In this document: positions 1 through 64,000 of the stretch, piece by piece
How the letters are laid out: every line of letters starts with the position of its first letter
Numbering within the stretch: the first letter of the stretch is position 1
Source of the DNA: Marinobacter sp.
Lineage (GTDB): Bacteria > Pseudomonadota > Gammaproteobacteria > Pseudomonadales > Oleiphilaceae
Assembly: GCF_014859525.1 (NCBI RefSeq)
Contig: NZ_JACUUB010000002.1
Location: 62,001 to 126,000, forward strand
Direction of reading: 5' to 3'
Length of the DNA stretch: 64,000 nucleotides
Program-made: the position numbers and the translations under genes
The notes under the pieces: model-generated
Seen by the model: the letters and a program-made list of their open reading frames with translations, nothing else
Told to the model about the DNA's origin: nothing
Databases searched by the model: none

Positions 1-16
1 GCAGGAACCGGTCAAT

Positions 17-730
17 TCAGCTCTGGCTGTGTTTGGGCGGTCTGGCTCCGTAAAGGGCGGTGCCCACTCGAACCCAGGTTGCGCCTTCGGCAATGGCAAT
101 CTCCAGATCATCAGACATACCCATAGACAAGCTGTCCAGCGGGCCGGCCTCTGGGTGCTCGCGCCGGAGCGTTCTGAGCGTGTTGGCCAGTTTGCGAAAA
201 CTGAGCCGCAGTTCGGCTTCGGACTGGTCCGGGTCTGGTATCGCCATCAACCCCCTGAGCCGGATGTTCGGCAGCTCACCGACGTCTGATACCAGATCGG
301 GCAGTTCGGTCAGAGTGCAGCCAGACTTGCTGTCTTCGTTGTTGATGTTGACCTGCAGGCAGAGGTTTAGCGGCGGCAGAGACGTTGGCCGCTGCTCGCT
401 CAGGCGCCGCGCAATCTTCAGCCGGTCCACGCTGTGCACCCAGGTAAACGTTTCTGCGATTTGCCGGGTTTTGTTGGACTGGATCGGGCCGATAAAATGC
501 CATTCGATCTGGTTCAGATCACTCAACGCGGCGATCTTGTCCAAGGCCTCTTGCAGGTAATTTTCACCAAACGCGATTTGACCCGCTTCGGCGGCGGCGC
601 GAAGCTCGTCGGGAGTGCGGGTCTTGCTGACTGCCAGCAAGCGCACACTGCCGGGCTCGCGCCCCGCGTTCAATGTTGCTTTTTGTATGCGTCGGGTTAC
701 GCTCCCGATGTTGTCTGCTATGCTGCTCAT
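17..730 (-). CDS. yggS: YggS/PLPBP family pyridoxal-phosphate homeostasis protein
   Basis: 237-residue PLP-binding protein of the YggS/PROSC family, a single-domain alanine-racemase-like TIM barrel that keeps free vitamin B6 and amino-acid pools in balance and has no known catalytic activity. Family landmarks are visible: LLAVSKTRTPDELRAA with the PLP lysine near the N-terminus, FGENYLQEA, EWHFIGPIQSNK, and the C-terminal SMGMSDDLEIAIAEG phosphate-binding segment. The open frame extends upstream to 916, but that part overlaps pilT and has no family similarity, so the ATG at 730 (MSSIADNIG) is taken as start. Divergent from pilT with 52 bp between, as in Pseudomonas, where proC usually follows on the yggS side; only 16 bp remain here beyond the stop. 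Confidence 0.95.
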   Translation of the reverse strand: MSSIADNIGSVTRRIQKATLNAGREPGSVRLLAVSKTRTPDELRAAAEAGQIAFGENYLQEALDKIAALSDLNQIEWHFIGPIQSNKTRQIAETFTWVHSVDRLKIARRLSEQRPTSLPPLNLCLQVNINNEDSKSGCTLTELPDLVSDVGELPNIRLRGLMAIPDPDQSEAELRLSFRKLANTLRTLRREHPEAGPLDSLSMGMSDDLEIAIAEGATWVRVGTALYGARPPKHSQS

Positions 731-782
731 AGTGTGAGTTTGCCGCTTCTGGACTAAAAGAAAAAGCCCTCCGAGGAATCCT

Positions 783-1817
783 ATGGATATTACTGAACTG
801 CTTGCCTTTTCGGCGAAACAGGGTGCGTCGGATTTGCACCTGTCTGCCGGTCTGCCACCCATGATCCGCGTTGACGGCGATGTGCGTCGTATCAACCTGC
901 CCCCGATGGAGCACAAAGAAGTGCACGGGTTGATTTACGACATCATGAACGACAAGCAGCGTAAGGATTACGAAGAGTTCCTGGAAACCGATTTCTCGTT
1001 TGAGGTGCCAGGTGTCGCTCGTTTCCGGGTAAACGCGTTCAACCAGAATCGCGGTGCCGGTGCAGTATTTCGGACCATCCCCTCGAAGGTTCTGACCATG
1101 GAAGATCTGGGCATGGGCCAGGTTTTCAAGGATGTGTCGTCGGTACCCCGTGGTCTGGTGCTGGTTACAGGCCCTACGGGTTCCGGTAAGTCCACCACCC
1201 TGGCGGCGATGATCGACTACATCAACGATACCCGCTACGAACACGTCCTCACCATCGAGGACCCCATCGAATTCGTCCACGAATCCAAAAAGTGCCTGGT
1301 TAACCAGCGTGAAGTGCATCGGGACACTCTGGGCTTTAACGAGGCCCTGCGTTCAGCCCTGCGGGAAGACCCGGACATCATTCTGGTGGGCGAGCTGCGA
1401 GACCTGGAGACCATCCGCCTGGCCCTGACCGCTGCGGAAACCGGTCACTTGGTGTTCGGCACCCTGCACACCACATCGGCTGCCAAAACCATTGACCGTG
1501 TGGTCGACGTGTTCCCGGCGGAAGAAAAGTCCATGGTCCGCTCCATGTTGTCGGAATCCCTGCAAGCGGTTATTTCCCAGACCCTGATGAAGAAAATGGG
1601 CGGCGGTCGGATTGCAGCTCACGAAATTATGATCGGTACCTCGGCAATCCGGAACCTGATCCGGGAAGATAAGATTGCCCAGATGTACTCGTCGATCCAG
1701 ACCGGTGCCTCTCTGGGTATGCAGACCTTGGATCAATGCTTGGAGCGGTTGTTGCAAAAAGGCCTGATATCTCGCGAAGCGGCGCGGGCAAAAGCGAAAA
1801 TGCCGGATAATTTCTGA
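783..1817 (+). CDS. pilT: Type IV pilus retraction ATPase PilT
   Basis: 344-residue cytoplasmic hexameric AAA-like ATPase that depolymerises type IV pili and powers twitching motility. Walker A GPTGSGKST is at residues 130-138, followed by the Asp-box and Walker B region (EDPIEFVHE, DPDIILVGELRD) and the His-box (GHLVFGTLHT). The AIRNLIRE motif specific to PilT is present near residue 285. Length equals the usual 344-345. The ATG at 783 is preceded by a GGAAT Shine-Dalgarno-like stretch. pilU follows 32 bp downstream on the same strand, so the two are probably co-transcribed. Confidence 0.97.
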   Translation: MDITELLAFSAKQGASDLHLSAGLPPMIRVDGDVRRINLPPMEHKEVHGLIYDIMNDKQRKDYEEFLETDFSFEVPGVARFRVNAFNQNRGAGAVFRTIPSKVLTMEDLGMGQVFKDVSSVPRGLVLVTGPTGSGKSTTLAAMIDYINDTRYEHVLTIEDPIEFVHESKKCLVNQREVHRDTLGFNEALRSALREDPDIILVGELRDLETIRLALTAAETGHLVFGTLHTTSAAKTIDRVVDVFPAEEKSMVRSMLSESLQAVISQTLMKKMGGGRIAAHEIMIGTSAIRNLIREDKIAQMYSSIQTGASLGMQTLDQCLERLLQKGLISREAARAKAKMPDNF

Positions 1818-1849
1818 TTGGCACCCTGGACTGAACAATAGGTAATAGC

Positions 1850-2971
1850 ATGGAATTTGAAAAACTGTTGCGGCTGATGGTAGAAAAAGGTGGTTCAGAC
1901 CTGTTTATTACGGCAGGCGTACCCCCCAGCATGAAAGTGAACGGCAAGGTGTTGCCTGTCACCAAGAATGCTCTGACGCCGGAGCAGACCCGGGAGTTTG
2001 TCTATGGTGCTATGAATGACAAACAGCGCGCTGAGTTCGATGAAAGCCACGAGTGCAACTTCGCCATCAGCGCCCGAGGCATTGGCCGTTTCCGTGTTAG
2101 CGCCTTCTTTCAGCGTAACCTGTGCGGCATGGTATTGCGCCGCATCGAAGTGAAAATCCCTCAGATTGATGATCTGTCCCTGCCGGAGATCATCAAGGAC
2201 CTGGCCATGACAAAGCGTGGCCTGATCATGTTTGTGGGCGCCACTGGTACGGGTAAGTCCACCTCGTTGGCGGCGATGCTTGGCCACCGCAATCGCAACA
2301 GCCGCGGTCATATCATCTCCATCGAAGACCCGATCGAATTCGTACACCAGCATCAGGGCTGCATTGTCACCCAGCGGGAAGTGGGTATCGATACCGATAG
2401 CTTCGACGTGGCCCTGAAAAACACCCTGCGTCAGGCTCCGGACGTCATCCTCATCGGTGAGGTGCGTACTCGCCAGACCATGGAATACTCCGTGCAGTTT
2501 GCCGAAACCGGCCACCTGTGTCTGGCCACCCTGCACGCCAACAACGCGAACCAGGCGCTGGACCGGATTATCCAGTTCTTTCCGCCTGAACAGCACAACC
2601 AGATCTGGATGGATCTTTCCCTCAACCTGCGGGCGATCGTAGCACAGCAATTGATCCCAACACCGGATGGCAATGGCCGAAAGGCAGTCATCGAGGTTTT
2701 GATCAATACCCCTCTGGTAGCCGATATCATTCGTAAAGGCGACGTGCACAAGCTTAAAGAGCTGATGGCGAAGTCCAACGAGTCTGGCATGCAAACCTTC
2801 GATCAGGCACTTTACCGGCTATACGCAGAGGGCTCTATTACATACGAAGACGCTCTGGCCCATGCAGATTCGGCAAACGATCTGCGCCTGATGATCAAGC
2901 TGGGCGCTGACGCCCAGGGTGCAGACAAGCTTTCTTCCTCGGTCGATAAGCTGACCATCCAGGGCGATTGA
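1850..2971 (+). CDS. pilU: PilT-dependent retraction ATPase PilU
   Basis: 373-residue paralogue of PilT that assists pilus retraction in the presence of PilT. Walker A GATGTGKST is at residues 130-138, with the Walker B-type IEDPIEFVHQ and VILIGEVRT segments and the His-box GHLCLATLHA. It lacks an exact AIRNLIRE motif and has the longer C-terminal tail typical of PilU (about 370-385 residues). Second gene of the pilT-pilU pair. A 9-bp-stem hairpin follows its stop at 2993-3014. Confidence 0.95.
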   Translation: MEFEKLLRLMVEKGGSDLFITAGVPPSMKVNGKVLPVTKNALTPEQTREFVYGAMNDKQRAEFDESHECNFAISARGIGRFRVSAFFQRNLCGMVLRRIEVKIPQIDDLSLPEIIKDLAMTKRGLIMFVGATGTGKSTSLAAMLGHRNRNSRGHIISIEDPIEFVHQHQGCIVTQREVGIDTDSFDVALKNTLRQAPDVILIGEVRTRQTMEYSVQFAETGHLCLATLHANNANQALDRIIQFFPPEQHNQIWMDLSLNLRAIVAQQLIPTPDGNGRKAVIEVLINTPLVADIIRKGDVHKLKELMAKSNESGMQTFDQALYRLYAEGSITYEDALAHADSANDLRLMIKLGADAQGADKLSSSVDKLTIQGD

Positions 2972-2992
2972 TCTACCCTTTCGTGTTTATAA

Positions 2993-3014
2993 GCGGCCCC
3001 TGCTCAGGGGTCGC
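2993..3014 (+). terminator. Hairpin downstream of pilU
   Basis: Inverted repeat GCG-G-CCCCT / AGGGG-T-CGC with a GCTC loop, 22 bp after the pilU stop. There is no clear U-tract, so it may be a weak or factor-assisted terminator or a 3' stabilising structure. Confidence 0.4.
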
Positions 3015-3123
3015 AGTCATACCAAAGTCGTAATTAATTAGGAAAGTTAACCAGTAGTTTTGGCATTTGAGGCCAAGACTATGTGCTGCGTATACTCCGC
3101 GCGCGTCCAACCAAGGAGATACC

Positions 3124-4485
3124 ATGCACAAGAATACCAATGCTCTCGTAAAGGCAATCCGCCTTGCAACTCTGGCCGTTGTGGCTGCGCCGGCCAGTGT
3201 TTTGGCCGGCGGTTTTGCGCTCAATGAGCAAAGTGCCAGTGCCATGGGTACCGCCAATGCCGGTGCCGCTGCTAATCCTGAAAATGCCAGCATTGTGTTT
3301 TTCAATCCGGCGGGCATGAGCCAGTTGTCTGGTACCAACATTTCATTTGGTGCTACCTACCTGAATATCGATGCGAAAGCTAAAGAGGGTGCTGCTGCCA
3401 CCAGAATCTCTGGCAACCCGGTCAATCCTGCGGGGCGGGGAGGGGATATCGCGAGTGGGGCTTGGCTTCCGAATTTCTATCTCGCCCATGAGGTAAATGA
3501 TTTCATAGATGTAGGGTTTGGTGTTCATGCACCTTACGGTTTGGCTGCTGACTATGAGGATGATTTTGTTGGTCGTTTTTTTGCGGATAAGACCGAATTG
3601 ACGGCGATTGCTTTTACGCCATCCGTTGCGCTTAACAACGGCCAGGGTTTGTCCATGGGGTTGGGGCTGAATGTCATTTATGCGGAAGGGCGTTTAACCA
3701 GAAATCAGGATCTCGGACCTCAAGGTGAAATGCTTGGTTCAGAGCCCTACGCCGACATCGAAGGTGATGACGTTGCCGTGACTTTTCGTGTTGGTTTTTT
3801 GTATGAGCTTTCAGAGAAAACCCAGTTTGGTTTGACGGCGCAAACTGGTACAGAGCTCAACCTTAAGGGTGATATGGAAGTGTCAGGCCTACCTCCTCAA
3901 TTGGGTATGGGTGACACGCTGGCTGAAAAAGTGGAAGTTCCGCTGGCTATTCCTGAGAGCGTCAGTGTTGGCGTTCGTCATAACGTGACAGATGACGTGA
4001 CCCTATTGGCGGGTGCGACCTATTCGCGCTGGAGCCGTTTTGAGGAGCTGGACATCATCAGTCGTGATCCGAACGGGGACATTGCGGGCGTTCCCGGTGC
4101 CGTGATTAGCCACACCACGGAAAAATGGGACAATACTTGGCAACTCAATGTCGGCGGTATCTGGCAGGCAACGCCGGCATGGGCCTTCAAGGCGGGTTAT
4201 GCGTATGACGAGTCGCCAGTGGGTGAATACGTTACCGCACGCATCCCGTCGACAGATCGTCATTGGTTGACCTTGGGTGCTCAGTGGAAAGATGCACAAA
4301 GCGGTTGGACGGTCGACGCTGCGATCGGAACGCTGATCTTTGATGGCAACGCTAAAGTTGATGAAGTGTTCTATCAGCATGAGAATCCTACCGAGCAGGA
4401 TCCCGTTTTCGGTGACTCAAGGTATCAGGCCGAGTACGAGCTCAGTGCCTGGAGCGCAGCCATCGAATTCAGTAAAGCATTCTGA
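3124..4485 (+). CDS. FadL/OmpP1 family outer-membrane transport protein
   Basis: 453-residue predicted outer-membrane beta-barrel of the FadL family (long-chain fatty acid or hydrophobic-compound uptake). The signal peptide runs to about residue 25 (VVAAPASVLA followed by GGFALNEQS). The mature N-terminus GGFALNEQSASAMGTANAG and the VFFNPAGMSQL segment are the FadL hatch-domain signature. The protein ends in an aromatic residue (SKAF), as expected for the BAM C-terminal signal. The ATG at 3124 has a strong AAGGAGAT ribosome binding site; the frame opens earlier, at 3067, without support. It appears to be a single-gene unit and is a more distant relative of the two AupA-like proteins at 29.8-36 kb. 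Substrate cannot be told from sequence; fatty acids are the default. Confidence 0.9.
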   Translation: MHKNTNALVKAIRLATLAVVAAPASVLAGGFALNEQSASAMGTANAGAAANPENASIVFFNPAGMSQLSGTNISFGATYLNIDAKAKEGAAATRISGNPVNPAGRGGDIASGAWLPNFYLAHEVNDFIDVGFGVHAPYGLAADYEDDFVGRFFADKTELTAIAFTPSVALNNGQGLSMGLGLNVIYAEGRLTRNQDLGPQGEMLGSEPYADIEGDDVAVTFRVGFLYELSEKTQFGLTAQTGTELNLKGDMEVSGLPPQLGMGDTLAEKVEVPLAIPESVSVGVRHNVTDDVTLLAGATYSRWSRFEELDIISRDPNGDIAGVPGAVISHTTEKWDNTWQLNVGGIWQATPAWAFKAGYAYDESPVGEYVTARIPSTDRHWLTLGAQWKDAQSGWTVDAAIGTLIFDGNAKVDEVFYQHENPTEQDPVFGDSRYQAEYELSAWSAAIEFSKAF

Positions 4486-4495
4486 TCGGCTGGCT

Positions 4496-4894
4496 TCAGT
4501 TCAGGGTTGGCCTGCAGTGTCGGGTCAGCCGACGACCTGGCCACGGTAGATAACCTGTTTCTTCCGTGGCCAGACAGTCTTCTCCGTTCCCCTCTTTTAC
4601 CACCTTTACATCATCATCGTTTGCAATCGTTTGGCCGCGATAGGTTTTTGCCGCTGAGGCGTCGTTGCCGAGCTGGCCGAGTTCCGGCACGCGTTGTTTT
4701 AAAGCTTCCCACGTGTGCACCAGGTGCTGGGATCGAGTTTTACCCGCGTATTCAGCCAGATGTTCTTCAAGATGGTCTTCATTGAGGTGAAGCTTTACCC
4801 CGAATTCGGACTGAATCAAACGCCGGCATTGGTGCACCAGCTTCAGAAGGGAAGGGTCGAAAAGCCAGCTGCGCTCACTCGCTACGGAATTCAT
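4496..4894 (-). CDS. Conserved-looking small hypothetical protein
   Basis: 132-residue cytoplasmic protein with no signal peptide or membrane segment. I do not recognise the family. It is rich in charged residues, with HLNEDHLEEHLAEYAGKTR and AKTYRGQTIANDDDVKVV segments. The ATG at 4894 (MNSVASERSW) has a GAGG ribosome binding site 7 nt upstream; a longer start at 4930 has none. It is convergent with the FadL-family gene, leaving only 10 bp between stops, and lies downstream of polA on the same strand, separated by a large hairpin. Coding is supported by start, RBS and neat packing, not by homology. Confidence 0.6.
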   Translation of the reverse strand: MNSVASERSWLFDPSLLKLVHQCRRLIQSEFGVKLHLNEDHLEEHLAEYAGKTRSQHLVHTWEALKQRVPELGQLGNDASAAKTYRGQTIANDDDVKVVKEGNGEDCLATEETGYLPWPGRRLTRHCRPTLN

Positions 4895-5027
4895 GATAGG
4901 CCTCGCATCGATGTCACTGCATAAGGGCATGGTTGCGCCCAGACAGAGAGTTGAGAAGCAGAATTCGTGCCGCCACCGGAATTCGCAAGTTATAACGCTT
5001 TGTACGCAGGATGGAGTGGTAACGCTG

Positions 5028-5070
5028 CCCTGTTTTTGTGCTGCTCCGTTTAAAACGAACAAAAACAGGG
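5028..5070. terminator. Long inverted repeat downstream of polA
   Basis: Perfect 12-bp arms (CCCTGTTTTTGT / ACAAAAACAGGG) with a 19-nt loop that itself contains a short CGTT/AACG stem. It sits just beyond the polA stop, between polA and the small hypothetical gene. The arms are internally U/A-rich, so it could end transcription even without a trailing U-run. Confidence 0.55.
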
Positions 5071-5105
5071 CGATACCTGATGGTGCGGGAGCGTGTGACG
5101 GGCGA

Positions 5106-7832
5106 TCAGTGAGCCTGGTCCCAGTTGTCACCAACACCAGCTTCAACCAACAACGGTACGTTCAGGCTGGCCGCCGCCGACATCCGCTTGATCAGGCCAT
5201 CTTTAACCGCGTTCACAACATCTTCCCGCACTTCTATGATCAGTTCGTCGTGCACTTGCATGGTCATACAGGCATTGTCGGCGTGCTCCTGGTGCAGCCA
5301 GTTATCCACATCAATCATTGCCCGTTTGATGATGTCTGCCGCCGTTCCCTGCATCGGGGCATTGATCGCGGTGCGCTCGGCGGCTTGTTGCAGTTGCTTG
5401 TTGCGAGCATTGATCTCGGGCAGGTAGAGGCGACGGCCAAACAGGGTTTCAACGTAGCCGTCGTCGTGAGCCTGCTTGCGAATGTTGTCCATGTACTTCA
5501 ATACGCCGGGGTAACGATCAAAGTAGCGGTCAATGTACTCCTGCGCAACGTTGCGATTTACATCCAGCTGGCGGGCCAGGCCAAAAGCCGACATGCCGTA
5601 GATCAGGCCGAAGTTGATGGCTTTGGCGCTGCGGCGTTGGTCAGACGTGACTTCAATCAGACTGACCCCGAAAACTTCTGCGGCAGTGGCTTTGTGGATG
5701 TCTTCGCCGTGTTCAAACGCTTTCAGCAGGCCCTTGTCGCCAGACAGGTGCGCCATGATACGCAATTCAATCTGGGAGTAGTCCGCCGCCAGCAGTTTGT
5801 ACCCTTTCGGCGCTATAAAAGCCTGTCGAATTCGGCGGCCTTCGGGGCTACGAATGGGAATGTTCTGAAGGTTGGGCTCGGACGACGACAGCCGGCCGGT
5901 TGCGGTCACGGCTTGATGATAAGACGTATGCACGCGCCCGGTACGATGGTGAATCAGTTCTGGCAGGGTGTCGGTATACGTCGACTTGAGCTTGCTCAGG
6001 CTACGATGCTCCACGATCAGCCGGGGCAATTCGTGCTCATGGGCGAGTTCCTGCAACACCGGCTCGGCGGTGGAGGGCGCGCCTTTCGGGGTCTTCTTGA
6101 TCACTCTGAGGCCGAACTTATCGTAAAGAATGGCCTGCAATTGTTTGGTGGAGCCCAGGTTGAACGCTTCGCCGGCCACCTCGTGGGCTTCTTTCTCCAG
6201 CTCGGCCATGCGCTCGGCCAATTCCTGGCTGTGCTGGCGCAGGGTGCTGGCGCTGATCAGAGTGCCCCGTTGTTCCATGCGAGCCAATACCGGTACCAGG
6301 GGCAGATCGATGTCCCGGTACACCGATTCCAGCCGGCCGGTGTTCTTCAGTCTGGGGCTGAGGACTTGATGCAGTCGCAGAGTAATGTCTGCGTCTTCCG
6401 CCGCATAGGGACCAGCCTTGTCCAGATCAATCTGATTGAATGTAAGCTGCTTGGCGCCTTTGCCGGCAATGGATTCAAAGGTAATGGTTTGCTCACCCAG
6501 ATACTCCCGGGCCAGACTGTCCATATCGTGGCGTGTGACCACGGAGTTGAGCACGTAAGACTCCACCATGGTGTCGTCGCTGATGCCTTCCAGCTGAATG
6601 CCATGGTTGGCCAGCACGTTTTTGTCGTATTTCAGATTTTGGCCGATTTTCTTCTGTGCGGGGTCTTCCAGTAACGGTTTGAGCTGTGCCAGCACGCCAT
6701 CGCGGTCGAGCTGATCTGGCGCGCCCATGTAATCGTGAGCCAAGGGCACATAAGCGGCTTCGCCCGGCTCTGCGGCAAACGATACGCCCACCACGTCGGC
6801 GTCCATGTAGCGCAGGCTGGTGGTTTCAGTATCGAAGGCAAATTGGTCGGCGGCTTTCAGTCGTTGGAGCCAGCGGTCGAATTCGGCCTGGTCGGTGATC
6901 ACCGAGTAACGTTTCTCCACGGCCTTCTGGGGTTCTGATGCAGGGGCGGGCGCTGCTGAGGGTTGGCTGCTGGTGTTTTCCAGTTCGGCGACCCAGCCCC
7001 GGAATTCGTATTCACGGAACAGGTCCAGCAACGCTTCGTTTTGCTGTTGACGGTGTTCCAGGTCTTCCAGCCCGAACTCAAGTTCCACGTCCAGGCGGAT
7101 GGTCGCCAGCTCGCGGCTCAGGGGCAGGGTTTCGATGGCTTCCCGGAGATACTCACCGATTTTGCCTTTGATTTCGCTGGCATGGTCAATCAGGTTGTCC
7201 AGGTCGTTGTAGGTTTCGAGCCATTTAACGGCGGTTTTCGGGCCGCATTTGTTCACACCCGGGATGTTATCTACTTTGTCGCCCACCAGGGCCAGGTAGT
7301 CGATGATTTGCTCTGGCGTTACGCCAAATTTTTCGATCACCCCGTCTCGGTCCATGGCCGTTTCGGTCATGGTGTTGATCAGGGTAACGTGGTCGCTCAC
7401 CAGCTGGGCCATATCTTTGTCGCCCGTAGATACCACCACGTCAATGCCCTTACTGGTGGCCTCAAAGGCCAGAGTGCCGATGACATCGTCGGCCTCCACA
7501 CCGGGCACAATCAAAAGTGGCAGGCCCATGGCGCGGACGATCTCATGAATGGGCGCTATCTGCATCGCCAGGTCTTCCGGCATTGGCGGCCGGTTGGCTT
7601 TGTACGCTTCATACATATCATGGCGAAAGGTCTTGCCCTTGGCGTCAAATACCACCACCACTTTTGATCCCGGAAAATCCTGCTCCAGCCGGCGTAACAT
7701 GCTGACAACGCCCTTGATGGCGCCGGTGGGGTGGTTCTTGCTGGTGGTCAACGGTGGCAGCGCATGGTACGCGCGAAACAGGTAGGACGATCCGTCCACA
7801 AGCACCACAGGTGGAGTCTTTTTCTCAGTCAT
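5106..7832 (-). CDS. polA: DNA polymerase I
   Basis: 908-residue DNA polymerase I for Okazaki-fragment maturation and repair. The N-terminal 5'-3' exonuclease domain (about 1-290) opens with VVLVDGSSYLFRAYHALPPL and contains GVEADDVIGT. The 3'-5' exonuclease domain (about 310-510) keeps the proofreading aspartate and glutamate in FAFDTETTSL. The polymerase domain (about 520-908) has DYSQIELRIMAH (motif A), the O-helix RRSAKAINFGLIYG and MQVHDELIIEV (motif C). All three activities look intact. An in-frame TTG at 7880 would add 16 residues, but the ATG at 7832 matches the usual start. Divergent from the DUF2782 gene, an arrangement seen in Pseudomonas. Confidence 0.98.
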   Translation of the reverse strand: MTEKKTPPVVLVDGSSYLFRAYHALPPLTTSKNHPTGAIKGVVSMLRRLEQDFPGSKVVVVFDAKGKTFRHDMYEAYKANRPPMPEDLAMQIAPIHEIVRAMGLPLLIVPGVEADDVIGTLAFEATSKGIDVVVSTGDKDMAQLVSDHVTLINTMTETAMDRDGVIEKFGVTPEQIIDYLALVGDKVDNIPGVNKCGPKTAVKWLETYNDLDNLIDHASEIKGKIGEYLREAIETLPLSRELATIRLDVELEFGLEDLEHRQQQNEALLDLFREYEFRGWVAELENTSSQPSAAPAPASEPQKAVEKRYSVITDQAEFDRWLQRLKAADQFAFDTETTSLRYMDADVVGVSFAAEPGEAAYVPLAHDYMGAPDQLDRDGVLAQLKPLLEDPAQKKIGQNLKYDKNVLANHGIQLEGISDDTMVESYVLNSVVTRHDMDSLAREYLGEQTITFESIAGKGAKQLTFNQIDLDKAGPYAAEDADITLRLHQVLSPRLKNTGRLESVYRDIDLPLVPVLARMEQRGTLISASTLRQHSQELAERMAELEKEAHEVAGEAFNLGSTKQLQAILYDKFGLRVIKKTPKGAPSTAEPVLQELAHEHELPRLIVEHRSLSKLKSTYTDTLPELIHHRTGRVHTSYHQAVTATGRLSSSEPNLQNIPIRSPEGRRIRQAFIAPKGYKLLAADYSQIELRIMAHLSGDKGLLKAFEHGEDIHKATAAEVFGVSLIEVTSDQRRSAKAINFGLIYGMSAFGLARQLDVNRNVAQEYIDRYFDRYPGVLKYMDNIRKQAHDDGYVETLFGRRLYLPEINARNKQLQQAAERTAINAPMQGTAADIIKRAMIDVDNWLHQEHADNACMTMQVHDELIIEVREDVVNAVKDGLIKRMSAAASLNVPLLVEAGVGDNWDQAH

Positions 7833-7938
7833 GTCAAAGCAGGCCCGGAATCTGATTGAAGCGTGGGTTGGCTTGTGCAACTCTTTAAACAGAGGGCAAT
7901 TTTGTAGCCAGAAAGATTAACCAAAGGGTATCACGAAA

Positions 7939-8274
7939 ATGAAGCGAATCGCCTGTTCCGCCATGCTGGTTGGGTTTGTGTCAGCACCTGTTATGGCTCA
8001 GCAAGAAGGTGCGCTGGACGCCACTCCGGTGGTGACGCCGCAGGACCCCGTTGTCATTTCGGATTATCAGCCACCGGAGGGTGGCCCCGAAATCGTCATC
8101 CGGCCGGGCGAAAACGAGATATTCTACGAATATCGGGTCAACGGCCAGCTGATGGAAATCAAAGTGGTGCCAGAGGTTGGCCCCGAGTATTACCTGGTGC
8201 CGTCAGATGGTGGCTGGATCCAGGATTCTGAGTCAGACCTGCTGATTCCGAGCTGGGTCATTTTTCGCTGGTAA
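7939..8274 (+). CDS. DUF2782 family periplasmic protein
   Basis: 111-residue exported protein with a signal peptide (MKRIACSAMLVGFVSAPVMA, cleavage after about residue 20). The conserved core EIVIRPGENEIFYEYRVNGQLMEIKVVPEVG and PYYL-like strand define DUF2782, a small beta-rich family of unknown function usually encoded beside polA in Pseudomonadales. It starts 107 bp from the divergent polA start, so the two probably share an upstream region. Confidence 0.85.
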   Translation: MKRIACSAMLVGFVSAPVMAQQEGALDATPVVTPQDPVVISDYQPPEGGPEIVIRPGENEIFYEYRVNGQLMEIKVVPEVGPEYYLVPSDGGWIQDSESDLLIPSWVIFRW

Positions 8275-8612
8275 CCTCGCCCTGTACGGTGCTCAGGTCA
8301 AGTCAACATGTACCGGGTCTGAGCGCCGGCTTTCCAGGCCATCAACATCCACGGTGCTGATGGCAAACTCGCACGCCCCTGTGTTTTTCAGTCGTAACGA
8401 GCCTGAATAAAACCGGGAGACGGGCTGCAAAAATTCGGGAGCGAATACGCCAGCGCTTATCTGACGATCAAGTGAACAATCGGCAAAAACGACCGCAGAG
8501 TTTTAGTATGAACATTCTAATTTTTATCCGTACCTTGAGAGGTGAAAGTTACTGAAGGCGCGCCGAATCATCGCCAGCGCCGGAACGATCCGATAAATCA
8601 AGGAGACATACC
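8275..8612. other. 338-bp intergenic region between DUF2782 and phasin genes
   Basis: No credible reading frame on either strand. It begins with an imperfect 10-bp inverted repeat (8287-8296 with 8319-8328, CGGTGCTCAG / CTGAGCGCCG, one wobble pair) that may end the DUF2782 transcript. An AT-rich stretch at about 8500-8530 is the likeliest promoter area for the phasin-like gene, although I cannot fix -35/-10 boxes with confidence. Confidence 0.5.
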
Positions 8613-9011
8613 ATGGGTAAACTGAAATCCTACCAGGAACAACTGCAGGACATCGTAGAGAAAGGCATCAATGCGGCTGAAGAGCAGCAGAAGAAGCTGG
8701 CGGCCAAGCCGTTCGACTACGCCGAGAAGCTGGAAACAGAAGTTCGTGAATACAGCGTTAAGGGCCTGCGTAAGCGTTACACTGGCTACTCCGAGAACCT
8801 GTTCGGACAGCTGCGCACCTTGAACAGCCGTTTCGGCAACTTCGCCGCTGAACTGGTTGCCAAGCTGGAAAAGGAAGCTGCCGAAGGTGCTGACGCTGTT
8901 TCTGAAGCCGCTCAGGATGCCAAGAAGTCCGTTACCGCAAAGAAGCCGGCCGCTCGTAAGACCGCTGCTCGTAAGGCTCCTGCTGCGAAGACGGAAACCG
9001 CTTCTGCCTGA
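8613..9011 (+). CDS. Phasin-like protein with basic Ala/Lys-rich tail
   Basis: 132-residue helical protein. Residues 1-100 are amphipathic coiled-coil of phasin type (KLKSYQEQLQDIVEKGINAAEEQQ; YSENLFGQLRTLNSRFGNFAAEL), which in phasins coats polyhydroxyalkanoate granules. The C-terminal 30 residues are histone-H1-like (KKPAARKTAARKAPAAK), similar in style to the DNA-binding tail of PhaF. It has a very good ribosome binding site (AAGGAGACATACC before the ATG), high-expression codon choice and a strong terminator at 9037, suggesting an abundant protein. No PHA synthase gene is in the window. It could instead be a phasin-family nucleoid or stress protein. Confidence 0.75.
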   Translation: MGKLKSYQEQLQDIVEKGINAAEEQQKKLAAKPFDYAEKLETEVREYSVKGLRKRYTGYSENLFGQLRTLNSRFGNFAAELVAKLEKEAAEGADAVSEAAQDAKKSVTAKKPAARKTAARKAPAAKTETASA

Positions 9012-9036
9012 TCAAAAGGCTGAGTGGTTGTCCAAC

Positions 9037-9066
9037 AAAAAGGGCGCTCATTTGAGCGCCCTTTTT
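9037..9066. terminator. Bidirectional rho-independent terminator
   Basis: Perfect 8-9 bp GC-rich stem GGGCGCTC / GAGCGCCC flanked by an A-run on the left and a T-run on the right, so it can terminate both the phasin-like gene (plus) and the DUF4124 gene (minus), which converge here. Confidence 0.93.
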
Positions 9067-9085
9067 GTGGGTGAAGAGGGGTCTG

Positions 9086-9727
9086 TTATTCGGGATCCAG
9101 AGGAAGCGTGCGAGCCTTTTCGGTAATTACCTCAAGGCGCTCAATCTCTGCTTCAAACTCTCTTTTCATCGCGCCGATATCCTGTCGCTGAGCAGCAATT
9201 TCTCTCTCAATATCCCGAGCTTGTGATTCCAGCCGGCGGATTCTGTCCAGTGTGGCTTCCGGAATGTCCCGGCCTGCCCGTTCAAGATCGGCGGCTCGGC
9301 TTTGTTCGCTATCCAGTTGGCTGGTGATCACCGAGATGTTGCCTCGCTTAAGCTGGATAATGCCTTCCAGTTCGCGAACCTTCCGATGCATGGCGCGAAC
9401 GGCCTGGTCGGGGTGGCTGTAGCGCTTGAGCAGTTCGCGGTCTTGGGCGCGCTGCAGTTCTAGCTGCTTTTGGCGTTCTTTTTCGGCTTCACGAGCGGCG
9501 ATTTCATCGGCCGTTGGAGCTGGTGGAATGCTTTCAAGCACCCGCCCGTTGTTGCTGAGGATGTCGTAGCCGCGCTGAGTTGCTTCCTGCGGGATGGTGT
9601 TGCTGATCACCAGTTGACCGTTTTCGTCCGTGTAACGATACATGGTGGCCTGCACGCTGGTGGCAAACAGTAATCCTGCAGCCGCCAGGCCGGTAATAAC
9701 CGTCGATTTGGTCACACGGTGTGGCAT
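9086..9727 (-). CDS. DUF4124 domain-containing coiled-coil protein
   Basis: 213-residue exported protein: signal peptide (about 1-28, ending SVQA), then a DUF4124 domain (TMYRYTDENGQLVISNTIP), then a long predicted coiled-coil (about 65-205, rich in E, R, K, Q). Probably periplasmic; function unknown. Its start lies 3 bp after the pyrE stop, so it is the second gene of a pyrE operon, ending at the bidirectional terminator 9037-9066. Confidence 0.85.
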   Translation of the reverse strand: MPHRVTKSTVITGLAAAGLLFATSVQATMYRYTDENGQLVISNTIPQEATQRGYDILSNNGRVLESIPPAPTADEIAAREAEKERQKQLELQRAQDRELLKRYSHPDQAVRAMHRKVRELEGIIQLKRGNISVITSQLDSEQSRAADLERAGRDIPEATLDRIRRLESQARDIEREIAAQRQDIGAMKREFEAEIERLEVITEKARTLPLDPE

Positions 9728-9730
9728 GAA

Positions 9731-10369
9731 TCAGACTCCGTAACGGTCCCGGTAGCTGGCCACGGCATCCGCGTGGCCGGCAAACTCCGGATTAGACTTC
9801 AGGTAATCGAGCACCTGTTCAAGGCAAATAATACTGACAACGGGAATGCCAAACTCCTGTTCAACTTCCTGAATGGCAGAGCGTTCACCGTTGCCTTTTT
9901 CCTGGCGATCCAGCGCAATCAGCACACCTGCCGGCTCGGCACCAGCTGCGCGGATAATGTCGATGGATTCGCGAATGGCGGTGCCGGCGGTAATGACATC
10001 ATCAACGATCAGCACTTTGCCTTCCAGCGGGGCGCCCACAATACTGCCACCCTCACCATGATTTTTCTTTTCTTTGCGGTTGAAGGCAAAGGGTTTGCTG
10101 TTACCGTCTGTTGCCAGCGCCATCGCGGTTACTGTGGCCAACGGAATGCCCTTATAGGCGGGCCCGAAAATAATGTCATAATTCAGGCCGCTGCGTTCTA
10201 TTGCAGCGGCATAGGCCTTGCTTAGTTGTAGCAGGTCATCACCGGTGTTAAACAGCCCGGCGTTAAAAAAATAGGGGCTGGTGCGCCCGGATTTGAGTGT
10301 AAATTCTCCAAAGCGCAGAACGTTCCGGTCAATGGCAAACTCGATAAATTTTTGCTGATAGTCATGCAT
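9731..10369 (-). CDS. pyrE: Orotate phosphoribosyltransferase
   Basis: 212-residue enzyme that converts orotate and PRPP to orotidine 5'-phosphate in pyrimidine synthesis. The PRPP-binding motif [14 protein letters not shown] is present near residue 120, together with the flexible catalytic loop region [12 protein letters not shown] and the N-terminal [16 protein letters not shown]. Length matches the family (about 213). Divergent from the Crc homologue across 81 bp. The pyrE-crc-rph order is the same as in Pseudomonas. Confidence 0.97.
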
Positions 10370-10450
10370 GGCAAGGCTTCTGGCGGGGTTTGATCTTTAA
10401 TTAAAGTGGAAAACCGGTATCATACACACAAACCGAATCAGGGAACACGT

Positions 10451-11257
10451 ATGCGGGTAGTATCAATCAGCGTCAATGGTCTTGAACAGGCCGTTGAAAA
10501 AGGCTTTTTCGACTGGCTGGCCGAGCAAGACGCTGACGTCGTCTGTGTTCAGGACCACCGCATGCGCGCCTACGAGATTGAGGACAAGCACCTGATCCCG
10601 GAAGGTTACGAGGCTTACTTTATTGACGGTGAGCTGAATGAGCACGGTGGCGTGGGTATCTACACCCGGCATTTCCCGAAGGCGATCATGTACGGTTTTG
10701 CCAATGAGCAGGCGGATCGTGAGGGCCGGTTTATTCAGGCCGACTTCGACAAGGTGTCGGTGGCCTGCGTGCTGGCCCCCAATGCACTCGGCCGCGAAGA
10801 TGAATTAATCGGCGACGACGACCTGACCGTGCTGGACCATAAGGACGAGTTTCTGGAGGCTTTCGGCTTGCATATGCAGAAGACTCTGCGCAAGCGCCGG
10901 CAGTTTATTTTCTGCGCCAACCTGCAGACGGCTCATCACGTTACGGATGCCAGCCCGCTTTATCACAAGCTCGACTTTTCGGGCTTCCTGCCCCATGAAC
11001 GTGCCTGGCTGGATCGGTTGTTTGATGAAATGGGCTGTATTGATGGCTTCCGTGAGATCAACAAGCAGAGCAATCAGTTTACCTGGTGGCCGGAGAGTGC
11101 TGAGGGTTCCCGCAAGAAGGCGGGCATTCGGGTAGATTACCAGCTGCTGACCCCCGGGATCCGCAAGACCATTCGCGATGGCTGGATCGACGAGGACACC
11201 CGGTTCTCCGATCACGCGCCGGTGATCATGGATTACGACATCGAAATCGGGCTCTAG
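10451..11257 (+). CDS. crc: Catabolite repression control protein Crc (ExoIII-fold, degenerate active site)
   Basis: 268-residue protein with the exonuclease III/AP-endonuclease fold. It resembles Pseudomonas Crc closely: SVNG at 7-10, EQGGV-like NEHGGVGIYTR, GRFIQADFDKVSVA, FLPHERAWLD, QFTWWPE and VDYQLLTPGIR. In true ExoIII the catalytic Glu34 and the Asp151/Asn153 pair (GDxN) are needed; here the first is Asp35 (QDHR) and the second is ANLQ at 156-159, so both metal/catalytic positions are substituted, as in Crc. The terminal SDHAP motif is kept. Crc partners Hfq to repress translation of catabolic mRNAs; it has no nuclease activity in Pseudomonas. Many automated pipelines would label it exodeoxyribonuclease III. 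The ATG at 10451 is chosen by alignment; the frame opens at 10406. Confidence 0.85.
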   Translation: MRVVSISVNGLEQAVEKGFFDWLAEQDADVVCVQDHRMRAYEIEDKHLIPEGYEAYFIDGELNEHGGVGIYTRHFPKAIMYGFANEQADREGRFIQADFDKVSVACVLAPNALGREDELIGDDDLTVLDHKDEFLEAFGLHMQKTLRKRRQFIFCANLQTAHHVTDASPLYHKLDFSGFLPHERAWLDRLFDEMGCIDGFREINKQSNQFTWWPESAEGSRKKAGIRVDYQLLTPGIRKTIRDGWIDEDTRFSDHAPVIMDYDIEIGL

Positions 11258-11325
11258 GAAGGCCGGCCGCGTGTCCGGAAAGGTCTCCCCCTCCGAACCC
11301 GCTACCTGTGCAGTTGTCGTCTGAT

Positions 11326-12042
11326 TTATTCGGCCAGCGCTTCTTTCTGCAGCTTAAACAGCTTATCAATCGCCTGCCGTGCCAGTACCAGCATCGAGTC
11401 TAGCTCCGACTGCTCGAACGGTGCGCCTTCCGCAGTTCCCTGAATCTCGATGAAGCCACCCTGATCGGTCATGATCACGTTCATGTCGGTTTCGGCCTCG
11501 GAATCTTCCGGGTAGTCCAGGTCGGCCACCGGCGTACCTTTGTAAACGCCCACCGACACCGCCGCCACCATCTGCTTCAGCGGAGATTTTTTCAGACGCT
11601 TGGTGGCGACCAGGTGGTTCAGGGCATCGACCAGAGCCACGCAGCCACCAGTGATCGCTGCGGTGCGAGTGCCGCCATCGGCCTGGATGACGTCACAGTC
11701 GATGGTGATGGTGTGTTCACCCAGGGCTTTCATGTCGACCGCAGCGCGCAGTGAGCGCCCGATCAGTCGCTGGATTTCTACGGTGCGGCCACCCTGTTTG
11801 CCGCGGGCGGCTTCACGGCCCATGCGGCTGCCGGTGGAGCGGGGCAGCATGCCGTATTCAGCGGTGATCCAGCCTTTGCCTTCGCCGCGCAGGAACGGTG
11901 GTACCTTGTTCTCTACGGAGGCGGTGCAGATCACCTTGGTGTCGCCGAACTCTACCAGTACAGAGCCTTCAGCATGGCGAGTGTAGTTGCGCGTAATGCG
12001 GACGTCTCTGGGTTGCTCGGGCGTTCTGCCACTTGGTCGCAT
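11326..12042 (-). CDS. rph: Ribonuclease PH
   Basis: 238-residue phosphorolytic 3'-5' exoribonuclease that trims tRNA 3' ends. Recognisable segments are [71 protein letters not shown] and [18 protein letters not shown], spanning the phosphate-binding and hexamer-interface residues. Length is the family norm, so it is not the truncated E. coli K-12 form. AGGA lies 7 nt before the ATG. Divergent from yicC with 185 bp between, as in Pseudomonas. Confidence 0.97.
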
Positions 12043-12227
12043 GGTGTGTCCTGTTTGTTGATCATTAGTGTCCGGACTGCTGCCGGGCGGAATGTTGAAA
12101 AGGCGTTGAGTATATCATGGTGCAGCGTAAGGGCGGGGAGGGCGGCCGTTGATCTTTGGTTGGGTTCGCCGCCCGGGCGGATACCCTGTTAGACTCGGAG
12201 CGTCTGTTTACCCGTACTGGAGCCAAT

Positions 12228-13094
12228 ATGATCCGCAGCATGACAGCTTTTGCCCGCAAGGATACCCGAGGTGACTGGGGAACCCTGACCTGTGAGATCC
12301 GGACGGTGAATCACCGTTACCTGGAGCCTTCGTTTCGATTGCCCGAGGCCTTCCGAGAACTGGAAAACCGCTTTCGGGAAGAGCTGCGTAAGGGGTTGAA
12401 GCGTGGCAAGGTGGATGTGTCGATGCGCCTGCAGTCAACAGAGAATGAGGTACAGAGCTTTGAAATCAGCGATGAAATGGCGAAGGCGGTAAACGAGGCT
12501 GCCAACCACATTAATCGAATGCTGGATAATCCGGCCCATATCAATGCCCTGGATATTCTGCGCTGGCCTGGCGTACTGTCGGTTCCTGAAACAGACTACA
12601 GTGCCGCCAAAGAAGCTGCCGCCAACCTGTTTGCGGATACCGTTGCCGATCTGGTGAGCGTGAGAGAGCGTGAAGGCGACCGCCTGCGGCCGTTATTCGA
12701 CGATCGCTTGGCTACCATGAGCCGACTGGTCGCCGAGGTGCGCGAGCGGATGCCCGATTTGCTGGCGGCACAGGAAACCAGTCTGCGTGAGCGTTTTGCC
12801 AAGGCGAAAGTCGAGCTTGATGCCGACCGTGTGGCTCAGGAAATGGTGATGTTGGCGCAGAAAAGTGACGTTGCTGAGGAGTTGGACCGCCTGGATGCCC
12901 ACGTCAGCGAAGTGACTGAAACCCTGCACAGCGACGACGCCATCGGCCGACGACTGGATTTTCTGATGCAGGAATTGAACCGGGAGGCCAATACTCTCAG
13001 CAGTAAAAGCATAGATGCTGCAGTCACTCGCGCCGCAGTCGACCTGAAGGTGCTGATCGAACAGATGCGCGAGCAGGTGCAGAACCTGGAGTAA
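12228..13094 (+). CDS. yicC: YicC family endoribonuclease
   Basis: 288-residue YicC/YloC protein, a family now described as an endoribonuclease acting in RNA turnover. The N-terminal signature MIRSMTAFAR and VNHRYLEPSFRLPE is present. The C-terminal DUF1732 part includes DRVAQEMVMLAQKSDVAEELDRLDAHV and RRLDFLMQELNREANTLSSKS, which is nearly invariant in the family. The ATG at 12228 is chosen because the family begins MIRSMT; the frame extends to 12156 without support. Divergent from rph; the next gene is convergent 12 bp beyond the stop. Confidence 0.95.
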   Translation: MIRSMTAFARKDTRGDWGTLTCEIRTVNHRYLEPSFRLPEAFRELENRFREELRKGLKRGKVDVSMRLQSTENEVQSFEISDEMAKAVNEAANHINRMLDNPAHINALDILRWPGVLSVPETDYSAAKEAAANLFADTVADLVSVREREGDRLRPLFDDRLATMSRLVAEVRERMPDLLAAQETSLRERFAKAKVELDADRVAQEMVMLAQKSDVAEELDRLDAHVSEVTETLHSDDAIGRRLDFLMQELNREANTLSSKSIDAAVTRAAVDLKVLIEQMREQVQNLE

Positions 13095-13106
13095 GCGGTG
13101 GTTCGG

Positions 13107-13994
13107 TCACTCTGCTGGCTTGATGGCCAGCAGATCGGTTCGCAGGTGCGTTAGAACTTTCTCCGCGGTATTGCCGATCACTCGGGCGGCGAGTCCGGTT
13201 TTACCGGTCGTGCCAATCACCAGCATATCGGCCTTGATGGTGTTGGCAACACTGGGGATGACCTTCTGGGCCGGGCCGGAAACGATGTGTACATGCTCAG
13301 GCTGGATCTGCCAGGTGTGGCAGAGGTGCTCGATTTTCGGTTTTAGCGTTTCTTCGCGTTTCTGAGCCTGGGCGACCGGGTCAATAATGTCCAGATCGGC
13401 CAGTACCACTGAGGTGTGTAGAGCGTGTACCAGATGCAGGTCGGTGCCCATGGCTTTTGCCAGATGCCAGGCTTGATCAATAATCCGATTGTTCAGTGCG
13501 CTTTTAACCGGCTTGTCTGAGCTCAGATCAATCGCCGCCAGAATGGGGTGGGCTTTGTTCCACTTGTTGGCCGCGACCAGCATCACCGGGGCCGGGCATT
13601 CGCGAATCAGGTGCCAGTCGGTGGGTGTGTACAGGAACGTTTCTGACCGGTTGCCGGTTTTCACTACGGCCGTGATGGCGTTGTTCTGGCAGCGCTCGGT
13701 AATCCACCGGTGGATGTGCTTTTCCCAAACCGTCTGGGTGGTGATGCTCAGATCGGTGCACTCTGCCAAAGCCAGCATTTGCTCCAGCCACTGCTGGCGG
13801 AGCTCAATCAGTGACTCTTTGGCGGTTTTATGGACCGCTGGGTCCGGTGGCAAGACCTCGAGGTACTCATGCACAAAAGCGACCACCTCCAGGCTGGCAC
13901 CGGTTGCCCGGGCCAGTTCAATTCCGCGGGACAGTGCGGTCTGTTGCTTGTGTTTGGGGTCCATGATGATCAGAAGTTTGTTCATGCTGCGCAT
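13107..13994 (-). CDS. Tandem universal stress protein, UspE-like
   Basis: 295-residue protein made of two Usp domains. The first includes a degenerate nucleotide loop and the TPTDWHLIRECPAPVMLV strand; the second ends with GTTGKTGLAARVIGNTAEKVLTHLRTDLLAIKP, the ATP-binding G-2x-G-9x-G(S/T/N) type motif of UspA/UspE proteins. This resembles E. coli UspE in length and both signature regions. Usp proteins help survival under stress, and the exact role here is unknown. The start at 13994 has AGGA 8 nt upstream; an ATG three codons later (13985) is an alternative. Confidence 0.85.
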   Translation of the reverse strand: MRSMNKLLIIMDPKHKQQTALSRGIELARATGASLEVVAFVHEYLEVLPPDPAVHKTAKESLIELRQQWLEQMLALAECTDLSITTQTVWEKHIHRWITERCQNNAITAVVKTGNRSETFLYTPTDWHLIRECPAPVMLVAANKWNKAHPILAAIDLSSDKPVKSALNNRIIDQAWHLAKAMGTDLHLVHALHTSVVLADLDIIDPVAQAQKREETLKPKIEHLCHTWQIQPEHVHIVSGPAQKVIPSVANTIKADMLVIGTTGKTGLAARVIGNTAEKVLTHLRTDLLAIKPAE

Positions 13995-14096
13995 CCGTCT
14001 GTTCCTGGTTAGTTTGGCCATATTAACATCTCAGGATTGTGCGGGATGCGCAGATACGTCAAACCCCGTATAATTTGCCGCTTTCTGGCCACCTAA

Positions 14097-14765
<669 letters not shown>

Positions 14766-14852
14766 TCGTGGCTTTCGCTGTATACAAATTGAACCGGGCG
14801 CAGTAAACTACTCGGTCTGCTAAATCAGTGATTCTTTTTGTCGGGGAAGATA

Positions 14853-15065
14853 ATGGCACGAGTTACCGTTGAAGATTGTCTGGAACACGTTGATAACCGC
14901 TTCCAGTTGGTGATGCTGGCGACCAAACGAGCGCGCCAGATTGCCACTAAGGGTTCGGAGCCAATGGTGCCGGAAGAAAATGACAAGCCGACGGTGATCG
15001 CACTGCGCGAAATTGCCGAAGGTCTGGTGAGTCGCGATCTTTTGAAAGAAGATGACGACGAGTAA
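14853..15065 (+). CDS. rpoZ: RNA polymerase omega subunit
   Basis: 70-residue omega subunit that aids assembly of RNA polymerase and forms part of one ppGpp site. Signature [31 protein letters not shown] is intact. It is shorter than the E. coli protein (91), as is common in marine gammaproteobacteria, with an acidic end (LLKEDDDE). The ATG at 14853 is used; a TTG at 14838 opens the frame. A terminator hairpin follows at 15174. Confidence 0.96.
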
Positions 15066-15173
15066 AGAATTGCCGGCAGGGTTCATATAAATACCTGTTA
15101 GTGATGAAGAACCATTGAAATGTGTCCCGGCAGTTTATAGTGTATCTATAAGAGTCTGCTGGAAGGACAAAGG

Positions 15174-15204
15174 AAAGCCCGGATGCATGCATTCGGGCTT
15201 TTTT
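15174..15204 (+). terminator. Rho-independent terminator between rpoZ and spoT
   Basis: AAAGCCCG / CGGGCTTT arms around the self-complementary ATGCATGCAT, followed by a run of T. It lies 35 bp before the spoT start, so spoT expression would need readthrough or its own promoter within the leader. Confidence 0.85.
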
Positions 15205-15238
15205 GTCCCTGGCGTATCAATAAAATGGTGGAGGCGCG

Positions 15239-17380
15239 GTGTCGGCAGAGGCAACGGTTGAAGAGCTGGCCAAAGAGCTAAGCTCATATCTGGATACCAG
15301 TCGCATCAATCAGGTGCGAAGGGCCTACTATTACGCTGAGCAAGCCCACGAAGGGCAAATGCGCAAAAGCGGCGACCGTTACATCACCCATCCCCTTGCG
15401 GTGGCCCATATTCTGGCCGATCTCAGGCTGGACCATCAAAGCCTGATGGCGGCGATGCTCCACGATGTTATCGAAGATACCGGTATTCCCAAAGATGCGT
15501 TGTCAGAGCAGTTTGGAGAAGACGTAGCGGAGCTGGTCGATGGCGTTTCCAAGCTAACCCAGATTGAGTTCCGCTCCCGGGCCGAGGCCCAGGCAGAGAA
15601 CTTCCAGAAAATGACCCTGGCCATGGCCAAGGACATTCGGGTGATTTTGGTCAAGCTGGCCGACCGTCTGCACAATATGCGCACGTTGGGGCCCATGCCC
15701 TATGAAAAGCGCCAGCGCATCGCCACGGAAACCCTCGACATTTATGCCCCTATCGCCAACCGATTGGGCATGCGCTCCATATCCACAGAGCTGGAGGACC
15801 TGGGTTTCAGCTCGCTTTACCCGATGCGTTCCAAATACATTTCCAAGGCAGTAGATAAACTGCGGGGCAGTCACCGGGAAATCATTGATGACATCCGTGG
15901 CAAATTGCAGGAAAAACTTGAAGAGCGCGGCCTGCCGGGGCGAATTCTGGGGCGCGAGAAGCACCTGAACTCGATCTATAATAAGATGAAGTTCAAGCAG
16001 AAATCCTTCCATGAAATCATGGATGTTTACGCCTTTCGTATCATCACCGATACCGAAGACGACTGTTATCGCATCATGGGCGCCGTTCACAGCCTGTACA
16101 AGCCTCTCCCCGGTCGCTTCAAAGATTACATTGCCATGCCCAAGGCCAACGGGTATCAGTCGCTACACACGACATTGTTTGGCATGCACGTGAACATCGA
16201 GATCCAGATCCGTACAGAAGAAATGGAGCATATCGCCAACAATGGCATTGCGGCCCATTGGATGTACAAGCATGAAGAGCCAGGTCTTTCCAACATCAAC
16301 CAGTCGAGAGTTGACCGCTGGGTAGAAGGCCTGATGGAAATGCGGGAGCGGGCCGATGATTCTATGGAGTTTATCGAGCATGTGAAGGTTGATCTGTTTC
16401 CGGATGAGATCTACGTGTTCACCCCCAAAGGTCGCATCATGGAGCTGCCCAGTGGCGCTACGCCGGTGGACTTTGCCTACGCGATTCACACCGACATTGG
16501 CAACGCCTCGGTCGCCTGCCGCATTAACCGCAACCTGGCCTCTTTGAGCCAACCCCTGCAGAGCGGCCAGACTGTGGAAGTTATCACCGCTCCGGGTGCC
16601 AAACCCAACCCGGCCTGGCTCAGCTTTGTGGTGACTGGCAAGGCCAGGAGCAGCATCCGCCACGTTCTGAAAACCCGTAAACGGGCTGAATCGATTGAAC
16701 TCGGGCGCGCTCTGCTCAAGAAGTCTCTGAAAGGCTTCGGTGCCAAGCTTTCCGATATCAGTGACGCCCAGAAACAGTCGGTGGTGAATCACAATCAGGT
16801 TAACAGTTTTGATGACCTGATCAGTGATATTGGTCTTGGCAATCGAATGGCCTACCTGGTTGCACGCCAGTTAGTGTCGGGCAACGAATCCCTGGATACA
16901 CCCTCTAGCCTGGAAGCCGTTCCGGGCAGCAAGCAGGGCGCGGTAACCATTCGTGGTACCGAGGGCTTGTTGGTGAAGTTTGCCAACTGTTGCAAGCCGA
17001 TCCCGGGCGATCCGGTGCTGGGCGTGATGGACTCCGGCAAAGGCATGGTGATTCACTCGGATACCTGCTCAAAATTGCCGGAGGACGATGAAAGCCGGGC
17101 GCGCCTGACCCATCTGAAGTGGGCCAAGGATATTACCGATGAGTTTTCGGTCGAGTTGCGTGTCGAATTTGAGCGGCAGCGCGGCGTGATTGCCGAAGTG
17201 GCTAATGCGGTGGCGATTGCCGATGGCAACATCGAGCGGATCAGCGTTGAAGATCAGAATGCCAAATTCGGCATTGTCAGCCTCGTGGTGCATGTGCATG
17301 GCCGCCGGCACCTGGCCAGAGTGATGCGCCGGGTGCGGAATGTTCGGGCAGTGACTCATATCAGCCGGGTTCGCCACTGA
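15239..17380 (+). CDS. spoT: Bifunctional (p)ppGpp synthetase/hydrolase SpoT
   Basis: 713-residue stringent-response enzyme. The order is: HD hydrolase domain with THPLAVAHILADL and MLHDVIEDT (about 45-80), synthetase domain with KANGYQSLHTTLFG (about 305), TGS domain starting VFTPKGRIMELPSGATPVDFAYAIHT (about 385-450), zinc-finger/helical region with the NCCKPIPGD cluster (about 580), and a C-terminal ACT domain. The HD motif being intact argues for SpoT and not RelA. The start is GTG at 15239 with GGAGG just upstream. A typical RYD/RFKD synthetase segment (PGRFKDYIA) is present. ridA follows, as in many gammaproteobacteria. Confidence 0.97.
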   Translation: MSAEATVEELAKELSSYLDTSRINQVRRAYYYAEQAHEGQMRKSGDRYITHPLAVAHILADLRLDHQSLMAAMLHDVIEDTGIPKDALSEQFGEDVAELVDGVSKLTQIEFRSRAEAQAENFQKMTLAMAKDIRVILVKLADRLHNMRTLGPMPYEKRQRIATETLDIYAPIANRLGMRSISTELEDLGFSSLYPMRSKYISKAVDKLRGSHREIIDDIRGKLQEKLEERGLPGRILGREKHLNSIYNKMKFKQKSFHEIMDVYAFRIITDTEDDCYRIMGAVHSLYKPLPGRFKDYIAMPKANGYQSLHTTLFGMHVNIEIQIRTEEMEHIANNGIAAHWMYKHEEPGLSNINQSRVDRWVEGLMEMRERADDSMEFIEHVKVDLFPDEIYVFTPKGRIMELPSGATPVDFAYAIHTDIGNASVACRINRNLASLSQPLQSGQTVEVITAPGAKPNPAWLSFVVTGKARSSIRHVLKTRKRAESIELGRALLKKSLKGFGAKLSDISDAQKQSVVNHNQVNSFDDLISDIGLGNRMAYLVARQLVSGNESLDTPSSLEAVPGSKQGAVTIRGTEGLLVKFANCCKPIPGDPVLGVMDSGKGMVIHSDTCSKLPEDDESRARLTHLKWAKDITDEFSVELRVEFERQRGVIAEVANAVAIADGNIERISVEDQNAKFGIVSLVVHVHGRRHLARVMRRVRNVRAVTHISRVRH

Positions 17381-17457
17381 GCAGGTGCAGGTATGGTTGA
17401 CAGGCACCGCAGCCAAGGGCGACGATTGGCGTTTTAGACGAAAGGAAAGTACACGTC

Positions 17458-17844
17458 ATGACCAACAAATCTGTTATCCAGACCGAAAATGCCCCGCAGG
17501 CGATCGGCACATACTCCCAGGCCGTCAAAGCAGGGGACACCGTGTATCTGTCTGGCCAGATTCCGTTAGACCCGGCGACCATGGAGGTGGTAGCTGGTGA
17601 TTTTGCGGCCAAAACCCGTCAGGTGTTTGAAAACCTCAAAGCCGTGTGCGAGGCCGCCGGTGGCGAGCTCAAAGACATCGTCAAACTGAACATTTACATG
17701 ACCGATCTGGCGAACTTTGCCACCGTTAACGAAGTCATGGCGACCTATTTCCAGGAGCCTTACCCGGCCCGCGCTGCAGTGGGCGTGTCAGCATTGCCGA
17801 AGGGTGTTCCTGTAGAAATGGAAGCGGTGATGGTGCTCAGTTAA
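17458..17844 (+). CDS. ridA: RidA family 2-iminobutanoate/2-iminopropanoate deaminase
   Basis: 128-residue trimeric Rid protein that hydrolyses reactive enamine/imine products of PLP enzymes. The imine-binding Arg105 is present in the YPARAAVGV context, along with [23 protein letters not shown]. It lies 77 bp after spoT, a conserved neighbour pair. Its 3' end overlaps the convergent epimerase-like gene by 8 bp. Confidence 0.96.
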
Positions 17845-18706
17845 GGCTGTTGATCATCTCCCGGTACCCGGCACGATAGTCCGGGTACCGGAACTGAAAG
17901 CCACCCTCAAGCAATCTCCGATTGTCACACCGCTTGCTCCCCGCTCGACCACCTTTGCGAGCGCTTTCCACCGGTTGCTTGCACGGTACCTGCTGCCGAA
18001 CCCACGCTACGACCTCGTCCAGCCTGACCGGCTCGCAGTCCGTGCCAATGTACAGGTTGTCTATTTCCTTGCCTGCCAGGGCTTGTTCGCTCAGCCAGGC
18101 CACCGCTCTGGCGGCATCTTTCTCGTGAATGCGATTGCTGAAGGGTGCTGGTGCCTGCGGATTCATCCGGCCCTCGAGCACTTCTTCCAGAAAACGCTGT
18201 CGGCCAGGACCATAAATGCCACTAAAGCGGACCACGGTAGCCGGATGGATGCTGTTCAGTGCGGTTTGCTCGCCTTTCAGGATGTACTGGCCGGTGAATC
18301 GGTCTGGCTCTGTCGGGCTGGTTTCGTCTACCCATCCGTCATCATTCTGGGCATACACACTGGTGCTGCTGATAAAAATCAGCCTGGTCAGGGGCTCGTT
18401 TCCGAGTGCATCGAGCAGATTCTGCAGTCCGGTCACGTAGGCATCGTGGTAGCCCTGTTCGTCATAGCTTGAAGGGGTCAGGCAATAAATGACTACATCA
18501 AGTGACTTTGGCAGGCGGCCGGTGAGCGTCTCGGGTTGGGTCAGGTCGGCAGCGATTCCGGTTACGCCTACCGGAACCTGGTCCGGATTGCGGCGCAGTC
18601 CGTACACCTCGGCATCTGTCGAAAGTAGAGTTGCTATGTCGCCACCTAACTTGCCACAGCCGGCCACCAGTATTCGCGCAGATTGCTTGTGATCTGTCAT
18701 TGCCAT
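17837..18706 (-). CDS. NAD-dependent epimerase/dehydratase-like (YeeZ-type) protein
   Basis: 289-residue Rossmann-fold protein of the extended short-chain dehydrogenase superfamily. It has [17 protein letters not shown] as the dinucleotide loop (GxGxxG variant GCGKLG), [10 protein letters not shown], and the catalytic-type Tyr-Lys pair in YILKGEQ. It resembles YeeZ-type proteins whose substrate is not established. The start is uncertain: ATG 18706 has AGGA 12 nt upstream, ATG 18700 is an alternative. Divergent from oxyR. Confidence 0.8.
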
Positions 18707-18782
18707 AGACAATTTCAATCCTTATGCTTTCGCTGATAAAGTATGTAAAACTTCGACCCGCACCCACTGACCGGAGCTCAAC

Positions 18783-19733
18783 ATGACACTCACCGAGTTA
18801 CGATACGTCGTTACGCTTGCCCGGGAAAGGCATTTTGGCCGTGCGGCGGAGCGTTGTCACGTTAGTCAGCCCACTCTGAGTGTGGCGGTAAAAAAACTGG
18901 AAGAAGAGCTTGGTATTCCGCTGTTTGAACGGAGCAAAAGCAGCATCCGCGTCACTGAGGTAGGTCAGCGAATTATCGAGCAGGCCCAACGCGTGCTTGA
19001 TCAGGTGGGCGTTATCAAAGACATGGCTCAGGATGGTAAAAACCAGCTTAACTCACCGTTGAAGGTCGGCGCCATCTACACCATTGGCCCTTACCTGTTC
19101 CCGCATCTGTTGCCGGAACTGCGCCGGGCCGCGCCCAGCATGCCGCTCTATATCGAAGAAAATTACACGGCCAGTCTGCGCCAGAAACTGAGGCATTCAG
19201 ACCTGGACGCGATCATTATTGCGTTACCGTTTGAAGAGCCCGAAGTGGTAACGCTGCCGCTGTATGACGAGCCGTTTGTGGTGCTGCTGCCGGCCGATCA
19301 CGCGCTGGCGAAAAAAGATCAGATTACCCCTGAAGAACTGTCGAAAGAACCGCTGTTGTTGCTGGGCCCGGGGCACTGTTTCCGGGATCAGGTGCTGGAA
19401 TCCTGCCCGCCACTTGTGGATGCGATCACCAAGCGGGTTGATCATGGCACGCCCGAACTCGTCACCGAAGGCAGTTCACTTGAAACCATCCGCCATATGG
19501 TGGCGTCCGGTCTTGGCATTACGGTACTGCCGTTGTCAGCCGCCACCGGCATGAAGTACCAGGAAGACATTCTGGTGGTACGCCCGTTTGCTGCGCCAGT
19601 GCCATTCCGAACCGTCGCGCTGGCCTGGCGTGTTACGTTTCCCCGCCCCAAAGCGATTGATGTGCTATCACTGGCCGCCAGTCAGTGCCGCGTGATGGAG
19701 CGGGCCAAAACTGAGCCGCCGGCGGTCGCTTAG
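18783..19733 (+). CDS. oxyR: Hydrogen peroxide-sensing LysR regulator OxyR
   Basis: 316-residue LysR-family regulator. The N-terminal winged helix-turn-helix (FGRAAERCHVSQPTLSVAVKKLEEELG) is followed by the peroxide-sensing domain. Both redox cysteines are at exactly the E. coli positions, Cys199 and Cys208, within GHCFRDQVLESC. On oxidation they form a disulfide that activates catalase and alkyl-hydroperoxide reductase genes. GGAG lies before the ATG. recG starts 17 bp downstream, and the oxyR-recG operon is conserved in Pseudomonas. Confidence 0.96.
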   Translation: MTLTELRYVVTLARERHFGRAAERCHVSQPTLSVAVKKLEEELGIPLFERSKSSIRVTEVGQRIIEQAQRVLDQVGVIKDMAQDGKNQLNSPLKVGAIYTIGPYLFPHLLPELRRAAPSMPLYIEENYTASLRQKLRHSDLDAIIIALPFEEPEVVTLPLYDEPFVVLLPADHALAKKDQITPEELSKEPLLLLGPGHCFRDQVLESCPPLVDAITKRVDHGTPELVTEGSSLETIRHMVASGLGITVLPLSAATGMKYQEDILVVRPFAAPVPFRTVALAWRVTFPRPKAIDVLSLAASQCRVMERAKTEPPAVA

Positions 19734-19750
19734 CGCGCCGGAGGGTACTT

Positions 19751-21826
19751 ATGACGTCACTGGATGACATCCCGGTTACCCAGCTCAAGGGCGTAGGAAG
19801 CGCCCTCGCGGACAAGCTTGCCAAGCTGGGCATCCACTCCGTTCAGGATCTCCTGTTCCACCTTCCCCACCGGTACGAAGACCGCACTCGGATAGTGCCC
19901 ATGGGTAGCCTGCGCATCGGCGACGTTGCTGTGGTTGAAGGCGAAGTGATGAAAACCGACCTGGTCATGGGGCGCCGGCGCTCACTGCAGGTGACGTTGC
20001 GCGATGACACCGGTTTTCTGGTGATGCGCTTTTTCCATTTCAATGCCGCCCAAAAGAACCAGTTGGTTGAAGGCACCAGAGTTCGGTGCTTTGGTGAGGT
20101 CCGCCCCGGTCGGGCGGGTTATGAATTCTATCATCCGGAATACCAGACCAACCCACCGCCCATGCCCGCCGCCAGTGAAGCCACCCTGACTCCGGTCTAC
20201 CCACTGACTGAGGGTATTCAGCAGCCAAGGGTAAGGGGGCTGTGCCAACAGGCGCTGGGTTATCTTGAGCGTTTCCCGATTAAAGACTGGTTGCCAGAGG
20301 CGTTGATGGCAGATTACCAGCTGCCCGGAATCACTGAGGCGGTAAAGCTGGTGCATTTGCCGCCTGCCGGCTCGCCAGTCCATTTATTGATGGAAGGTTG
20401 TCATCCCGCCCAGCAGCGACTTGTTATGGAGGAGTTACTCGCGCACCAGCTCAGTTTGTTGCGTGTTCGACAGCAAATACAGGCCCGGCACGCATTACCG
20501 CTATTGCCTGCGGGCGACTTGGCGGAGCGTTTTCTGGAACAATTGCCTTTTGCACTGACCGGTGCGCAAAAATACGTTGTGAAGGACATCCGCCAGGATC
20601 TCAGCCAGCCAATACCCATGTTGCGTCTGGTTCAGGGTGATGTCGGCTCCGGCAAAACCGTGGTTGCCGCGCTGGCTGCTATACAGGCCCTGGGGGCGGG
20701 CGCGCAGGTGGCCCTGATGGCACCTACCGAGATCCTGGCGGAGCAACACTACCGGAACTTTTCAGACTGGCTTGAGCCGTTGGGTGTCAGGCTTGCCTGG
20801 TTATCAGGCAAGGTCAAAGGCAAAGCCCGGCAAGAAGCGCTGGCGGCGGTGGCAGAGGGTCGTGCGCAAGTGGTCATCGGCACTCATGCGCTGTTCCAGC
20901 ACGAAGTCCGGTTTCAGCGACTGGCTCTGGTGATCGTTGATGAACAGCACCGCTTTGGCGTGCACCAGCGTCTTGCCCTGCGGGAAAAGGGCGTTGGCGG
21001 CAGCCTGGCACCTCACCAGTTGATCATGACGGCAACGCCGATCCCCAGAACTCTCGCCATGAGCGCCTACGCCGATCTGGATACCTCGGTCATTGACGAG
21101 CTGCCTCCGGGGCGCAAGCCTATCGAAACAATCGTGCTGCCAGACAGTCGCCGTGACGACATCGTTGAGCGAGTGCGCGGTGCTTGTCAGGCTGGCCGCC
21201 AGGCCTACTGGGTCTGTACCCTGATCGAAGAATCCGAGGCATTGCAGTGTCAGGCTGCAGAAGTGACCGCACAGGAGTTATCCGAACGCCTGCCAGACCT
21301 GAAAATCGGACTGGTGCACGGGCGATTGAAGGCCCAGGAAAAGGCCGATGTGATGGCGAGTTTTAAGACCGGTGAGCTTGATCTTCTGGTGGCGACGACG
21401 GTAATTGAGGTGGGTGTGGATGTGCCCAACGCCTCACTGATCATTATTGAAAACCCGGAACGCCTCGGCCTGGCACAGCTGCATCAGTTGCGGGGCAGGG
21501 TAGGCCGGGGCGAGCAGGCGAGTTTCTGTGTGTTGATGTACCACCCGCCCTTGTCTAATAACGGTAAAGCCAGGTTGCAGGCGCTGAGAGACAGCCAGGA
21601 CGGCTTTTTCATTGCGGAAAAGGATCTTGAGATTCGCGGTCCCGGTGAGGTGCTGGGTACCCGTCAAACCGGCTTGATGCAATTCCGGCTGGCAGAGTTT
21701 GAGCGGGACAAGGGCTGGATAGAACCGGTCAAGGAGATGGCACCGGGTTTGATGGCGCAGCCGAAAGCGGTTGACGCTCTGATTCGTCGATGGCTTGGAG
21801 AAAACAGTCGTTACGGTGAGGTATGA
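19751..21826 (+). CDS. recG: ATP-dependent DNA helicase RecG
   Basis: 691-residue branch-migration helicase that remodels stalled forks and Holliday junctions. The wedge/OB domain is N-terminal (PVTQLKGVGSALADKLAKLGI). Helicase motif I is GDVGSGKTVVA, motif Ia APTEILAEQHY, motif II DEQH, motif III TATPIPRTLA, and motif VI HQLRGRVGRG. Length matches E. coli RecG (693). GGAGG precedes the ATG. Second gene of the oxyR operon. Confidence 0.97.
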   Translation: MTSLDDIPVTQLKGVGSALADKLAKLGIHSVQDLLFHLPHRYEDRTRIVPMGSLRIGDVAVVEGEVMKTDLVMGRRRSLQVTLRDDTGFLVMRFFHFNAAQKNQLVEGTRVRCFGEVRPGRAGYEFYHPEYQTNPPPMPAASEATLTPVYPLTEGIQQPRVRGLCQQALGYLERFPIKDWLPEALMADYQLPGITEAVKLVHLPPAGSPVHLLMEGCHPAQQRLVMEELLAHQLSLLRVRQQIQARHALPLLPAGDLAERFLEQLPFALTGAQKYVVKDIRQDLSQPIPMLRLVQGDVGSGKTVVAALAAIQALGAGAQVALMAPTEILAEQHYRNFSDWLEPLGVRLAWLSGKVKGKARQEALAAVAEGRAQVVIGTHALFQHEVRFQRLALVIVDEQHRFGVHQRLALREKGVGGSLAPHQLIMTATPIPRTLAMSAYADLDTSVIDELPPGRKPIETIVLPDSRRDDIVERVRGACQAGRQAYWVCTLIEESEALQCQAAEVTAQELSERLPDLKIGLVHGRLKAQEKADVMASFKTGELDLLVATTVIEVGVDVPNASLIIIENPERLGLAQLHQLRGRVGRGEQASFCVLMYHPPLSNNGKARLQALRDSQDGFFIAEKDLEIRGPGEVLGTRQTGLMQFRLAEFERDKGWIEPVKEMAPGLMAQPKAVDALIRRWLGENSRYGEV

Positions 21827-21944
21827 GCCCGTGGTGCCATAGCGACAGCGAGTCTTGCGCTGAGTCAGTTATTGTTGGTTGTTACCTTGATAATACCTGC
21901 GAAATGCAGCCAAATAGAAATTGAACATTCATTCGGAGATAGTT

Positions 21945-23312
21945 ATGGAACTGCCTGTCGTGGTTCAACAAGCTCTTGGCGACAATGCCGCCGGTGTGTC
22001 ATTGCGGAGCGTGAGCCAGGTCCAAGCCCACCATGTGTTACGAATGGTGTTGCTGACCGACAGCGACGGTAATCTGCAGGTTATTTGCCGTCGTGACGAT
22101 ATGCTCGATCTTGAGCTGCTAAACAAGCGCCTGGGCCGGGATCTGAGAATGATGCAGCGCCGCGAACAGGTACGAGTGCGCCAGCGGTCAGGGTTGCAGG
22201 AGCTGCCGGCATTACCCTCATTAACCGGTTGGCCCACGGTGGTGGATCGCCGCGTTGACCAGCTGGCCTCTGTAGCTCTGGAATTGACGGACCAGAACCT
22301 GGCCATTGTGATGCCGGCCGAGGATTTTGCGCAGTTGACGGTCAATGCCGATCGTTTTGATTGCGCGGTAGAGACCGGCACCGTCTGTGTGAATCTGGAC
22401 AACCATGGCGCGGATCGCGATCAATTGCATTCGGCCATCAAGAAGTTTACCGGTTTGCGCATCCAGCAGCGGCTGGAAGACACTCTGGAGCTGCCGCCGC
22501 TGCCTGAAACCGCCCAGCGCATTATCCACTTGCGGGTGAACCCCAATGCGGTGATGGGTGACCTGGTCGATGTGGTGGAGAGTGACCCCAGCCTGGCGGC
22601 ACAGGTGGTCAGTTGGGCGTCTTCGTCTTTCTATGCGGCAGCGGGGCAAGTGCGCTCTGTGCACGATGCAGTCTCCAGAGTGCTGGGCTTTGATCTGGTT
22701 ATGAACCTGGCGATGGGGCTGGCGCTTGGCCGGGCCCTGAAGCACCCCAAGGATCATCCCGACGGTTACGTGGATTATTGGCAGCAGGCGATCTGGCAGG
22801 CCCAGTCAGCGGGCATCCTGGCCAGTATGATGCCCAGAGGCCAGCGGCCATTGTTTGGCCTGGCCTATTTGGCAGGACTGCTTCACAACTTTGGCCATCT
22901 AGTCCTCGCCCAGGTTTTTCCGCCTCACTTCAAACTGGTGTGCCGGTCGTTGGAGGTGAATCCTAATATTGATTCCAGTGTGATAGAGCACTTTCTGCTG
23001 GGCATCACCCGTGAACAGATCGCGGCGCAACTGATGGAAAACTGGGGCATGCCAGACGAGGTAACCCTGGCCATCCGTTACCAAAAAAACCCGGCCTACG
23101 ATGGGCTCCACAACGTCTATTCACGTCTTTTATGGTTGGGGCGGCAGCTGTTGACAGAACGCGGCGTGGCATTAGGTGCGGGTGAGACGGTGGCCCAGTC
23201 CGTCTACGATCAATTGGGCTTGGACCGGGAGGCAGTCGAGGCGCAGTTTGATGAGTTGGTCAACAGCAAAGACAGCATCATGGCGATGGCCGGCATGATG
23301 GGCCAAAACTAA
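21945..23312 (+). CDS. Aminoacyl-tRNA deacylase-like (YbaK) plus HDOD fusion protein
   Basis: 455-residue two-part protein. Residues about 1-160 look like a YbaK/prolyl-tRNA-editing-type domain (VVVQQALGDNAAGVSLRSV, LLTDSDGNLQVICRRDDMLDLELLNKRLGRDLRMM). Residues about 180-400 are an HDOD domain (LPPLPETAQRIIHLRVNPNAVMGDLVDVVESDPSLAAQVVSWA; LAYLAGLLHNFGHLVLA). This architecture occurs in Pseudomonas and relatives; HDOD proteins act in signalling, but the role of this one is unknown. The ATG at 21945 has GGAG upstream; the frame opens at 21921 on a TTG. Confidence 0.82.
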   Translation: MELPVVVQQALGDNAAGVSLRSVSQVQAHHVLRMVLLTDSDGNLQVICRRDDMLDLELLNKRLGRDLRMMQRREQVRVRQRSGLQELPALPSLTGWPTVVDRRVDQLASVALELTDQNLAIVMPAEDFAQLTVNADRFDCAVETGTVCVNLDNHGADRDQLHSAIKKFTGLRIQQRLEDTLELPPLPETAQRIIHLRVNPNAVMGDLVDVVESDPSLAAQVVSWASSSFYAAAGQVRSVHDAVSRVLGFDLVMNLAMGLALGRALKHPKDHPDGYVDYWQQAIWQAQSAGILASMMPRGQRPLFGLAYLAGLLHNFGHLVLAQVFPPHFKLVCRSLEVNPNIDSSVIEHFLLGITREQIAAQLMENWGMPDEVTLAIRYQKNPAYDGLHNVYSRLLWLGRQLLTERGVALGAGETVAQSVYDQLGLDREAVEAQFDELVNSKDSIMAMAGMMGQN

Positions 23313-23314
23313 CG

Positions 23315-23345
23315 AAAAAAGCCGGCACGTTAGGCCGGCAAGATC
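23315..23345 (-). terminator. Minus-strand rho-independent terminator
   Basis: GCCGGC arms at 23321-23326 and 23334-23339. The A-run on the left makes a U-tract only when transcribed leftward; there is none for rightward transcription. It therefore ends a minus-strand RNA coming from the DUF2489 gene or from a promoter inside 23346-23591. Confidence 0.8.
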
Positions 23346-23591
23346 ACCCGCTTGTTGCAGAGTTGTCCAAAACGCTCAGGAGAAAACAACACCAACCATC
23401 GCCCGGAGGCATGGTGCAGGGTCTTGATCTAAAGTTAGACAAACTTGGGAAAAAGAAAAGCAGAAAACGGTGCCGCAACAGAAATGAGCGCGGCGTCAGT
23501 TTTTCGAGGCGACGAAACCTGTTGTTTTGACGTGTGATATTTTTCGTGGCGACGATTCTCTGTTACAAAAAATTACATAAAGGGGGTGGTT
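23346..23591 (-). other. Noncoding stretch upstream of a minus-strand terminator; candidate sRNA or 3'UTR
   Basis: No frame of 60 codons or more lies wholly within it on either strand. It contains two copies of TTTTTCG(A/T)GGCGACGA (plus-strand reading, 23500-23515 and 23540-23555), identical at 15 of 16 positions and exactly 40 bp apart. With the terminator at 23315 it could be a 3'UTR of the DUF2489 gene or an independent small RNA of up to about 250 nt. No confident promoter was identified. Confidence 0.4.
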
Positions 23592-24050
23592 TCAGTCAAA
23601 CCGGTAATGCCGAATAGCCGTTGCCGCCCGCCGTACCTCATCGGAATGCAGTTCTTCTACCGCAAGACGCTCTTTGTCCATCTTCTGAACAAATTTGGTA
23701 TCGGTGCTTTGCCGGGCACGATGGGTGGGCATGTGCTGGATTTTTTCATGAACCTCCTGGAACACCCGGTAAGGCGATTTATTCAGTAGGTCTGGGGCTA
23801 CATAGTCCAGCAGTCCCTTCAATCGCAGGCAGGCCTCAGAGTGCTCCACCTGATCTTCTTCAACCGCCATGGCAATAATGCGGATGCTTTCGATCATCTC
23901 GTCCCGTCGTTTGGCCTGGAATTCTGCTGTTTTTCTCTGGCGTAAGCGGTGCTCAGAAAGGGCCTTTGCTTGCCGCCAGATGTAGAACAACAAAATCGCG
24001 ATTACGACCAGGCCGATGGCTATGATGGCCAGTTGAAGCCCTCTGGGCAT
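23592..24050 (-). CDS. DUF2489-like membrane-anchored protein
   Basis: 152-residue protein with one N-terminal transmembrane segment (LAIIAIGLVVIAILLFYIW, about 7-25) followed by a basic stretch and a cytoplasmic helical domain (RRDEMIESIRIIAMAVEEDQVEHSEACLRLKGLLDYV). The pattern fits the DUF2489 family; function unknown. Downstream of the molybdopterin oxidoreductase on the same strand with 25 bp between, so probably co-transcribed with it. Confidence 0.72.
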   Translation of the reverse strand: MPRGLQLAIIAIGLVVIAILLFYIWRQAKALSEHRLRQRKTAEFQAKRRDEMIESIRIIAMAVEEDQVEHSEACLRLKGLLDYVAPDLLNKSPYRVFQEVHEKIQHMPTHRARQSTDTKFVQKMDKERLAVEELHSDEVRRAATAIRHYRFD

Positions 24051-24075
24051 AGTGAATCTCCCGGTTCAGAATGGG

Positions 24076-26370
24076 TCACGCCTTCTCGCGTTGAACCTCA
24101 GTTTGCCAGACTTTGACGTCCACTACCTGCCCATTCAACACCGAGGTGCCAGAAACCGGATCAACCTGGGCGTCGTCCAGCACATCATTGATGCTGGCAC
24201 CAGCATGGGCGGTGGCAATGGACTGGCCAGTGCCCGGGCGGTTATGCCCCCAGCCGTGGGGAATGGAAACCACACCGGGCATTATGTCACTCGTTATTTC
24301 TACGGGTAATATCACAGATCGATCAGCAGACCCGATGTGTGCCTGCTGGCCCTCTTCAAGACCGCGAGCATCCGCATCCTGCGGGTGAATCATTAATGTG
24401 CAGCGGTTCTTTCCTTTTACCAGTCGCTGGCTGTTGTGCATCCAGGAGTTGTTGCTCCGGACATGGCGCCGGCCAATCATCAGCAAACCGTCAGTTGCCG
24501 GTTGCTCCAGCAACGCTTTCAGGCGTTCCACATCGGCCAGGTAGCGGCGAGGCGCAATCTGGATCTTGCCATCCCGGGTGAACAGGCGTTCCGGCAAACT
24601 TGGTTGCAGCGGGCCCAGATCGACCCCGCTCGGATAGCCTTTCAGTAACGACAATGACAGGCCCTTGGGCAGATCCTGCCAGCGCCGGTTCAAAGGGCTC
24701 AGGTTTGCCAGCCCTTTCAGCGGATGACGCTTGGGCAGAATATCCATAACCAGATCCAGAGCGGGTTGCGCCAGCTTGCCCGCCTTGCCCAGGTTGGCGC
24801 CGTAGGGCCCGGTTCTTAACAGCATATCAAGTATCGGGTCGGGCCCGATTTGTTTAAAGGCCCGCCACCCCAGCTCTGCGCGCAAGGGCAGGCTGCCACC
24901 CGCGCGCTCTTTTTCCAGGCGGTGGGCGAGTTCCAGAAGAATCTGCCAGTCGTGACGGGTGTCGGCACCCGGGTCAAACAGCGCCTCGCTGTACTTGGCC
25001 ACATTACGAACCGCAAACATGCTGAAAATCAGATCGTAATGGCTACGCTCAAGTGCCGCTGTCGGTGGCAAAATAACATCGGCGTGGCGGGTGGTTTCAT
25101 TCAGGTAGTAATCGATCGATACCATGAAGTCCAGCTCGCCCAGCGCTTGATCCAGGCGCTGGCCATTAGGGCTTGATAGCACAGGATTGCCAGCTACTGT
25201 CACAAAGGCACGGACCTGGCCTTCGCCCGGTGTCAGTATCTCGTCCGCCATGGTACTGGCCGGGTATTCGCCGGCAAACTCCGGTAGCTTCTTTACCCGG
25301 CTGTGGCGTTTGCCAAAATGACCGTTCTGGCCAGACATAGCGCCCAAAGCGATCAGATCCACAGCGGGCTGAGTGAACAGTACACCACCCGGAATATCCA
25401 GTTTGCCGGTAAGAATATTCAGACAGTAGGCCAGCCAGGTGGTGGTGCCACCAAAGGCCTGAGTGCTGGTGCCCATGCGAGTGTACAACGCGGCCTTGCG
25501 AGTGTTGGCAAGGTCGCGGGCCAGCTGGCGGATGGTCTCTGCAGACAGGCCGGTGTGGTCCGCTACAGACTCTGGTGCAAAGCTCAGGCAGGCGAGGTGC
25601 AGCAGGTCAAGATCTTTGAGTAAACGCTCGGCCGCACCGGTGTTGACCAGCTTTTCATCAAACAACGTGTATACCATGGCCATCAGCACCAAGGCATCGG
25701 TGCCCGGGCGCACAAAGTGGAACGCGTCGGCCAGCTTTGCGGTCTCGGTGCGCCGAGGGTCGATGACCACCAGCTTGCCGCCCCGTTGCTTGAGCGCTTT
25801 CAGTCGCCCGCGCACATCCGGAACCGTCATCAGGCTGCCGTTAGAGGCCATTGGGTTGCCACCAATACAGATAAACAGATCAGTATTGTCGATGTCGGGA
25901 ATAGGGAACAGAATTTGGTGCCCGAACATCTCCAGGCTTGCCAGCATGTGGGGTAGCTGGTCATTGGACGTTGCCGAGAACCGGTTTTGGGTGCCGATGG
26001 CCCGCAGGAACGGCATGGTGGTCATCATGGCACCGTGATTATGCACATTGGGGTTGCCCAGATACACACCAACGCTGTTTTTGCCGTGCTGACGGCGAAC
26101 CTGATGCAGACGGCTGGCGACCAGGTCAAAAGCCTCATCCCAGGATATTTCTTGCCAACCGTCAGCGGTTTTGCGTACCGGCTTCCTGAGCCGTTCCGGG
26201 TCCTCGTGCAAATCCTGCAGCGCCACTGCTTTCGGACAGATGTGGCCTTGGCTGAGCGGGTCTTGCTCGTCGCCTTTTATGGATGCAATCTTGCCATCCT
26301 TCACCTCAATGGCGACGCCACACATGGCCTCACAAAGATGACAGGTACGGTAGTGTGTGCCGTTTTGCAT
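24076..26370 (-). CDS. Molybdopterin-dependent oxidoreductase
   Basis: 764-residue member of the DMSO-reductase/formate-dehydrogenase-like superfamily. An N-terminal 4Fe-4S site (CHLCEAMCG, then HICPKA) is followed by the molybdopterin domains (GNPMASNGSLMTVPDVRGRLKA, VVIDPRRTETAKLADAFHFVRPGTDALVLMAM) and a C-terminal dinucleotide-binding domain (RNNSWMHNSQRL-type, PHGWGHNRPG). There is no twin-arginine signal, so it is probably cytoplasmic. No electron-transfer partner subunit lies beside it. The substrate cannot be inferred. The ATG at 26370 has GGGAG 7 nt upstream. Confidence 0.88.
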   Translation of the reverse strand: MQNGTHYRTCHLCEAMCGVAIEVKDGKIASIKGDEQDPLSQGHICPKAVALQDLHEDPERLRKPVRKTADGWQEISWDEAFDLVASRLHQVRRQHGKNSVGVYLGNPNVHNHGAMMTTMPFLRAIGTQNRFSATSNDQLPHMLASLEMFGHQILFPIPDIDNTDLFICIGGNPMASNGSLMTVPDVRGRLKALKQRGGKLVVIDPRRTETAKLADAFHFVRPGTDALVLMAMVYTLFDEKLVNTGAAERLLKDLDLLHLACLSFAPESVADHTGLSAETIRQLARDLANTRKAALYTRMGTSTQAFGGTTTWLAYCLNILTGKLDIPGGVLFTQPAVDLIALGAMSGQNGHFGKRHSRVKKLPEFAGEYPASTMADEILTPGEGQVRAFVTVAGNPVLSSPNGQRLDQALGELDFMVSIDYYLNETTRHADVILPPTAALERSHYDLIFSMFAVRNVAKYSEALFDPGADTRHDWQILLELAHRLEKERAGGSLPLRAELGWRAFKQIGPDPILDMLLRTGPYGANLGKAGKLAQPALDLVMDILPKRHPLKGLANLSPLNRRWQDLPKGLSLSLLKGYPSGVDLGPLQPSLPERLFTRDGKIQIAPRRYLADVERLKALLEQPATDGLLMIGRRHVRSNNSWMHNSQRLVKGKNRCTLMIHPQDADARGLEEGQQAHIGSADRSVILPVEITSDIMPGVVSIPHGWGHNRPGTGQSIATAHAGASINDVLDDAQVDPVSGTSVLNGQVVDVKVWQTEVQREKA

Positions 26371-26476
26371 CGGATTCTCCCGGATTTTTGTTTTAAGTTT
26401 CAAGTTGCAACCAGATTATCAGGAAATGGCTGTCAGTTGAAAGCAAGGATAATAGAGGGGTATGACCTTTGTTCAT

Positions 26477-26502
26477 AAAAAAGGCCAGTCCGGAGACTGG
26501 CC
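26477..26502 (-). terminator. Terminator of first AupB-like gene
   Basis: Perfect 8-bp stem GGCCAGTC / GACTGGCC with CGGA loop. The six A on the left give a U-tract in leftward transcription, 31 bp beyond the stop at 26533. Confidence 0.93.
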
Positions 26503-26532
26503 TGAACGTCTATCGAGAGGTTGATAGAAGAC

Positions 26533-29500
26533 TTAATGCTCGATCGGCAGTTCCTTTATGGGGTTTGAGATGAAGTTCAGGTAGATGCCGCCTTCCGGAA
26601 TCGTCAGCGGAATCAAGACTGCCCCTGAGTCCGCTGACGACCCGTCAAGAAGGTTCTCACAATCCGAGGTATCACCGAACAGGAGTCCCCCCAGACAGCT
26701 GATCAGCCCGATGCCGGAATTAACAATCGCACTTTCGGTACTGACCAGCACGTTGATGTCGGGCGCGTTTTTGTTGCGCTGTTCGATCTGCATCCGGCCA
26801 TCGTCGAAGAAGGTGATGGGGCCATCCAGGCTCAATGTAATCGGCAGATTGTACAGGTTATGCTGGAGCACCCCCTGGAGCGGTACGGAGAGGTTTGGCG
26901 CATCGAGGGTCAGCTCTGCCGTGGTTTTGAAGATAGGGCCACCGTTGGCATCTTCTATAATAATGCCTTCAATGAGTTGGTCCCTGCGGCCTTCTGCACC
27001 CTCGCTGTAGCGCATTCTCAGTACCTGCGGGCCGGTAACCTGATCGCCAAGGCCGTCCAGCACTACGGTTGCGGACGTTGCAACGAGCATAGTCGGGTAC
27101 AGTAAAATCTTGATGCCCGCTTTGTTGGTTTCCGGGTCGATGGCGGGACCAACGACTTCGGTGTTCAAACCGTAGGTCTGATAAATGAACTTGTCGCGGG
27201 GGCAGCCACCTTCGGTATCGGCCGCACATCCCACGGCGGCCCCTGCCGGTGCGCCCAGGACGGTTGCCTGTTTCCCTTTAACAAGAAGCTTCGCGGCATT
27301 GGCCGAAGGCAGGAAACCGCCCATTCCATCACTTTCGTGCTCGAATGGTTCCAGGCAACTTTCTCCGCCAAGAGTGGGACAATCAACTTCAAAGTTTGAA
27401 TTGGTATCCCTGACAGGCAAGTTCCGGAGTGGTGTAAACACCGACGCAATGGACTCGGCGCCCCGAAAGTAGATGGTCATGTCCGGGCCGCCAACAGCCT
27501 CCGGGTTGACCAGGAGATCCGTTTTCAGGGGATAACCCGGCCCCTGGTCGGAGCAAATAGCTTGAGCACAATTGCCCACGGCGGTAGACGAACGCAGCGT
27601 GTAGCGGTAAAAGCTGCCTGGTTCCCATGGCTGATCCGGGAAGAACCGGATGCGCTGGTTGTTCTTTTCAATGCGGCCGCTGACGATCTCGCCGGCGCCG
27701 ACAGCGGTTGCCGGGTCGCTGACCTTTTCAACAACCAATGTCTCTCTGTTGATCGTGTCAACACGCATGGACTGGGAGAACACGACAATGATCGGGCGGT
27801 CTGCCGGCATGTCTGTAATTGGCAACATGTCGCCAGCAGGGCCGCTGGGCGCTGCATCAAGACATTGGCCATGGCTCAGAGTCCCGAAATCAGCAGCCGT
27901 GGTCACGCAGGGGAAGCCGGGATAAGTCGTCAAGGCAATCGGCGAGCGTTTCGTTACGCTGTCATCGTTGTCGCCGGTTGAGGCCATGACGAAATCGAGG
28001 TCCTGGAAGAGGGCTTGGTTGCCTGCCAGGTCCGAGAGCCCGTTCGGAGAGACCCGGTACGCCAGGCCATGTTTCAGGCCGCCCTCAGGATTGATGGTGA
28101 GCGTTGTGCCGTCCACTTTCACATGAAGATTCTCAACAACGGTTCCAGCTTCAAACAGGGTAACGCCATTCGAGGCCGTCGCTGGGTCCAGTGGTTCATC
28201 AAAATTCAGAATCACGGGATCACCCGGGCGCTGCATGGCCTGGCGAGTGCGGGGAATGGCACTCTCCGGGCCGGGCATCCAGCTGACCAGCTGCGGCGAT
28301 GTGGTGTCCAGTTCGCGTATTGAATCGGCGTCCAGTACAGAGTCCACATCGGTGGCCGCCTGTAAGTGGAAGGCAATGGTGGAGTCGGTAAATTCCTGAC
28401 CCAAAAGGTTAGGCTCGACTATGCCGATGGCATCAATCGTCAGAATGCCATCCTGGACCAGCGCAATCCCGCGCAGCTCCACCCCCATCAGATCCTGAGA
28501 CAGCGATGCATTGGGCTGGGCCTCTTCGGTGTTCATGGAGACATCCATAAACAGGGTGATATGGCGCGGTGCGTTCAGGTCGTCGGTATAGGGATTCGGG
28601 CTGAGGTAGCCAGACGCATCCGACAGCATGGTGACCTTGATGTTACCTGTCGTCTGCAGCTGGCCCGTAGCGGCGTCCAGGATGGGAACCTCGCCGCCTA
28701 TGCGAACATCCAGGCTGGTGCTGTTCAGCACACTGCCTTTGGGTACCCGCAATGGCAGCGCCTCATCCGACTTGAAAGCAGGGGCATAAGCCAGCTCAAC
28801 AAACAGATCGCCTGTTTGCTGGGAGGGGCCTGCTACGCCCTGAAGTACAGAGTTCAGGGTAACACCGTTGATAATCTGGCCGTTCAGGATAGAGCGTTGC
28901 GCGGCATCTTCCGATGCTCCCTGGGCCAGGCCGGAATCTACCGCAGTCTGTTGCAGAACCACGGTCGGGCCGGTAGCGCGGGGCTGGAAACTGAATTCCT
29001 GGCTGAAGCGGTCACCGTCCGGGCCGTTGGTCAGGCTGGTCAGGTTATTCAGCCTAAGTGTATAGGTCTGGCCTGACTGCAGCACATCGGCCTTGCTGCC
29101 GCAGTCTTCAATATTCGCTGTCAGGCACGGATCAACCGTAATGCGATTGCCTTTGACCAGTAAGGTGGCGGGCACAGCCTGATTGTCTGAATCCAGCAGT
29201 TCAATGGTGCCGCCGAGTTTTTTCCAGTCCGGATGGACCGGATGGGTCATCGCGAGGCGGAAGGTGGAGAAATTCATCGCCCGGAAGGCGCTGCCCTCAT
29301 CCGGCACCTGCCAGGCCACCCGGAATGTTTCGTCTGTGTTGGTCAGGCTGGCGATGGCGGTAAAATCGCCCCGCGTGTCGAACTGAATGCCCGGCTCGCC
29401 GACGGCGTTCGGGGTGGCGATGGTGCGGCCACCCTGGGTCGAAAGCGGCTGCTCGAAGGTGACGGAGTAGCGTGTCAGGGTATCGAGCCTGTTCACCGGT

Positions 29501-29790
29501 TGGAGCTTCAGGCTTTTGCCGCCGTCGATTTTTTCGACGCTAACGTCATGAGAAGTATCGCCAGACATGATGCGGATTTTCTCGCGCAGTGTGGCCTCAT
29601 CGTCGGTAATGGCGTGGGAGAACCGCAGCACCAGTTCGGTTTTCGGGCTCACATCGGCTTGCCCGTCCATCGGAAAGGAATACACCACCGAACCCGGCGC
29701 GGTGTGCTCATTCATGGTTTGTTCATCACTACCACCGCAGGCGGCGAGCAGAATTGCGGGAACAAGAGCCAGCGTTTTATTGTATTTCAT
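26533..29790 (-). CDS. AupB-like Ig-fold lipoprotein, module 1
   Basis: 1085-residue lipoprotein. The signal sequence ends in LLAACGG, so Cys18 is the predicted lipidation site, with Gly at +2. Near residues 38-135 and again near 520-600 are bacterial Ig-like (SbsA/Big_5-type) domains (VVYSFPMDGQADVSPKTELV; DPVILNFDEPLDPATASNGV). Around residues 795-803 is DTNSNFEVD, an EF-hand-like calcium loop. The C-terminal region carries FFDDGRMQIEQRN, shared with its paralogue at 31434. It starts 13 bp after the AupA-like gene, with a GAGGAG ribosome binding site. In Marinobacter hydrocarbonoclasticus AupB, the partner of the FadL-type porin AupA, is reported in the inner membrane and needed for uptake of micellar alkanes. 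The assignment here is by arrangement and type, not by computed alignment. Confidence 0.75.
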   Translation of the reverse strand: MKYNKTLALVPAILLAACGGSDEQTMNEHTAPGSVVYSFPMDGQADVSPKTELVLRFSHAITDDEATLREKIRIMSGDTSHDVSVEKIDGGKSLKLQPVNRLDTLTRYSVTFEQPLSTQGGRTIATPNAVGEPGIQFDTRGDFTAIASLTNTDETFRVAWQVPDEGSAFRAMNFSTFRLAMTHPVHPDWKKLGGTIELLDSDNQAVPATLLVKGNRITVDPCLTANIEDCGSKADVLQSGQTYTLRLNNLTSLTNGPDGDRFSQEFSFQPRATGPTVVLQQTAVDSGLAQGASEDAAQRSILNGQIINGVTLNSVLQGVAGPSQQTGDLFVELAYAPAFKSDEALPLRVPKGSVLNSTSLDVRIGGEVPILDAATGQLQTTGNIKVTMLSDASGYLSPNPYTDDLNAPRHITLFMDVSMNTEEAQPNASLSQDLMGVELRGIALVQDGILTIDAIGIVEPNLLGQEFTDSTIAFHLQAATDVDSVLDADSIRELDTTSPQLVSWMPGPESAIPRTRQAMQRPGDPVILNFDEPLDPATASNGVTLFEAGTVVENLHVKVDGTTLTINPEGGLKHGLAYRVSPNGLSDLAGNQALFQDLDFVMASTGDNDDSVTKRSPIALTTYPGFPCVTTAADFGTLSHGQCLDAAPSGPAGDMLPITDMPADRPIIVVFSQSMRVDTINRETLVVEKVSDPATAVGAGEIVSGRIEKNNQRIRFFPDQPWEPGSFYRYTLRSSTAVGNCAQAICSDQGPGYPLKTDLLVNPEAVGGPDMTIYFRGAESIASVFTPLRNLPVRDTNSNFEVDCPTLGGESCLEPFEHESDGMGGFLPSANAAKLLVKGKQATVLGAPAGAAVGCAADTEGGCPRDKFIYQTYGLNTEVVGPAIDPETNKAGIKILLYPTMLVATSATVVLDGLGDQVTGPQVLRMRYSEGAEGRRDQLIEGIIIEDANGGPIFKTTAELTLDAPNLSVPLQGVLQHNLYNLPITLSLDGPITFFDDGRMQIEQRNKNAPDINVLVSTESAIVNSGIGLISCLGGLLFGDTSDCENLLDGSSADSGAVLIPLTIPEGGIYLNFISNPIKELPIEH

Positions 29791-29803
29791 GGCCTGCTTC
29801 TCC

Positions 29804-31141
29804 TCAGAACTTCAGCGTGATGGAGCCGCTGAATACGTGAACGTCACCGTCTGCCGTAACGTCGGTTTCGTTGCCGTCGAAATCAACCAGCGTGAAATCG
29901 CGCTTTTGGAGCTGCTGATACTGATAACCCAGGTCCAGGCGCACCGGATACGCGAGCAGCCGGGTTCGGTCATAGGTGGCACTGATACCCAGCCCGGCCA
30001 CAATCTTGTCGGTATCCAGATAGTTCAGTTCCGGGTTGCGTGTGGTCTTCAAGGGCGACTCTTCATAAGCTACACCACCACGTACCGCAAAGTTTCGATT
30101 GAGCTGATACTCGGCGCCCAGACGGGGGATGAGCACATCATCAAATCGGATTCGGTCGCCCGCGGCAACGGACGACTGATTTCTGATGGTATCCCCAGCA
30201 AAGATATCTTCGAGTTCTGACCAGTTCTGCTGCTCGATGCTGCCACCGACGCGCCAGCCGTCACCGACATATTGCGTCCCAATGGCAAAGGTTTCCGGCT
30301 GGAAGGAGTCAATAGTGGTCACCGCCAGGTTCAGGCCGGGGTCCGGGATGGTTTGGGTGACTATAAAGTTGGAATCTACCGCAGTGGAGGCTGAGGATTT
30401 GGTGCGGTAGGTGATGGCGGTTTCCCAGCCGTTCAGGAAGCAATTGCGGTCAGGACAGAATGTGCTGCCCAGATCGATCTTGGTGCCGAGAATCGATTTC
30501 ATGGACGGTTCGGCGTTTACCTCCAGCCGCTCACGGCTGGTTTCACCGTTCAGGGTAGTGACTGCATCGAGATTGGCGGTGGCTTCCAGGGTGATTCGTA
30601 CAGAGGCACCCACGGAAATGCCGCGCCAGATTGGTGTGGCACCGCCAATGTTCAGAAACAGTGGCTCTCTGCCGTACTGCAGGTACTGACCGTTTTCGCT
30701 GGTTTCGGAGCCGAATGCCAGCATTTCCTTACCGTACTTCTCCACACCGGCCACAAACCCCAGGTAGATGGGGTGTTTGAAGCGGGTGAGTGAGCCCAGG
30801 TTGGTCTTCATGCCGATCAGCACATGCTGGCTGGGTGAGTTGGAGAGTACATCGCCATTGGCGCTGGGGTTGGCGGATCGCAGTTCCTGTTCGGCATGCA
30901 AAATGCCTGCTGTCAGCTCACCCCGCTCATCACTGGTAAGCGATGCCGGGTTGTAATAGGTTGCCGATACCTGGTCGTTGAACATGGAGAGGGATTGTGC
31001 GGTTGCCACGTCTACGGGCATAACGCCGTAGCTGGTGCCCAGGTTGCCCATGCTGGCATGAGCATTAACGGATAAGCCGGCTGTGGTTGCGGCGACTGCA
31101 AGAGTTAGTGCCCGCAAGGAAAAACGATGAGAACCTGGCAT
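29804..31141 (-). CDS. AupA-like FadL-family outer-membrane protein, module 1
   Basis: 445-residue predicted beta-barrel with signal peptide (cleavage after SVNAHA, about residue 29). FadL-type features are the N-terminal hatch-like SMGNLGTSYGVMPVDVATAQ, YYNPASLTSDERGELTAG, and the end SGSITLKF with a terminal Phe. Nearly every block is repeated in the second copy at 34616-35959. FadL-family porins carry hydrophobic molecules across the outer membrane; AupA of Marinobacter is the alkane-specific example. AGAGG ribosome binding site 9 nt before the ATG, with a CA motif directly upstream of it. First gene of a two-gene operon with the lipoprotein. Confidence 0.82.
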   Translation of the reverse strand: MPGSHRFSLRALTLAVAATTAGLSVNAHASMGNLGTSYGVMPVDVATAQSLSMFNDQVSATYYNPASLTSDERGELTAGILHAEQELRSANPSANGDVLSNSPSQHVLIGMKTNLGSLTRFKHPIYLGFVAGVEKYGKEMLAFGSETSENGQYLQYGREPLFLNIGGATPIWRGISVGASVRITLEATANLDAVTTLNGETSRERLEVNAEPSMKSILGTKIDLGSTFCPDRNCFLNGWETAITYRTKSSASTAVDSNFIVTQTIPDPGLNLAVTTIDSFQPETFAIGTQYVGDGWRVGGSIEQQNWSELEDIFAGDTIRNQSSVAAGDRIRFDDVLIPRLGAEYQLNRNFAVRGGVAYEESPLKTTRNPELNYLDTDKIVAGLGISATYDRTRLLAYPVRLDLGYQYQQLQKRDFTLVDFDGNETDVTADGDVHVFSGSITLKF

Positions 31142-31149
31142 AAATAAAA

Positions 31150-31165
31150 CCTCTATTGTTTTTGT
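31150..31165 (-). promoter_or_regulatory. CA motif (Hfq/Crc-type site) next to the AupA-like RBS, module 1
   Basis: Minus-strand ACAAAAACAAT (31155-31165) directly abuts the AGAGG ribosome binding site at 31150-31154. AAAAACAA fits the AAnAAnAA pattern bound by Hfq with Crc in Pseudomonas mRNAs. Binding here would block ribosome access. Confidence 0.5.
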
Positions 31166-31356
31166 AGTATTTATACATCTATGCTGGAGTTTAGACAGCT
31201 TGTCTTTTTAGGACGTTGGCCGGAGTGACACTCATGGCCCGTCGGAATGATCACGAGAATTTCTCAGCTTCATCTTTGTTGATAACGGCGGGCTTGGGTA
31301 GGGCAGTTCAGGCCGGGTTTGTTGGGGGTTTGTGAGTAAATGCGACGTTTTGTATG

Positions 31357-31381
31357 AAAAAAGGCCAGCGGATGGCTGACC
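31357..31381 (-). terminator. Terminator of module 2
   Basis: Seven-bp stem GGTCAGC / GCTGGCC (one G-U) with a U-tract in the leftward direction. It follows the GC hairpin at 31404-31427 in the module 2 transcript. Confidence 0.85.
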
Positions 31382-31403
31382 ATGAGGAAGGTTCGGTGAA
31401 GTA

Positions 31404-31427
31404 GCGTGCCCGGTTGCCCGGGCACGC
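31404..31427. repeat. Perfect 10-bp GC hairpin after module 2
   Basis: GCGTGCCCGG / CCGGGCACGC with a 4-nt loop (GCAA on the transcribed minus strand, a GNRA tetraloop), 7 bp beyond the lipoprotein stop. No U-tract follows, so it may be a 3' stabiliser placed before the true terminator. Confidence 0.75.
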
Positions 31428-31433
31428 TTGCCC

Positions 31434-34400
31434 TCAATTCTGGGTGTAGGGGGAGAGGTACCTCACGTGAAGCTCGTCAGGTGCAATGGTCATCGTGATA
31501 TCGGTATTCACATCGATAATCACGTTGGTAATACGATTAACCACGTTACAGAAGAACTGGAAGATACCGCAGTTTTCCAGAAAGCTTACGGTAGCCTCGC
31601 CCCGCAGCTGGATATCAACGTTAATCGGCTCAACATTGCGCTGTTCAATGACCATACGGCCATCGTCGAGGAATGTGATTGCTCCTCGTAGCTTTAGTCC
31701 GTCAATCGGAAAGCTTCGGAGGTTGTCCTCAAGCCTGGTGTTTGCCAGCCCACTCAGCCTCGAGTTCAGATAAGGCGCATCCAGGTAGATGTCCAGCTCT
31801 GTCTCAAAGGTAAGTTGGCCATCAATTTCGGAGATAACGCCATCGATCAGCTGGTTCCGGTTCTCACCTTGATAGCGCATTCGCATTAACATCGGGCCAG
31901 TTGGCAAAACCTGATTCGGGTCGCCGGTCTCAGTCGCCAAGCTCGCGAGGAAGTTGTTGTCTAACTGAATCCACACGTCACTCGACGTTGTAAGGAGAAT
32001 GGAGGGATGTAGCTTTACCGGAACTCTTTTTATTCCATCGCTCCCTTCGATGGCATCAGAAGCGACGGCAACGTCAAGTTTGGCCGTTTTGGCGATGAAT
32101 TCCCTGGATCTGTCGCATGAGGCTGAGCCGACTGAGCAGCCGATTCTGGCTGACCCAAGCACACCACTGTCTACCCCAGTAATCTCGAGGCGTCCCGAGT
32201 TTGCCGGGATGTTCTCGAATCCGGTCGCCTCGCTTGGTCTGTCCAGCCGCAAGTTGCTGTTAACATCCTTGGAGGGGAGGTTGTTTAATGGCAAGAAAAG
32301 GCGTTCTTCACCAGGCGCCGAGGCAACAAAACGGTTCTCCAGACTATGCCCGCCCGCTTTTAAGGCACTGAGGGGCCTGCCAGGATCCTGATACTGGTTA
32401 AGGAGGCGTGAATAAAGCGGCACATTCTCGGTATTGGTAATGGCATCGGTAAGAATGTATCGATAGGTTACTGATGGCTCCCAACTTTCCAAGGGTCTGG
32501 CTACAATCGTTCGAGCATCGATTTCCAGCTGGTAGTCGTCTTGACCCTCGACCTCACGCCAGGCTCCGTCGACACGCTTCTCAATCCTGAAGCTCTCTCC
32601 TTTTATAACGGAGGCCTGGTCAATGTTCTGTGAAAATCTTACCAGGATTGGCTTGTCTGCCGGGTGTTGATCGATAGGGAGCAGGTCGTCTAGTAAGCGC
32701 GCTCCGAAGTTAGGTGAGCTAGGCGTGAGGCTAGTGATCCCGCCGAGGCAGCGCCCCTGCCTGTCTGGCGTCTGGTCCATGTCGGTTTTAGCGCAGGGGT
32801 AGCCGGGCAGGGTTGTTAAGGCAACCGGACCCACATCCGTTGGAGTGGTTTCGCTGGTCTCAGGCAGCTGGAAAGGTAAGGACATGTTGCCCGCCAGGTT
32901 GCCGGAAAGGTCTGTTACGCGCTCGATTTGCAGAGTGTAATCCAGTCCATGCTCAAGCGGCTCATGGGGATTCATGATCAGCACCGAACCATTCACGCTC
33001 AGATCTGCTGCAATGGCGCTTGTGACAGCTCCATCGTTACCAATTAGCTGGATGTTTTCGGTGTTTATCGACGATGGCAGCACGGGCTCTGAAAAGTAAA
33101 CGATAATGGGATCGCCGGAACGGAAATTGTCGGTATTGTCACCTGGCACCCAGCTTTTGACGAATGGCGACGTCTGGTCCGCAAACTCCCCTGGCGTTGG
33201 GGCATCCTTCTCGAAGCGGAATCCCTCCAGTCTGAAAGATATCAGTCCTGAGGCTTGGTCTACGCCCATAACATCTGGTTCAATCACTCCGACAGCCTCA
33301 ATGGTCAAAGTCCCATCTTCCACGATGGCGGTGCCGACTAAGTGTACATGCAGCATTTGCTGAGCAAGTGCTGCGTTGGCAACCGGATTCTCGGTGTTGA
33401 GCGCCATATCGATGAACAGTTCGACGAGCCTCGGAGCATCCTCTGCCGTTGTGTAGGGGTTAGGCATCAGGAATCCGTTGGCGTCAGAGATGAAACGAAC
33501 GCTGACGGTATCGGATTCGAAACCTGCGGGTACTGCCCCGGCAACATTGACGACAACACTTGAGCCTGTCATCAGTGATCCACGGCTTATTGCCAGTGGC
33601 ACACTCTTCCCGGCCCTGTCGAAGCCAGGAATGTATCCGAGCTCCGCAAACACCACGCCGCTTGCAGTGGTAGGATTCTTCTCGCCCAAAAGTTTTGATT
33701 GCAGATTTACAGTATTGAACTTTTCACCTGACAGCGCGACTTCTCCAGCATTTGTCGAAGCTTTCTGGGCTGAAAACTGCCGTTCTCCATTTGGAGAGCG
33801 GGTGTCGGCAGGTTGAAAGGTCCAGGGGGCTTCTTCAGGCACGTGCAGTTTTGCCCCGAGTATTTCGCTTTCAATGCCGTCAGTGACTTCAATAGAGTAG
33901 GTTTGTGATGGGTCCAGGTAGTCGTCGGGGTCAATCGTTAAACGGTGTCCGCGGAGAAATACTTCGGCTGGAACCAGATTACCCGCGCCATCACGAAGAC
34001 TGATGGTTTCCCCATAGATCAAGGTTGAAGATTTAACCGGTTCTGTAAACTGAATCCTGAGCACCGATAGGTCTGTTGCAGGGTACCGGTTGTCATCGAA
34101 CGGGATAAACCGTGCGATACGGAAATCGACGTCTTCAGTCTGATTAACCAGAGGCCCCCTGGTTGCGGGTTCTGTCTTGAAAACAATGCCATCGCTAGTG
34201 AGCGTAACCGGCTGGCCCGCGACTTCCAGTCCGTTTGCTTTGAGCGTGTAGACCTGGCGTGGCGCCAGAGGGGATGCGGGTTTGACCGCGAGGCCTTTAT
34301 TACCTGCGGTCATGGTCGCAACACCCAACGGGACGGCATTGCCTTGGCTGTCAGTAAGGATAAGTGCGTCTGAAAGTTCGTCTTCCGGTGTGGTGATCTG

Positions 34401-34604
34401 GTCGGTAAAGCGCAGAAAAATCGGAGCCGACACCGGCACCGTATTGGTAAACAGTTGGTTGCCGTCAGCCATCACCGGGGTGTCAGCCGGGTAGGCGAAA
34501 TACAGCTCAGGAGCTGAAGCTGCCTTGCTCACAGTCTGTTTTTCACCACCACAGCCCGTCAAGCCCAAACCTGTCAATGCAAGCGCAAGAATTGTCTTGT
34601 TCAT
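31434..34604 (-). CDS. AupB-like Ig-fold lipoprotein, module 2
   Basis: 1056-residue paralogue of the lipoprotein at 26533. The lipobox is LTGCGG, so Cys18 is the likely lipidation site. Shared landmarks are ALTTLPGYPC, MALNTENPVANAALAQ, GTLTIEAVGVIEPDVMG, the loop DVNSNLRLD around residue 781, LHPSILLTTSSD and FLDDGRMVIEQRN. Ig-like segments (PVSAPIFLRFTDQITTPEDE; GDPIIVYFSEPVLPSSINTENI) resemble Big_5 domains. It looks more diverged from its paralogue than the porins are from each other, and by eye its codon usage is less biased than that of its neighbours. Starts 11 bp after its porin; ends at two hairpins. Confidence 0.75.
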   Translation of the reverse strand: MNKTILALALTGLGLTGCGGEKQTVSKAASAPELYFAYPADTPVMADGNQLFTNTVPVSAPIFLRFTDQITTPEDELSDALILTDSQGNAVPLGVATMTAGNKGLAVKPASPLAPRQVYTLKANGLEVAGQPVTLTSDGIVFKTEPATRGPLVNQTEDVDFRIARFIPFDDNRYPATDLSVLRIQFTEPVKSSTLIYGETISLRDGAGNLVPAEVFLRGHRLTIDPDDYLDPSQTYSIEVTDGIESEILGAKLHVPEEAPWTFQPADTRSPNGERQFSAQKASTNAGEVALSGEKFNTVNLQSKLLGEKNPTTASGVVFAELGYIPGFDRAGKSVPLAISRGSLMTGSSVVVNVAGAVPAGFESDTVSVRFISDANGFLMPNPYTTAEDAPRLVELFIDMALNTENPVANAALAQQMLHVHLVGTAIVEDGTLTIEAVGVIEPDVMGVDQASGLISFRLEGFRFEKDAPTPGEFADQTSPFVKSWVPGDNTDNFRSGDPIIVYFSEPVLPSSINTENIQLIGNDGAVTSAIAADLSVNGSVLIMNPHEPLEHGLDYTLQIERVTDLSGNLAGNMSLPFQLPETSETTPTDVGPVALTTLPGYPCAKTDMDQTPDRQGRCLGGITSLTPSSPNFGARLLDDLLPIDQHPADKPILVRFSQNIDQASVIKGESFRIEKRVDGAWREVEGQDDYQLEIDARTIVARPLESWEPSVTYRYILTDAITNTENVPLYSRLLNQYQDPGRPLSALKAGGHSLENRFVASAPGEERLFLPLNNLPSKDVNSNLRLDRPSEATGFENIPANSGRLEITGVDSGVLGSARIGCSVGSASCDRSREFIAKTAKLDVAVASDAIEGSDGIKRVPVKLHPSILLTTSSDVWIQLDNNFLASLATETGDPNQVLPTGPMLMRMRYQGENRNQLIDGVISEIDGQLTFETELDIYLDAPYLNSRLSGLANTRLEDNLRSFPIDGLKLRGAITFLDDGRMVIEQRNVEPINVDIQLRGEATVSFLENCGIFQFFCNVVNRITNVIIDVNTDITMTIAPDELHVRYLSPYTQN

Positions 34605-34615
34605 GATTAGCCTCG

Positions 34616-35959
34616 TCAGAACTTGAAGGTCACAGAGCCCGCGACAACGTGAACGTCGCCATCGGTTTCGACGGTTTCATTGGCGGTTTCGCTACCAAAC
34701 GGGGTTACCTGAAAATCCCGCTTCTGCAGTTGCTGGTACTGGTAGCCGAGATCAAACCGGACCGGATAGGCAAACAGGCGGGTGCGCTCGTATTCAGCGC
34801 TGACACCCAGGCCGATCACGATCTTGTCGTTGTCGAAATAGTTGACCTCCGGATTCTGGGTGGTGCGCAGGGGCGATTCTTCATAAGCGATGCCCGCGGT
34901 GACAGCAAACGCTCTGGTCAGCTGGTATTCACCGCCAATTCTGGGTACCAGAATGTCGTCGAAAGACATTCTCAACCCTTCACTGACTCCGCTTTGATTC
35001 TTGATGGTGTCCTTGGCGAAGGCATCTTCAAGTTCCGACCACTTCTGATGTTCGAGGCTGGCCCCGATCCGCCACCCGTCTCCCTGGTAATGCAGGCCGA
35101 AAGCGATGATCTCGGGCTGGAAGGAGTCGATGGTGGAGACCGCCAGAGGCAATCCCGGCTCAGGAATCACTTGAGGGACCACCACATTGGCGTCCACCGT
35201 GGTTTTGGTGTTGGAGCGGGCGCGATAGGCGAGGGCTGTCTCGAAGCCGCTCACGATGCACGCCCGCTCTGGACAGATCGTTTCGCCAAGATCGACGTTA
35301 ACGCTGCCAATGCCTTTGATGGACGGTTTGGCGCTAACGCCCAGTCTTTCCTGGCTAGTCTCGCCGCCGAGGGTAGAGCGAGCATCGAGGCTGGCTTCAG
35401 CCTGCAGGGTAATCCGTGCTGCCACCCCCGCATCGATGCCGCGCCATATCCTGGTTGCGCCGCCGATGTTCAGAAAAAGAGGCTCGCGGCCGTACTGCAG
35501 GAACTGGCCGTCTTCGGAGGTTTCCGATTCAAAGGCGAGCATTTCCTTACCGTATTTCTCAACGCCGGCCACAAAGCCCAGATACAGAGGATGGCCGAAA
35601 CGAGTCAGCGAGCCCAGATTGGTTTTCATGCCAATGAGTACGTGCTGGCTTGGGGAGTTAGACACTACATCGCCGTCCCGGGTGGGGCTGCTGGCGCGTA
35701 GTTCCTGCTCGGCATGCAACAGGCCGGCAGTGAGTTCGCCCCGGGGGTCTTTGGTCAGGTAGGCAGGATTGTAATAAGTGGCAGACACTTGTGTATTAAA
35801 CATTGACAGTGCCTGCGCTGAGGCTATGTCACTGGGCATCACACCGTAGGTGGTGCCAAGGTTACCCATGCTGGCAAACACGGGGAACGACAGGGATAGA
35901 CTGATCGCCGAAACAGAGGCGCAGAGAATCCGCTTACCTGCGAAATCAAAGCCGTGCAT
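34616..35959 (-). CDS. AupA-like FadL-family outer-membrane protein, module 2
   Basis: 447-residue predicted beta-barrel, close paralogue of the protein at 29804. Signal peptide ends around FPVFA; then SMGNLGTTYGVMPSDIASAQ, YYNPAYLTKDPRGELTAGLLHAEQELR, SPSQHVLIGMKTNLGSLTRF and the long block LYLGFVAGVEKYGKEML are nearly unchanged from module 1. It ends VAGSVTFKF. Two Cys (CPERAC) are conserved in position with CPDRNC of module 1 and may form a loop disulfide. CGGAG ribosome binding site 6-7 nt before the ATG, with a CA-rich run just upstream. Probably imports hydrophobic carbon sources; specificity relative to module 1 is unknown. Confidence 0.82.
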   Translation of the reverse strand: MHGFDFAGKRILCASVSAISLSLSFPVFASMGNLGTTYGVMPSDIASAQALSMFNTQVSATYYNPAYLTKDPRGELTAGLLHAEQELRASSPTRDGDVVSNSPSQHVLIGMKTNLGSLTRFGHPLYLGFVAGVEKYGKEMLAFESETSEDGQFLQYGREPLFLNIGGATRIWRGIDAGVAARITLQAEASLDARSTLGGETSQERLGVSAKPSIKGIGSVNVDLGETICPERACIVSGFETALAYRARSNTKTTVDANVVVPQVIPEPGLPLAVSTIDSFQPEIIAFGLHYQGDGWRIGASLEHQKWSELEDAFAKDTIKNQSGVSEGLRMSFDDILVPRIGGEYQLTRAFAVTAGIAYEESPLRTTQNPEVNYFDNDKIVIGLGVSAEYERTRLFAYPVRFDLGYQYQQLQKRDFQVTPFGSETANETVETDGDVHVVAGSVTFKF

Positions 35960-35965
35960 TTTGAT

Positions 35966-35984
35966 ACTCCGTTGTTTTTTGTTT
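35966..35984 (-). promoter_or_regulatory. CA motif (Hfq/Crc-type site) next to the AupA-like RBS, module 2
   Basis: Minus-strand AAACAAAAAACAAC at 35971-35984 runs straight into the CGGAG ribosome binding site. AACAAAAA fits AAnAAnAA. It holds the same position as in module 1, though the surrounding leader DNA differs. Confidence 0.55.
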
Positions 35985-36287
35985 AGTCGCTTGCCGGTCT
36001 TCTGACCGATTTATCGTTATGGTCTGATCATAAATCGGGAGCGGGAGGATGCGGTGTGGCTTTGGAGACGCGCATTAAGACGTTGGAGGGCCAAAGTTGA
36101 TATAAGTATCTGACTAAAAAGAAGTTGTTTTTCAGAGCAGAGGCGAGGCTTGGAGTGCAAATTCTGTTTTTGAGATGCAGTTCACATTTGTCCGGGTTTG
36201 ATGTGCTTGATAAGGATGGTCGCGGCGTGAAGTGTAAAGAAGCCTGACATCTTGGCGAGTTTGGGCGGAAGATGGATCCTATAGCCC
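35985..36287. other. Intergenic region upstream of module 2
   Basis: No credible gene; a 92-codon minus-strand frame at 36028-36306 has no ribosome binding site and runs into the PEP-CTERM gene's terminator. An inverted repeat CGATTTAT / ATAAATCG with 15-bp spacer (36007-36014 and 36030-36037) lies about 50-80 bp upstream of the module 2 start and is a candidate operator overlapping its promoter. Confidence 0.5.
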
Positions 36288-36319
36288 AAAAAACAAAACT
36301 CCCCAAGAGGAGAGTTTTG
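36288..36319 (-). terminator. Terminator of the PEP-CTERM gene
   Basis: CAAAACTC / GAGTTTTG arms extended by CC/GG around one mismatch, with a U-tract (six A on the plus strand) for leftward transcription, 26 bp beyond the stop. Confidence 0.88.
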
Positions 36320-36344
36320 TAGGTTAGCTAACTGATGTTACCCG

Positions 36345-36869
36345 TTAAGCATTGTGCTGCAACTTCCGGCGAACTGTCAGCAGGCCCAGGATACCGAGAC
36401 CAAGAAGACCCAGTGTGCCCGGCTCAGGCACTTTAACAGTGTTGCCGTTAAACTCGGTCAAGTGGCTGAGTTCAAGATCTTCCAGTTTGTTGGAGCCGAA
36501 GTAGCTCAGCAGGTTGAACACACCCCAATCCATGCTTTGCTCGTTTTTGAACAGAACGTGTTTCTGGGCGTCTTTCACCAGGAAGTAAGTCGGCATGGTC
36601 ATCAGCTCGAACGCAATGACGCCGGCGTCTTCTTCCGTCACGATAAAGCTGGCAGGTTCGGTTCTACCGGCAAAGGTAAGTTGAGTACCGGCGATTCCTG
36701 ATGCCCACTCAGTTTCTGACGCTTCTCCTGAGTTAAGACCAATGGCTTCAGCGAGAAAGGTATCCTCACCACCCACGTCAATACCACCGGCGATGGTGTA
36801 GGCAAAGGCGCTGCCGCTGACACTGAAGGCCAGTAACGCACCGAATAACATAGTTTTGATTTTCATCAT
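36345..36869 (-). CDS. PEP-CTERM sorting-signal protein
   Basis: 174-residue exported protein: signal peptide (about 1-24, ending SGSAFA), a 125-residue beta-rich region with no recognised domain, and a C-terminal PEP-CTERM signal, VPEPGTLGLLGLGILGLL followed by basic VRRKL. PEP-CTERM proteins are cut and sorted by exosortase, usually in bacteria with exopolysaccharide biosynthesis clusters; no exosortase is in this window. AGGAG lies 7 nt before the ATG at 36869 (MMKIKT). It is monocistronic, with its own sigma-54-type promoter and terminator. Confidence 0.9.
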   Translation of the reverse strand: MMKIKTMLFGALLAFSVSGSAFAYTIAGGIDVGGEDTFLAEAIGLNSGEASETEWASGIAGTQLTFAGRTEPASFIVTEEDAGVIAFELMTMPTYFLVKDAQKHVLFKNEQSMDWGVFNLLSYFGSNKLEDLELSHLTEFNGNTVKVPEPGTLGLLGLGILGLLTVRRKLQHNA

Positions 36870-36979
36870 GACACACTCCTTGAGATCAACACCTGTCGGT
36901 GACCAACGGCACCCTGTATCGGTTTTGCCACTACTCGTTCCCTCGGGCTCTGTAGTGTCGAGTTTCCATACGGATGACA
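36870..36979 (-). promoter_or_regulatory. About 110-nt structured leader of the PEP-CTERM gene
   Basis: From the predicted start site (about 36979) to the ATG. A 6-bp stem CACTAC / GTAGTG (36952-36957 with 36929-36934) encloses a CC-CGAG-GG loop, then GGCAAAACC, then a second stem GGTG / CACC (36910-36913 with 36898-36901). The length and ordered stems suggest a regulatory leader. I could not match it to a riboswitch class. Confidence 0.4.
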
Positions 36980-36989
36980 TAGTAGGTTT

Positions 36990-37006
36990 AGCAATCGGCG
37001 TGCCAA
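36990..37006 (-). promoter_or_regulatory. Sigma-54 (-24/-12) promoter of the PEP-CTERM gene
   Basis: TTGGCACGCCGATTGCT matches the RpoN consensus TGGCAC-N5-TTGC exactly, with GG and GC spaced correctly. The predicted start is near 36979. Sigma-54 promoters before PEP-CTERM genes are known from the PrsK/PrsR exosortase systems. Confidence 0.85.
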
Positions 37007-37080
37007 GGTTGCGGCACGTTGATTGATATGAGATTTTTGTCTCGCCAGATATCGGGAGTGTAAAGTTATTTGACGTGGAA

Positions 37081-37099
37081 GAGTGGTGGGCCCAGCTGG
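37081..37099. repeat. Duplicate of the tRNA-Ile2 3' end
   Basis: GAGTGGTGGGCCCAGCTGG is an exact copy of 37202-37220, 121 bp away. It comprises the last 16 nt of the tRNA (including CCA) plus 3 nt of flank. Such copies are typical of integrase attachment sites or tRNA-end scars. Confidence 0.8.
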
Positions 37100-37204
37100 G
37101 CGAAGCAGGATAAAGCGGAAGCGAAGCTTTCGCCCTGCGAAGCGACAGAAATCTGTGATTTGTGGCTGGAGTAGTCCGATGAGATTCAGCGCGACTGAAA
37201 GGAG

Positions 37205-37281
<77 letters not shown>

Positions 37282-37341
37282 TGAAAAGAAAGCGGGCGCC
37301 ATTATACCCACGAGGGGTGGCGCCCGCTACTGTCTTTCGGA

Positions 37342-39192
37342 TTAACCGTTGCCCTGGTCGTCAATAAAGCCGCGCAGGTGATCGGAGCGGGAAGGGTGGC
37401 GCAGTTTGCGCAGGGCCTTGGCTTCGATCTGTCGGATACGCTCCCGGGTTACGTCGAACTGTTTGCCGACTTCCTCCAGGGTGTGGTCGGTGTTCATTTC
37501 AATACCGAAACGCATACGCAGTACTTTGGATTCCCGAGCGGTCAGGCCGGCCAGCACAGAGCGGGTGGCTTCGCGCAGACCTTCAGCCGTGGCGGAATCC
37601 ACCGGCGACAGGGCCTGGATGTCTTCGATGAAATCGCCCAGATGGCTGTCTTCGTCATCACCGATCGGGGTTTCCATGGAGATCGGCTCTTTGGCGATCT
37701 TCAGGACCTTGCGGATCTTGTCTTCCGGCATTTCCATGCGCTCGCCAAGCTCTTCCGGCGTGGGCTCGCGGCCCATTTCCTGCAGCATCTGGCGGGAAAT
37801 ACGGTTGAGCTTGTTGATGGTCTCGATCATGTGCACCGGAATCCGGATGGTCCGGGCCTGGTCCGCGATGGAGCGGGTAATGGCCTGGCGAATCCACCAG
37901 GTGGCGTAGGTTGAGAACTTGTAGCCACGGCGGTATTCAAACTTGTCCACGGCCTTCATCAGGCCAATGTTGCCTTCCTGGATCAGGTCAAGGAACTGCA
38001 AGCCGCGGTTGGTGTACTTCTTGGCAATGGAAATAACCAGACGCAGGTTGGCCTCGACCATTTCTTTCTTGGCACGGCGGGCCTTGGCTTCGCCGATGGA
38101 GACGCGACGGTTGATTTCCTTGATGTCGACTACATCCAGATCCACTTCGGTCTGTACGTTGTGGATACGCTTTTGCAGTCGAACAATTTCGTCCAGACGT
38201 TCGCCGATGGCAGCACCGTAGGCCTTTTTGCTCTTGGCAATCTGCGGCGCCCAGTCCAGATTCACTTCGTTGCCGGGGAACTCTTTGATGAAATCCTTAC
38301 GGGGCATTTTGCAGTCGCGGATGCAGATCTGCATGATGGCACGTTCGTTTTCGCGAACCAAATCGTTGGTGGAGCGAACAACCCGGACCAGCTCATCAAA
38401 GGCCTTGTTGCCCAGCTTGAACGGCGCAAACACCTGGCCCAGTTCATTCAGTGCTTCCTGGGTTTTCTTGTGGCTGCGACCATGCTTGGCCAGTGCAGCG
38501 CCAGCGGCATCCAGCTTTTCTTTAAGCAGCTCAAAGCGCAGACGGGTCTCTTCGGGATCCGGACCGCTCTCTTTCTCTTCTTCGTCACCGTTGTCATCGT
38601 CGTCGACATCGTTGTTATCGCTGTCGTCGGAGGCGGTGTCTTCGCTGGCGTCTTCGCCCATGAACGGCTCGGCGTCGTCCGGGTCGAGGAAGCCGGTCAC
38701 GATGTCGCTGATGCGACCTTCGTTCTCGATGATGCGCTCGTAAGCCTGCAAAACGGTGCCAGCAGTACCGGGGAAGTGAGCAACCGCCGCCATAACGTCG
38801 CGTATGCCTTCTTCGATGCGCTTGGCAATAACGATTTCGCCTTCGCGGGTCAGCAGCTCAACGGTGCCCATTTCACGCATGTACATGCGCACAGGGTCGG
38901 TGGTGCGCCCAGCGTCAGTTTCTACAGCGGCGAGTGCGGCTGCAGCTTCAGCCGCTGCGGCTTCGTCGGCAGTAGAGTCGCCTTCGGTCATCAGCAGCGT
39001 ATCGGCGTCCGGTGTTTCTTCGCACACCTGAATGCCCATGTCGTTGATCATCCGGATGATGTCTTCAACCTGATCCGGATCTGCGATATCTTCTGGCAGG
39101 TGGTCATTGACCTCGGCGTAAGTCAGGTAACCTTGTTCCTTGCCCCGTGCGATGAGGTCTTTCAAACGTGATTTCTGCGAATTGCCTGACAT
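37342..39192 (-). CDS. rpoD: RNA polymerase primary sigma factor RpoD (sigma-70)
   Basis: 616-residue housekeeping sigma factor. Region 1.1 is N-terminal ([29 protein letters not shown]). Region 1.2 is [23 protein letters not shown] strongly acidic non-conserved insert ([20 protein letters not shown]) lies near residues 185-210. Region 2 is [27 protein letters not shown] and [13 protein letters not shown]; region 4.2 is [20 protein letters not shown]. The ATG at 39192 is preferred over a GTG two codons upstream. Last protein gene of the rpsU-dnaG-rpoD block. Confidence 0.98.
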
Positions 39193-39309
39193 AGACACCC
39201 TGTGAACTCGCTTTTAAAGAGGAAAAAAGTTAAACAGCTATTATAGCTGTCGCTCATCTGGTCTGCCACCGATGGTTAGATGGTGATCAATGGCAATGGT
39301 TTCAAGTGC

Positions 39310-41064
39310 TCAGTCCTCAGCTTTCGGATTTAACGTGCCGGCACTGAGCGTTCTTAGCTCATCCCGCTGTTCTGGGGTAAGCGTTGCCAGGTTCCGGAGC
39401 AGGGTAGCCAGCTTTTGCTGGCGCGCGGCTTCTTCGTTCGGGCTCAAAAGCTCTCTGGCGGCTGCCAGTGTGCTGTCCCGTGCCGGTATGTGCTCCAGTC
39501 CGTCAAACAGGTTGTAAAACCTGTCGCGGGCCTGTTTGTCTGTTGCCAGCCCCGCCACCAATGCTTTGCGGGTCCGGATGTCCTGTTCCAGTAGCCAGCG
39601 GGCAAAGCGCCCGGCCTGCTCCAGTTGTCGTGTGCTGTCGGCCAGTGCTATGACTTCGGTAGCCAGTTCTGGCGTCTCCAGCAAAGCCAGGCACAGTGTG
39701 CTGTCTTTGCTCAGCTTTACATCAATCCGTTCTTCCGTTGGCCGGTTCTGGCGTTCGCCCCGCCAGCCTCTGGCTTTATATTTCTGGTCGCCCTGCTGGC
39801 GGTTTTGCCACTGGTTGCGGCCTCCGCACAGGCGCAGCATTTCCTGCCACATGGCGTCCCGCAGTGTGCTGCGGGGCATTTTGTTCAGCAGGGGCTCGGC
39901 CCTTGCCCGCAGTTCGCCCCGGTGTTCTGGTTGCTGTAAATCCAGGCCTTCACTCTGGCGGTCGAACAGGTAGCGCGAGAGCGGTGTTGCGCCTTCAATG
40001 CGTTTTTGGAAGGCGCTGGCGCCCTCCTTGCGGATCAGAGTGTCTGGATCTTCGCCGTGCGGCAGCATCAAAAATTGAAGATGCAGACCATCCGCCATCA
40101 GTTCCAGGGCGTTCTCCATGGCCCGATCAGCCGCCCGGAATCCGGCCTGGTCACCGTCAAAGCAAAATACAATGTGCCTCACTTGTTTGAGTAAGGCGGT
40201 CAAACTGTCCTGATTGGTCGCTGTGCCCAAGGTCGCAACGGCGTAATGTATGCCGTGCTGGGCCAGTGCGATCACGTCCATGTAGCCTTCTACTACCAGC
40301 AGCTTGTCGAGCTGGCGGATGGCTTGCCGGGCTTCGTGCAGGCCATAGATCTCGCGACTTTTATGGAATACGTCCGATTCCGGCGAGTTGATGTACTTGG
40401 CCTTGTCGTCGCCCAGGGTGCGACCGCCAAAAGCGACGGTTTTACCACGGCTGTTCCGGATCGGGAACATCACCCGGTTTCGGAATAAATCTCTTGGCCG
40501 GCCGAACTTGTCAGAGACGGTTTTGGTTTCTAACAGTGGCCCTTTCAAATCTTTGGGCGCGGCCTCATACAGGGCCGTGCCTGTACCGGGTGCAAAGCCC
40601 ACCTGGTACTGCTTAATAATGGCGTCGTCCAGGCCGCGCTGCTTCAGATAATCTCTTGCGTAAGCGCCTTGCTGGCTGGCCAATGCCGAATGGTAGAACT
40701 TGCCGGCAAAATCCAGAGCGTCGGTCAGTGTCCGTGCTTGCTGCATTTCCTGTTTGGCGGCCTGGTCGTAAGGCACTTCCATGCCGGCACGTTTGGCCAG
40801 TTCTTCCACGGCTTCTGTAAAGCCCAGACCCTCAAATTCACGGATGAAGCTGATGGCATCGCCATGAGCGCCGCAGCCAAAGCAGTGATAGAAGCCTTTG
40901 TCTGGCCGAACATTGAATGAGGGCGTTTTCTCATCATGGAATGGGCAACAGGCTTTGTAGTTGGCACCGGCTTTCTTGAGAGTAATGCGGGATCCGATCA
41001 GCTCTCCCAGATCAATACGATCCAGCAGGTCTTCAACAAATCGTTGAGGGATCAGTCCGCTCAT
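39310..41064 (-). CDS. dnaG: DNA primase DnaG
   Basis: 584-residue primase. The N-terminal CHC2 zinc finger is CCPFHDEKTPSF with CFGCGAHGD. The catalytic Toprim domain contains VVEGYMDVIALAQ and the acidic CFDGDQAG. The C-terminal DnaB-interaction domain follows after about residue 430. It makes RNA primers for replication with the DnaB helicase. Between rpsU and rpoD, as in most gammaproteobacteria; 117 bp before rpoD. Confidence 0.98.
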   Translation of the reverse strand: MSGLIPQRFVEDLLDRIDLGELIGSRITLKKAGANYKACCPFHDEKTPSFNVRPDKGFYHCFGCGAHGDAISFIREFEGLGFTEAVEELAKRAGMEVPYDQAAKQEMQQARTLTDALDFAGKFYHSALASQQGAYARDYLKQRGLDDAIIKQYQVGFAPGTGTALYEAAPKDLKGPLLETKTVSDKFGRPRDLFRNRVMFPIRNSRGKTVAFGGRTLGDDKAKYINSPESDVFHKSREIYGLHEARQAIRQLDKLLVVEGYMDVIALAQHGIHYAVATLGTATNQDSLTALLKQVRHIVFCFDGDQAGFRAADRAMENALELMADGLHLQFLMLPHGEDPDTLIRKEGASAFQKRIEGATPLSRYLFDRQSEGLDLQQPEHRGELRARAEPLLNKMPRSTLRDAMWQEMLRLCGGRNQWQNRQQGDQKYKARGWRGERQNRPTEERIDVKLSKDSTLCLALLETPELATEVIALADSTRQLEQAGRFARWLLEQDIRTRKALVAGLATDKQARDRFYNLFDGLEHIPARDSTLAAARELLSPNEEAARQQKLATLLRNLATLTPEQRDELRTLSAGTLNPKAED

Positions 41065-41116
41065 GGTGGCTCCACTTCATCCGGAACGCCGGATACAAAC
41101 GTTATTCACCATAGCC

Positions 41117-41152
41117 AAAAATGCCGCCGAAGCCAGGCCTCGGCGGCATTTT
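41117..41152 (-). terminator. Hairpin terminator between rpsU and dnaG
   Basis: Thirteen-bp stem AAAATGCCGCCGA / TCGGCGGCATTTT, with U-rich 3' side in the leftward direction. As in the E. coli operon, partial readthrough here would set more rpsU than dnaG mRNA. Confidence 0.9.
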
Positions 41153-41216
41153 CAGTTTGCCGGATAAGGCGAAACGCCGTTCCGGCAATCAGTCTTGCTG
41201 TCGATACGATCTGAAC

Positions 41217-41432
41217 TCAGTACAGACGCTCGAACTTGCGCTGCTCACGCTGAAGCTTCTTGAGATGACGCTTAACGGCAGCAGCTGCTTTGCGCTTACG
41301 TACGGCAGTCGGCTTCTCGTAGTGCTCACGACGACGTACTTCAGACAGTACACCGGCTTTTTCGCAAGAACGCTTGAAGCGACGCAGTGCTACATCAAAC
41401 GGCTCATTCTCTTTCACTTTAACAGCTGGCAT
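41217..41432 (-). CDS. rpsU: 30S ribosomal protein S21 (bS21)
   Basis: 71-residue very basic ribosomal protein needed for translation initiation. The [29 protein letters not shown] start and the lysine/arginine-rich end ([18 protein letters not shown]) are typical, and the length is standard. First gene of the macromolecular-synthesis block; divergent from tsaD with 237 bp between, which must hold both promoters. Confidence 0.98.
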
Positions 41433-41669
41433 TCGAAAATCACCTACCTGATAGATTCGGTTTCAATGAATTCGATCGGCGCTTGGCACCTGATCGGCTC
41501 GATCCCTGGTCAGATTGGCTAAAACTCGACCAGTGCATAATTTAGGGCGGCAATGATAGCGCCTGGACTGGTTCAGGTCAACGACTGTTCAACGAATCTG
41601 CCAGAGCCTTTCGGGTTTCTGCTAAAATGCCGGCAGCTTTCAACGACCCTTTCGGACGCGACCCTGATT

Positions 41670-42725
41670 ATGCTGATTCTTGGTATCGAAACTTCCTGTG
41701 ATGAAACCGGTGTTGCCTTGTTTGACGATGAGCACGGCCTGCTGGCCCATGCGCTGTTCAGTCAAGTCGACATGCATGCCGATTATGGTGGGGTTGTGCC
41801 TGAGCTGGCGTCTCGTGACCATGTTCGCAAGCTGTTGCCGCTGTGTGACCAGATTCTGGTCAGTGCTGGCAAGACCCGTGCAGACATTGATGGCATTGCC
41901 TATACCGCGGGCCCCGGTCTGGTTGGCGCTTTGATGGTCGGTGGGGCTGTGGCCCATGCCCTGGGGTTTGCTCTGAATATTCCTGTGTTGGGTGTGCACC
42001 ATATGGAAGGGCACCTGCTGGCTCCGATGCTGGAGGACAATCCCCCGGCCTTTCCCTTCGTGGCTCTGTTGGTCTCTGGTGGTCACACCCAGTTGGTCAA
42101 GGTGGATGGTATTGGTGAGTATCAGATGCTGGGTGAATCGGTGGATGACGCGGCCGGTGAGGCGTTCGACAAAACCGCCAAGATGTTGGGGCTGGATTAT
42201 CCCGGCGGGCCCCGGGTTGCGGCATTGGCGGAGCAGGGTCAGGAGGGGCGATACCGGTTTCCTCGCCCGATGACGGATCGGCCGGGACTGGATTTCAGTT
42301 TTAGCGGGCTGAAAACCTTCACGCTGAACACGGTCAACGCGGCCAGGGAGCGCGGCGAGCTGACTGAGCAGACGAAGGCGGATATCGCACTGGCGTTTGA
42401 AGCGGCGGTGGTCGATACTCTGACCATTAAATGCCGGCGGGCGCTGGAACAGACCGGCTCCAGGCGACTGGTGATTGCGGGTGGAGTAAGTGCCAACAAG
42501 CGGCTACGAGCCGCGCTGGAAAAGATGACGGCAAAAACCGGTGGCTCGGTATTTTATGCTCGCCCGGAATTCTGTACCGATAACGGCGCGATGATCGCCT
42601 ACGCTGGCACTCAGCGCCTGAAGGCGGGGCAGCGGGACGGTGAGCGAATCGTGTCTGTGCCACGCTGGCCAATGAACACGCTACCGCCGGTGCACGAGCC
42701 CAGAGCCAACGGCTTGGTGGATTGA
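41670..42725 (+). CDS. tsaD: tRNA N6-threonylcarbamoyladenosine transferase subunit TsaD
   Basis: 351-residue Kae1/TsaD protein that transfers threonylcarbamoyl to A37 of ANN-decoding tRNAs. [19 protein letters not shown] opens the protein. The metal-binding HHMEGH is near residue 110. VSGGHTQLV and [11 protein letters not shown] are ASKHA-fold nucleotide motifs. ATG 41670 is taken because homologues start [11 protein letters not shown]; the open frame begins at 41553. Divergent from rpsU, as in most gammaproteobacteria; plsY is convergent 6 bp beyond. Confidence 0.97.
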
Positions 42726-42731
42726 CGCCAG

Positions 42732-43325
42732 TTACAGGCCGGTTTCCCGCCCTTGGGCCAGTCGAATCAGGTTGTTGCGGTGGCGCACCACAATCAACAG
42801 GGTCAGTAACCCGAACAGGGGCAAGGTTTCTGGTTCAATTAAGGCGCTGATTACCGGGCCACTGGTGATGGCGATCAGCGATGCGACGGCGGAAATTCGC
42901 CACCGCCACATGATGACCAGCCACAGTGTGGCCATGATAAAGGTCGTCAGGGGTGCCAGTGCCAGCCCGGCCCCCAGAGCCGTTGCCACACCTTTCCCCC
43001 CTTTGAATCGATAGAACAGCGGGATCATGTGGCCGGTGACGGCGCACAGAGCCACCATGGCTTGTACCAGGATCGACAAGCCGGCCATGTGAGCAAGCCA
43101 AACCGGCAGCCATCCTTTGAAGGCATCCAACATCAAGGTTGTCAGTGCGGGTTGCCAGCCGCCTGCCCGGTAAACGTTGGTGGCGCCGGGGTTGCCAGAG
43201 CCCAGGGCTCTTGGGTCCGGCAAGTGCCAGAGACGGCATATCGGTAAGGCAAACAGCACAGAGCCTGCCAGATAGGCACCGAAGCAAAGCAGGACAATCA
43301 AGATCGGATTGCTGGTCAGGTCCAT
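42732..43325 (-). CDS. plsY: Glycerol-3-phosphate acyltransferase PlsY
   Basis: 197-residue integral membrane enzyme, five or more transmembrane segments, that acylates glycerol-3-phosphate from acyl-phosphate. The three loop motifs are visible: GSGNPGATNVYR, GHMIPLFYRFKGGKGVAT and the later IVVRHRNNLIRL. The ATG at 43325 (MDLTSNPILI) is chosen by family length; the ribosome binding site is weak. Divergent from folB. Confidence 0.95.
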   Translation of the reverse strand: MDLTSNPILIVLLCFGAYLAGSVLFALPICRLWHLPDPRALGSGNPGATNVYRAGGWQPALTTLMLDAFKGWLPVWLAHMAGLSILVQAMVALCAVTGHMIPLFYRFKGGKGVATALGAGLALAPLTTFIMATLWLVIMWRWRISAVASLIAITSGPVISALIEPETLPLFGLLTLLIVVRHRNNLIRLAQGRETGL

Positions 43326-43469
43326 GGTTACATCATGGGCGCGCAGACGGCACCGGGTGTTCTGTGAGAATATGCCCGTTTTGAAATCCAACAAGCAGGT
43401 GAGTGATCACAGTATCGCTTGCTTGCGCAATATTCAATCAGCCTTGAGTACAACTACTGGGAGTCCGGT

Positions 43470-43841
43470 TTGGCAGAGCATACTTTAGACACGGTGCTCA
43501 TAGAGGGCCTGGCGGTGGAAACCGTTGTGGGTGTCTATGATTGGGAGCGGGAAGTTAGTCAGCGATTGTTGGTGGATCTGGAAATGGCCTGGAATATCCG
43601 GATACCCGGAGCCAGCGACGATGTCGCCGATGCATTAGACTATGCGGCGGTTAGTGAGCGGGTAAGCCAGTGTTTGCAAGCCATGAAACCCCAGCTGATT
43701 GAGCGCGCGGCAGAAGAGGTTGCGGCGATGCTGCAATCCGAATTTGGTGTACGTTGGCTGCGTCTGGCTCTGCACAAGCCAGGTGCCGTACCTGCCGCAC
43801 GTTCCGTGGGTGTGCGGATTGAGCGTGGAGTAAGGGCATGA
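43470..43841 (+). CDS. folB: Dihydroneopterin aldolase FolB
   Basis: 123-residue folate-pathway enzyme. VLIEGLAVETVVGVYDWEREVSQRLLVDLEMAW carries the catalytic Glu/Tyr region, and LALHKPGAVPAARSVGVRIERG carries the catalytic Lys. The frame has no ATG before the domain; the TTG at 43470, 6 nt after GGGAG, gives MAEHTLDTVLIEGL and is the best start. Its end overlaps folK by 4 bp (ATGA), so the two are translationally coupled. Confidence 0.93.
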   Translation: MAEHTLDTVLIEGLAVETVVGVYDWEREVSQRLLVDLEMAWNIRIPGASDDVADALDYAAVSERVSQCLQAMKPQLIERAAEEVAAMLQSEFGVRWLRLALHKPGAVPAARSVGVRIERGVRA

Positions 43842-44356
43842 GTCGGGTCTACATCAGCGTTGGCAGCAATATCGAGCGTTATCGGCACGTGACGGCAGCG
43901 CTGGATGCGCTGGCTAGTTGGTTTGGCGAGTTGATCATCTCGCCAGTCTATGAAAGTGAGTCTGTGGGCTTTGAGGGCTCTGATTTTCTTAATCTTGTGG
44001 TGGGAATCGACACGAATTTGACGGTGGGGGAGTTGTCGCGTCGCTTTAAGCAGTTGGAGGCGGACAATGGCAGGGTCCAATCGGCACCAAAGTTCAGCCC
44101 CCGAACGTTGGATCTGGATATTCTCACCTACGACGAAGCGAACGGAGTTGTGGATGGCGTTGAATTGCCACGGGCAGAAATTTTAAAAAATGCCTTTGTG
44201 CTGCGGCCGCTGGCCGACATTGCCGGCGATGAGCGGCACCCTGTCTGTGGCGAGCCTTACCACACGCTCTGGCAGAACTATCAGCGCGACCAGAAGTTGT
44301 GGCCGGTGGACTTCAGTTGGCAGGGCCGCCTGGTGTCACGGGCACTTGTTAGCTGA
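43838..44356 (+). CDS. folK: FolK-family hydroxymethyldihydropterin pyrophosphokinase (copy 1)
   Basis: 172-residue HPPK-fold protein. VGSNIERYRHVTAALDAL is the N-terminal GSN motif, and FSPRTLDLDILTYDE is the Mg-binding (S/G)PRxLDLDI motif. It lacks the Trp-Gly before PRTLD seen in the canonical copy at 47813 and has a longer C-terminus. It follows folB with a 4-bp overlap. The same pair occurs in Pseudomonas beside tsaD and plsY. It converges on pgi with a 21-bp overlap. Confidence 0.88.
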   Translation: MSRVYISVGSNIERYRHVTAALDALASWFGELIISPVYESESVGFEGSDFLNLVVGIDTNLTVGELSRRFKQLEADNGRVQSAPKFSPRTLDLDILTYDEANGVVDGVELPRAEILKNAFVLRPLADIAGDERHPVCGEPYHTLWQNYQRDQKLWPVDFSWQGRLVSRALVS

Positions 44357-46000
44357 CCGGAACCTTTGAATCAGGTGGTCGGTGGCGCTGTCACCGGCGC
44401 TACCGGCTTTCTCTTCGCCCAACAGTAGCGGCAGTATCTCGTTGCCAATCTGCTTGCCCAGCTCCACCCCCCATTGATCAAAACAGTCCAAGTCCCAAAT
44501 CACGCTCTGCACAAAGGTTCGGTGTTCATACAATGCAATCAGCGCCCCCAGTGTTTGTGGCGTCAGTTTTTGCATCATCAGAATGTTGCTGGGCTGGTTG
44601 CCGGGAATCGTTTTATGGGGCGCCAGTGCTTTTGCGCTGCTGACATCCATGCCACTATCGATCAATTCCTGTTCGGCTTCTGTGCGGCTTTTGCCGGCCA
44701 TCATGGCTCTGCTCTGGCTCAGGCAGTTGGCAAACAGAATGGCGTGGTGATGCCCGACCCGATTATGAGATTGCAATGGGATAATGAAGTCGGCCGGTAT
44801 CAGTCGGGTGCCCTGATGAATCAGCTGGTGATAGGCGTGTTGACCGTTGGCCCCCACCCCGCCCCAGAGCACCGGGCCGGTTTGGCAGGTAACATCCTGA
44901 CCATTTTGGGTAACCCGCTTGCCATTGCTCTCCATATCAAGCTGCTGCAAGTGTTCTGGCAAATGCTTCAGGTATTCGTCGTAAGGCAACACAGCATGGC
45001 TTTCGGCGCCCCAGAAGTTGTTGTACCAGATACTCAGCATCGCCATCACGACCGGCAGATTGCGCCCGGCAGGTTGATCCCGGAAGTGGCAATCCATGGC
45101 GTAGGCGCCGTCGAGCAATCCCCGGAAGTGGTCCATGCCCAACGTCAACGCAATAGGCAGACCGATCGCTGACCACAACGAGTAACGTCCGCCGACCCAG
45201 TCCCACATGGGAAAAATGTTGCCGGGGGCTATGCCGAACTTGGTTGCTTCGGTAACGTTGGCGGTCACTGCCAGAAAATGCGTTGCCACGGCGGCTTTGG
45301 TGCCGCCGTTATCAACGAACCACTGCCTCGCAATCAGGCTGTTCTCGAGTGTTTCCTGGGTCTGGAAGGACTTGGACTGCACCAGAAAAAGCGTTGTTTC
45401 AGGATTGAGCCCGGCGAGGGTTTCTGTAATGTCGGTGCCATCGATATTGGCTACAAAATGACAACGCAGATTGCCCTGCCAGAAGGGCTTTAGTGCCTCA
45501 ACCACTAGCTTGGGGCCGAGGAATGAGCCACCGATACCGATGCTGACCACATCGGTAAAGGCTTTGCCGGTATGGCCTGCGTGTTTGCCAGCATGAACGG
45601 CTGAGACCAATTGCTCCATGCGATCCAGGGTGGCGCGGATTTCTGGAACGATGTTCTGGCCGTTAACCCGAACGTCTGTGTCACGGCGCTGACGCAACGC
45701 CGTGTGCAGGGCAGGGCGGTTCTCGGTGAGATTAACGATGTCGCCGGCAAACAGGGCTGATCGTCGTTGCTCAAGGCCACAAGCATTGGCCAGCTCGATC
45801 AGTGCCGACAGGGTGGCATCGGTAATGCGGTTACGAGAGAAGTCGAGGGCCAGTCCGGCACCTTCCACCAGATAGCGACGGGCGCGCTCTGGGTCTTGCG
45901 TAAACAGATCCCGCATGGTCGTTTGCGCAAGCTCTTGCTTGTGTTGGGCCAGGGTGCGCCACTGCGGGCGATCAGTGGGTGTAGCCGGTTTGTCCGCCAT
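44336..46000 (-). CDS. pgi: Glucose-6-phosphate isomerase
   Basis: 554-residue glycolytic enzyme interconverting glucose-6-phosphate and fructose-6-phosphate. Signatures include VSIGIGGSFLGPKLVVEAL, the PGI signature VGGRYSLWSAIGLPIAL, and GANGQHAYHQLIHQGT; the active-site Glu and His lie in these blocks. Length is typical (E. coli 549). AAGGA precedes the ATG. Downstream of panC on the same strand, separated by a 24-bp palindrome. Confidence 0.98.
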   Translation of the reverse strand: MADKPATPTDRPQWRTLAQHKQELAQTTMRDLFTQDPERARRYLVEGAGLALDFSRNRITDATLSALIELANACGLEQRRSALFAGDIVNLTENRPALHTALRQRRDTDVRVNGQNIVPEIRATLDRMEQLVSAVHAGKHAGHTGKAFTDVVSIGIGGSFLGPKLVVEALKPFWQGNLRCHFVANIDGTDITETLAGLNPETTLFLVQSKSFQTQETLENSLIARQWFVDNGGTKAAVATHFLAVTANVTEATKFGIAPGNIFPMWDWVGGRYSLWSAIGLPIALTLGMDHFRGLLDGAYAMDCHFRDQPAGRNLPVVMAMLSIWYNNFWGAESHAVLPYDEYLKHLPEHLQQLDMESNGKRVTQNGQDVTCQTGPVLWGGVGANGQHAYHQLIHQGTRLIPADFIIPLQSHNRVGHHHAILFANCLSQSRAMMAGKSRTEAEQELIDSGMDVSSAKALAPHKTIPGNQPSNILMMQKLTPQTLGALIALYEHRTFVQSVIWDLDCFDQWGVELGKQIGNEILPLLLGEEKAGSAGDSATDHLIQRFRSANKCP

Positions 46001-46019
46001 CAGAGGATCCTTTCTATTT

Positions 46020-46043
46020 ACCGCCTCTGCCGGCAGAGGCGGT
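46020..46043. repeat. Perfect 24-bp palindrome between panC and pgi
   Basis: Two 12-bp arms, ACCGCCTCTGCC and its complement, with no spacer. As RNA it makes a strong hairpin after panC, but no U-tract follows. Probably a terminator or attenuator ahead of pgi. Confidence 0.65.
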
Positions 46044-46053
46044 GGTTCCTGAG

Positions 46054-46902
46054 TTATCGAGTAATGCTGAGATTATCGATCAGCCGGGTGGTGCCCAAAA
46101 ACGCTGCGACCAGCAAGGTGATCTCTTGGTCTGTCGCGGTAGCGGGCTCCAGCGTGTGGCTATTCACGATGTTGAAGTAATCCGGCCGCAGCCCAGCCTG
46201 ACTTAGGGCTTCACAAGCTTCACGCTCAAGCGAGTCATGGTCGGTGCGGCCCTGCGTCAGTTGTGTCGCTATGTTGGCAAGAGTTTGGTACACAACCGGC
46301 GCAATGGCTCTTTCCTGCTTGGACAGGAACCCGTTTCTGGAGCTTTTGGCCAGACCGTCGTCTTCTCGTACCGTCGGCGCGCCGATGATTTCTACCGGAA
46401 TCAGTAAGTCGCGAGTGAGTTTTCGAATCACCGCGAGTTGCTGAAAATCTTTTTCGCCGAACACAGCAAAATCTGGCTGGACCATGTTGAACAGCATGGT
46501 CACAACGGTCGCCACGCCCTCAAAGTGCCCGGGACGGCTGGCACCGCAATGGCTTTCGCTGACATCCGGCACCACCACCTTGGTTTGCCGGGCCAGACCT
46601 TCCGGGTAGATTTCTTCCGGGGACGGCGCAAACACCAGCGTGTTACCTGCACTGGCCAGCTTATCCTGATCTTCTGCAAGGGTGCGCGGGTACTTGTCCA
46701 GATCTTCGTTGGCACCGAATTGCATCGGATTGACAAAAATGCTGGTCACCACCACATCTGCTGCTTCTGAGGCCTTTCGCACCAGCGAAACATGACCCTC
46801 ATGCAGGTTGCCCATCGTGGGTACCAGGCCAATGGTTTTACCTTGCTGCCGGGCACTGCGCAGCATGGATCGCAGTTCTTTCAGTGAATGTACAGTTCTC
46901 AT
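46054..46902 (-). CDS. panC: Pantothenate synthetase
   Basis: 282-residue enzyme joining pantoate and beta-alanine with [23 protein letters not shown] carries the HxGH-type nucleotidyl motif. [34 protein letters not shown] and [16 protein letters not shown] (KMSKS-like) are all intact. Its start overlaps the panB stop by 4 bp, so the two are coupled. Confidence 0.98.
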
Positions 46903-47693
46903 GCCTTGAACGTATGCTCCGCAGCCGGGAATGAGCGCTCTTTCACTGCCGTGGCGTAGGCGGCAATCGCTTCGGGAATCGAGTGGCTCTCAGCCAGAAA
47001 GTTTTTCACAAATCGCGGTTTGCGGCCGACGGTGATGCCGAGCATATCGTGCAGCACCAGTACCTGGCCGTCGGTATCGCAGCCTGCGCCAATGCCAATT
47101 ACTGGTGCTCTGACAGCCTGGGTTATGCGGGCCGCCAGGGGGGCGGGCACGCACTCAAGCAGAATCACATCGGCACCGGCCGATTCCAGTTCACAAGCGT
47201 GTTCAATCATCGCTTCAGCGGCTTTTTCATCACGGCCCTGCACCTTGTAACCGCCAAATTTATTGACGAACTGTGGGGTGAGCCCAAGATGGGCGCACAC
47301 CGGCACGCCGCGCTCGCTCAAAGCCTCGATGGTGTCTCTCATCCAGTCGGTGCCTTCGAGTTTGACCATGTGTGCCCCGGCGCGCATCAGCTCTGCCGCG
47401 TTATCAAGCGCGTCGGTGACTGTGCCGTACGACAGGAACGGCATATCTGCCATGATCAATGAGCCGGTGTTGCCCCTGGCAACGCAGGCGGTGTGATAGA
47501 CCATTTGCTCCATGGTTACCGGCAAAGTACTGTCGTGGCCTTGCAATACCATGCCCAGGGAGTCACCAATCAGGATTACGTCTACCCCTGCTTCGCTGAC
47601 CACGTGTGCAAAAGTGGCATCGTAAGAGGTAAGGGCAGAGAAGGCTTCGCCTTTTTGCTTGTATTCCCGCAGGGTATTAATGGTAACTGCCAT
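46899..47693 (-). CDS. panB: 3-methyl-2-oxobutanoate hydroxymethyltransferase
   Basis: 264-residue enzyme making ketopantoate from ketoisovalerate. [39 protein letters not shown] carries metal-binding Asp and substrate residues. [13 protein letters not shown] and [14 protein letters not shown] are family signatures. ATG 47693 has AGGA upstream; the frame opens at 47750. Operon order folK-panB-panC matches Pseudomonas. Confidence 0.98.
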
Positions 47694-47812
47694 AAGATCC
47701 TTGCCTTTTGGGTGGATGAGCCAGCTATGCTCGGGGTCCGCCGAGTTCAAAGTGATAGATTAATGCCGAGGTATATAAGACACAAGAGTAGCATGGAGAG
47801 CCTGACAGGTAT

Positions 47813-48313
47813 TCAGTGGCTTCCGGTTTGGGGTTGCAGCAGCCGCAGCCGATTATCCGGACACTTCCTGCGCAGCGCCTGAAGGCTCCGGCCATCGGGT
47901 AGGGTCAGCTCGGGATTCAGGTCAAGCAGCGGTTGCAGTACAAAGTCACGCTCGGCCAATTGAGCGTGGGGTACCGTCAAGCGTTCGTCGCAGATGCTGT
48001 CATTACCATATATCAGCAGGTCCAGGTCCAGCGTTCGCGGCCCCCAGTGTTGAAGGCGTTCTCGGCCATGGGCCTGCTCTATGGCTTGCAGGTGGTCCAG
48101 TAACTGGTGTGCGGGCAGTTTGGTGGCAAGCGCTACCGCGCCGTTAACGAAATCCGGTTGATTCTGGGGGCCAACCGGTCGGCTGGCATAAAAGGGCGAC
48201 TGTGCCTGCAGGGTGGTGTCTGGAAGATTGGCCAGTTCAGAAACGGCTCGTGCCAGTTGACCTGCCGGATCTTCAAGGTTGCTGCCCAAGCCCACATAGA
48301 CCATGACCGTCAT
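47813..48313 (-). CDS. folK: Hydroxymethyldihydropterin pyrophosphokinase FolK (copy 2, canonical)
   Basis: 166-residue HPPK with the textbook motif set: VYVGLGSNLEDP, FYASRPVGPQNQPDFVNGAVAL, and WGPRTLDLDLLIYG. It transfers pyrophosphate to 6-hydroxymethyl-dihydropterin ahead of FolP. Overlaps the pcnB stop by 4 bp, so it is translationally coupled to pcnB. This is the likelier housekeeping enzyme of the two FolK paralogues in the window. Confidence 0.96.
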   Translation of the reverse strand: MTVMVYVGLGSNLEDPAGQLARAVSELANLPDTTLQAQSPFYASRPVGPQNQPDFVNGAVALATKLPAHQLLDHLQAIEQAHGRERLQHWGPRTLDLDLLIYGNDSICDERLTVPHAQLAERDFVLQPLLDLNPELTLPDGRSLQALRRKCPDNRLRLLQPQTGSH

Positions 48314-49680
48314 GACTGAGGCGGCCTCTTTACCGGACTGCGCTTACGGCGGCGTTTGCGGGGCGCTGTGGTCGACCCAAGCTCCGATAACATCTTTTCC
48401 TGAACCCGTTCATCCGCTCGTTGGAAGTCGGTCCACCACTGGCCCAGTCCCGGCTCAATTTCGCCTGCGGATTCCCGTACCAGCAAAAAGTCATAAGCGG
48501 CGCGAAAGCGTGGGTGTGTCAGGGTTGCAAACGCCCGTTTGCCCTGGCGGCGCGGCAGGCGTATCTGCAACTCCCAGATTTCTTTCATGGGGCCGGAGAA
48601 GCGCTTGGGAATGGCTGTGGCTTGTACTTGGCGGCCAATCACTTTGCCGATGGCACCGTGCAATGCAGGCTGCACCGGGTCACCGTTATCTTGTCGGCGG
48701 TGCCATTCCGCCTGCAGAGCCGGCCATAGCATAGCCGCAAAAAGGAAGTAGGGCGTGACCGATTTGCCTTGAGCTATCCGGGCGTCGGTGTTGCGCAGGG
48801 CCTGGCGAATGAGTTCGTCGGATTCGCCGGCCTCGATGGCCTGTGCGGTTTCCGGAAATAACGGCGCCAACAAGTTGTATTCGCGTAGCAAATCGTACGT
48901 GGCTTCACCGTGACCGGCAGAGAATAGCTTGAGTACTTCATCGAACAATCTGGCTGACGGAATGTGTGTCAGCAGCGGAGCCAGCTTGCGAATCGGTGCT
49001 TCGGTGTTCGGCTCAATATTAAAATCGAGTTTGGCGGCAAACCGTATTGCCCGCAGCATGCGCACCGGGTCTTCCCGATACCGGGTTTCCGGATCGCCGA
49101 TCAGGCGAATCTGGCGGTTATTCAGGTCTTGAACGCCGTTGGCGTAATCAATAATGCTGAAGTTGCGAATGCAGTAATACAGGGCATTGATAGTGAAGTC
49201 CCGCCGCAAGGCGTCTTCTTCCAGGTTGCCGTAAACGTTGTCTCGAAGCAGTAGCCCGTGTTCGCTGGTTCGGTGTTCGTCGTCAGCGACTTCTTCCCGG
49301 GCGTCCAGGGCGTTGCCCCGGAAAGTGGTGACTTCGATGATTTCACGACCGAACACAACGTGCACAATACGGAATCTGCGCCCGATCAATCGGGAGTTCC
49401 GGAACAGTTCGTGCACTTCTTCCGGTGTGGCATCGGTCGCAATGTCAAAATCCTTGGGTTGGCCCCCAAGGAGAATGTCTCGCACGCCACCGCCCACCAG
49501 ATAGGCTTCGTAGCCGGATTTGTTCAGTCTGTGCAGGACTTTTCTGGCCTGCTCACTGATCATGGAGCGGGAGACAGTGTGTTGATCCCTCGGGATCTCC
49601 TGCCGCTGGTAGTGTCGGACTTTCTTTTTCCCGTTACCGGGAATGAAGGAACGTAGTTTTTCAACAAGTCTATTAGGCAT
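48310..49680 (-). CDS. pcnB: Poly(A) polymerase I
   Basis: 456-residue RNA polyadenylase that tags RNAs for decay. The nucleotidyltransferase signature is YEAYLVGGGVRDILLGGQPKDFDIATDATP; the helical RNA-binding part follows, with RDFTINALYY. The C-terminal tail is very basic (KRRRKRSPVKRP). Its distinction from CCA-adding enzyme rests on length and the LVGGGVRDILLG context. Upstream is the crcZ RNA, as in Pseudomonas; downstream folK is coupled. Confidence 0.96.
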   Translation of the reverse strand: MPNRLVEKLRSFIPGNGKKKVRHYQRQEIPRDQHTVSRSMISEQARKVLHRLNKSGYEAYLVGGGVRDILLGGQPKDFDIATDATPEEVHELFRNSRLIGRRFRIVHVVFGREIIEVTTFRGNALDAREEVADDEHRTSEHGLLLRDNVYGNLEEDALRRDFTINALYYCIRNFSIIDYANGVQDLNNRQIRLIGDPETRYREDPVRMLRAIRFAAKLDFNIEPNTEAPIRKLAPLLTHIPSARLFDEVLKLFSAGHGEATYDLLREYNLLAPLFPETAQAIEAGESDELIRQALRNTDARIAQGKSVTPYFLFAAMLWPALQAEWHRRQDNGDPVQPALHGAIGKVIGRQVQATAIPKRFSGPMKEIWELQIRLPRRQGKRAFATLTHPRFRAAYDFLLVRESAGEIEPGLGQWWTDFQRADERVQEKMLSELGSTTAPRKRRRKRSPVKRPPQS

Positions 49681-49825
49681 GGAATTCCGTGTTTGCGGTG
49701 CGCAAAAACGAAGATTTTAACGGTTTGCGCAGGAATTGCACACGTTTAGGCCGTATTCGTGAAGAGAAAGGTGATATCAGGGGGGGATTTTCGAGATTTT
49801 GACGTTTACCGAAGGCCAGATAATC

Positions 49826-49855
49826 AAAAGGCGGATCCGTTTTCACGAACCCGCC
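49826..49855 (-). terminator. CrcZ terminator
   Basis: GGCGG-G-TTCGT / ACGGA-T-CCGCC stem closed by a GAAA tetraloop, followed by UUUU (minus strand). Confidence 0.9.
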
Positions 49856-50208
49856 CTCAAAGCGTTGACGATCTGCATTGTTTTTGTTGTTGTCGGGATT
49901 CTTTTTGATTTTTCTACCCCACCGTGGTGTCCAAACGATAAGGACTTTAAGCAACGCAAACGGAAAGCTTTGAATACACAGAGCGGTCAGGAACATGGTG
50001 CGGGTTATCTGAATAGCTGCAGCGCCGTTTCGAAAACGATTCTTATCTACATCTACAACTCGCACATGCCTGGGGACCACTAAAAAGCAAAGTACCCAAA
50101 ACACTCAGTTCGCTTGCGTCCAGTTCTTGTTTTTGTTGGCGGACGCCTATGCAGCTTTTTGTTTTTGTTTTATCGCTGCGTTGTCACTTTTGTTTTTGTT
50201 GTTGTGCC
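49826..50208 (-). ncRNA. crcZ: CrcZ small RNA (Crc/Hfq decoy)
   Basis: About 383-nt RNA between cbrB and pcnB, exactly the CrcZ locus of Pseudomonas. The predicted 5' end reads GCACAACAACAAAAAC and is much like P. aeruginosa CrcZ as I recall it. A-rich CA clusters fitting AAnAAnAA lie at 50188-50205, 50156-50172, 50123-50139 and 49877-49893, with a weaker one at 49901-49912. It ends in a rho-independent terminator at 49826-49855. Transcription is expected from the sigma-54 promoter at 50219-50234 under CbrB. CrcZ soaks up Hfq/Crc and so relieves catabolite repression on poor carbon sources. The 143-codon frame at 49673-50104 is not believed. P. aeruginosa CrcZ is about 407 nt, close to this length. 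Confidence 0.9.
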
Positions 50209-50218
50209 CCCTTAAGAG

Positions 50219-50234
50219 TGCAGAGGCCGTGCCA
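50219..50234 (-). promoter_or_regulatory. Sigma-54 promoter of crcZ
   Basis: TGGCACGGCCTCTGCA: TGGCAC, 5-bp spacer, CTGC, one change from the RpoN consensus TTGC. The start site is predicted near 50206-50209. Confidence 0.85.
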
Positions 50235-50285
50235 GTTTTTGAAATGTCTTGGTTAACATGGGGTTAAGTATTTTCAAGAAATAAG

Positions 50286-50367
50286 TGTTACCCCGTATTT
50301 GCCTAAAGTGTTACCAGTCCGACGTTATGTTTTTCGGAAGTGTTACCGTGGGGAACGCCGGGTAACA
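50286..50367 (-). promoter_or_regulatory. CbrB enhancer sites upstream of crcZ
   Basis: Three TGTTACC copies (plus strand: 50286-50292, 50309-50315, 50341-50347) and one inverted GGTAACA (50361-50367), 52-133 bp upstream of the sigma-54 promoter and immediately after the cbrB stop. TGTTAC/GTAACA is the CbrB recognition element known from Pseudomonas. Confidence 0.8.
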
Positions 50368-50393
50368 AATGATTCTAGGTTCATTTTTTGGTT

Positions 50394-51791
50394 TTATCCG
50401 TTTTTCTTGCGTGGAATGCCCAACCGCTGGCGACGTTCCCACAGGGATTTCCGGCTGATGCCAAGTTTCTGGGCCAGCTCGGTCTCACTCATCCGGTCCT
50501 GATTCTCCAGCACGAAATGCTGAAAGTAGTCTTCCAGAGACAAGTCGTTTGAAGCATCTGCATCCCGGGAGCGGGTCTGCTCATTATTGCCCTCTACCAG
50601 GGTTTCGGGAATGTATTCATCGCCGGAGTCGCTGTCCAGGTCCAGTACGGCCGGTGTGATGATGTCGCCATCCGTCAGTATGGAGGCCCGTTCGATGGCA
50701 TTTTCCAGCTCACGTACGTTGCCGGGCCAGCGGCAGCGCTCAAGCGCCTGCATGGCTTCCGGGCTAAGGCTGAGCTCTGGTCTACCCAGTTTCTGTGACT
50801 GTCGCTTCAGAAAGCGCTGGGCCAGGCCGAGAATGTCGGAGCGACGCTCCCGCAGCGGTGGAATACGGATCTGCATGACGTTAAGACGGTAATAAAGGTC
50901 CTCCCGGAATTCACCGGTTCGGGTCATGGCTTTCAGATTTCGGTGGGTCGCGGCAATCATCCGGACGTCGACGATGCGGCTTTGGGTGGAGCCTACTTTC
51001 CGTATTTCACTTTCTTGCAGCACGCGCAGCAGGCGCGCCTGGGCCTCCGCTGGCAGTTCGCCGATTTCGTCCAGGAACAGGCTGCCACCATCGGCGGCCT
51101 CGATCAGGCCGGTGCGAGCAGAGACAGCCCCGGTGAACGCGCCTTTTTCGTGGCCAAACAGCTCGGATTCAATCAGGCTCTCCGGAATGGCAGCACAGTT
51201 AACCGAAATGATCGGTTTGGTTGCCCGAGGGCTAAGCAGGTGCAGTGCCCGGGCGGCGAGTTCTTTACCGGTGCCGGATTCACCCTGGATCAGAACCGTG
51301 GTTTCGGTTGGTGCCACTTTGCGAATCAGAGTGAACACTTTCTGCATGGGCTCGCATTGGCCAAACATAATGGCGGAGGGGTCTGATGCTTCTGCACTGG
51401 GCGGAGTGGTCTGCTCATCGTGGGCCTGACTGCCTGCGTGGCTGATTTTGCGAGAGAGGATGTTTTCGACCGCCGCCAGCATCTCGTCATGGTCGAAAGG
51501 TTTGGCAATGTAATCGACCGCGCCCAGTTTCATGGAGTCGACCGCGGAACGCAGGCTGGCATAGCTGGTCATGATCAGCACCGGTGTGTTGGGCGCGCGG
51601 TTGATCATTTCAGTGCCGGCGGCGCCGGGCAGTCGCAAATCGGTGATCACCAGGTCGAAGTTGTCTGGCTCAAGGGTATCTGCTTCTTCTACGGAGACAG
51701 CATCCGCTACCTCATAGCCGGCATGCTGAAGCAGTTTGCGTACAGCTGAGCGGATAATGTCTTCATCTTCAACAATCAGAATACGGGGCAT
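50394..51791 (-). CDS. cbrB: Sigma-54-dependent response regulator CbrB
   Basis: 465-residue NtrC-type activator. Receiver domain (about 1-120) with the phosphorylated Asp in LVITDLRLPG. Central AAA+ domain with Walker A GESGTGKE, the sigma-54-contacting GAFTGA loop, and Walker B GGSLFLDEIGEL. C-terminal Fis-type helix-turn-helix ends ETELAQKLGISRKSLWERRQRLG. It activates crcZ and catabolic operons when phosphorylated by CbrA. It lies 7 bp after cbrA and directly upstream of the crcZ enhancers. Confidence 0.95.
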   Translation of the reverse strand: MPRILIVEDEDIIRSAVRKLLQHAGYEVADAVSVEEADTLEPDNFDLVITDLRLPGAAGTEMINRAPNTPVLIMTSYASLRSAVDSMKLGAVDYIAKPFDHDEMLAAVENILSRKISHAGSQAHDEQTTPPSAEASDPSAIMFGQCEPMQKVFTLIRKVAPTETTVLIQGESGTGKELAARALHLLSPRATKPIISVNCAAIPESLIESELFGHEKGAFTGAVSARTGLIEAADGGSLFLDEIGELPAEAQARLLRVLQESEIRKVGSTQSRIVDVRMIAATHRNLKAMTRTGEFREDLYYRLNVMQIRIPPLRERRSDILGLAQRFLKRQSQKLGRPELSLSPEAMQALERCRWPGNVRELENAIERASILTDGDIITPAVLDLDSDSGDEYIPETLVEGNNEQTRSRDADASNDLSLEDYFQHFVLENQDRMSETELAQKLGISRKSLWERRQRLGIPRKKNG

Positions 51792-51798
51792 ATCGCGT

Positions 51799-54762
51799 TC
51801 ACGACCTTTCGTTCGGGGTGCTGTTGCCGGTATCGGTTTCTGGCTCGTAGGCGGGCAAGCGTAACCTCATGCAAGTGCCTCGGCCGGTGTTTCTGTTTGC
51901 CGGGCTTTCAACTTGTACGTTGCCATAGTGTTCTTCAACGATGCTGTACACCAGAGACAGGCCAAGGCCGGTGCCTTTGTTTGGTGCCTTGGTGGTGTAA
52001 AACGGCTCGAATATGTGATCCAACTGGTCTGCTGGAATGCCGGTACCCTCATCGATCACTTCGATGATAGCGGAGTAACCGTCACGGTTTCCACTGACTC
52101 GAATCGTACCCCCATCCGGTGAGGCGTCGCGGGCGTTAGCCAGGAGGTTGACGAAGACCTGAACCAGGCGCTGCTCGTCGCCCAGCACTTGCAAGCTTTG
52201 AGGGCATTGGTTGAGGTAGCTGATACCCATGCCCCTGTCACTTAATGAGAGCAGATTGATGGATTCTTCGATGCAGCGATGAATGTTGACCGGCTCGTAA
52301 CGATTGGCGTGGGCGTGATTGCCGGTACGGGCAAAATTCATCAGCGACTGAAGAATGGTGGAAATTCGCCGGGTTTGCTGCTGAATTTGGTCTGCGGTCT
52401 CCAGAATGGAGGGGTCGTCGGTTTCCAGTTTCAGATTTTGTGCCAGTGAGGAGATGCCGGTCACGGGATTACCGATTTCGTGAGCGACTCCGGCGGCCAA
52501 CCGGCCTACCGACGCCAGTCGCTCACTGTGCATCAATTCGTCTTCCAGCAAACGGGTTTCGGTTTGATCCTCAACCAGAATGATGGAGCCGCCTTCGGTA
52601 TGATCAGGCCCGCTCAGCGCAGCTTTGTGCAGGTTAAGCCAGTGAGGTTTGCCCCCAAGATCGAGCCGGTGTTTGTATCTGTGCAGCTCGTTATCCCGGT
52701 TGAAGTCGTCCAGCAGGGCATGCCAGCGATCCGGCAGTGCGAGCAGTTTTGCGCCAACCACTTCGTCGGCGGAAATGCCGGTGAGGAATTCCATGGCGTG
52801 GTTCCACATCAGAATTTCACCGTCCTCCCCCACAGAGCATGCCGGTATCGGCAGATTTTGCAGCGTCTGGCGGTAGTGCCGGCGCAAGTTGTCGAGTTCT
52901 CCGGCCAGTCCGGTCAGCTGGTTCTGGTAGTCACCAAGTGCACGCTCCACATAGCGGATGTCCTGGCCGGTGCCCCCGTGGGTCAGAGGTTTGAAACCCA
53001 GATGTCGTTTTACAATGTCGCGGGCGACTGAGGGCCCGAGCAGGCCCGAGAGGTTGACCTCTACCTGATCCCGCAAGCGTCGCAGCTGATACGGTCGGAA
53101 TTCCACATTGGGCAGTTTGAGCTGCTCGAGGCCACGTTCCACCTCTCTGCGTGCCACGCTCATGCCTAGCGGATCGGCCAACTGTTGAATAAAGTCATTG
53201 GAGGATGCCGCCAGCAATTCCCGGCGCTGGGGGCGGGAAAGCGCCCCAACGGAGCAAGCCTGAGCGGCACTGGTTTCTTCGGCGGAGGCCGGGCTCAAGA
53301 TAGAGACCAGGGCAAATACCGAAATATTGGCAGTCAGGCTGACAAACGTGAACAGGTGCCAGTTGTCGTACCCGGGCGAAACCGGCAAATCCAGCCAAAT
53401 GAGAAGGTCGGTGCCGTGAGAAAACGGCAGCACCAGGGTAATCAACCAGATGGCAAGACCGGTCATCAAGCCCGCGATCAGCCCGCGTCGATTGCCTTCA
53501 GGCCAGTAAATCACGCCCAGAGCCCCCGGCAGAAGTTGCAGGGTACCCGACAGCGAGATGGCCCCCAGAATGGAAAGGTCCAGATGCTGACCAATGGTCT
53601 CGTGAAACAGCAATGCCAGGAACAGGATCGCGGCAATCAGCAGGCGCTTGACCCATTGTAACCAGCGGTAAATGTCGCCCTGATCTTTCGGTGTTTTCAG
53701 GGGCAGCACCACATGGTTCAGCACCATGCCAGCAAGCGACAGGGTGCTCACAATCATTAACCCGCTGGCCGCCGATAAGCCGGCAATGTACATCATCAGG
53801 GTCAGTGCCGGACTGTCCAGTGCCTGCGCCACGCCAATGCTGAAAAAAGCGGCGGGCACACCAACGTCCAGCGCCTGGCCCGCCCAGACAATCAGCGGTA
53901 CCGGCAGGCCCAGCAGCAGCAGATAAAGCGGCAGGCCCCAACTGGCTTTTGCCAGCGCTCGGGGTGAGGGGTTTTCACTGAAGGTCATGTGGTACATGTG
54001 CGGTAGCACCAGCGCAGCGGCAAATGACATCAGCAACAACGCCCGCCAGCTACCGTCGTCAATCGCCGCGGTCATGGTGACTTCTGGGTGGGAGGCTTCG
54101 GCCAGCCATTGTTCGAGGCCGGCAGTGCCGCCGAAGACGCCAAACAGGATCACGCCGCCAAGAACCAGCAGGGCTACGACTTTGACCAGAGAATCAAACG
54201 CGATGGCCAGCACCAGGCCCTGGTGATTCCCAGTGTTCTGATGGTGACGGGCACCGAAGAGCATAGTGAACAACACCACGATCAGGCTGAACATCACGCT
54301 GATCGCTTTCGGGGATGTGTCGGGTGCCAGGAGGCTGGCGGATACTGCCACCGCCTGAATTTGCATGCTTAGCAGGGCCAGAATCGCGGCGGCAGAGCAA
54401 AGGGTGACGAGTGTGCCGGCCCATTGACTGCGGTAGCGGTAGGCGAAAAGATCCGCCAGCGATGTCAGCTGGTAGGCCCGGCCAATGCGAAGGATGGGGT
54501 TGAGCAGCACCGGGGCCAGCAGGAACGCCCCTGAAATTCCCAGGTAATAAGCCAAAAAGCCATAGCCCGATTCCGCAGCCATGCCGATGGCGCCATAGAC
54601 CGCCCAGATGCCGGCATAAACCCCAAGACTCAGTGTATAGACAAGCGGGTGCCGCACCCAGCGGCGCAGCAGGGTGCCGCGCTCGGTGCTCCAGGCGATA
54701 CCGAACAAAAGAATTAGATACAGGAGGCTGGCCAGTAAAAGGCCGGTGGCGCTAAAACTCAT
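51799..54762 (-). CDS. cbrA: Sensor histidine kinase CbrA with transporter-like N-terminus
   Basis: 987-residue membrane sensor. About the first 500 residues form a sodium/solute-symporter (SSS)-like domain with some 12-13 transmembrane segments. A PAS domain (about 610-720, SVGEDGEILMWNHAMEFLTGISADEVVG) leads to the HisKA dimerisation helix with phospho-His in AAGVAHEIGNPVTGISSLAQ, and then the HATPase domain (DEGTGIPADQLDHIFEPFYTTK, GTGLGLSLVYSI). It is the kinase partner of CbrB for carbon/nitrogen balance; in Pseudomonas its SSS domain can carry histidine. ATG 54762 is chosen because cbrX overlaps it by 11 bp; the TTG at 54801 is in frame but lacks an RBS. Confidence 0.95.
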   Translation of the reverse strand: MSFSATGLLLASLLYLILLFGIAWSTERGTLLRRWVRHPLVYTLSLGVYAGIWAVYGAIGMAAESGYGFLAYYLGISGAFLLAPVLLNPILRIGRAYQLTSLADLFAYRYRSQWAGTLVTLCSAAAILALLSMQIQAVAVSASLLAPDTSPKAISVMFSLIVVLFTMLFGARHHQNTGNHQGLVLAIAFDSLVKVVALLVLGGVILFGVFGGTAGLEQWLAEASHPEVTMTAAIDDGSWRALLLMSFAAALVLPHMYHMTFSENPSPRALAKASWGLPLYLLLLGLPVPLIVWAGQALDVGVPAAFFSIGVAQALDSPALTLMMYIAGLSAASGLMIVSTLSLAGMVLNHVVLPLKTPKDQGDIYRWLQWVKRLLIAAILFLALLFHETIGQHLDLSILGAISLSGTLQLLPGALGVIYWPEGNRRGLIAGLMTGLAIWLITLVLPFSHGTDLLIWLDLPVSPGYDNWHLFTFVSLTANISVFALVSILSPASAEETSAAQACSVGALSRPQRRELLAASSNDFIQQLADPLGMSVARREVERGLEQLKLPNVEFRPYQLRRLRDQVEVNLSGLLGPSVARDIVKRHLGFKPLTHGGTGQDIRYVERALGDYQNQLTGLAGELDNLRRHYRQTLQNLPIPACSVGEDGEILMWNHAMEFLTGISADEVVGAKLLALPDRWHALLDDFNRDNELHRYKHRLDLGGKPHWLNLHKAALSGPDHTEGGSIILVEDQTETRLLEDELMHSERLASVGRLAAGVAHEIGNPVTGISSLAQNLKLETDDPSILETADQIQQQTRRISTILQSLMNFARTGNHAHANRYEPVNIHRCIEESINLLSLSDRGMGISYLNQCPQSLQVLGDEQRLVQVFVNLLANARDASPDGGTIRVSGNRDGYSAIIEVIDEGTGIPADQLDHIFEPFYTTKAPNKGTGLGLSLVYSIVEEHYGNVQVESPANRNTGRGTCMRLRLPAYEPETDTGNSTPNERS

Positions 54763-54928
54763 TGGGATCTCGCCGCCACTCCAGCCAGAAACCAATGGCA
54801 ATCAGACCGCCCCAGATGACATAGGGGCTGTACCAGGTGTTGTCTGGCGAAGTCCACCAGTCCAGGATGTTGGGAGAGAAAATATAAATGGCCAGTACCA
54901 GCAAAAAGACCAGGCGGTAGATGTACAT
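54752..54928 (-). CDS. cbrX: CbrX small membrane protein
   Basis: 58-residue ORF, too short for a 60-codon cutoff. It begins MYIYRLVFLLVLAIY, continues with IFSPNILDWWTSPDNTWYSPY, and ends FWLEWRRDPNEF, giving two hydrophobic segments with aromatic-rich loops. Its stop lies inside the cbrA start region (11-bp overlap), and its start is 4 bp after the gluQ stop, so it is tightly packed and probably couples cbrA translation. Pseudomonas has a small cbrX gene in this exact position, reported as translationally coupled to cbrA. Confidence 0.85.
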   Translation of the reverse strand: MYIYRLVFLLVLAIYIFSPNILDWWTSPDNTWYSPYVIWGGLIAIGFWLEWRRDPNEF

Positions 54929-54932
54929 CGGC

Positions 54933-55850
54933 TCAGTGGTCCGGAGGCAAGTGTGTGTTTGGGTTTATACCATGGGCCTGCTGCGATGTCAGTGGAATGG
55001 CCTGTCGTTGCCAGTGGTGGCGACCCCATGCCAGTACGTCGTCCACTGTTGCTGTATGCAAGCTAGCGGGTGGAGTCTGGCCCAGTGCACCCAATGCTCT
55101 GACCAAATTGGCTGCGGGCTGAGTATCATTAAGGGCTGGGGCGCGGGTCTGTTTGCTGAGCTTCTGGCCCTCGCTGTTGAGGATAACCGGGATGTGCAGC
55201 CATTGAGGGGGCAGCGCCTGCAGTGCCCGGAACATCTGTTGTTGCTGTGCGGTCATGTCGAGCAGGTCTGAGCCACGAACAACGTGTGTAATGCCCTGGT
55301 CGATATCATCAACCACCACGGCGAGCTGGTAGGCGTAGAACCCCTCCTTGCGCAGAATGACCGGGTCGTCCCGTTCTGCACAAACCTGTTGGTGTTGGGG
55401 CCCCAGCAAAAGGTCTTGCCAGTAACTGGCTTCGTCGCTCAAGGCAAATCGGATGGCACAGGGGGCGTCGATGTGTGCTGGTTGGGTGGTTCGGCAGTGA
55501 GCTGGGTGGTAACCGCCGTGTTGTTGAAGCTGTTTTCGGGAACATCGGCAACGGTAAGCATAACCTTGTGATAACAACTGCTCGACGGTTGCCTGATAGG
55601 CATCATGGCGCTTGGACTGAAAGCGCACGGGTTCATCCGGAAACAGGCCGTGACAGTTGAGGGAATGCAGAATCTGGCCGATGGCTTCGGGAGGCTCTCG
55701 CAGGGGGTCCAGATCTTCGATACGAACCAGCCAGTCGCCGCCGGCGGCGCGAGCTTCCAACCAACTGGCCACAGCCGTCACGAGGGAGCCGAAATGCAGC
55801 GGACCAGTGGGGGAAGGGGCGAAGCGCCCGCGGTACCGAAGTTGCTCCAT
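54933..55850 (-). CDS. gluQ: Glutamyl-Q tRNA(Asp) synthetase
   Basis: 305-residue truncated GluRS paralogue that loads glutamate onto queuosine of tRNA-Asp. RGRFAPSPTGPLHFGSLVTAVASWLEAR carries the HIGH-like motif (HFGS). A zinc-ligand cluster CRCSRKQL with C at 119 is present. KLSKQTRAPAL carries the KLSKQ variant of KMSKS. It lacks the anticodon-binding domain, as expected. Between dksA and cbrX, as in Pseudomonas. Confidence 0.95.
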   Translation of the reverse strand: MEQLRYRGRFAPSPTGPLHFGSLVTAVASWLEARAAGGDWLVRIEDLDPLREPPEAIGQILHSLNCHGLFPDEPVRFQSKRHDAYQATVEQLLSQGYAYRCRCSRKQLQQHGGYHPAHCRTTQPAHIDAPCAIRFALSDEASYWQDLLLGPQHQQVCAERDDPVILRKEGFYAYQLAVVVDDIDQGITHVVRGSDLLDMTAQQQQMFRALQALPPQWLHIPVILNSEGQKLSKQTRAPALNDTQPAANLVRALGALGQTPPASLHTATVDDVLAWGRHHWQRQAIPLTSQQAHGINPNTHLPPDH

Positions 55851-55897
55851 AAACGTTCTTCAAGCCGGCGGAGTTAGCCGCCGGATGTCGTTGAGGC

Positions 55898-56338
55898 TTA
55901 GATGCCGGTCTGGCGCTCGCGGATTTCAGCCAGAGTCTTGCAGTCGATGCATAGAGTGGCCGTCGGGCGCGCTTCGAGGCGACGAGTGCCGATTTCTACG
56001 CCACACTGATCACAAAAGCCGTAGTCGTCTTTGTCGATGCGGTCGATGGTTTTGTCGATCTTCTTGATCAGCTTGCGCTCGCGATCCCGGGTGCGCAATT
56101 CCAGACTGAACTCTTCTTCCTGGGTTGCGCGATCACTGGGATCCGCGTAATTTGCGGCGTCTTCCTGCATGTGGTGCATGGTGCGGTCCACTTCTTCCAT
56201 CAATTCCTGCTTCCATTTCAGAAGCAGATCCTTGAAGTGCTGCAGCATATCTGCACTCATGTATTCTTCACCCTTCTTCATTTCATAGGGGGTGAAGTTG
56301 GTAAAACGTTCGCGTGGTTGGTCTGCAGATTTTGCCAT
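55898..56338 (-). CDS. dksA: RNA polymerase-binding transcription factor DksA
   Basis: 146-residue protein that inserts a coiled-coil into the RNA polymerase secondary channel and potentiates ppGpp. The coiled-coil spans about 30-105, with the tip Asp residues in NYADPSDRATQEEEF. Four-Cys zinc finger: CDQCGVEIGTRRLEARPTA followed by CIDC. ATG 56338 (MAKSADQ) chosen by length; the frame opens at 56425. It pairs functionally with SpoT and omega encoded elsewhere in this window. Confidence 0.96.
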   Translation of the reverse strand: MAKSADQPRERFTNFTPYEMKKGEEYMSADMLQHFKDLLLKWKQELMEEVDRTMHHMQEDAANYADPSDRATQEEEFSLELRTRDRERKLIKKIDKTIDRIDKDDYGFCDQCGVEIGTRRLEARPTATLCIDCKTLAEIRERQTGI

Positions 56339-56510
56339 TGAACCGATCTCTTGTTTGTACTTCACAAGAACGCTTTGCTTCCTCCGCGCCAGCATGACTG
56401 CGCGGTTTAACCCTGGATAAAGCATTCGTCCTGAAATAGGAATTTGCGGAAAATAGCAGATAAGTCACGGGGTGGCCAGCCTTGTGACCACGACTTTTTG
56501 CGGAGATCAC

Positions 56511-57242
56511 ATGAAGTTTGATGAGCCCTTGCTTGAAGGACGTCTGATTCGTCGTTACAAGCGCTTTTTGGCGGATGTGCGTGTGCCTGGCGGAGAAGAG
56601 GTGGTTGCCCACTGCCCAAACACCGGCTCCATGCTCGGGTGCCAGCCCGAGAATGCCCGGGTCTGGCTGAGCCAAAGCGACAACCCGAAACGTAAATTGC
56701 GCTACACCTGGGAGCTGGTCGAAACCACGCCCGGCGTGTTGGCCTGTGTGAATACTGCCCGCCCTAATGCCCAGGCCCGGCACGCGATTGAGGCGGGCCG
56801 GGTGCCGGAGTTGCTCGGTTACACCGCGTACCGTAGCGAGGTGCGGTATGGTGAAGAGAAAAGCCGTATCGATTTGCTATTGAGCGGCCACCCGGACCGT
56901 CCGGATGCCTGGGTTGAGGTCAAAAACGTAACCCTGGCAGAGGGCGCTCAGGGCTATTTTCCAGATGCAGTGACCGAGCGGGGCCAGAAGCATTTGCGGG
57001 AGCTGATGGCTCAGGTTGCCAGGGGTGACCGGGCCGTGCTGTTTTTTGTGGTCAATCATACCGGTATTGAGGAGGTGCGCCCTGCGGACCACATTGATGC
57101 CCGTTATGGCGAGCTGTTGCGGCAAGCCCTTGCAGTAGGGGTTGAGGTGCTTGCGTATCGCGCCGCTCTGGCCGGGCCAGACGGCAACCCGAGTGGCCGG
57201 CTGGACCTGACAGCTCCAGTGCCGGTCAACGTTGAAGCCTGA
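56511..57242 (+). CDS. sfsA: SfsA family sugar fermentation stimulation / DNA-binding protein
   Basis: 243-residue SfsA protein. It opens with an OB-fold-type segment ([17 protein letters not shown]) and has a nuclease-like domain with SRIDLLLS and [28 protein letters not shown]. Its biochemical role is not settled. ATG 56511 has CGGAG just upstream. Divergent from dksA, and its 3' end overlaps the convergent Rieske gene by 17 bp. Confidence 0.94.
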
Positions 57243-57597
57243 CTTCTATTTGGTCACCCTGCCGGCGCACATCCAGAGCCGTCAAGGCGTCGCCCTGGCA
57301 AGGCCCCGCGATGCATTCACCGGTGCCCGGTTTGAACAGTGCGCCGTGGGTGGCGCACTGGATAAACAGGTTGTCAGCATCCATAAACCGCCCTGGCATC
57401 CAGTTCAGCTCAACGCCCAGGTGCGGGCAGAGGTTCAAATAGGCTTTCGGGGTGCCGCGCTCCAGAAACACGAAGCCGGTCAGCGGCATGCCTTCCGGCT
57501 CGACCGCCTTTTCCTTCAAGCGAAACTCGATAAAGGTGCCCGGTACCAGTTCGGCGACCGGGCACACGGCCTGCCAGGACAGACTGCGCTCAGTCAT
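57226..57597 (-). CDS. Rieske 2Fe-2S ferredoxin-like protein
   Basis: 123-residue Rieske domain: CPHLGVEL and, 20 residues on, CATHGALF provide the two Cys and two His ligands. No oxygenase subunit is nearby, so it is probably an electron carrier or accessory ferredoxin of unknown partner. Coupled to the pentapeptide gene by a 4-bp overlap; 3' overlap with sfsA. Confidence 0.9.
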
Positions 57598-57962
57598 TTT
57601 GGTAACAGGGCATAGCGCATTCGGGTGCCATGGTTCAGAGACATCACGATTTCATCGGCTTCGAGGCGATGGGGAAAGTAGCACCCGGAAATCTTGGCGC
57701 TGGCAATACTTGCGCCTTCTACTCGGGCTTTCGAAAAGTCGATGCCTCGCAGATCCGCGCCCCGAAAATAGGCGTGGCGAAAATCCAGACCTTTGGCGTC
57801 GAGTCCGCGCAAATCCAGGCCCCGGAAGTCGCCATGAGCAAAGCTGGGTAATTCGCTCAGCTTTGCTTTTTCTGCATTGAACGCCTTGATGTCTTCGTTC
57901 CGAAGTATGTCATACAGCGGGTGGTCAATATGATGCAGTTCGTGATCCTGAAACTCGTCCAT
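57594..57962 (-). CDS. Pentapeptide-repeat protein
   Basis: 122-residue protein with about seven tandem A(D/N)Lxx-type pentapeptides (about 48-100: FRGLDLRGLDAKGLDFRHAY, then FRGADLRGIDFSKARVEGAS) that would fold as a short right-handed beta-helix. Function unknown. ATG 57962 has GAGG upstream. First gene of a two-gene unit with the Rieske protein. Confidence 0.85.
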   Translation of the reverse strand: MDEFQDHELHHIDHPLYDILRNEDIKAFNAEKAKLSELPSFAHGDFRGLDLRGLDAKGLDFRHAYFRGADLRGIDFSKARVEGASIASAKISGCYFPHRLEADEIVMSLNHGTRMRYALLPK

Positions 57963-58006
57963 CGCGCACCTCAAATGATTCTACAACCCAGGGTGTAATG
58001 GTCAGT

Positions 58007-59593
58007 TTAGCCTTCTTGACGGGAGGGCAGGCCAAAATGCTGCCGAATCCGGTCTGCGACGACTTCTGCCACATGCTCCTGGTCTGTATGCAGGTGAATG
58101 GTGTGGGTTCTTTCTGCCGTCGTCAGGGGCTCAAACCAGGTTTGCTGCGTATCCAGTAAGGCTTCAGTAGCTTCAGAGGCATCCCCTTTGCGCTTGCGTA
58201 CCCATTCCCGGCGCAGCTGCTCCGGAGCCTCACAATGCAGCAGGGCAAAGGGCGCGCCATGCGCTTCAGCGACCTCGGCAAAGCGTGTGCGCTCGTGTTC
58301 TTTCAGGCAGGCCGCGTCAACGATAACCGACAGCCCGGATGCCAGCAGGTCTGCCGCCAGGGTTGCCATGTGTTGATAGGTCTTTTCGGTGACTTCCGGG
58401 CTGTAGAGGTCGGTACCGATTCCGGATTTGCTGTTATCCAGAGGCCCCAGGCCGTGCAAGCGCTTACGCTCAACATCGGAGCGCAGGCGAATCAGGTTGA
58501 GCTCACCAGCCATAGCAGCGCTGACACAGGTTTTGCCGCTGGCGGAAAGGCCAGTAGTGGCCAGCAAGTAACAGTTTGGAATGACGCTGTAGTCTTCGGC
58601 CAACTGAGCGTAATCCCGATAGCGTTGGACCAGGGCTGTGCGCTCCGCATCGCTCAGGCTGGGATTGCCCATGGTGAACAGCGCGATCTTGGCGCGAACC
58701 ATGGCCCGGTAGGCCTTGTAAAGTGGCAGCAGTGCCAGTGCCTCGAAATCGCCCCGGTATTCCAGATAGCTGTTCAGCACAAGGTTTGCGAGTGCAGGCT
58801 CGTGGCGGGATTCCAGGTCCATCAGCAGAAAGGCCAGGTCGTTGATGACGTCGATGTAGCGGAACGGTTCGTTGAACTCGATGCAATCGAAAACCGTCAC
58901 CTGATCGTTGAATACCGTGATGTTGGCAAGGTGCAGATCGCCATGACATTCACGTACCAGGCCGTTAGCGCGGCGGGAGGCAATCAGGTCCCGGTGTCGC
59001 TCAAAGGTGATCTTGGTCCACTGTTCCTGGGCATCGAGTTGAGCCAGCAAGGTTTTGTCGTCCAGCAAAGGGCGAATCTGGTCAAAGTTTTCCTGCATGG
59101 CCGCGTACACGGCGTCGGGTGTGCCCAGCGGCTTGTTGTCTGCGACCGGTGGCAGGCTGTCGTGGAACACCGCTACCTGGCGGGCCAGGCTGCTGAGCAT
59201 GTCAGCGGGCAGGTCGCCGCGCTCCTGGCGCTTGTCAAACAGCTGGCTCTGGTCAAACTGGCGCATGCGAATGGCGTATTCAAAGGCGTCACCATCACCG
59301 CCAATGCAGGGCTGCTCGGGGCTGCCAGTGATGGGCAGAACCTCCAGGTAGAGTGCCTCCGCCAGGCGGCTGTTAAGCCGGAGCTCTTCCTCGCAAAAGC
59401 GCTTGCGGCGCTCCAGCGTGGAGAAGTCGAGAAACCCGAAGTCCATGGGCTTTTTGATCTTATAGGCGTAGTCGCCGGTCAACAGAACCTGAGAAATATG
59501 GGTCTCGATTACCTGGAAACTCCGCACCGGGTGGTCGTATAAATCCGGGTTTTGCAGTGCTTTGATCAGTGTATCCGGTGCGTTCGCGCTCAC
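58007..59593 (-). CDS. Fused APH-like kinase and P-loop ATP-binding protein
   Basis: 528-residue two-domain protein. The N-terminal half resembles aminoglycoside-phosphotransferase/choline-kinase folds, with the catalytic HGDLHLANI and DCIEFNEPFRYIDVINDLAFL. The C-terminal third has a P-loop GLSASGKT (about 345-352), with an AAA_33-type kinase fold (SDVERKRLHGL, VIVDAACLKEHER). A widespread but uncharacterised bifunctional family; real aminoglycoside resistance is not implied. Starts with GTG at 59593, AGGAG 7 nt upstream. Divergent from mrcB. Confidence 0.85.
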   Translation of the reverse strand: MSANAPDTLIKALQNPDLYDHPVRSFQVIETHISQVLLTGDYAYKIKKPMDFGFLDFSTLERRKRFCEEELRLNSRLAEALYLEVLPITGSPEQPCIGGDGDAFEYAIRMRQFDQSQLFDKRQERGDLPADMLSSLARQVAVFHDSLPPVADNKPLGTPDAVYAAMQENFDQIRPLLDDKTLLAQLDAQEQWTKITFERHRDLIASRRANGLVRECHGDLHLANITVFNDQVTVFDCIEFNEPFRYIDVINDLAFLLMDLESRHEPALANLVLNSYLEYRGDFEALALLPLYKAYRAMVRAKIALFTMGNPSLSDAERTALVQRYRDYAQLAEDYSVIPNCYLLATTGLSASGKTCVSAAMAGELNLIRLRSDVERKRLHGLGPLDNSKSGIGTDLYSPEVTEKTYQHMATLAADLLASGLSVIVDAACLKEHERTRFAEVAEAHGAPFALLHCEAPEQLRREWVRKRKGDASEATEALLDTQQTWFEPLTTAERTHTIHLHTDQEHVAEVVADRIRQHFGLPSRQEG

Positions 59594-59727
59594 AGTGTGC
59601 TCCTGGGTTCCCTGAACTCGTTGATTTTCATCGGTCTGTCTTCTTCGGGCATACTATACCGGCAGATTACAGAAATAACACACAACAGGCCTGCCGAAGG
59701 CCCCGTCGGCTTCGTTATACTCCGGCC

Positions 59728-62046
59728 ATGAGCAAATCCCGTAACCCCCGCAAAAAATCTTCGAAACCCCAGAATCGGCGCAAACGCTCTGGATTTTGGC
59801 GGTTTATGTTTCGTGCCGGCGCTGTCGGTTTGGTGCTGTTGGCCGGTTGGATGGTGTATCTCGATGCGGTTGTTACCTCTCGTTTTGAAGGTCGACGCTT
59901 TGAAGTGCCGTCACGGGTGTACGCCCGCCCGCTGGAATTGTATGACGGTGCCAGTGTCAGTGCGTCTGGTTTGGCCCGAGAGCTGGAACTCGCGGGTTAC
60001 CGTGCCGGGGACGGTGCTCGGGTAGGTACGTATCAGCGCAGCGGTGGGCGTTTTGTGATCAGTGCGAGAGGCTTCCGGTTTCCGGATGGCGAAGAGCCAA
60101 GGCGCCGGCTTTCACTGGTGGTCTCCGGGGATCGGGTGCAGTCGTTTTCGGTGCTGGCTGGCCCGGATTCGCCGATTGTCCGGCTGGAGCCCGCCCAGAT
60201 CGGGGGCATTTATCCCTCGCATCGGGAAGACCGGGTACTGGTCCGGCTTGAGGAAGTCCCTGATCTGCTGCCGAAAGGCCTGATGGTCATTGAAGACCGT
60301 CAGTTCTATGAGCATTTCGGTGTTGCACCGCAGTCGATCGCCCGGGCAATGCTGGCCAACATCAAGGCCGGGCAGATTGTTCAGGGTGGCAGTACATTGA
60401 CCCAGCAACTGGTTAAAAACTTTTTTCTGACCCGCGATCAAACGTTGATACGTAAAGGCAACGAAGCCCTGATGTCGGTGTTGCTGGAATGGCATTACGA
60501 GAAAGACGACATTCTGGAGACCTATCTCAATGAGGTTTATTTGGGGCAAGCGGGTAACCGCAGCATTAACGGGTTTGGCTTGGCCAGTCAGTTTTTCTTT
60601 GGCGAGCCACTGAAAGACCTCGATGTGCAGCAGATCGCGTTGTTAATCGGAATGGTTAAAGGCCCGAGCTATTACAATCCGCGCCGCCACCCCGAGCGGG
60701 CCAAAGCACGGCGTGATCTGGTACTGTCTGAAATGGCCGAGGCCGGCCTGATCAGTGCCGATGAGTCTGCGCGGGCGATTCGTCAGCCCTTGGGCGTCAG
60801 TTCCCGGCCGTCCTATACCGACAATCGATACCCGGCGTATATCGACCTTGTGCGCCGCCACCTGGCGCGGGATTACCGGGAAGAAGATCTGCAGAGCGAA
60901 GGTCTGCGAATTTTCACGACCCTGGACCCTGCGGTTCAGAATGCCTCAGAAACCGCGATCCGAGATACCTTGCCCAGGCTTGCCCGGGGTGACACTCGCG
61001 AGGCTCTGGAAGCCGCTCTGGTCGTGACTGCGAAAGACACCGGCGAGGTGCTGGCGCTGGTCGGTGGCAAAGATCCGAGCTTTGCTGGATTTAACCGAGC
61101 GGTGGATGCGCGCCGGCCGATTGGTTCGCTGATCAAACCGTTCACGTATCTGGCCGCGTTGGGCCAGGCGGATCGGTACACGCTGATTACGCCGGTGCAG
61201 GATCGGGCGTTCACGCTGGAGTTTGATGACGGCCGGTTATGGCAGCCAAAGAATTACGACGGTAAGGAGCGTGGAGAGGTGCCGCTGCACCTGACACTGT
61301 CACATTCTTATAACTTGCCGGCTGTGCGGATTGGTCTGGATGTGGGCATTCCCCGGGTGCAGGAGGTTTTGAGAGCTTTTGGCGTGACCACCCCGATCTC
61401 GGATTATCCGTCGATGCTGCTGGGGGCCCTGTCGTTAACGCCAACCGATGTGGCCCAGCTCTATCAGGGGCTAGCGACGTCTGGTTTCAATACGCCTTTG
61501 CGGACGATTCGTGAAGTGACCGATGCCCGCAATGAGCCTTTATCACGCTACAGCTTGAAGGTTGATCGAGTGGCCGACCCGGCCGCCGTGCATCTGGTGC
61601 AATACGCCATGCAGGAAACCATGCAGGAAGGCACTGGGCGCTCGGCGTACTTCTCCTTACCGGACCGATTGACGCTGGCGGGTAAGACGGGCACCACGGA
61701 CGAGGGCCGGGATTCCTGGTTTGCGGGTTTCAGTGGTGACCTGCTGGCGGTGGCCTGGGTGGGTCGGGACGATAATGGCCCGACGGTATTGACCGGGGCC
61801 TCTGGCGCATTACCGGTGTGGTCTGCGATGATGGCGCAACTTCCGCAGCATGGATTTTCGCCAGTCATGCCAGACGGCATTCAGTATCATTGGGTTAATG
61901 CCCAGCAACAGGCGCTGACCGGAGAGCGATGTGCCAACGCCCGTCTGGTACCCTTTATTGTGGGCAGCGAACCTCAGCAGCGTATTGACTGTGAGGGGCA
62001 GTTTGGCCGGCAAATACGCAGTTGGTTTGAAGGATTGTTTCAATGA
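59728..62046 (+). CDS. mrcB: Penicillin-binding protein 1B
   Basis: 772-residue bifunctional peptidoglycan synthase. A basic N-terminal cytoplasmic tail and one transmembrane segment (about 30-50) lead to a UB2H domain (about 60-145). The glycosyltransferase-51 domain has EDRQFYEHFGV with the catalytic Glu. The transpeptidase domain has the active-site SLIK (RPIGSLIKPF), SHSYN and KTGTT motifs. ATG 59728 (MSKSRNPRKK) is chosen by topology; the open frame begins at 59569. Overlaps the downstream lipoprotein by 4 bp, so they are coupled. Confidence 0.96.
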   Translation: MSKSRNPRKKSSKPQNRRKRSGFWRFMFRAGAVGLVLLAGWMVYLDAVVTSRFEGRRFEVPSRVYARPLELYDGASVSASGLARELELAGYRAGDGARVGTYQRSGGRFVISARGFRFPDGEEPRRRLSLVVSGDRVQSFSVLAGPDSPIVRLEPAQIGGIYPSHREDRVLVRLEEVPDLLPKGLMVIEDRQFYEHFGVAPQSIARAMLANIKAGQIVQGGSTLTQQLVKNFFLTRDQTLIRKGNEALMSVLLEWHYEKDDILETYLNEVYLGQAGNRSINGFGLASQFFFGEPLKDLDVQQIALLIGMVKGPSYYNPRRHPERAKARRDLVLSEMAEAGLISADESARAIRQPLGVSSRPSYTDNRYPAYIDLVRRHLARDYREEDLQSEGLRIFTTLDPAVQNASETAIRDTLPRLARGDTREALEAALVVTAKDTGEVLALVGGKDPSFAGFNRAVDARRPIGSLIKPFTYLAALGQADRYTLITPVQDRAFTLEFDDGRLWQPKNYDGKERGEVPLHLTLSHSYNLPAVRIGLDVGIPRVQEVLRAFGVTTPISDYPSMLLGALSLTPTDVAQLYQGLATSGFNTPLRTIREVTDARNEPLSRYSLKVDRVADPAAVHLVQYAMQETMQEGTGRSAYFSLPDRLTLAGKTGTTDEGRDSWFAGFSGDLLAVAWVGRDDNGPTVLTGASGALPVWSAMMAQLPQHGFSPVMPDGIQYHWVNAQQQALTGERCANARLVPFIVGSEPQQRIDCEGQFGRQIRSWFEGLFQ

Positions 62047-62624
62047 TGAAAGCAGTGTTTAGCCGTTGCGCGTGCCTGGCGCTGGCTTTGGGCGTGGTTG
62101 GCTGCGCGAGTGGTCCCGGCGGTGGATCCATTTACGTGCCGGTGGGCGGGCAGGATCGTTCCACAGCGCCGGAGCCCCCAAGGGCTTCAGGGTCGGAGCA
62201 AGACGCTGAGCCGCGGGTGTGGCGCAAGAGCGAGCAACCCGAAGTGAGTGAGCCAGAGCCACCCGCTACCCGCTCCCCCAGTTACCGGCAAGCGGGCGAC
62301 GAACTGCCGGCAGCGGCGGTCAGCCTTATCCGTGACGCAGATCAACGCTTGCAACAGGGGGATTACAATGGCGCCATTGCTCGTCTGGAGCGGGCACAGC
62401 GGATTGCGCCCCGTTCGGCGGAGGTCTATTTCAAGTTAGCCGAAGCCTATGTGGCAGGGGACAATTTAGGCGCAGCTGAACAGTTCACCCTGAAGGGTTT
62501 GTCGCTGGCCGGTAATGATACCCGGATGCAGCGCTCGGGCTGGTTGTTGCTGGCGGACATTCGCAGAGCACGGGGCAACGTGGCGGGGGCCGATCAGGCT
62601 GAGACGAGAGCTCAGGCTCTATAA
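62043..62624 (+). CDS. lpoP: TPR lipoprotein, probable PBP1b activator LpoP
   Basis: 193-residue lipoprotein: signal peptide ending VVGCAS (Cys21 the lipidation site), a 70-residue Pro/Ser/Glu-rich linker, then TPR repeats (about 95-190: DADQRLQQGDYNGAIARLERAQRIAPRSAEVYFKLAEAY). Coupled to mrcB by overlap ATGA. In Pseudomonas aeruginosa the TPR lipoprotein LpoP, encoded with ponB, activates PBP1b; architecture and position match. The assignment is by context, not alignment. Confidence 0.8.
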   Translation: MMKAVFSRCACLALALGVVGCASGPGGGSIYVPVGGQDRSTAPEPPRASGSEQDAEPRVWRKSEQPEVSEPEPPATRSPSYRQAGDELPAAAVSLIRDADQRLQQGDYNGAIARLERAQRIAPRSAEVYFKLAEAYVAGDNLGAAEQFTLKGLSLAGNDTRMQRSGWLLLADIRRARGNVAGADQAETRAQAL

Positions 62625-62627
62625 GCA

Positions 62628-62651
62628 GTGAAGGCCATCCCTGGCCTTCAC
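62628..62651. terminator. Hairpin between lpoP and the DUF4382 gene
   Basis: Perfect 10-bp stem GTGAAGGCCA / TGGCCTTCAC with a 4-nt loop. No U-tract on either side. A second inverted repeat, GATAGCGT / ACGCTATC (62654-62682), overlaps the stop of the convergent gene. Confidence 0.5.
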
Positions 62652-62680
62652 TTGATAGCGTCATCTGACACGTTACGCTA

Positions 62681-63619
62681 TCAGAGCTGCAGAGGGATGG
62701 GGTCGGCCACGGTAGTTTCGCCAGCAATAACTTCGAGCGTCTGCGTGCCTTCAAACTCGATGTCGTCATCGGCTTGATTGTCGTCCAACTGACAGCTGTA
62801 ACTAACGGTGTAGGTGCCTTCGGTCAGGAACGCCGCAGTCCATTGATAGAGGTCTCCGTCCTCCCCCTCCTGTTCGGTCACCGGAACCACCATCAATGGA
62901 TTAAGGCCATCGCGTTCAACGTTCAGGTCAACCGGCTCTACATCAGCCCCTTCAAAGACATAGACGGCGCCGTTATAGCCCTGGCTGCACAGCATTAGCT
63001 CTTCGGAAGCCTGCCGGGTCGACTGAATCTGGGCAAAATCCACCTCACCCTCGATCTGGCCCACCTCCAGGTTATTCACCAGCCGCAGTACGGGCTTAAG
63101 CATGTAATCGCCAAGAGCCTGCCCCTGTGGATCAACGATGGATTTGCGCACGTCGAAATCGATGGTAAAGCTCTGACTGGTATCTGCCGCCACAACAAAG
63201 TTGCCCTTGAGCTTGAGGCCGCTTTGCTCGCCTGACGGCACGCCGAGGGTATATTCCGCGTCACCTTGCGATTCCCGGGTTACCCAGGAAGATTGGGTAT
63301 CAATCATCAAGCGAATTTCATTGTATTCGCCTGCCGGCACCACTTCGTCAGTAATGAGTGGCTCGGTAACACCCCCTTGCAGGGTCAGAAGGTCTACAAC
63401 GCCGGTTTCTTCAAGACTGAATTCCAGCCAGTTGCCATCCACTGGTTTGAGGCGGACTGCGGTAAAGGCGACGTTGACGCTGCTCAGGTCCATGGTCGGG
63501 GCATCGGTCAGGTCCAATGACACAGTCCCGGTTGATCCGGAGGAAGTGCCATCACCTCCACAAGCTGCCAATGCAGCCGCGAGTGCTGAAATTGTGAATA
63601 CCTTGGTTGAACATTTCAT
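62681..63619 (-). CDS. DUF4382 lipoprotein
   Basis: 312-residue lipoprotein: lipobox LAACGG, a Ser/Gly/Thr linker, then a DUF4382-type domain (TGTVSLDLTDAPTMDLSSVNVAFTAVRLK) and beta-rich repeats. Surface or periplasmic, function unknown. GGAGG ribosome binding site precedes the ATG at 63619. Divergent from the partial sigma factor at the window end. Confidence 0.85.
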   Translation of the reverse strand: MKCSTKVFTISALAAALAACGGDGTSSGSTGTVSLDLTDAPTMDLSSVNVAFTAVRLKPVDGNWLEFSLEETGVVDLLTLQGGVTEPLITDEVVPAGEYNEIRLMIDTQSSWVTRESQGDAEYTLGVPSGEQSGLKLKGNFVVAADTSQSFTIDFDVRKSIVDPQGQALGDYMLKPVLRLVNNLEVGQIEGEVDFAQIQSTRQASEELMLCSQGYNGAVYVFEGADVEPVDLNVERDGLNPLMVVPVTEQEGEDGDLYQWTAAFLTEGTYTVSYSCQLDDNQADDDIEFEGTQTLEVIAGETTVADPIPLQL

Positions 63620-63766
63620 AAAACCTCCAGGTCGTCTTCTTTCCAATGTCTGTCCGGCATTGTTGCCTTCAGTTACTTCTTAACGCTGGAGGCTTGCTGT
63701 GGGTTCCTGCTGTTTGATTAACATTCACACATAAAATTGTCATGTTTCTGCCCTTTTCTGAGGAAA

Positions 63767-64000
63767 GTGCATGGCGAGCGCGGCTGGTATAGACTGCTGG
63801 CTTCTGAAAACCGCAATCAGGCAGTTCTCTACTTGGCCATCCTTCCTTTTCGTCCATCCGCACAAAAGCGTTTTCAGCGCCTGGTGCAGCCGCACCTGCA
63901 AGCGCTGCACGCCTTCGCTTACCGATTGACCGGGAGCCGTCAGGATGCTGAAGATTTGGTGCAAGATGTTGTGGTCAAACTGTACCCCCGACTGGACGAG
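63767..64000 (+). CDS. RNA polymerase sigma-70 (ECF-like) factor, 5' part only
   Basis: Frame open to the window end. From about 63870 it reads RFQRLVQPHLQALHAFAYRL then TGSRQDAEDLVQDVVVKLY, which is sigma region 2.1-2.2. The start is uncertain: GTG 63767 is the first plausible codon, with AGGA too close; TTG 63737 or TTG 63833 are alternatives. The rest of the gene is outside the window. Confidence 0.65.
   Translation, partial: MHGERGWYRLLASENRNQAVLYLAILPFRPSAQKRFQRLVQPHLQALHAFAYRLTGSRQDAEDLVQDVVVKLYPRLDE

Follow-up and report, generated by a model that had tools for sequence, protein, structure and literature searches.

The window is a 64,000-nt stretch of Marinobacter sp. DNA (contig NZ_JACUUB010000002.1, 62,001-126,000 of the forward strand; coordinates below are window-based) and contains two aupAB modules in tandem on the minus strand. 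The first porin gene, aupA1 (29804..31141, ATG 31141-31139), encodes a FadL/Toluene_X-family outer-membrane protein of 445 aa (Pfam PF03349). In sequence comparison this product has 74-86% identity to the main Marinobacter aupA group, and by homology its role is predicted to be alkane uptake. The second copy, aupA2 (34616..35959, ATG 35959-35957), encodes a FadL-family protein of 447 aa that is 69% identical to aupA1, and it occurs at an identity of at least 92% in 4 of the 80 other genomes of the genus searched. Each copy is followed by a gene whose product has a Big_5 Ig-like domain (Pfam). The aupB1-like gene (26533..29790, minus) lies 13 nt behind aupA1, and the aupB2-like gene (31434..34604, minus) 11 nt behind aupA2. 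Both modules have the composition of an aupAB operon, a FadL-family AupA with AupB close behind, the AupB assignment being based on position and the Ig-like domain.

In Marinobacter hydrocarbonoclasticus SP17, AupA helps to take up alkanes dissolved in micelles (PMC5989066). The window modules resemble that system in the pairing of a FadL-family porin with an Ig-domain protein and in the spacing, which is 11 nt in SP17. They differ in being two copies, and the SP17 data in the same text are transcript levels, not translation (PMC5989066). A conserved promoter-like block is present upstream of aupA.

The A-rich motif in the two leaders

The preliminary description of this DNA had placed AAnAAnAA runs against the Shine-Dalgarno (SD) sequences of both modules, in leaders otherwise unlike. 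The sequence agrees with it on both points, with gaps of 1-2 nt and, by leader comparison, aupA1 and aupA2 leaders that are dissimilar outside the retained motif. The aupA1 leader reads ACAAAAACAA-TA-GAGG on the minus strand, and comprises the motif AAAAACAA (31156..31163) 2 nt before the SD GAGG (31150..31153). The aupA2 leader reads AACAAAAAACAA-C-GGAG on the same strand. It contains two overlapping motifs (35972..35983), AAAAACAA at 35972-35979 and AACAAAAA at 35976-35983, 1 nt before the SD GGAG (35967..35970). Four close relatives (L284-L287) have AAAAATAA or AACAATAA as the aupA1 motif. Folding of the two aupA leaders gave no signal (z -0.73 and 0.85).

The bare 8-mer occurs 36 times in the window, against a shuffled mean of 24.9 (sd 6.2), and 13 of these copies lie inside crcZ. 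The window count was dropped as evidence in itself, since it is matched by 6 of 100 shuffles. The 8-mer by itself is common; its position and conservation are what is unusual.

Crc, Hfq, CrcZ and the CbrAB-like pair

The crc gene (10406..11257, plus strand) has its best PDB matches in Crc (4f1r and 4jg3, E ~1e-72), and its product is nearer to these than to exonuclease III 1ako, which it matches at only 3e-13. The RNA-contact residues K139, R140, R141, E193, and R229 are retained, while E142 is replaced by Q, R196 by K, and R230 by K (residue names from PMC6422490). The hfq gene is found elsewhere in the genome, outside the window. Position 25 of its product is a Phe; in PAO1 this is the residue changed in the Y25D mutant (PMC4063720), a point against the main reading below.

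The crcZ candidate (49795..50205, minus) contains five AAnAAnAA clusters and matches Rfam CrcZ (RF01675) at 49795-50202 with 49.7 bits (E 6e-10), below the gathering score of 95. It is preceded by a sigma-54-type promoter, TGGCACGGCCTCTGCA (50219..50234, minus), with the GG-N10-GC spacing of the sigma-54 consensus. Further upstream is an inverted repeat, TGTTAC-N15-GTAACA (50341..50367, minus), a possible CbrB site. A cbrB-like gene for a sigma-54-dependent response regulator (50394..51791, minus; Pfam Response_reg and Sigma54_activat) lies directly before crcZ, so that the candidate has the context of CrcZ, namely a cbrB-like gene ahead of it, a sigma-54 promoter, and several A-rich motifs. 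The adjoining cbrA-like sensor kinase (51799..54801, minus) comprises PAS, HisKA, and HATPase domains (Pfam). CbrA has a solute-symporter domain N-terminal to its kinase; the first 600 aa of the cbrA-like product gave no Pfam match at E 1e-5. The earlier assertion that crc, cbrAB, and crcZ share the window is supported for crc, a cbrB-like gene, and crcZ, the sensor kinase being cbrA-like by its domains.

In seven relatives crcZ has 4-6 clusters in every case, and the GG-N10-GC box in six. Crc and CrcZ matches are present in all seven Marinobacter and halophile genomes tested. Across the order, CrcZ was found in 29 of 145 genomes under stricter filters; these lose weak matches, and order-wide absence is therefore not used as evidence. 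The 408 nt matched here are close to the 407-nt CrcZ of P. aeruginosa, which is described as having six A-rich stretches, as opposed to five clusters in the window (PMC4063720).

Conservation of the motif before aupA

The 103 loci gave 102 leaders, of which 81 were distinct after merging. The 70 Marinobacter-group leaders include the window's own two and L041, titled Halomonas but grouped with Marinobacter, and exclude L081-L084 and seven Alcanivorax-family loci. L270 is the wrong end of the intended gene and shows the neighbouring copy, and a few start codons may be wrong, as they were picked by script.

Conservation before aupA orthologues, proposed earlier as a check, is borne out. AAnAAnAA is present at -35..-16 in 62 of the 70 distinct leaders (60/68 minus the window's two), and in 49 of 50 leaders selected solely by GGAG at -11. 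It starts at -32..-28 in 50/70, about 9 nt above the SD, whereas the window copies touch the SD. The exact 8-mer is missing from eight of the 70; among 15 further leaders outside this set, four of which duplicate leaders already counted, nine have the motif at -35..-16 and six lack it. Background frequencies at -35..-16 are 11/292 and 7/303 genes (18/595; 400-kb samples of two Marinobacter-group genomes), for genes defined by a long-ORF heuristic with a start rule biased to SD-like sites. Distinct leaders of neighbouring genes at the same loci have the motif in 3/161 cases, and 1000 shuffles of -40..-15 in the same aupA leaders gave a mean of 8.5 and a maximum of 20. Among the 15 phases of six A and two N, AAnAAnAA is the commonest (62, next 51). 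Runs of at least three ARN triplets occur in 64/70 aupA leaders, compared to 40/292 and 45/303 genes, and most aupA leaders have a run of three. The leaders are related and reduce to 20, 12, or 4 clusters at 70, 60, and 50% identity, so leader counts and Fisher values overstate independence; most members carry the motif in 16/20, 8/12, and 2/4 clusters, respectively.

In a tree built from 50 leaders without gaps, the A sites change 5, 5, and 3 times, the R sites 6, 9, and 8 times, and the N sites 10, 11, and 12 times, while columns -60..-40 change 17-25 times and column -39 only five. A sites changing least and N sites most is the pattern predicted by the Hfq distal face. Three halophile leaders, from genomes with Crc, have no AAnAAnAA (0/3); two contain six consecutive ARN triplets and one only two.

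Hfq, Crc, and a proposed control of alkane uptake

The box with its conservation and A-R-N constraint, in a genome that also has crc, hfq, and crcZ, points, fairly probably, to an Hfq that acts with Crc to block aupA translation on preferred carbon, a block relieved by CrcZ. The A-rich box in the aupA initiation region would be a binding site for the Hfq distal face. When preferred carbon is present, Hfq held with Crc at the box would keep the ribosome off aupA, and aupB may be lowered too through the operon. When it is exhausted, CbrAB would raise crcZ RNA, whose A-rich clusters would sequester Hfq (and Crc) and so release aupA. The parts of Hfq binding, repression, Crc, and CrcZ relief, and hence the closed regulatory loop for aupA, are in this form predictions from sequence.

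The proposed site resembles Pseudomonas Hfq/Crc targets, amiE and the alkS, alkB, and alkG genes of P. putida GPo1, which have AAnAAnAA or ARN runs in the initiation region and are uptake and catabolic genes (PMC4063720, PMC8606055). Repression of amiE by Hfq in P. aeruginosa occurs over A-rich sequence at -26 to -8, with CrcZ acting to titrate Hfq (PMC4063720). The genome of the window likewise has crc, hfq, and crcZ. In contrast, the gene here is aupA and the genus Marinobacter, the site is shorter than that of amiE, with three ARN triplets in most leaders, and the motif is frequent in a family without Crc. Titles among the matches listed for Marinobacter and the Crc/Hfq system include none on this system.

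Some of the genome's other leaders in which the motif adjoins GGAG belong to uptake or catabolic genes, a statement that covers motif-bearing leaders only. These are the leaders of PutA, LctP, a sodium/substrate symporter small subunit, an acyl-CoA ligase, a 3-hydroxyisobutyrate-dehydrogenase-like protein, and a PQQ-alcohol-linked binding protein. The alkB gene was rejected as a second conserved target, with the motif at -35..-12 in 7 of 22 distinct leaders (from 30 loci), four of the seven being from one close group of 90-100% identity.

Published induction of aupA can be wholly transcriptional. SP17 aupA mRNA is 8-23-fold higher on hexadecane than on acetate, and a non-metabolised alkane gives 8-fold at 15 min (PMC5989066). 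The latter response, together with the promoter-like block upstream, is the reason that induction may be purely transcriptional. AupA of strain TT1 has a fold change of 4.9 on hexadecane, the comparator being outside the passage in question (PMC7822026).

No Crc orthologue was seen in any of 46 Alcanivorax-family genomes, and Hfq is present in 45 of them. The 48 Alcanivorax-family leaders, drawn from 57 loci (30 returned, 20 chosen before leaders were seen, 7 earlier), are a sample of the aupA copies of the family and not all of them. They contain the motif in 37/48 cases within -60..-12, against 10/300 genes, and in 21/48 within -35..-16; AAnAAnAA is again the commonest of the 15 phases (21, next 10), and ARN runs of at least three occur in 29/48, against 37/300 genes. 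At 60% identity, 18/27 clusters have the motif within -60..-12 and 11/27 within -35..-16. In 400 kb of the Crc-less genome G252, a search for a CrcZ-like decoy found no array of three clusters. The motif thus does not track Crc across lineages. Crc is therefore not what maintains it in the Alcanivorax family, and the site is best called Hfq-type (ARN). The proposal that aupA is a Crc/Hfq target keeps its support from the conserved motif and from crc, hfq, and crcZ, but the conservation speaks for a site of Hfq rather than one specific to Crc, whose part here is putative.

These leaders favour a reading in which Hfq alone uses the site, repressing aupA or pairing it with a small RNA, and Crc is incidental in Marinobacter. 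It agrees with the description of Hfq as the main repressor and Crc as ancillary in P. aeruginosa (PMC4063720). It is nevertheless unlikely, as Crc and CrcZ are found in all seven Marinobacter and halophile genomes tested, and the motif is steadier in place in the Marinobacter group (50/70 at -32..-28) than in the Alcanivorax family (21/48 within -35..-16). Still less probable is that the A-rich box enhances translation or serves as a ribosome standby site, and Hfq has no role there. A-rich stretches do precede ordinary genes, in whose leaders AAnAAnAA is the top phase (G052; G252, with 8 against 0-5 for the others) or joint top (G064). In contrast, the motif before aupA is more than 20 times as frequent as background, and its phase preference and A-R-N order of constraint are unexpected for a plain enhancer. 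A functionless box conserved through common descent of a short leader would suit the clustering of the leaders, yet it is very improbable given A sites that change 3-5 times against 17-25 in columns -60..-40 (column -39 also 5) and dissimilar Alcanivorax-family leaders that carry the motif as well.

Alongside translational control of aupA by Hfq with Crc in Marinobacter, a wider history can be put forward tentatively, with somewhat more doubt than confidence. Hfq control of alkane uptake may be older than, or independent of, Crc, with the aupA site kept across marine oil-degrading gammaproteobacteria. In Marinobacter it may be linked with Crc and CrcZ to give carbon catabolite repression, and in the Alcanivorax family it may work through Hfq alone or with another decoy or partner. 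The Crc-less Alcanivorax family, with its like site, is a natural test of Hfq action without Crc. If Hfq/Crc sets aupA translation, marine oil degraders would keep alkane entry closed for as long as organic acids are available, with consequences for the lag and rate of oil degradation.

The aupA box and its conservation

On the minus strand of the window lie two AupA-like alkane porin genes, aupA1 (29804..31141) and aupA2 (34616..35959), each with an aupB-like gene directly behind it. The leader before the ATG reads AAAAACAA-TA-GAGG in aupA1 and AACAAAAAACAA-C-GGAG in aupA2, and the AAnAAnAA motif that the preliminary description placed beside both ribosome-binding sites is real. Its presence alone is weak evidence, because the window holds 36 copies against 24.9 expected, 13 of them inside crcZ. 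The host genome is placed in the Marinobacter group, and the nearest aupA2 genes among named records are those of M. shengliensis, M. excellens, and M. halophilus (92-96%). At an identity of at least 92%, aupA2 occurs among the 81 genomes searched only in this genome and in G052, G018, G045, and G074. A PEP-CTERM motif protein (36345-36872, minus strand) lies directly upstream of it.

The aupA gene is present in 61/81 genus genomes; in G070 it is seemingly in two pieces about 1.6 kb apart (G070:C1:2580828-2583538). The search matches yielded 81 distinct aupA leaders, 70 of them from the Marinobacter group. Counted from the start codon, the motif starts at -35..-16 in 62 of these 70, and at -32..-28 in 50. 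Eight leaders lack it: four read ATAACAAAGACAAA, one reads AAAAAGACAACAA, and the remaining three belong to divergent aupA copies whose leaders differ. Control genes have the motif at -35..-16 in 11/292 (G052 sample) and 7/303 (G064 sample), neighbouring genes in the same loci have it in 3/161 distinct leaders, and shuffling the stretch -40..-15 in these aupA leaders 1000 times gives a mean of 8.5 and a maximum of 20. Conservation before aupA orthologues, which the preliminary description had left to be checked, is found in this set. The alkB leaders, a further control counted over a slightly wider window, contain the motif in 7/22. The leaders are related, so Fisher values are not true probabilities; at 70, 60, or 50% identity the 70 leaders form 20, 12, or 4 clusters, of which 16, 8, and 2, respectively, carry the motif in a majority of members. 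The aupA1 box of four close relatives reads AAAAATAA, AAAAATAA, AACAATAA, and AAAAATAA, differing from AAAAACAA of the window at N positions only, and a further set that includes these four has the motif in 9/15 leaders.

Constraint across the leader, and the regulators

Changes per column were counted on an AupA protein tree with 50 of the 70 leaders, chosen by GGAG at -11 to avoid selection by the motif itself, which is present in 49 of them. From -28 onward, the A sites have 5, 5, and 3 changes, the R sites 6, 9, and 8, and the N sites 10, 11, and 12, an order that ends beyond -20. The flanking columns have 17-25 changes at -60..-40 and 5-17 at -39..-29, the 5 at -39 being isolated. The distal face of Hfq comprises a pocket for A, another for purines, and a site that is not selective (PMC6422490), and the A-R-N order fits this arrangement. 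An alignment of 58 leaders has a conserved box, Shine-Dalgarno sequence, and upstream promoter-like block, with a variable mid-leader. In the same alignment, a conserved GACA-N-TGTCAA inverted repeat and a TACACT block lie about -140 to -80 upstream of aupA1 orthologues, which suggests a shared promoter and activator site for aupA.

The preliminary description also placed crc and crcZ in the window, and both are borne out. The exonuclease-III-like gene at 10406-11257 is crc, since Crc chains are its best matches among solved structures; among the genes around it are a phosphoribosyltransferase, rph, yicC, and gmk. In 4jg3 numbering, K139, R140, R141, E193, and R229 are kept, and E142, R196, and R230 are altered to Q, K, and K. 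The crcZ gene (49795-50205, minus strand) matches Rfam CrcZ at only 49.7 bits (curated threshold 95), but it lies behind a cbrB-like gene, contains five A-rich clusters, and is accompanied by a sigma-54-type promoter and an inverted repeat. Similar arrays of 4-6 clusters are present in seven relatives (four Marinobacter, three halophiles), with a GG-N10-GC box in 6/7. CrcZ scores below the Rfam gathering score in this genome and seven relatives, so searches at that threshold miss it here. The genome carries hfq on contig C67 (L104:1444-1692, minus strand), and the encoded protein has Phe at position 25, a distal-face residue and the site of the Y25D mutation in PAO1 (PMC4063720).

The box in a family without Crc

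A Crc orthologue was not found in any of 46 genomes from the family of Alloalcanivorax balearicus (the Alcanivorax family). Identity is 26% (E 3e-14) for the best match and up to 39% across some 90 residues for partial ones; two genomes have no match. Crc of Marinobacter and the halophiles matches at 59-90%. A statement in an A. dieselolei paper likewise gives Alcanivorax as having no Crc homologue (PMC9788540). Hfq is present in 45/46 genomes, and none of the seven genomes tested gave an Rfam CrcZ match. Among 48 distinct sampled aupA leaders of this family, the motif occurs in 21 at -35..-16 and in 37 within -60..-12, against 8/300 and 10/300 control genes of the family member G252. These leaders are often mutually dissimilar, forming 27 clusters at 60% identity, of which 18 have the motif within -60..-12 in half or more of their leaders. 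The frequency of the motif without Crc favours an Hfq-type site and argues against Crc being what maintains it. The Crc-bearing Halovibrio and Vreelandella utahensis have six consecutive ARN triplets in the aupA leader instead, and Halospina, a Crc-bearing halophile, only two. In several Alcanivorax-family leaders (e.g., L200, L201, L213, L214), AAnAAnAA lies at about -38..-52, and a short inverted repeat rich in G+C stands between it and the Shine-Dalgarno sequence.

Other motif-bearing leaders and the proposed repression of aupA

When the genome that contains the window is scanned for AAnAAnAA next to GGAG and ATG, the result is 24 rows, against 4 for the reversed pattern, and 21 open frames of at least 60 aa; aupA1 is missing because its Shine-Dalgarno sequence is GAGG. 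Uptake and catabolic members include aupA2, PutA, LctP, a sodium/substrate symporter small subunit, a PQQ-alcohol-linked binding protein, an acyl-CoA ligase, and a 3-hydroxyisobutyrate-dehydrogenase-like protein. The others with an assigned family are NosR, COX2, PilJ-like and OmpA-like proteins, a LuxR-type regulator, an SDR protein, an isochorismatase, an alpha/beta hydrolase, a molybdopterin oxidoreductase, and a DUF6316 protein. Three of the 21 frames have no Pfam match in a search that left out one frame of 61 aa, and some fall under the curated cut-off because several end at 501 aa at the locus edge. The list is catabolic only in part. At 26368-26392 (minus strand), AACAAAAA adjoins GGGAG and an ATG (26370-26368) of a molybdopterin oxidoreductase; this ATG, downstream of the TTG listed at 26403, may be the real start of the gene. 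A Pfam FA_desaturase protein, which we take to be AlkB, shows 99-100% identity across 407 aa among ten genus genomes (L299-L308); nine of these loci share one identical 45-nt leader with AAnAAnAA, and the gene is probably recently mobile. An Rfam Ysr141 match (72.7 bits, gathering 196) at 20573-20825 on the minus strand is antisense to a 691-aa open frame and is perhaps coding similarity.

In P. aeruginosa, Hfq on an A-rich stretch at -26 to -8 represses amiE translation, the 407-nt CrcZ titrates Hfq, and Crc is ancillary (PMC4063720). By analogy with amiE, aupA would be repressed by Hfq and Crc while a preferred carbon source is present. The aupA mRNA of SP17 is 8-23-fold higher on hexadecane than on acetate, and with a non-metabolised alkane it rises 8-fold at 15 min and is at the reference level again at 3 h (PMC5989066); AupA of TT1 has a fold change of 4.9 on hexadecane (PMC7822026). 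This induction fits Hfq/Crc repression, yet could be entirely transcriptional. For Marinobacter the earlier reading in terms of Crc is plausible, yet it is incomplete, as the site is also kept in the Crc-less Alcanivorax family. The aupA box is real and conserved, and it is a good candidate for a new target of the known Hfq/Crc mechanism.
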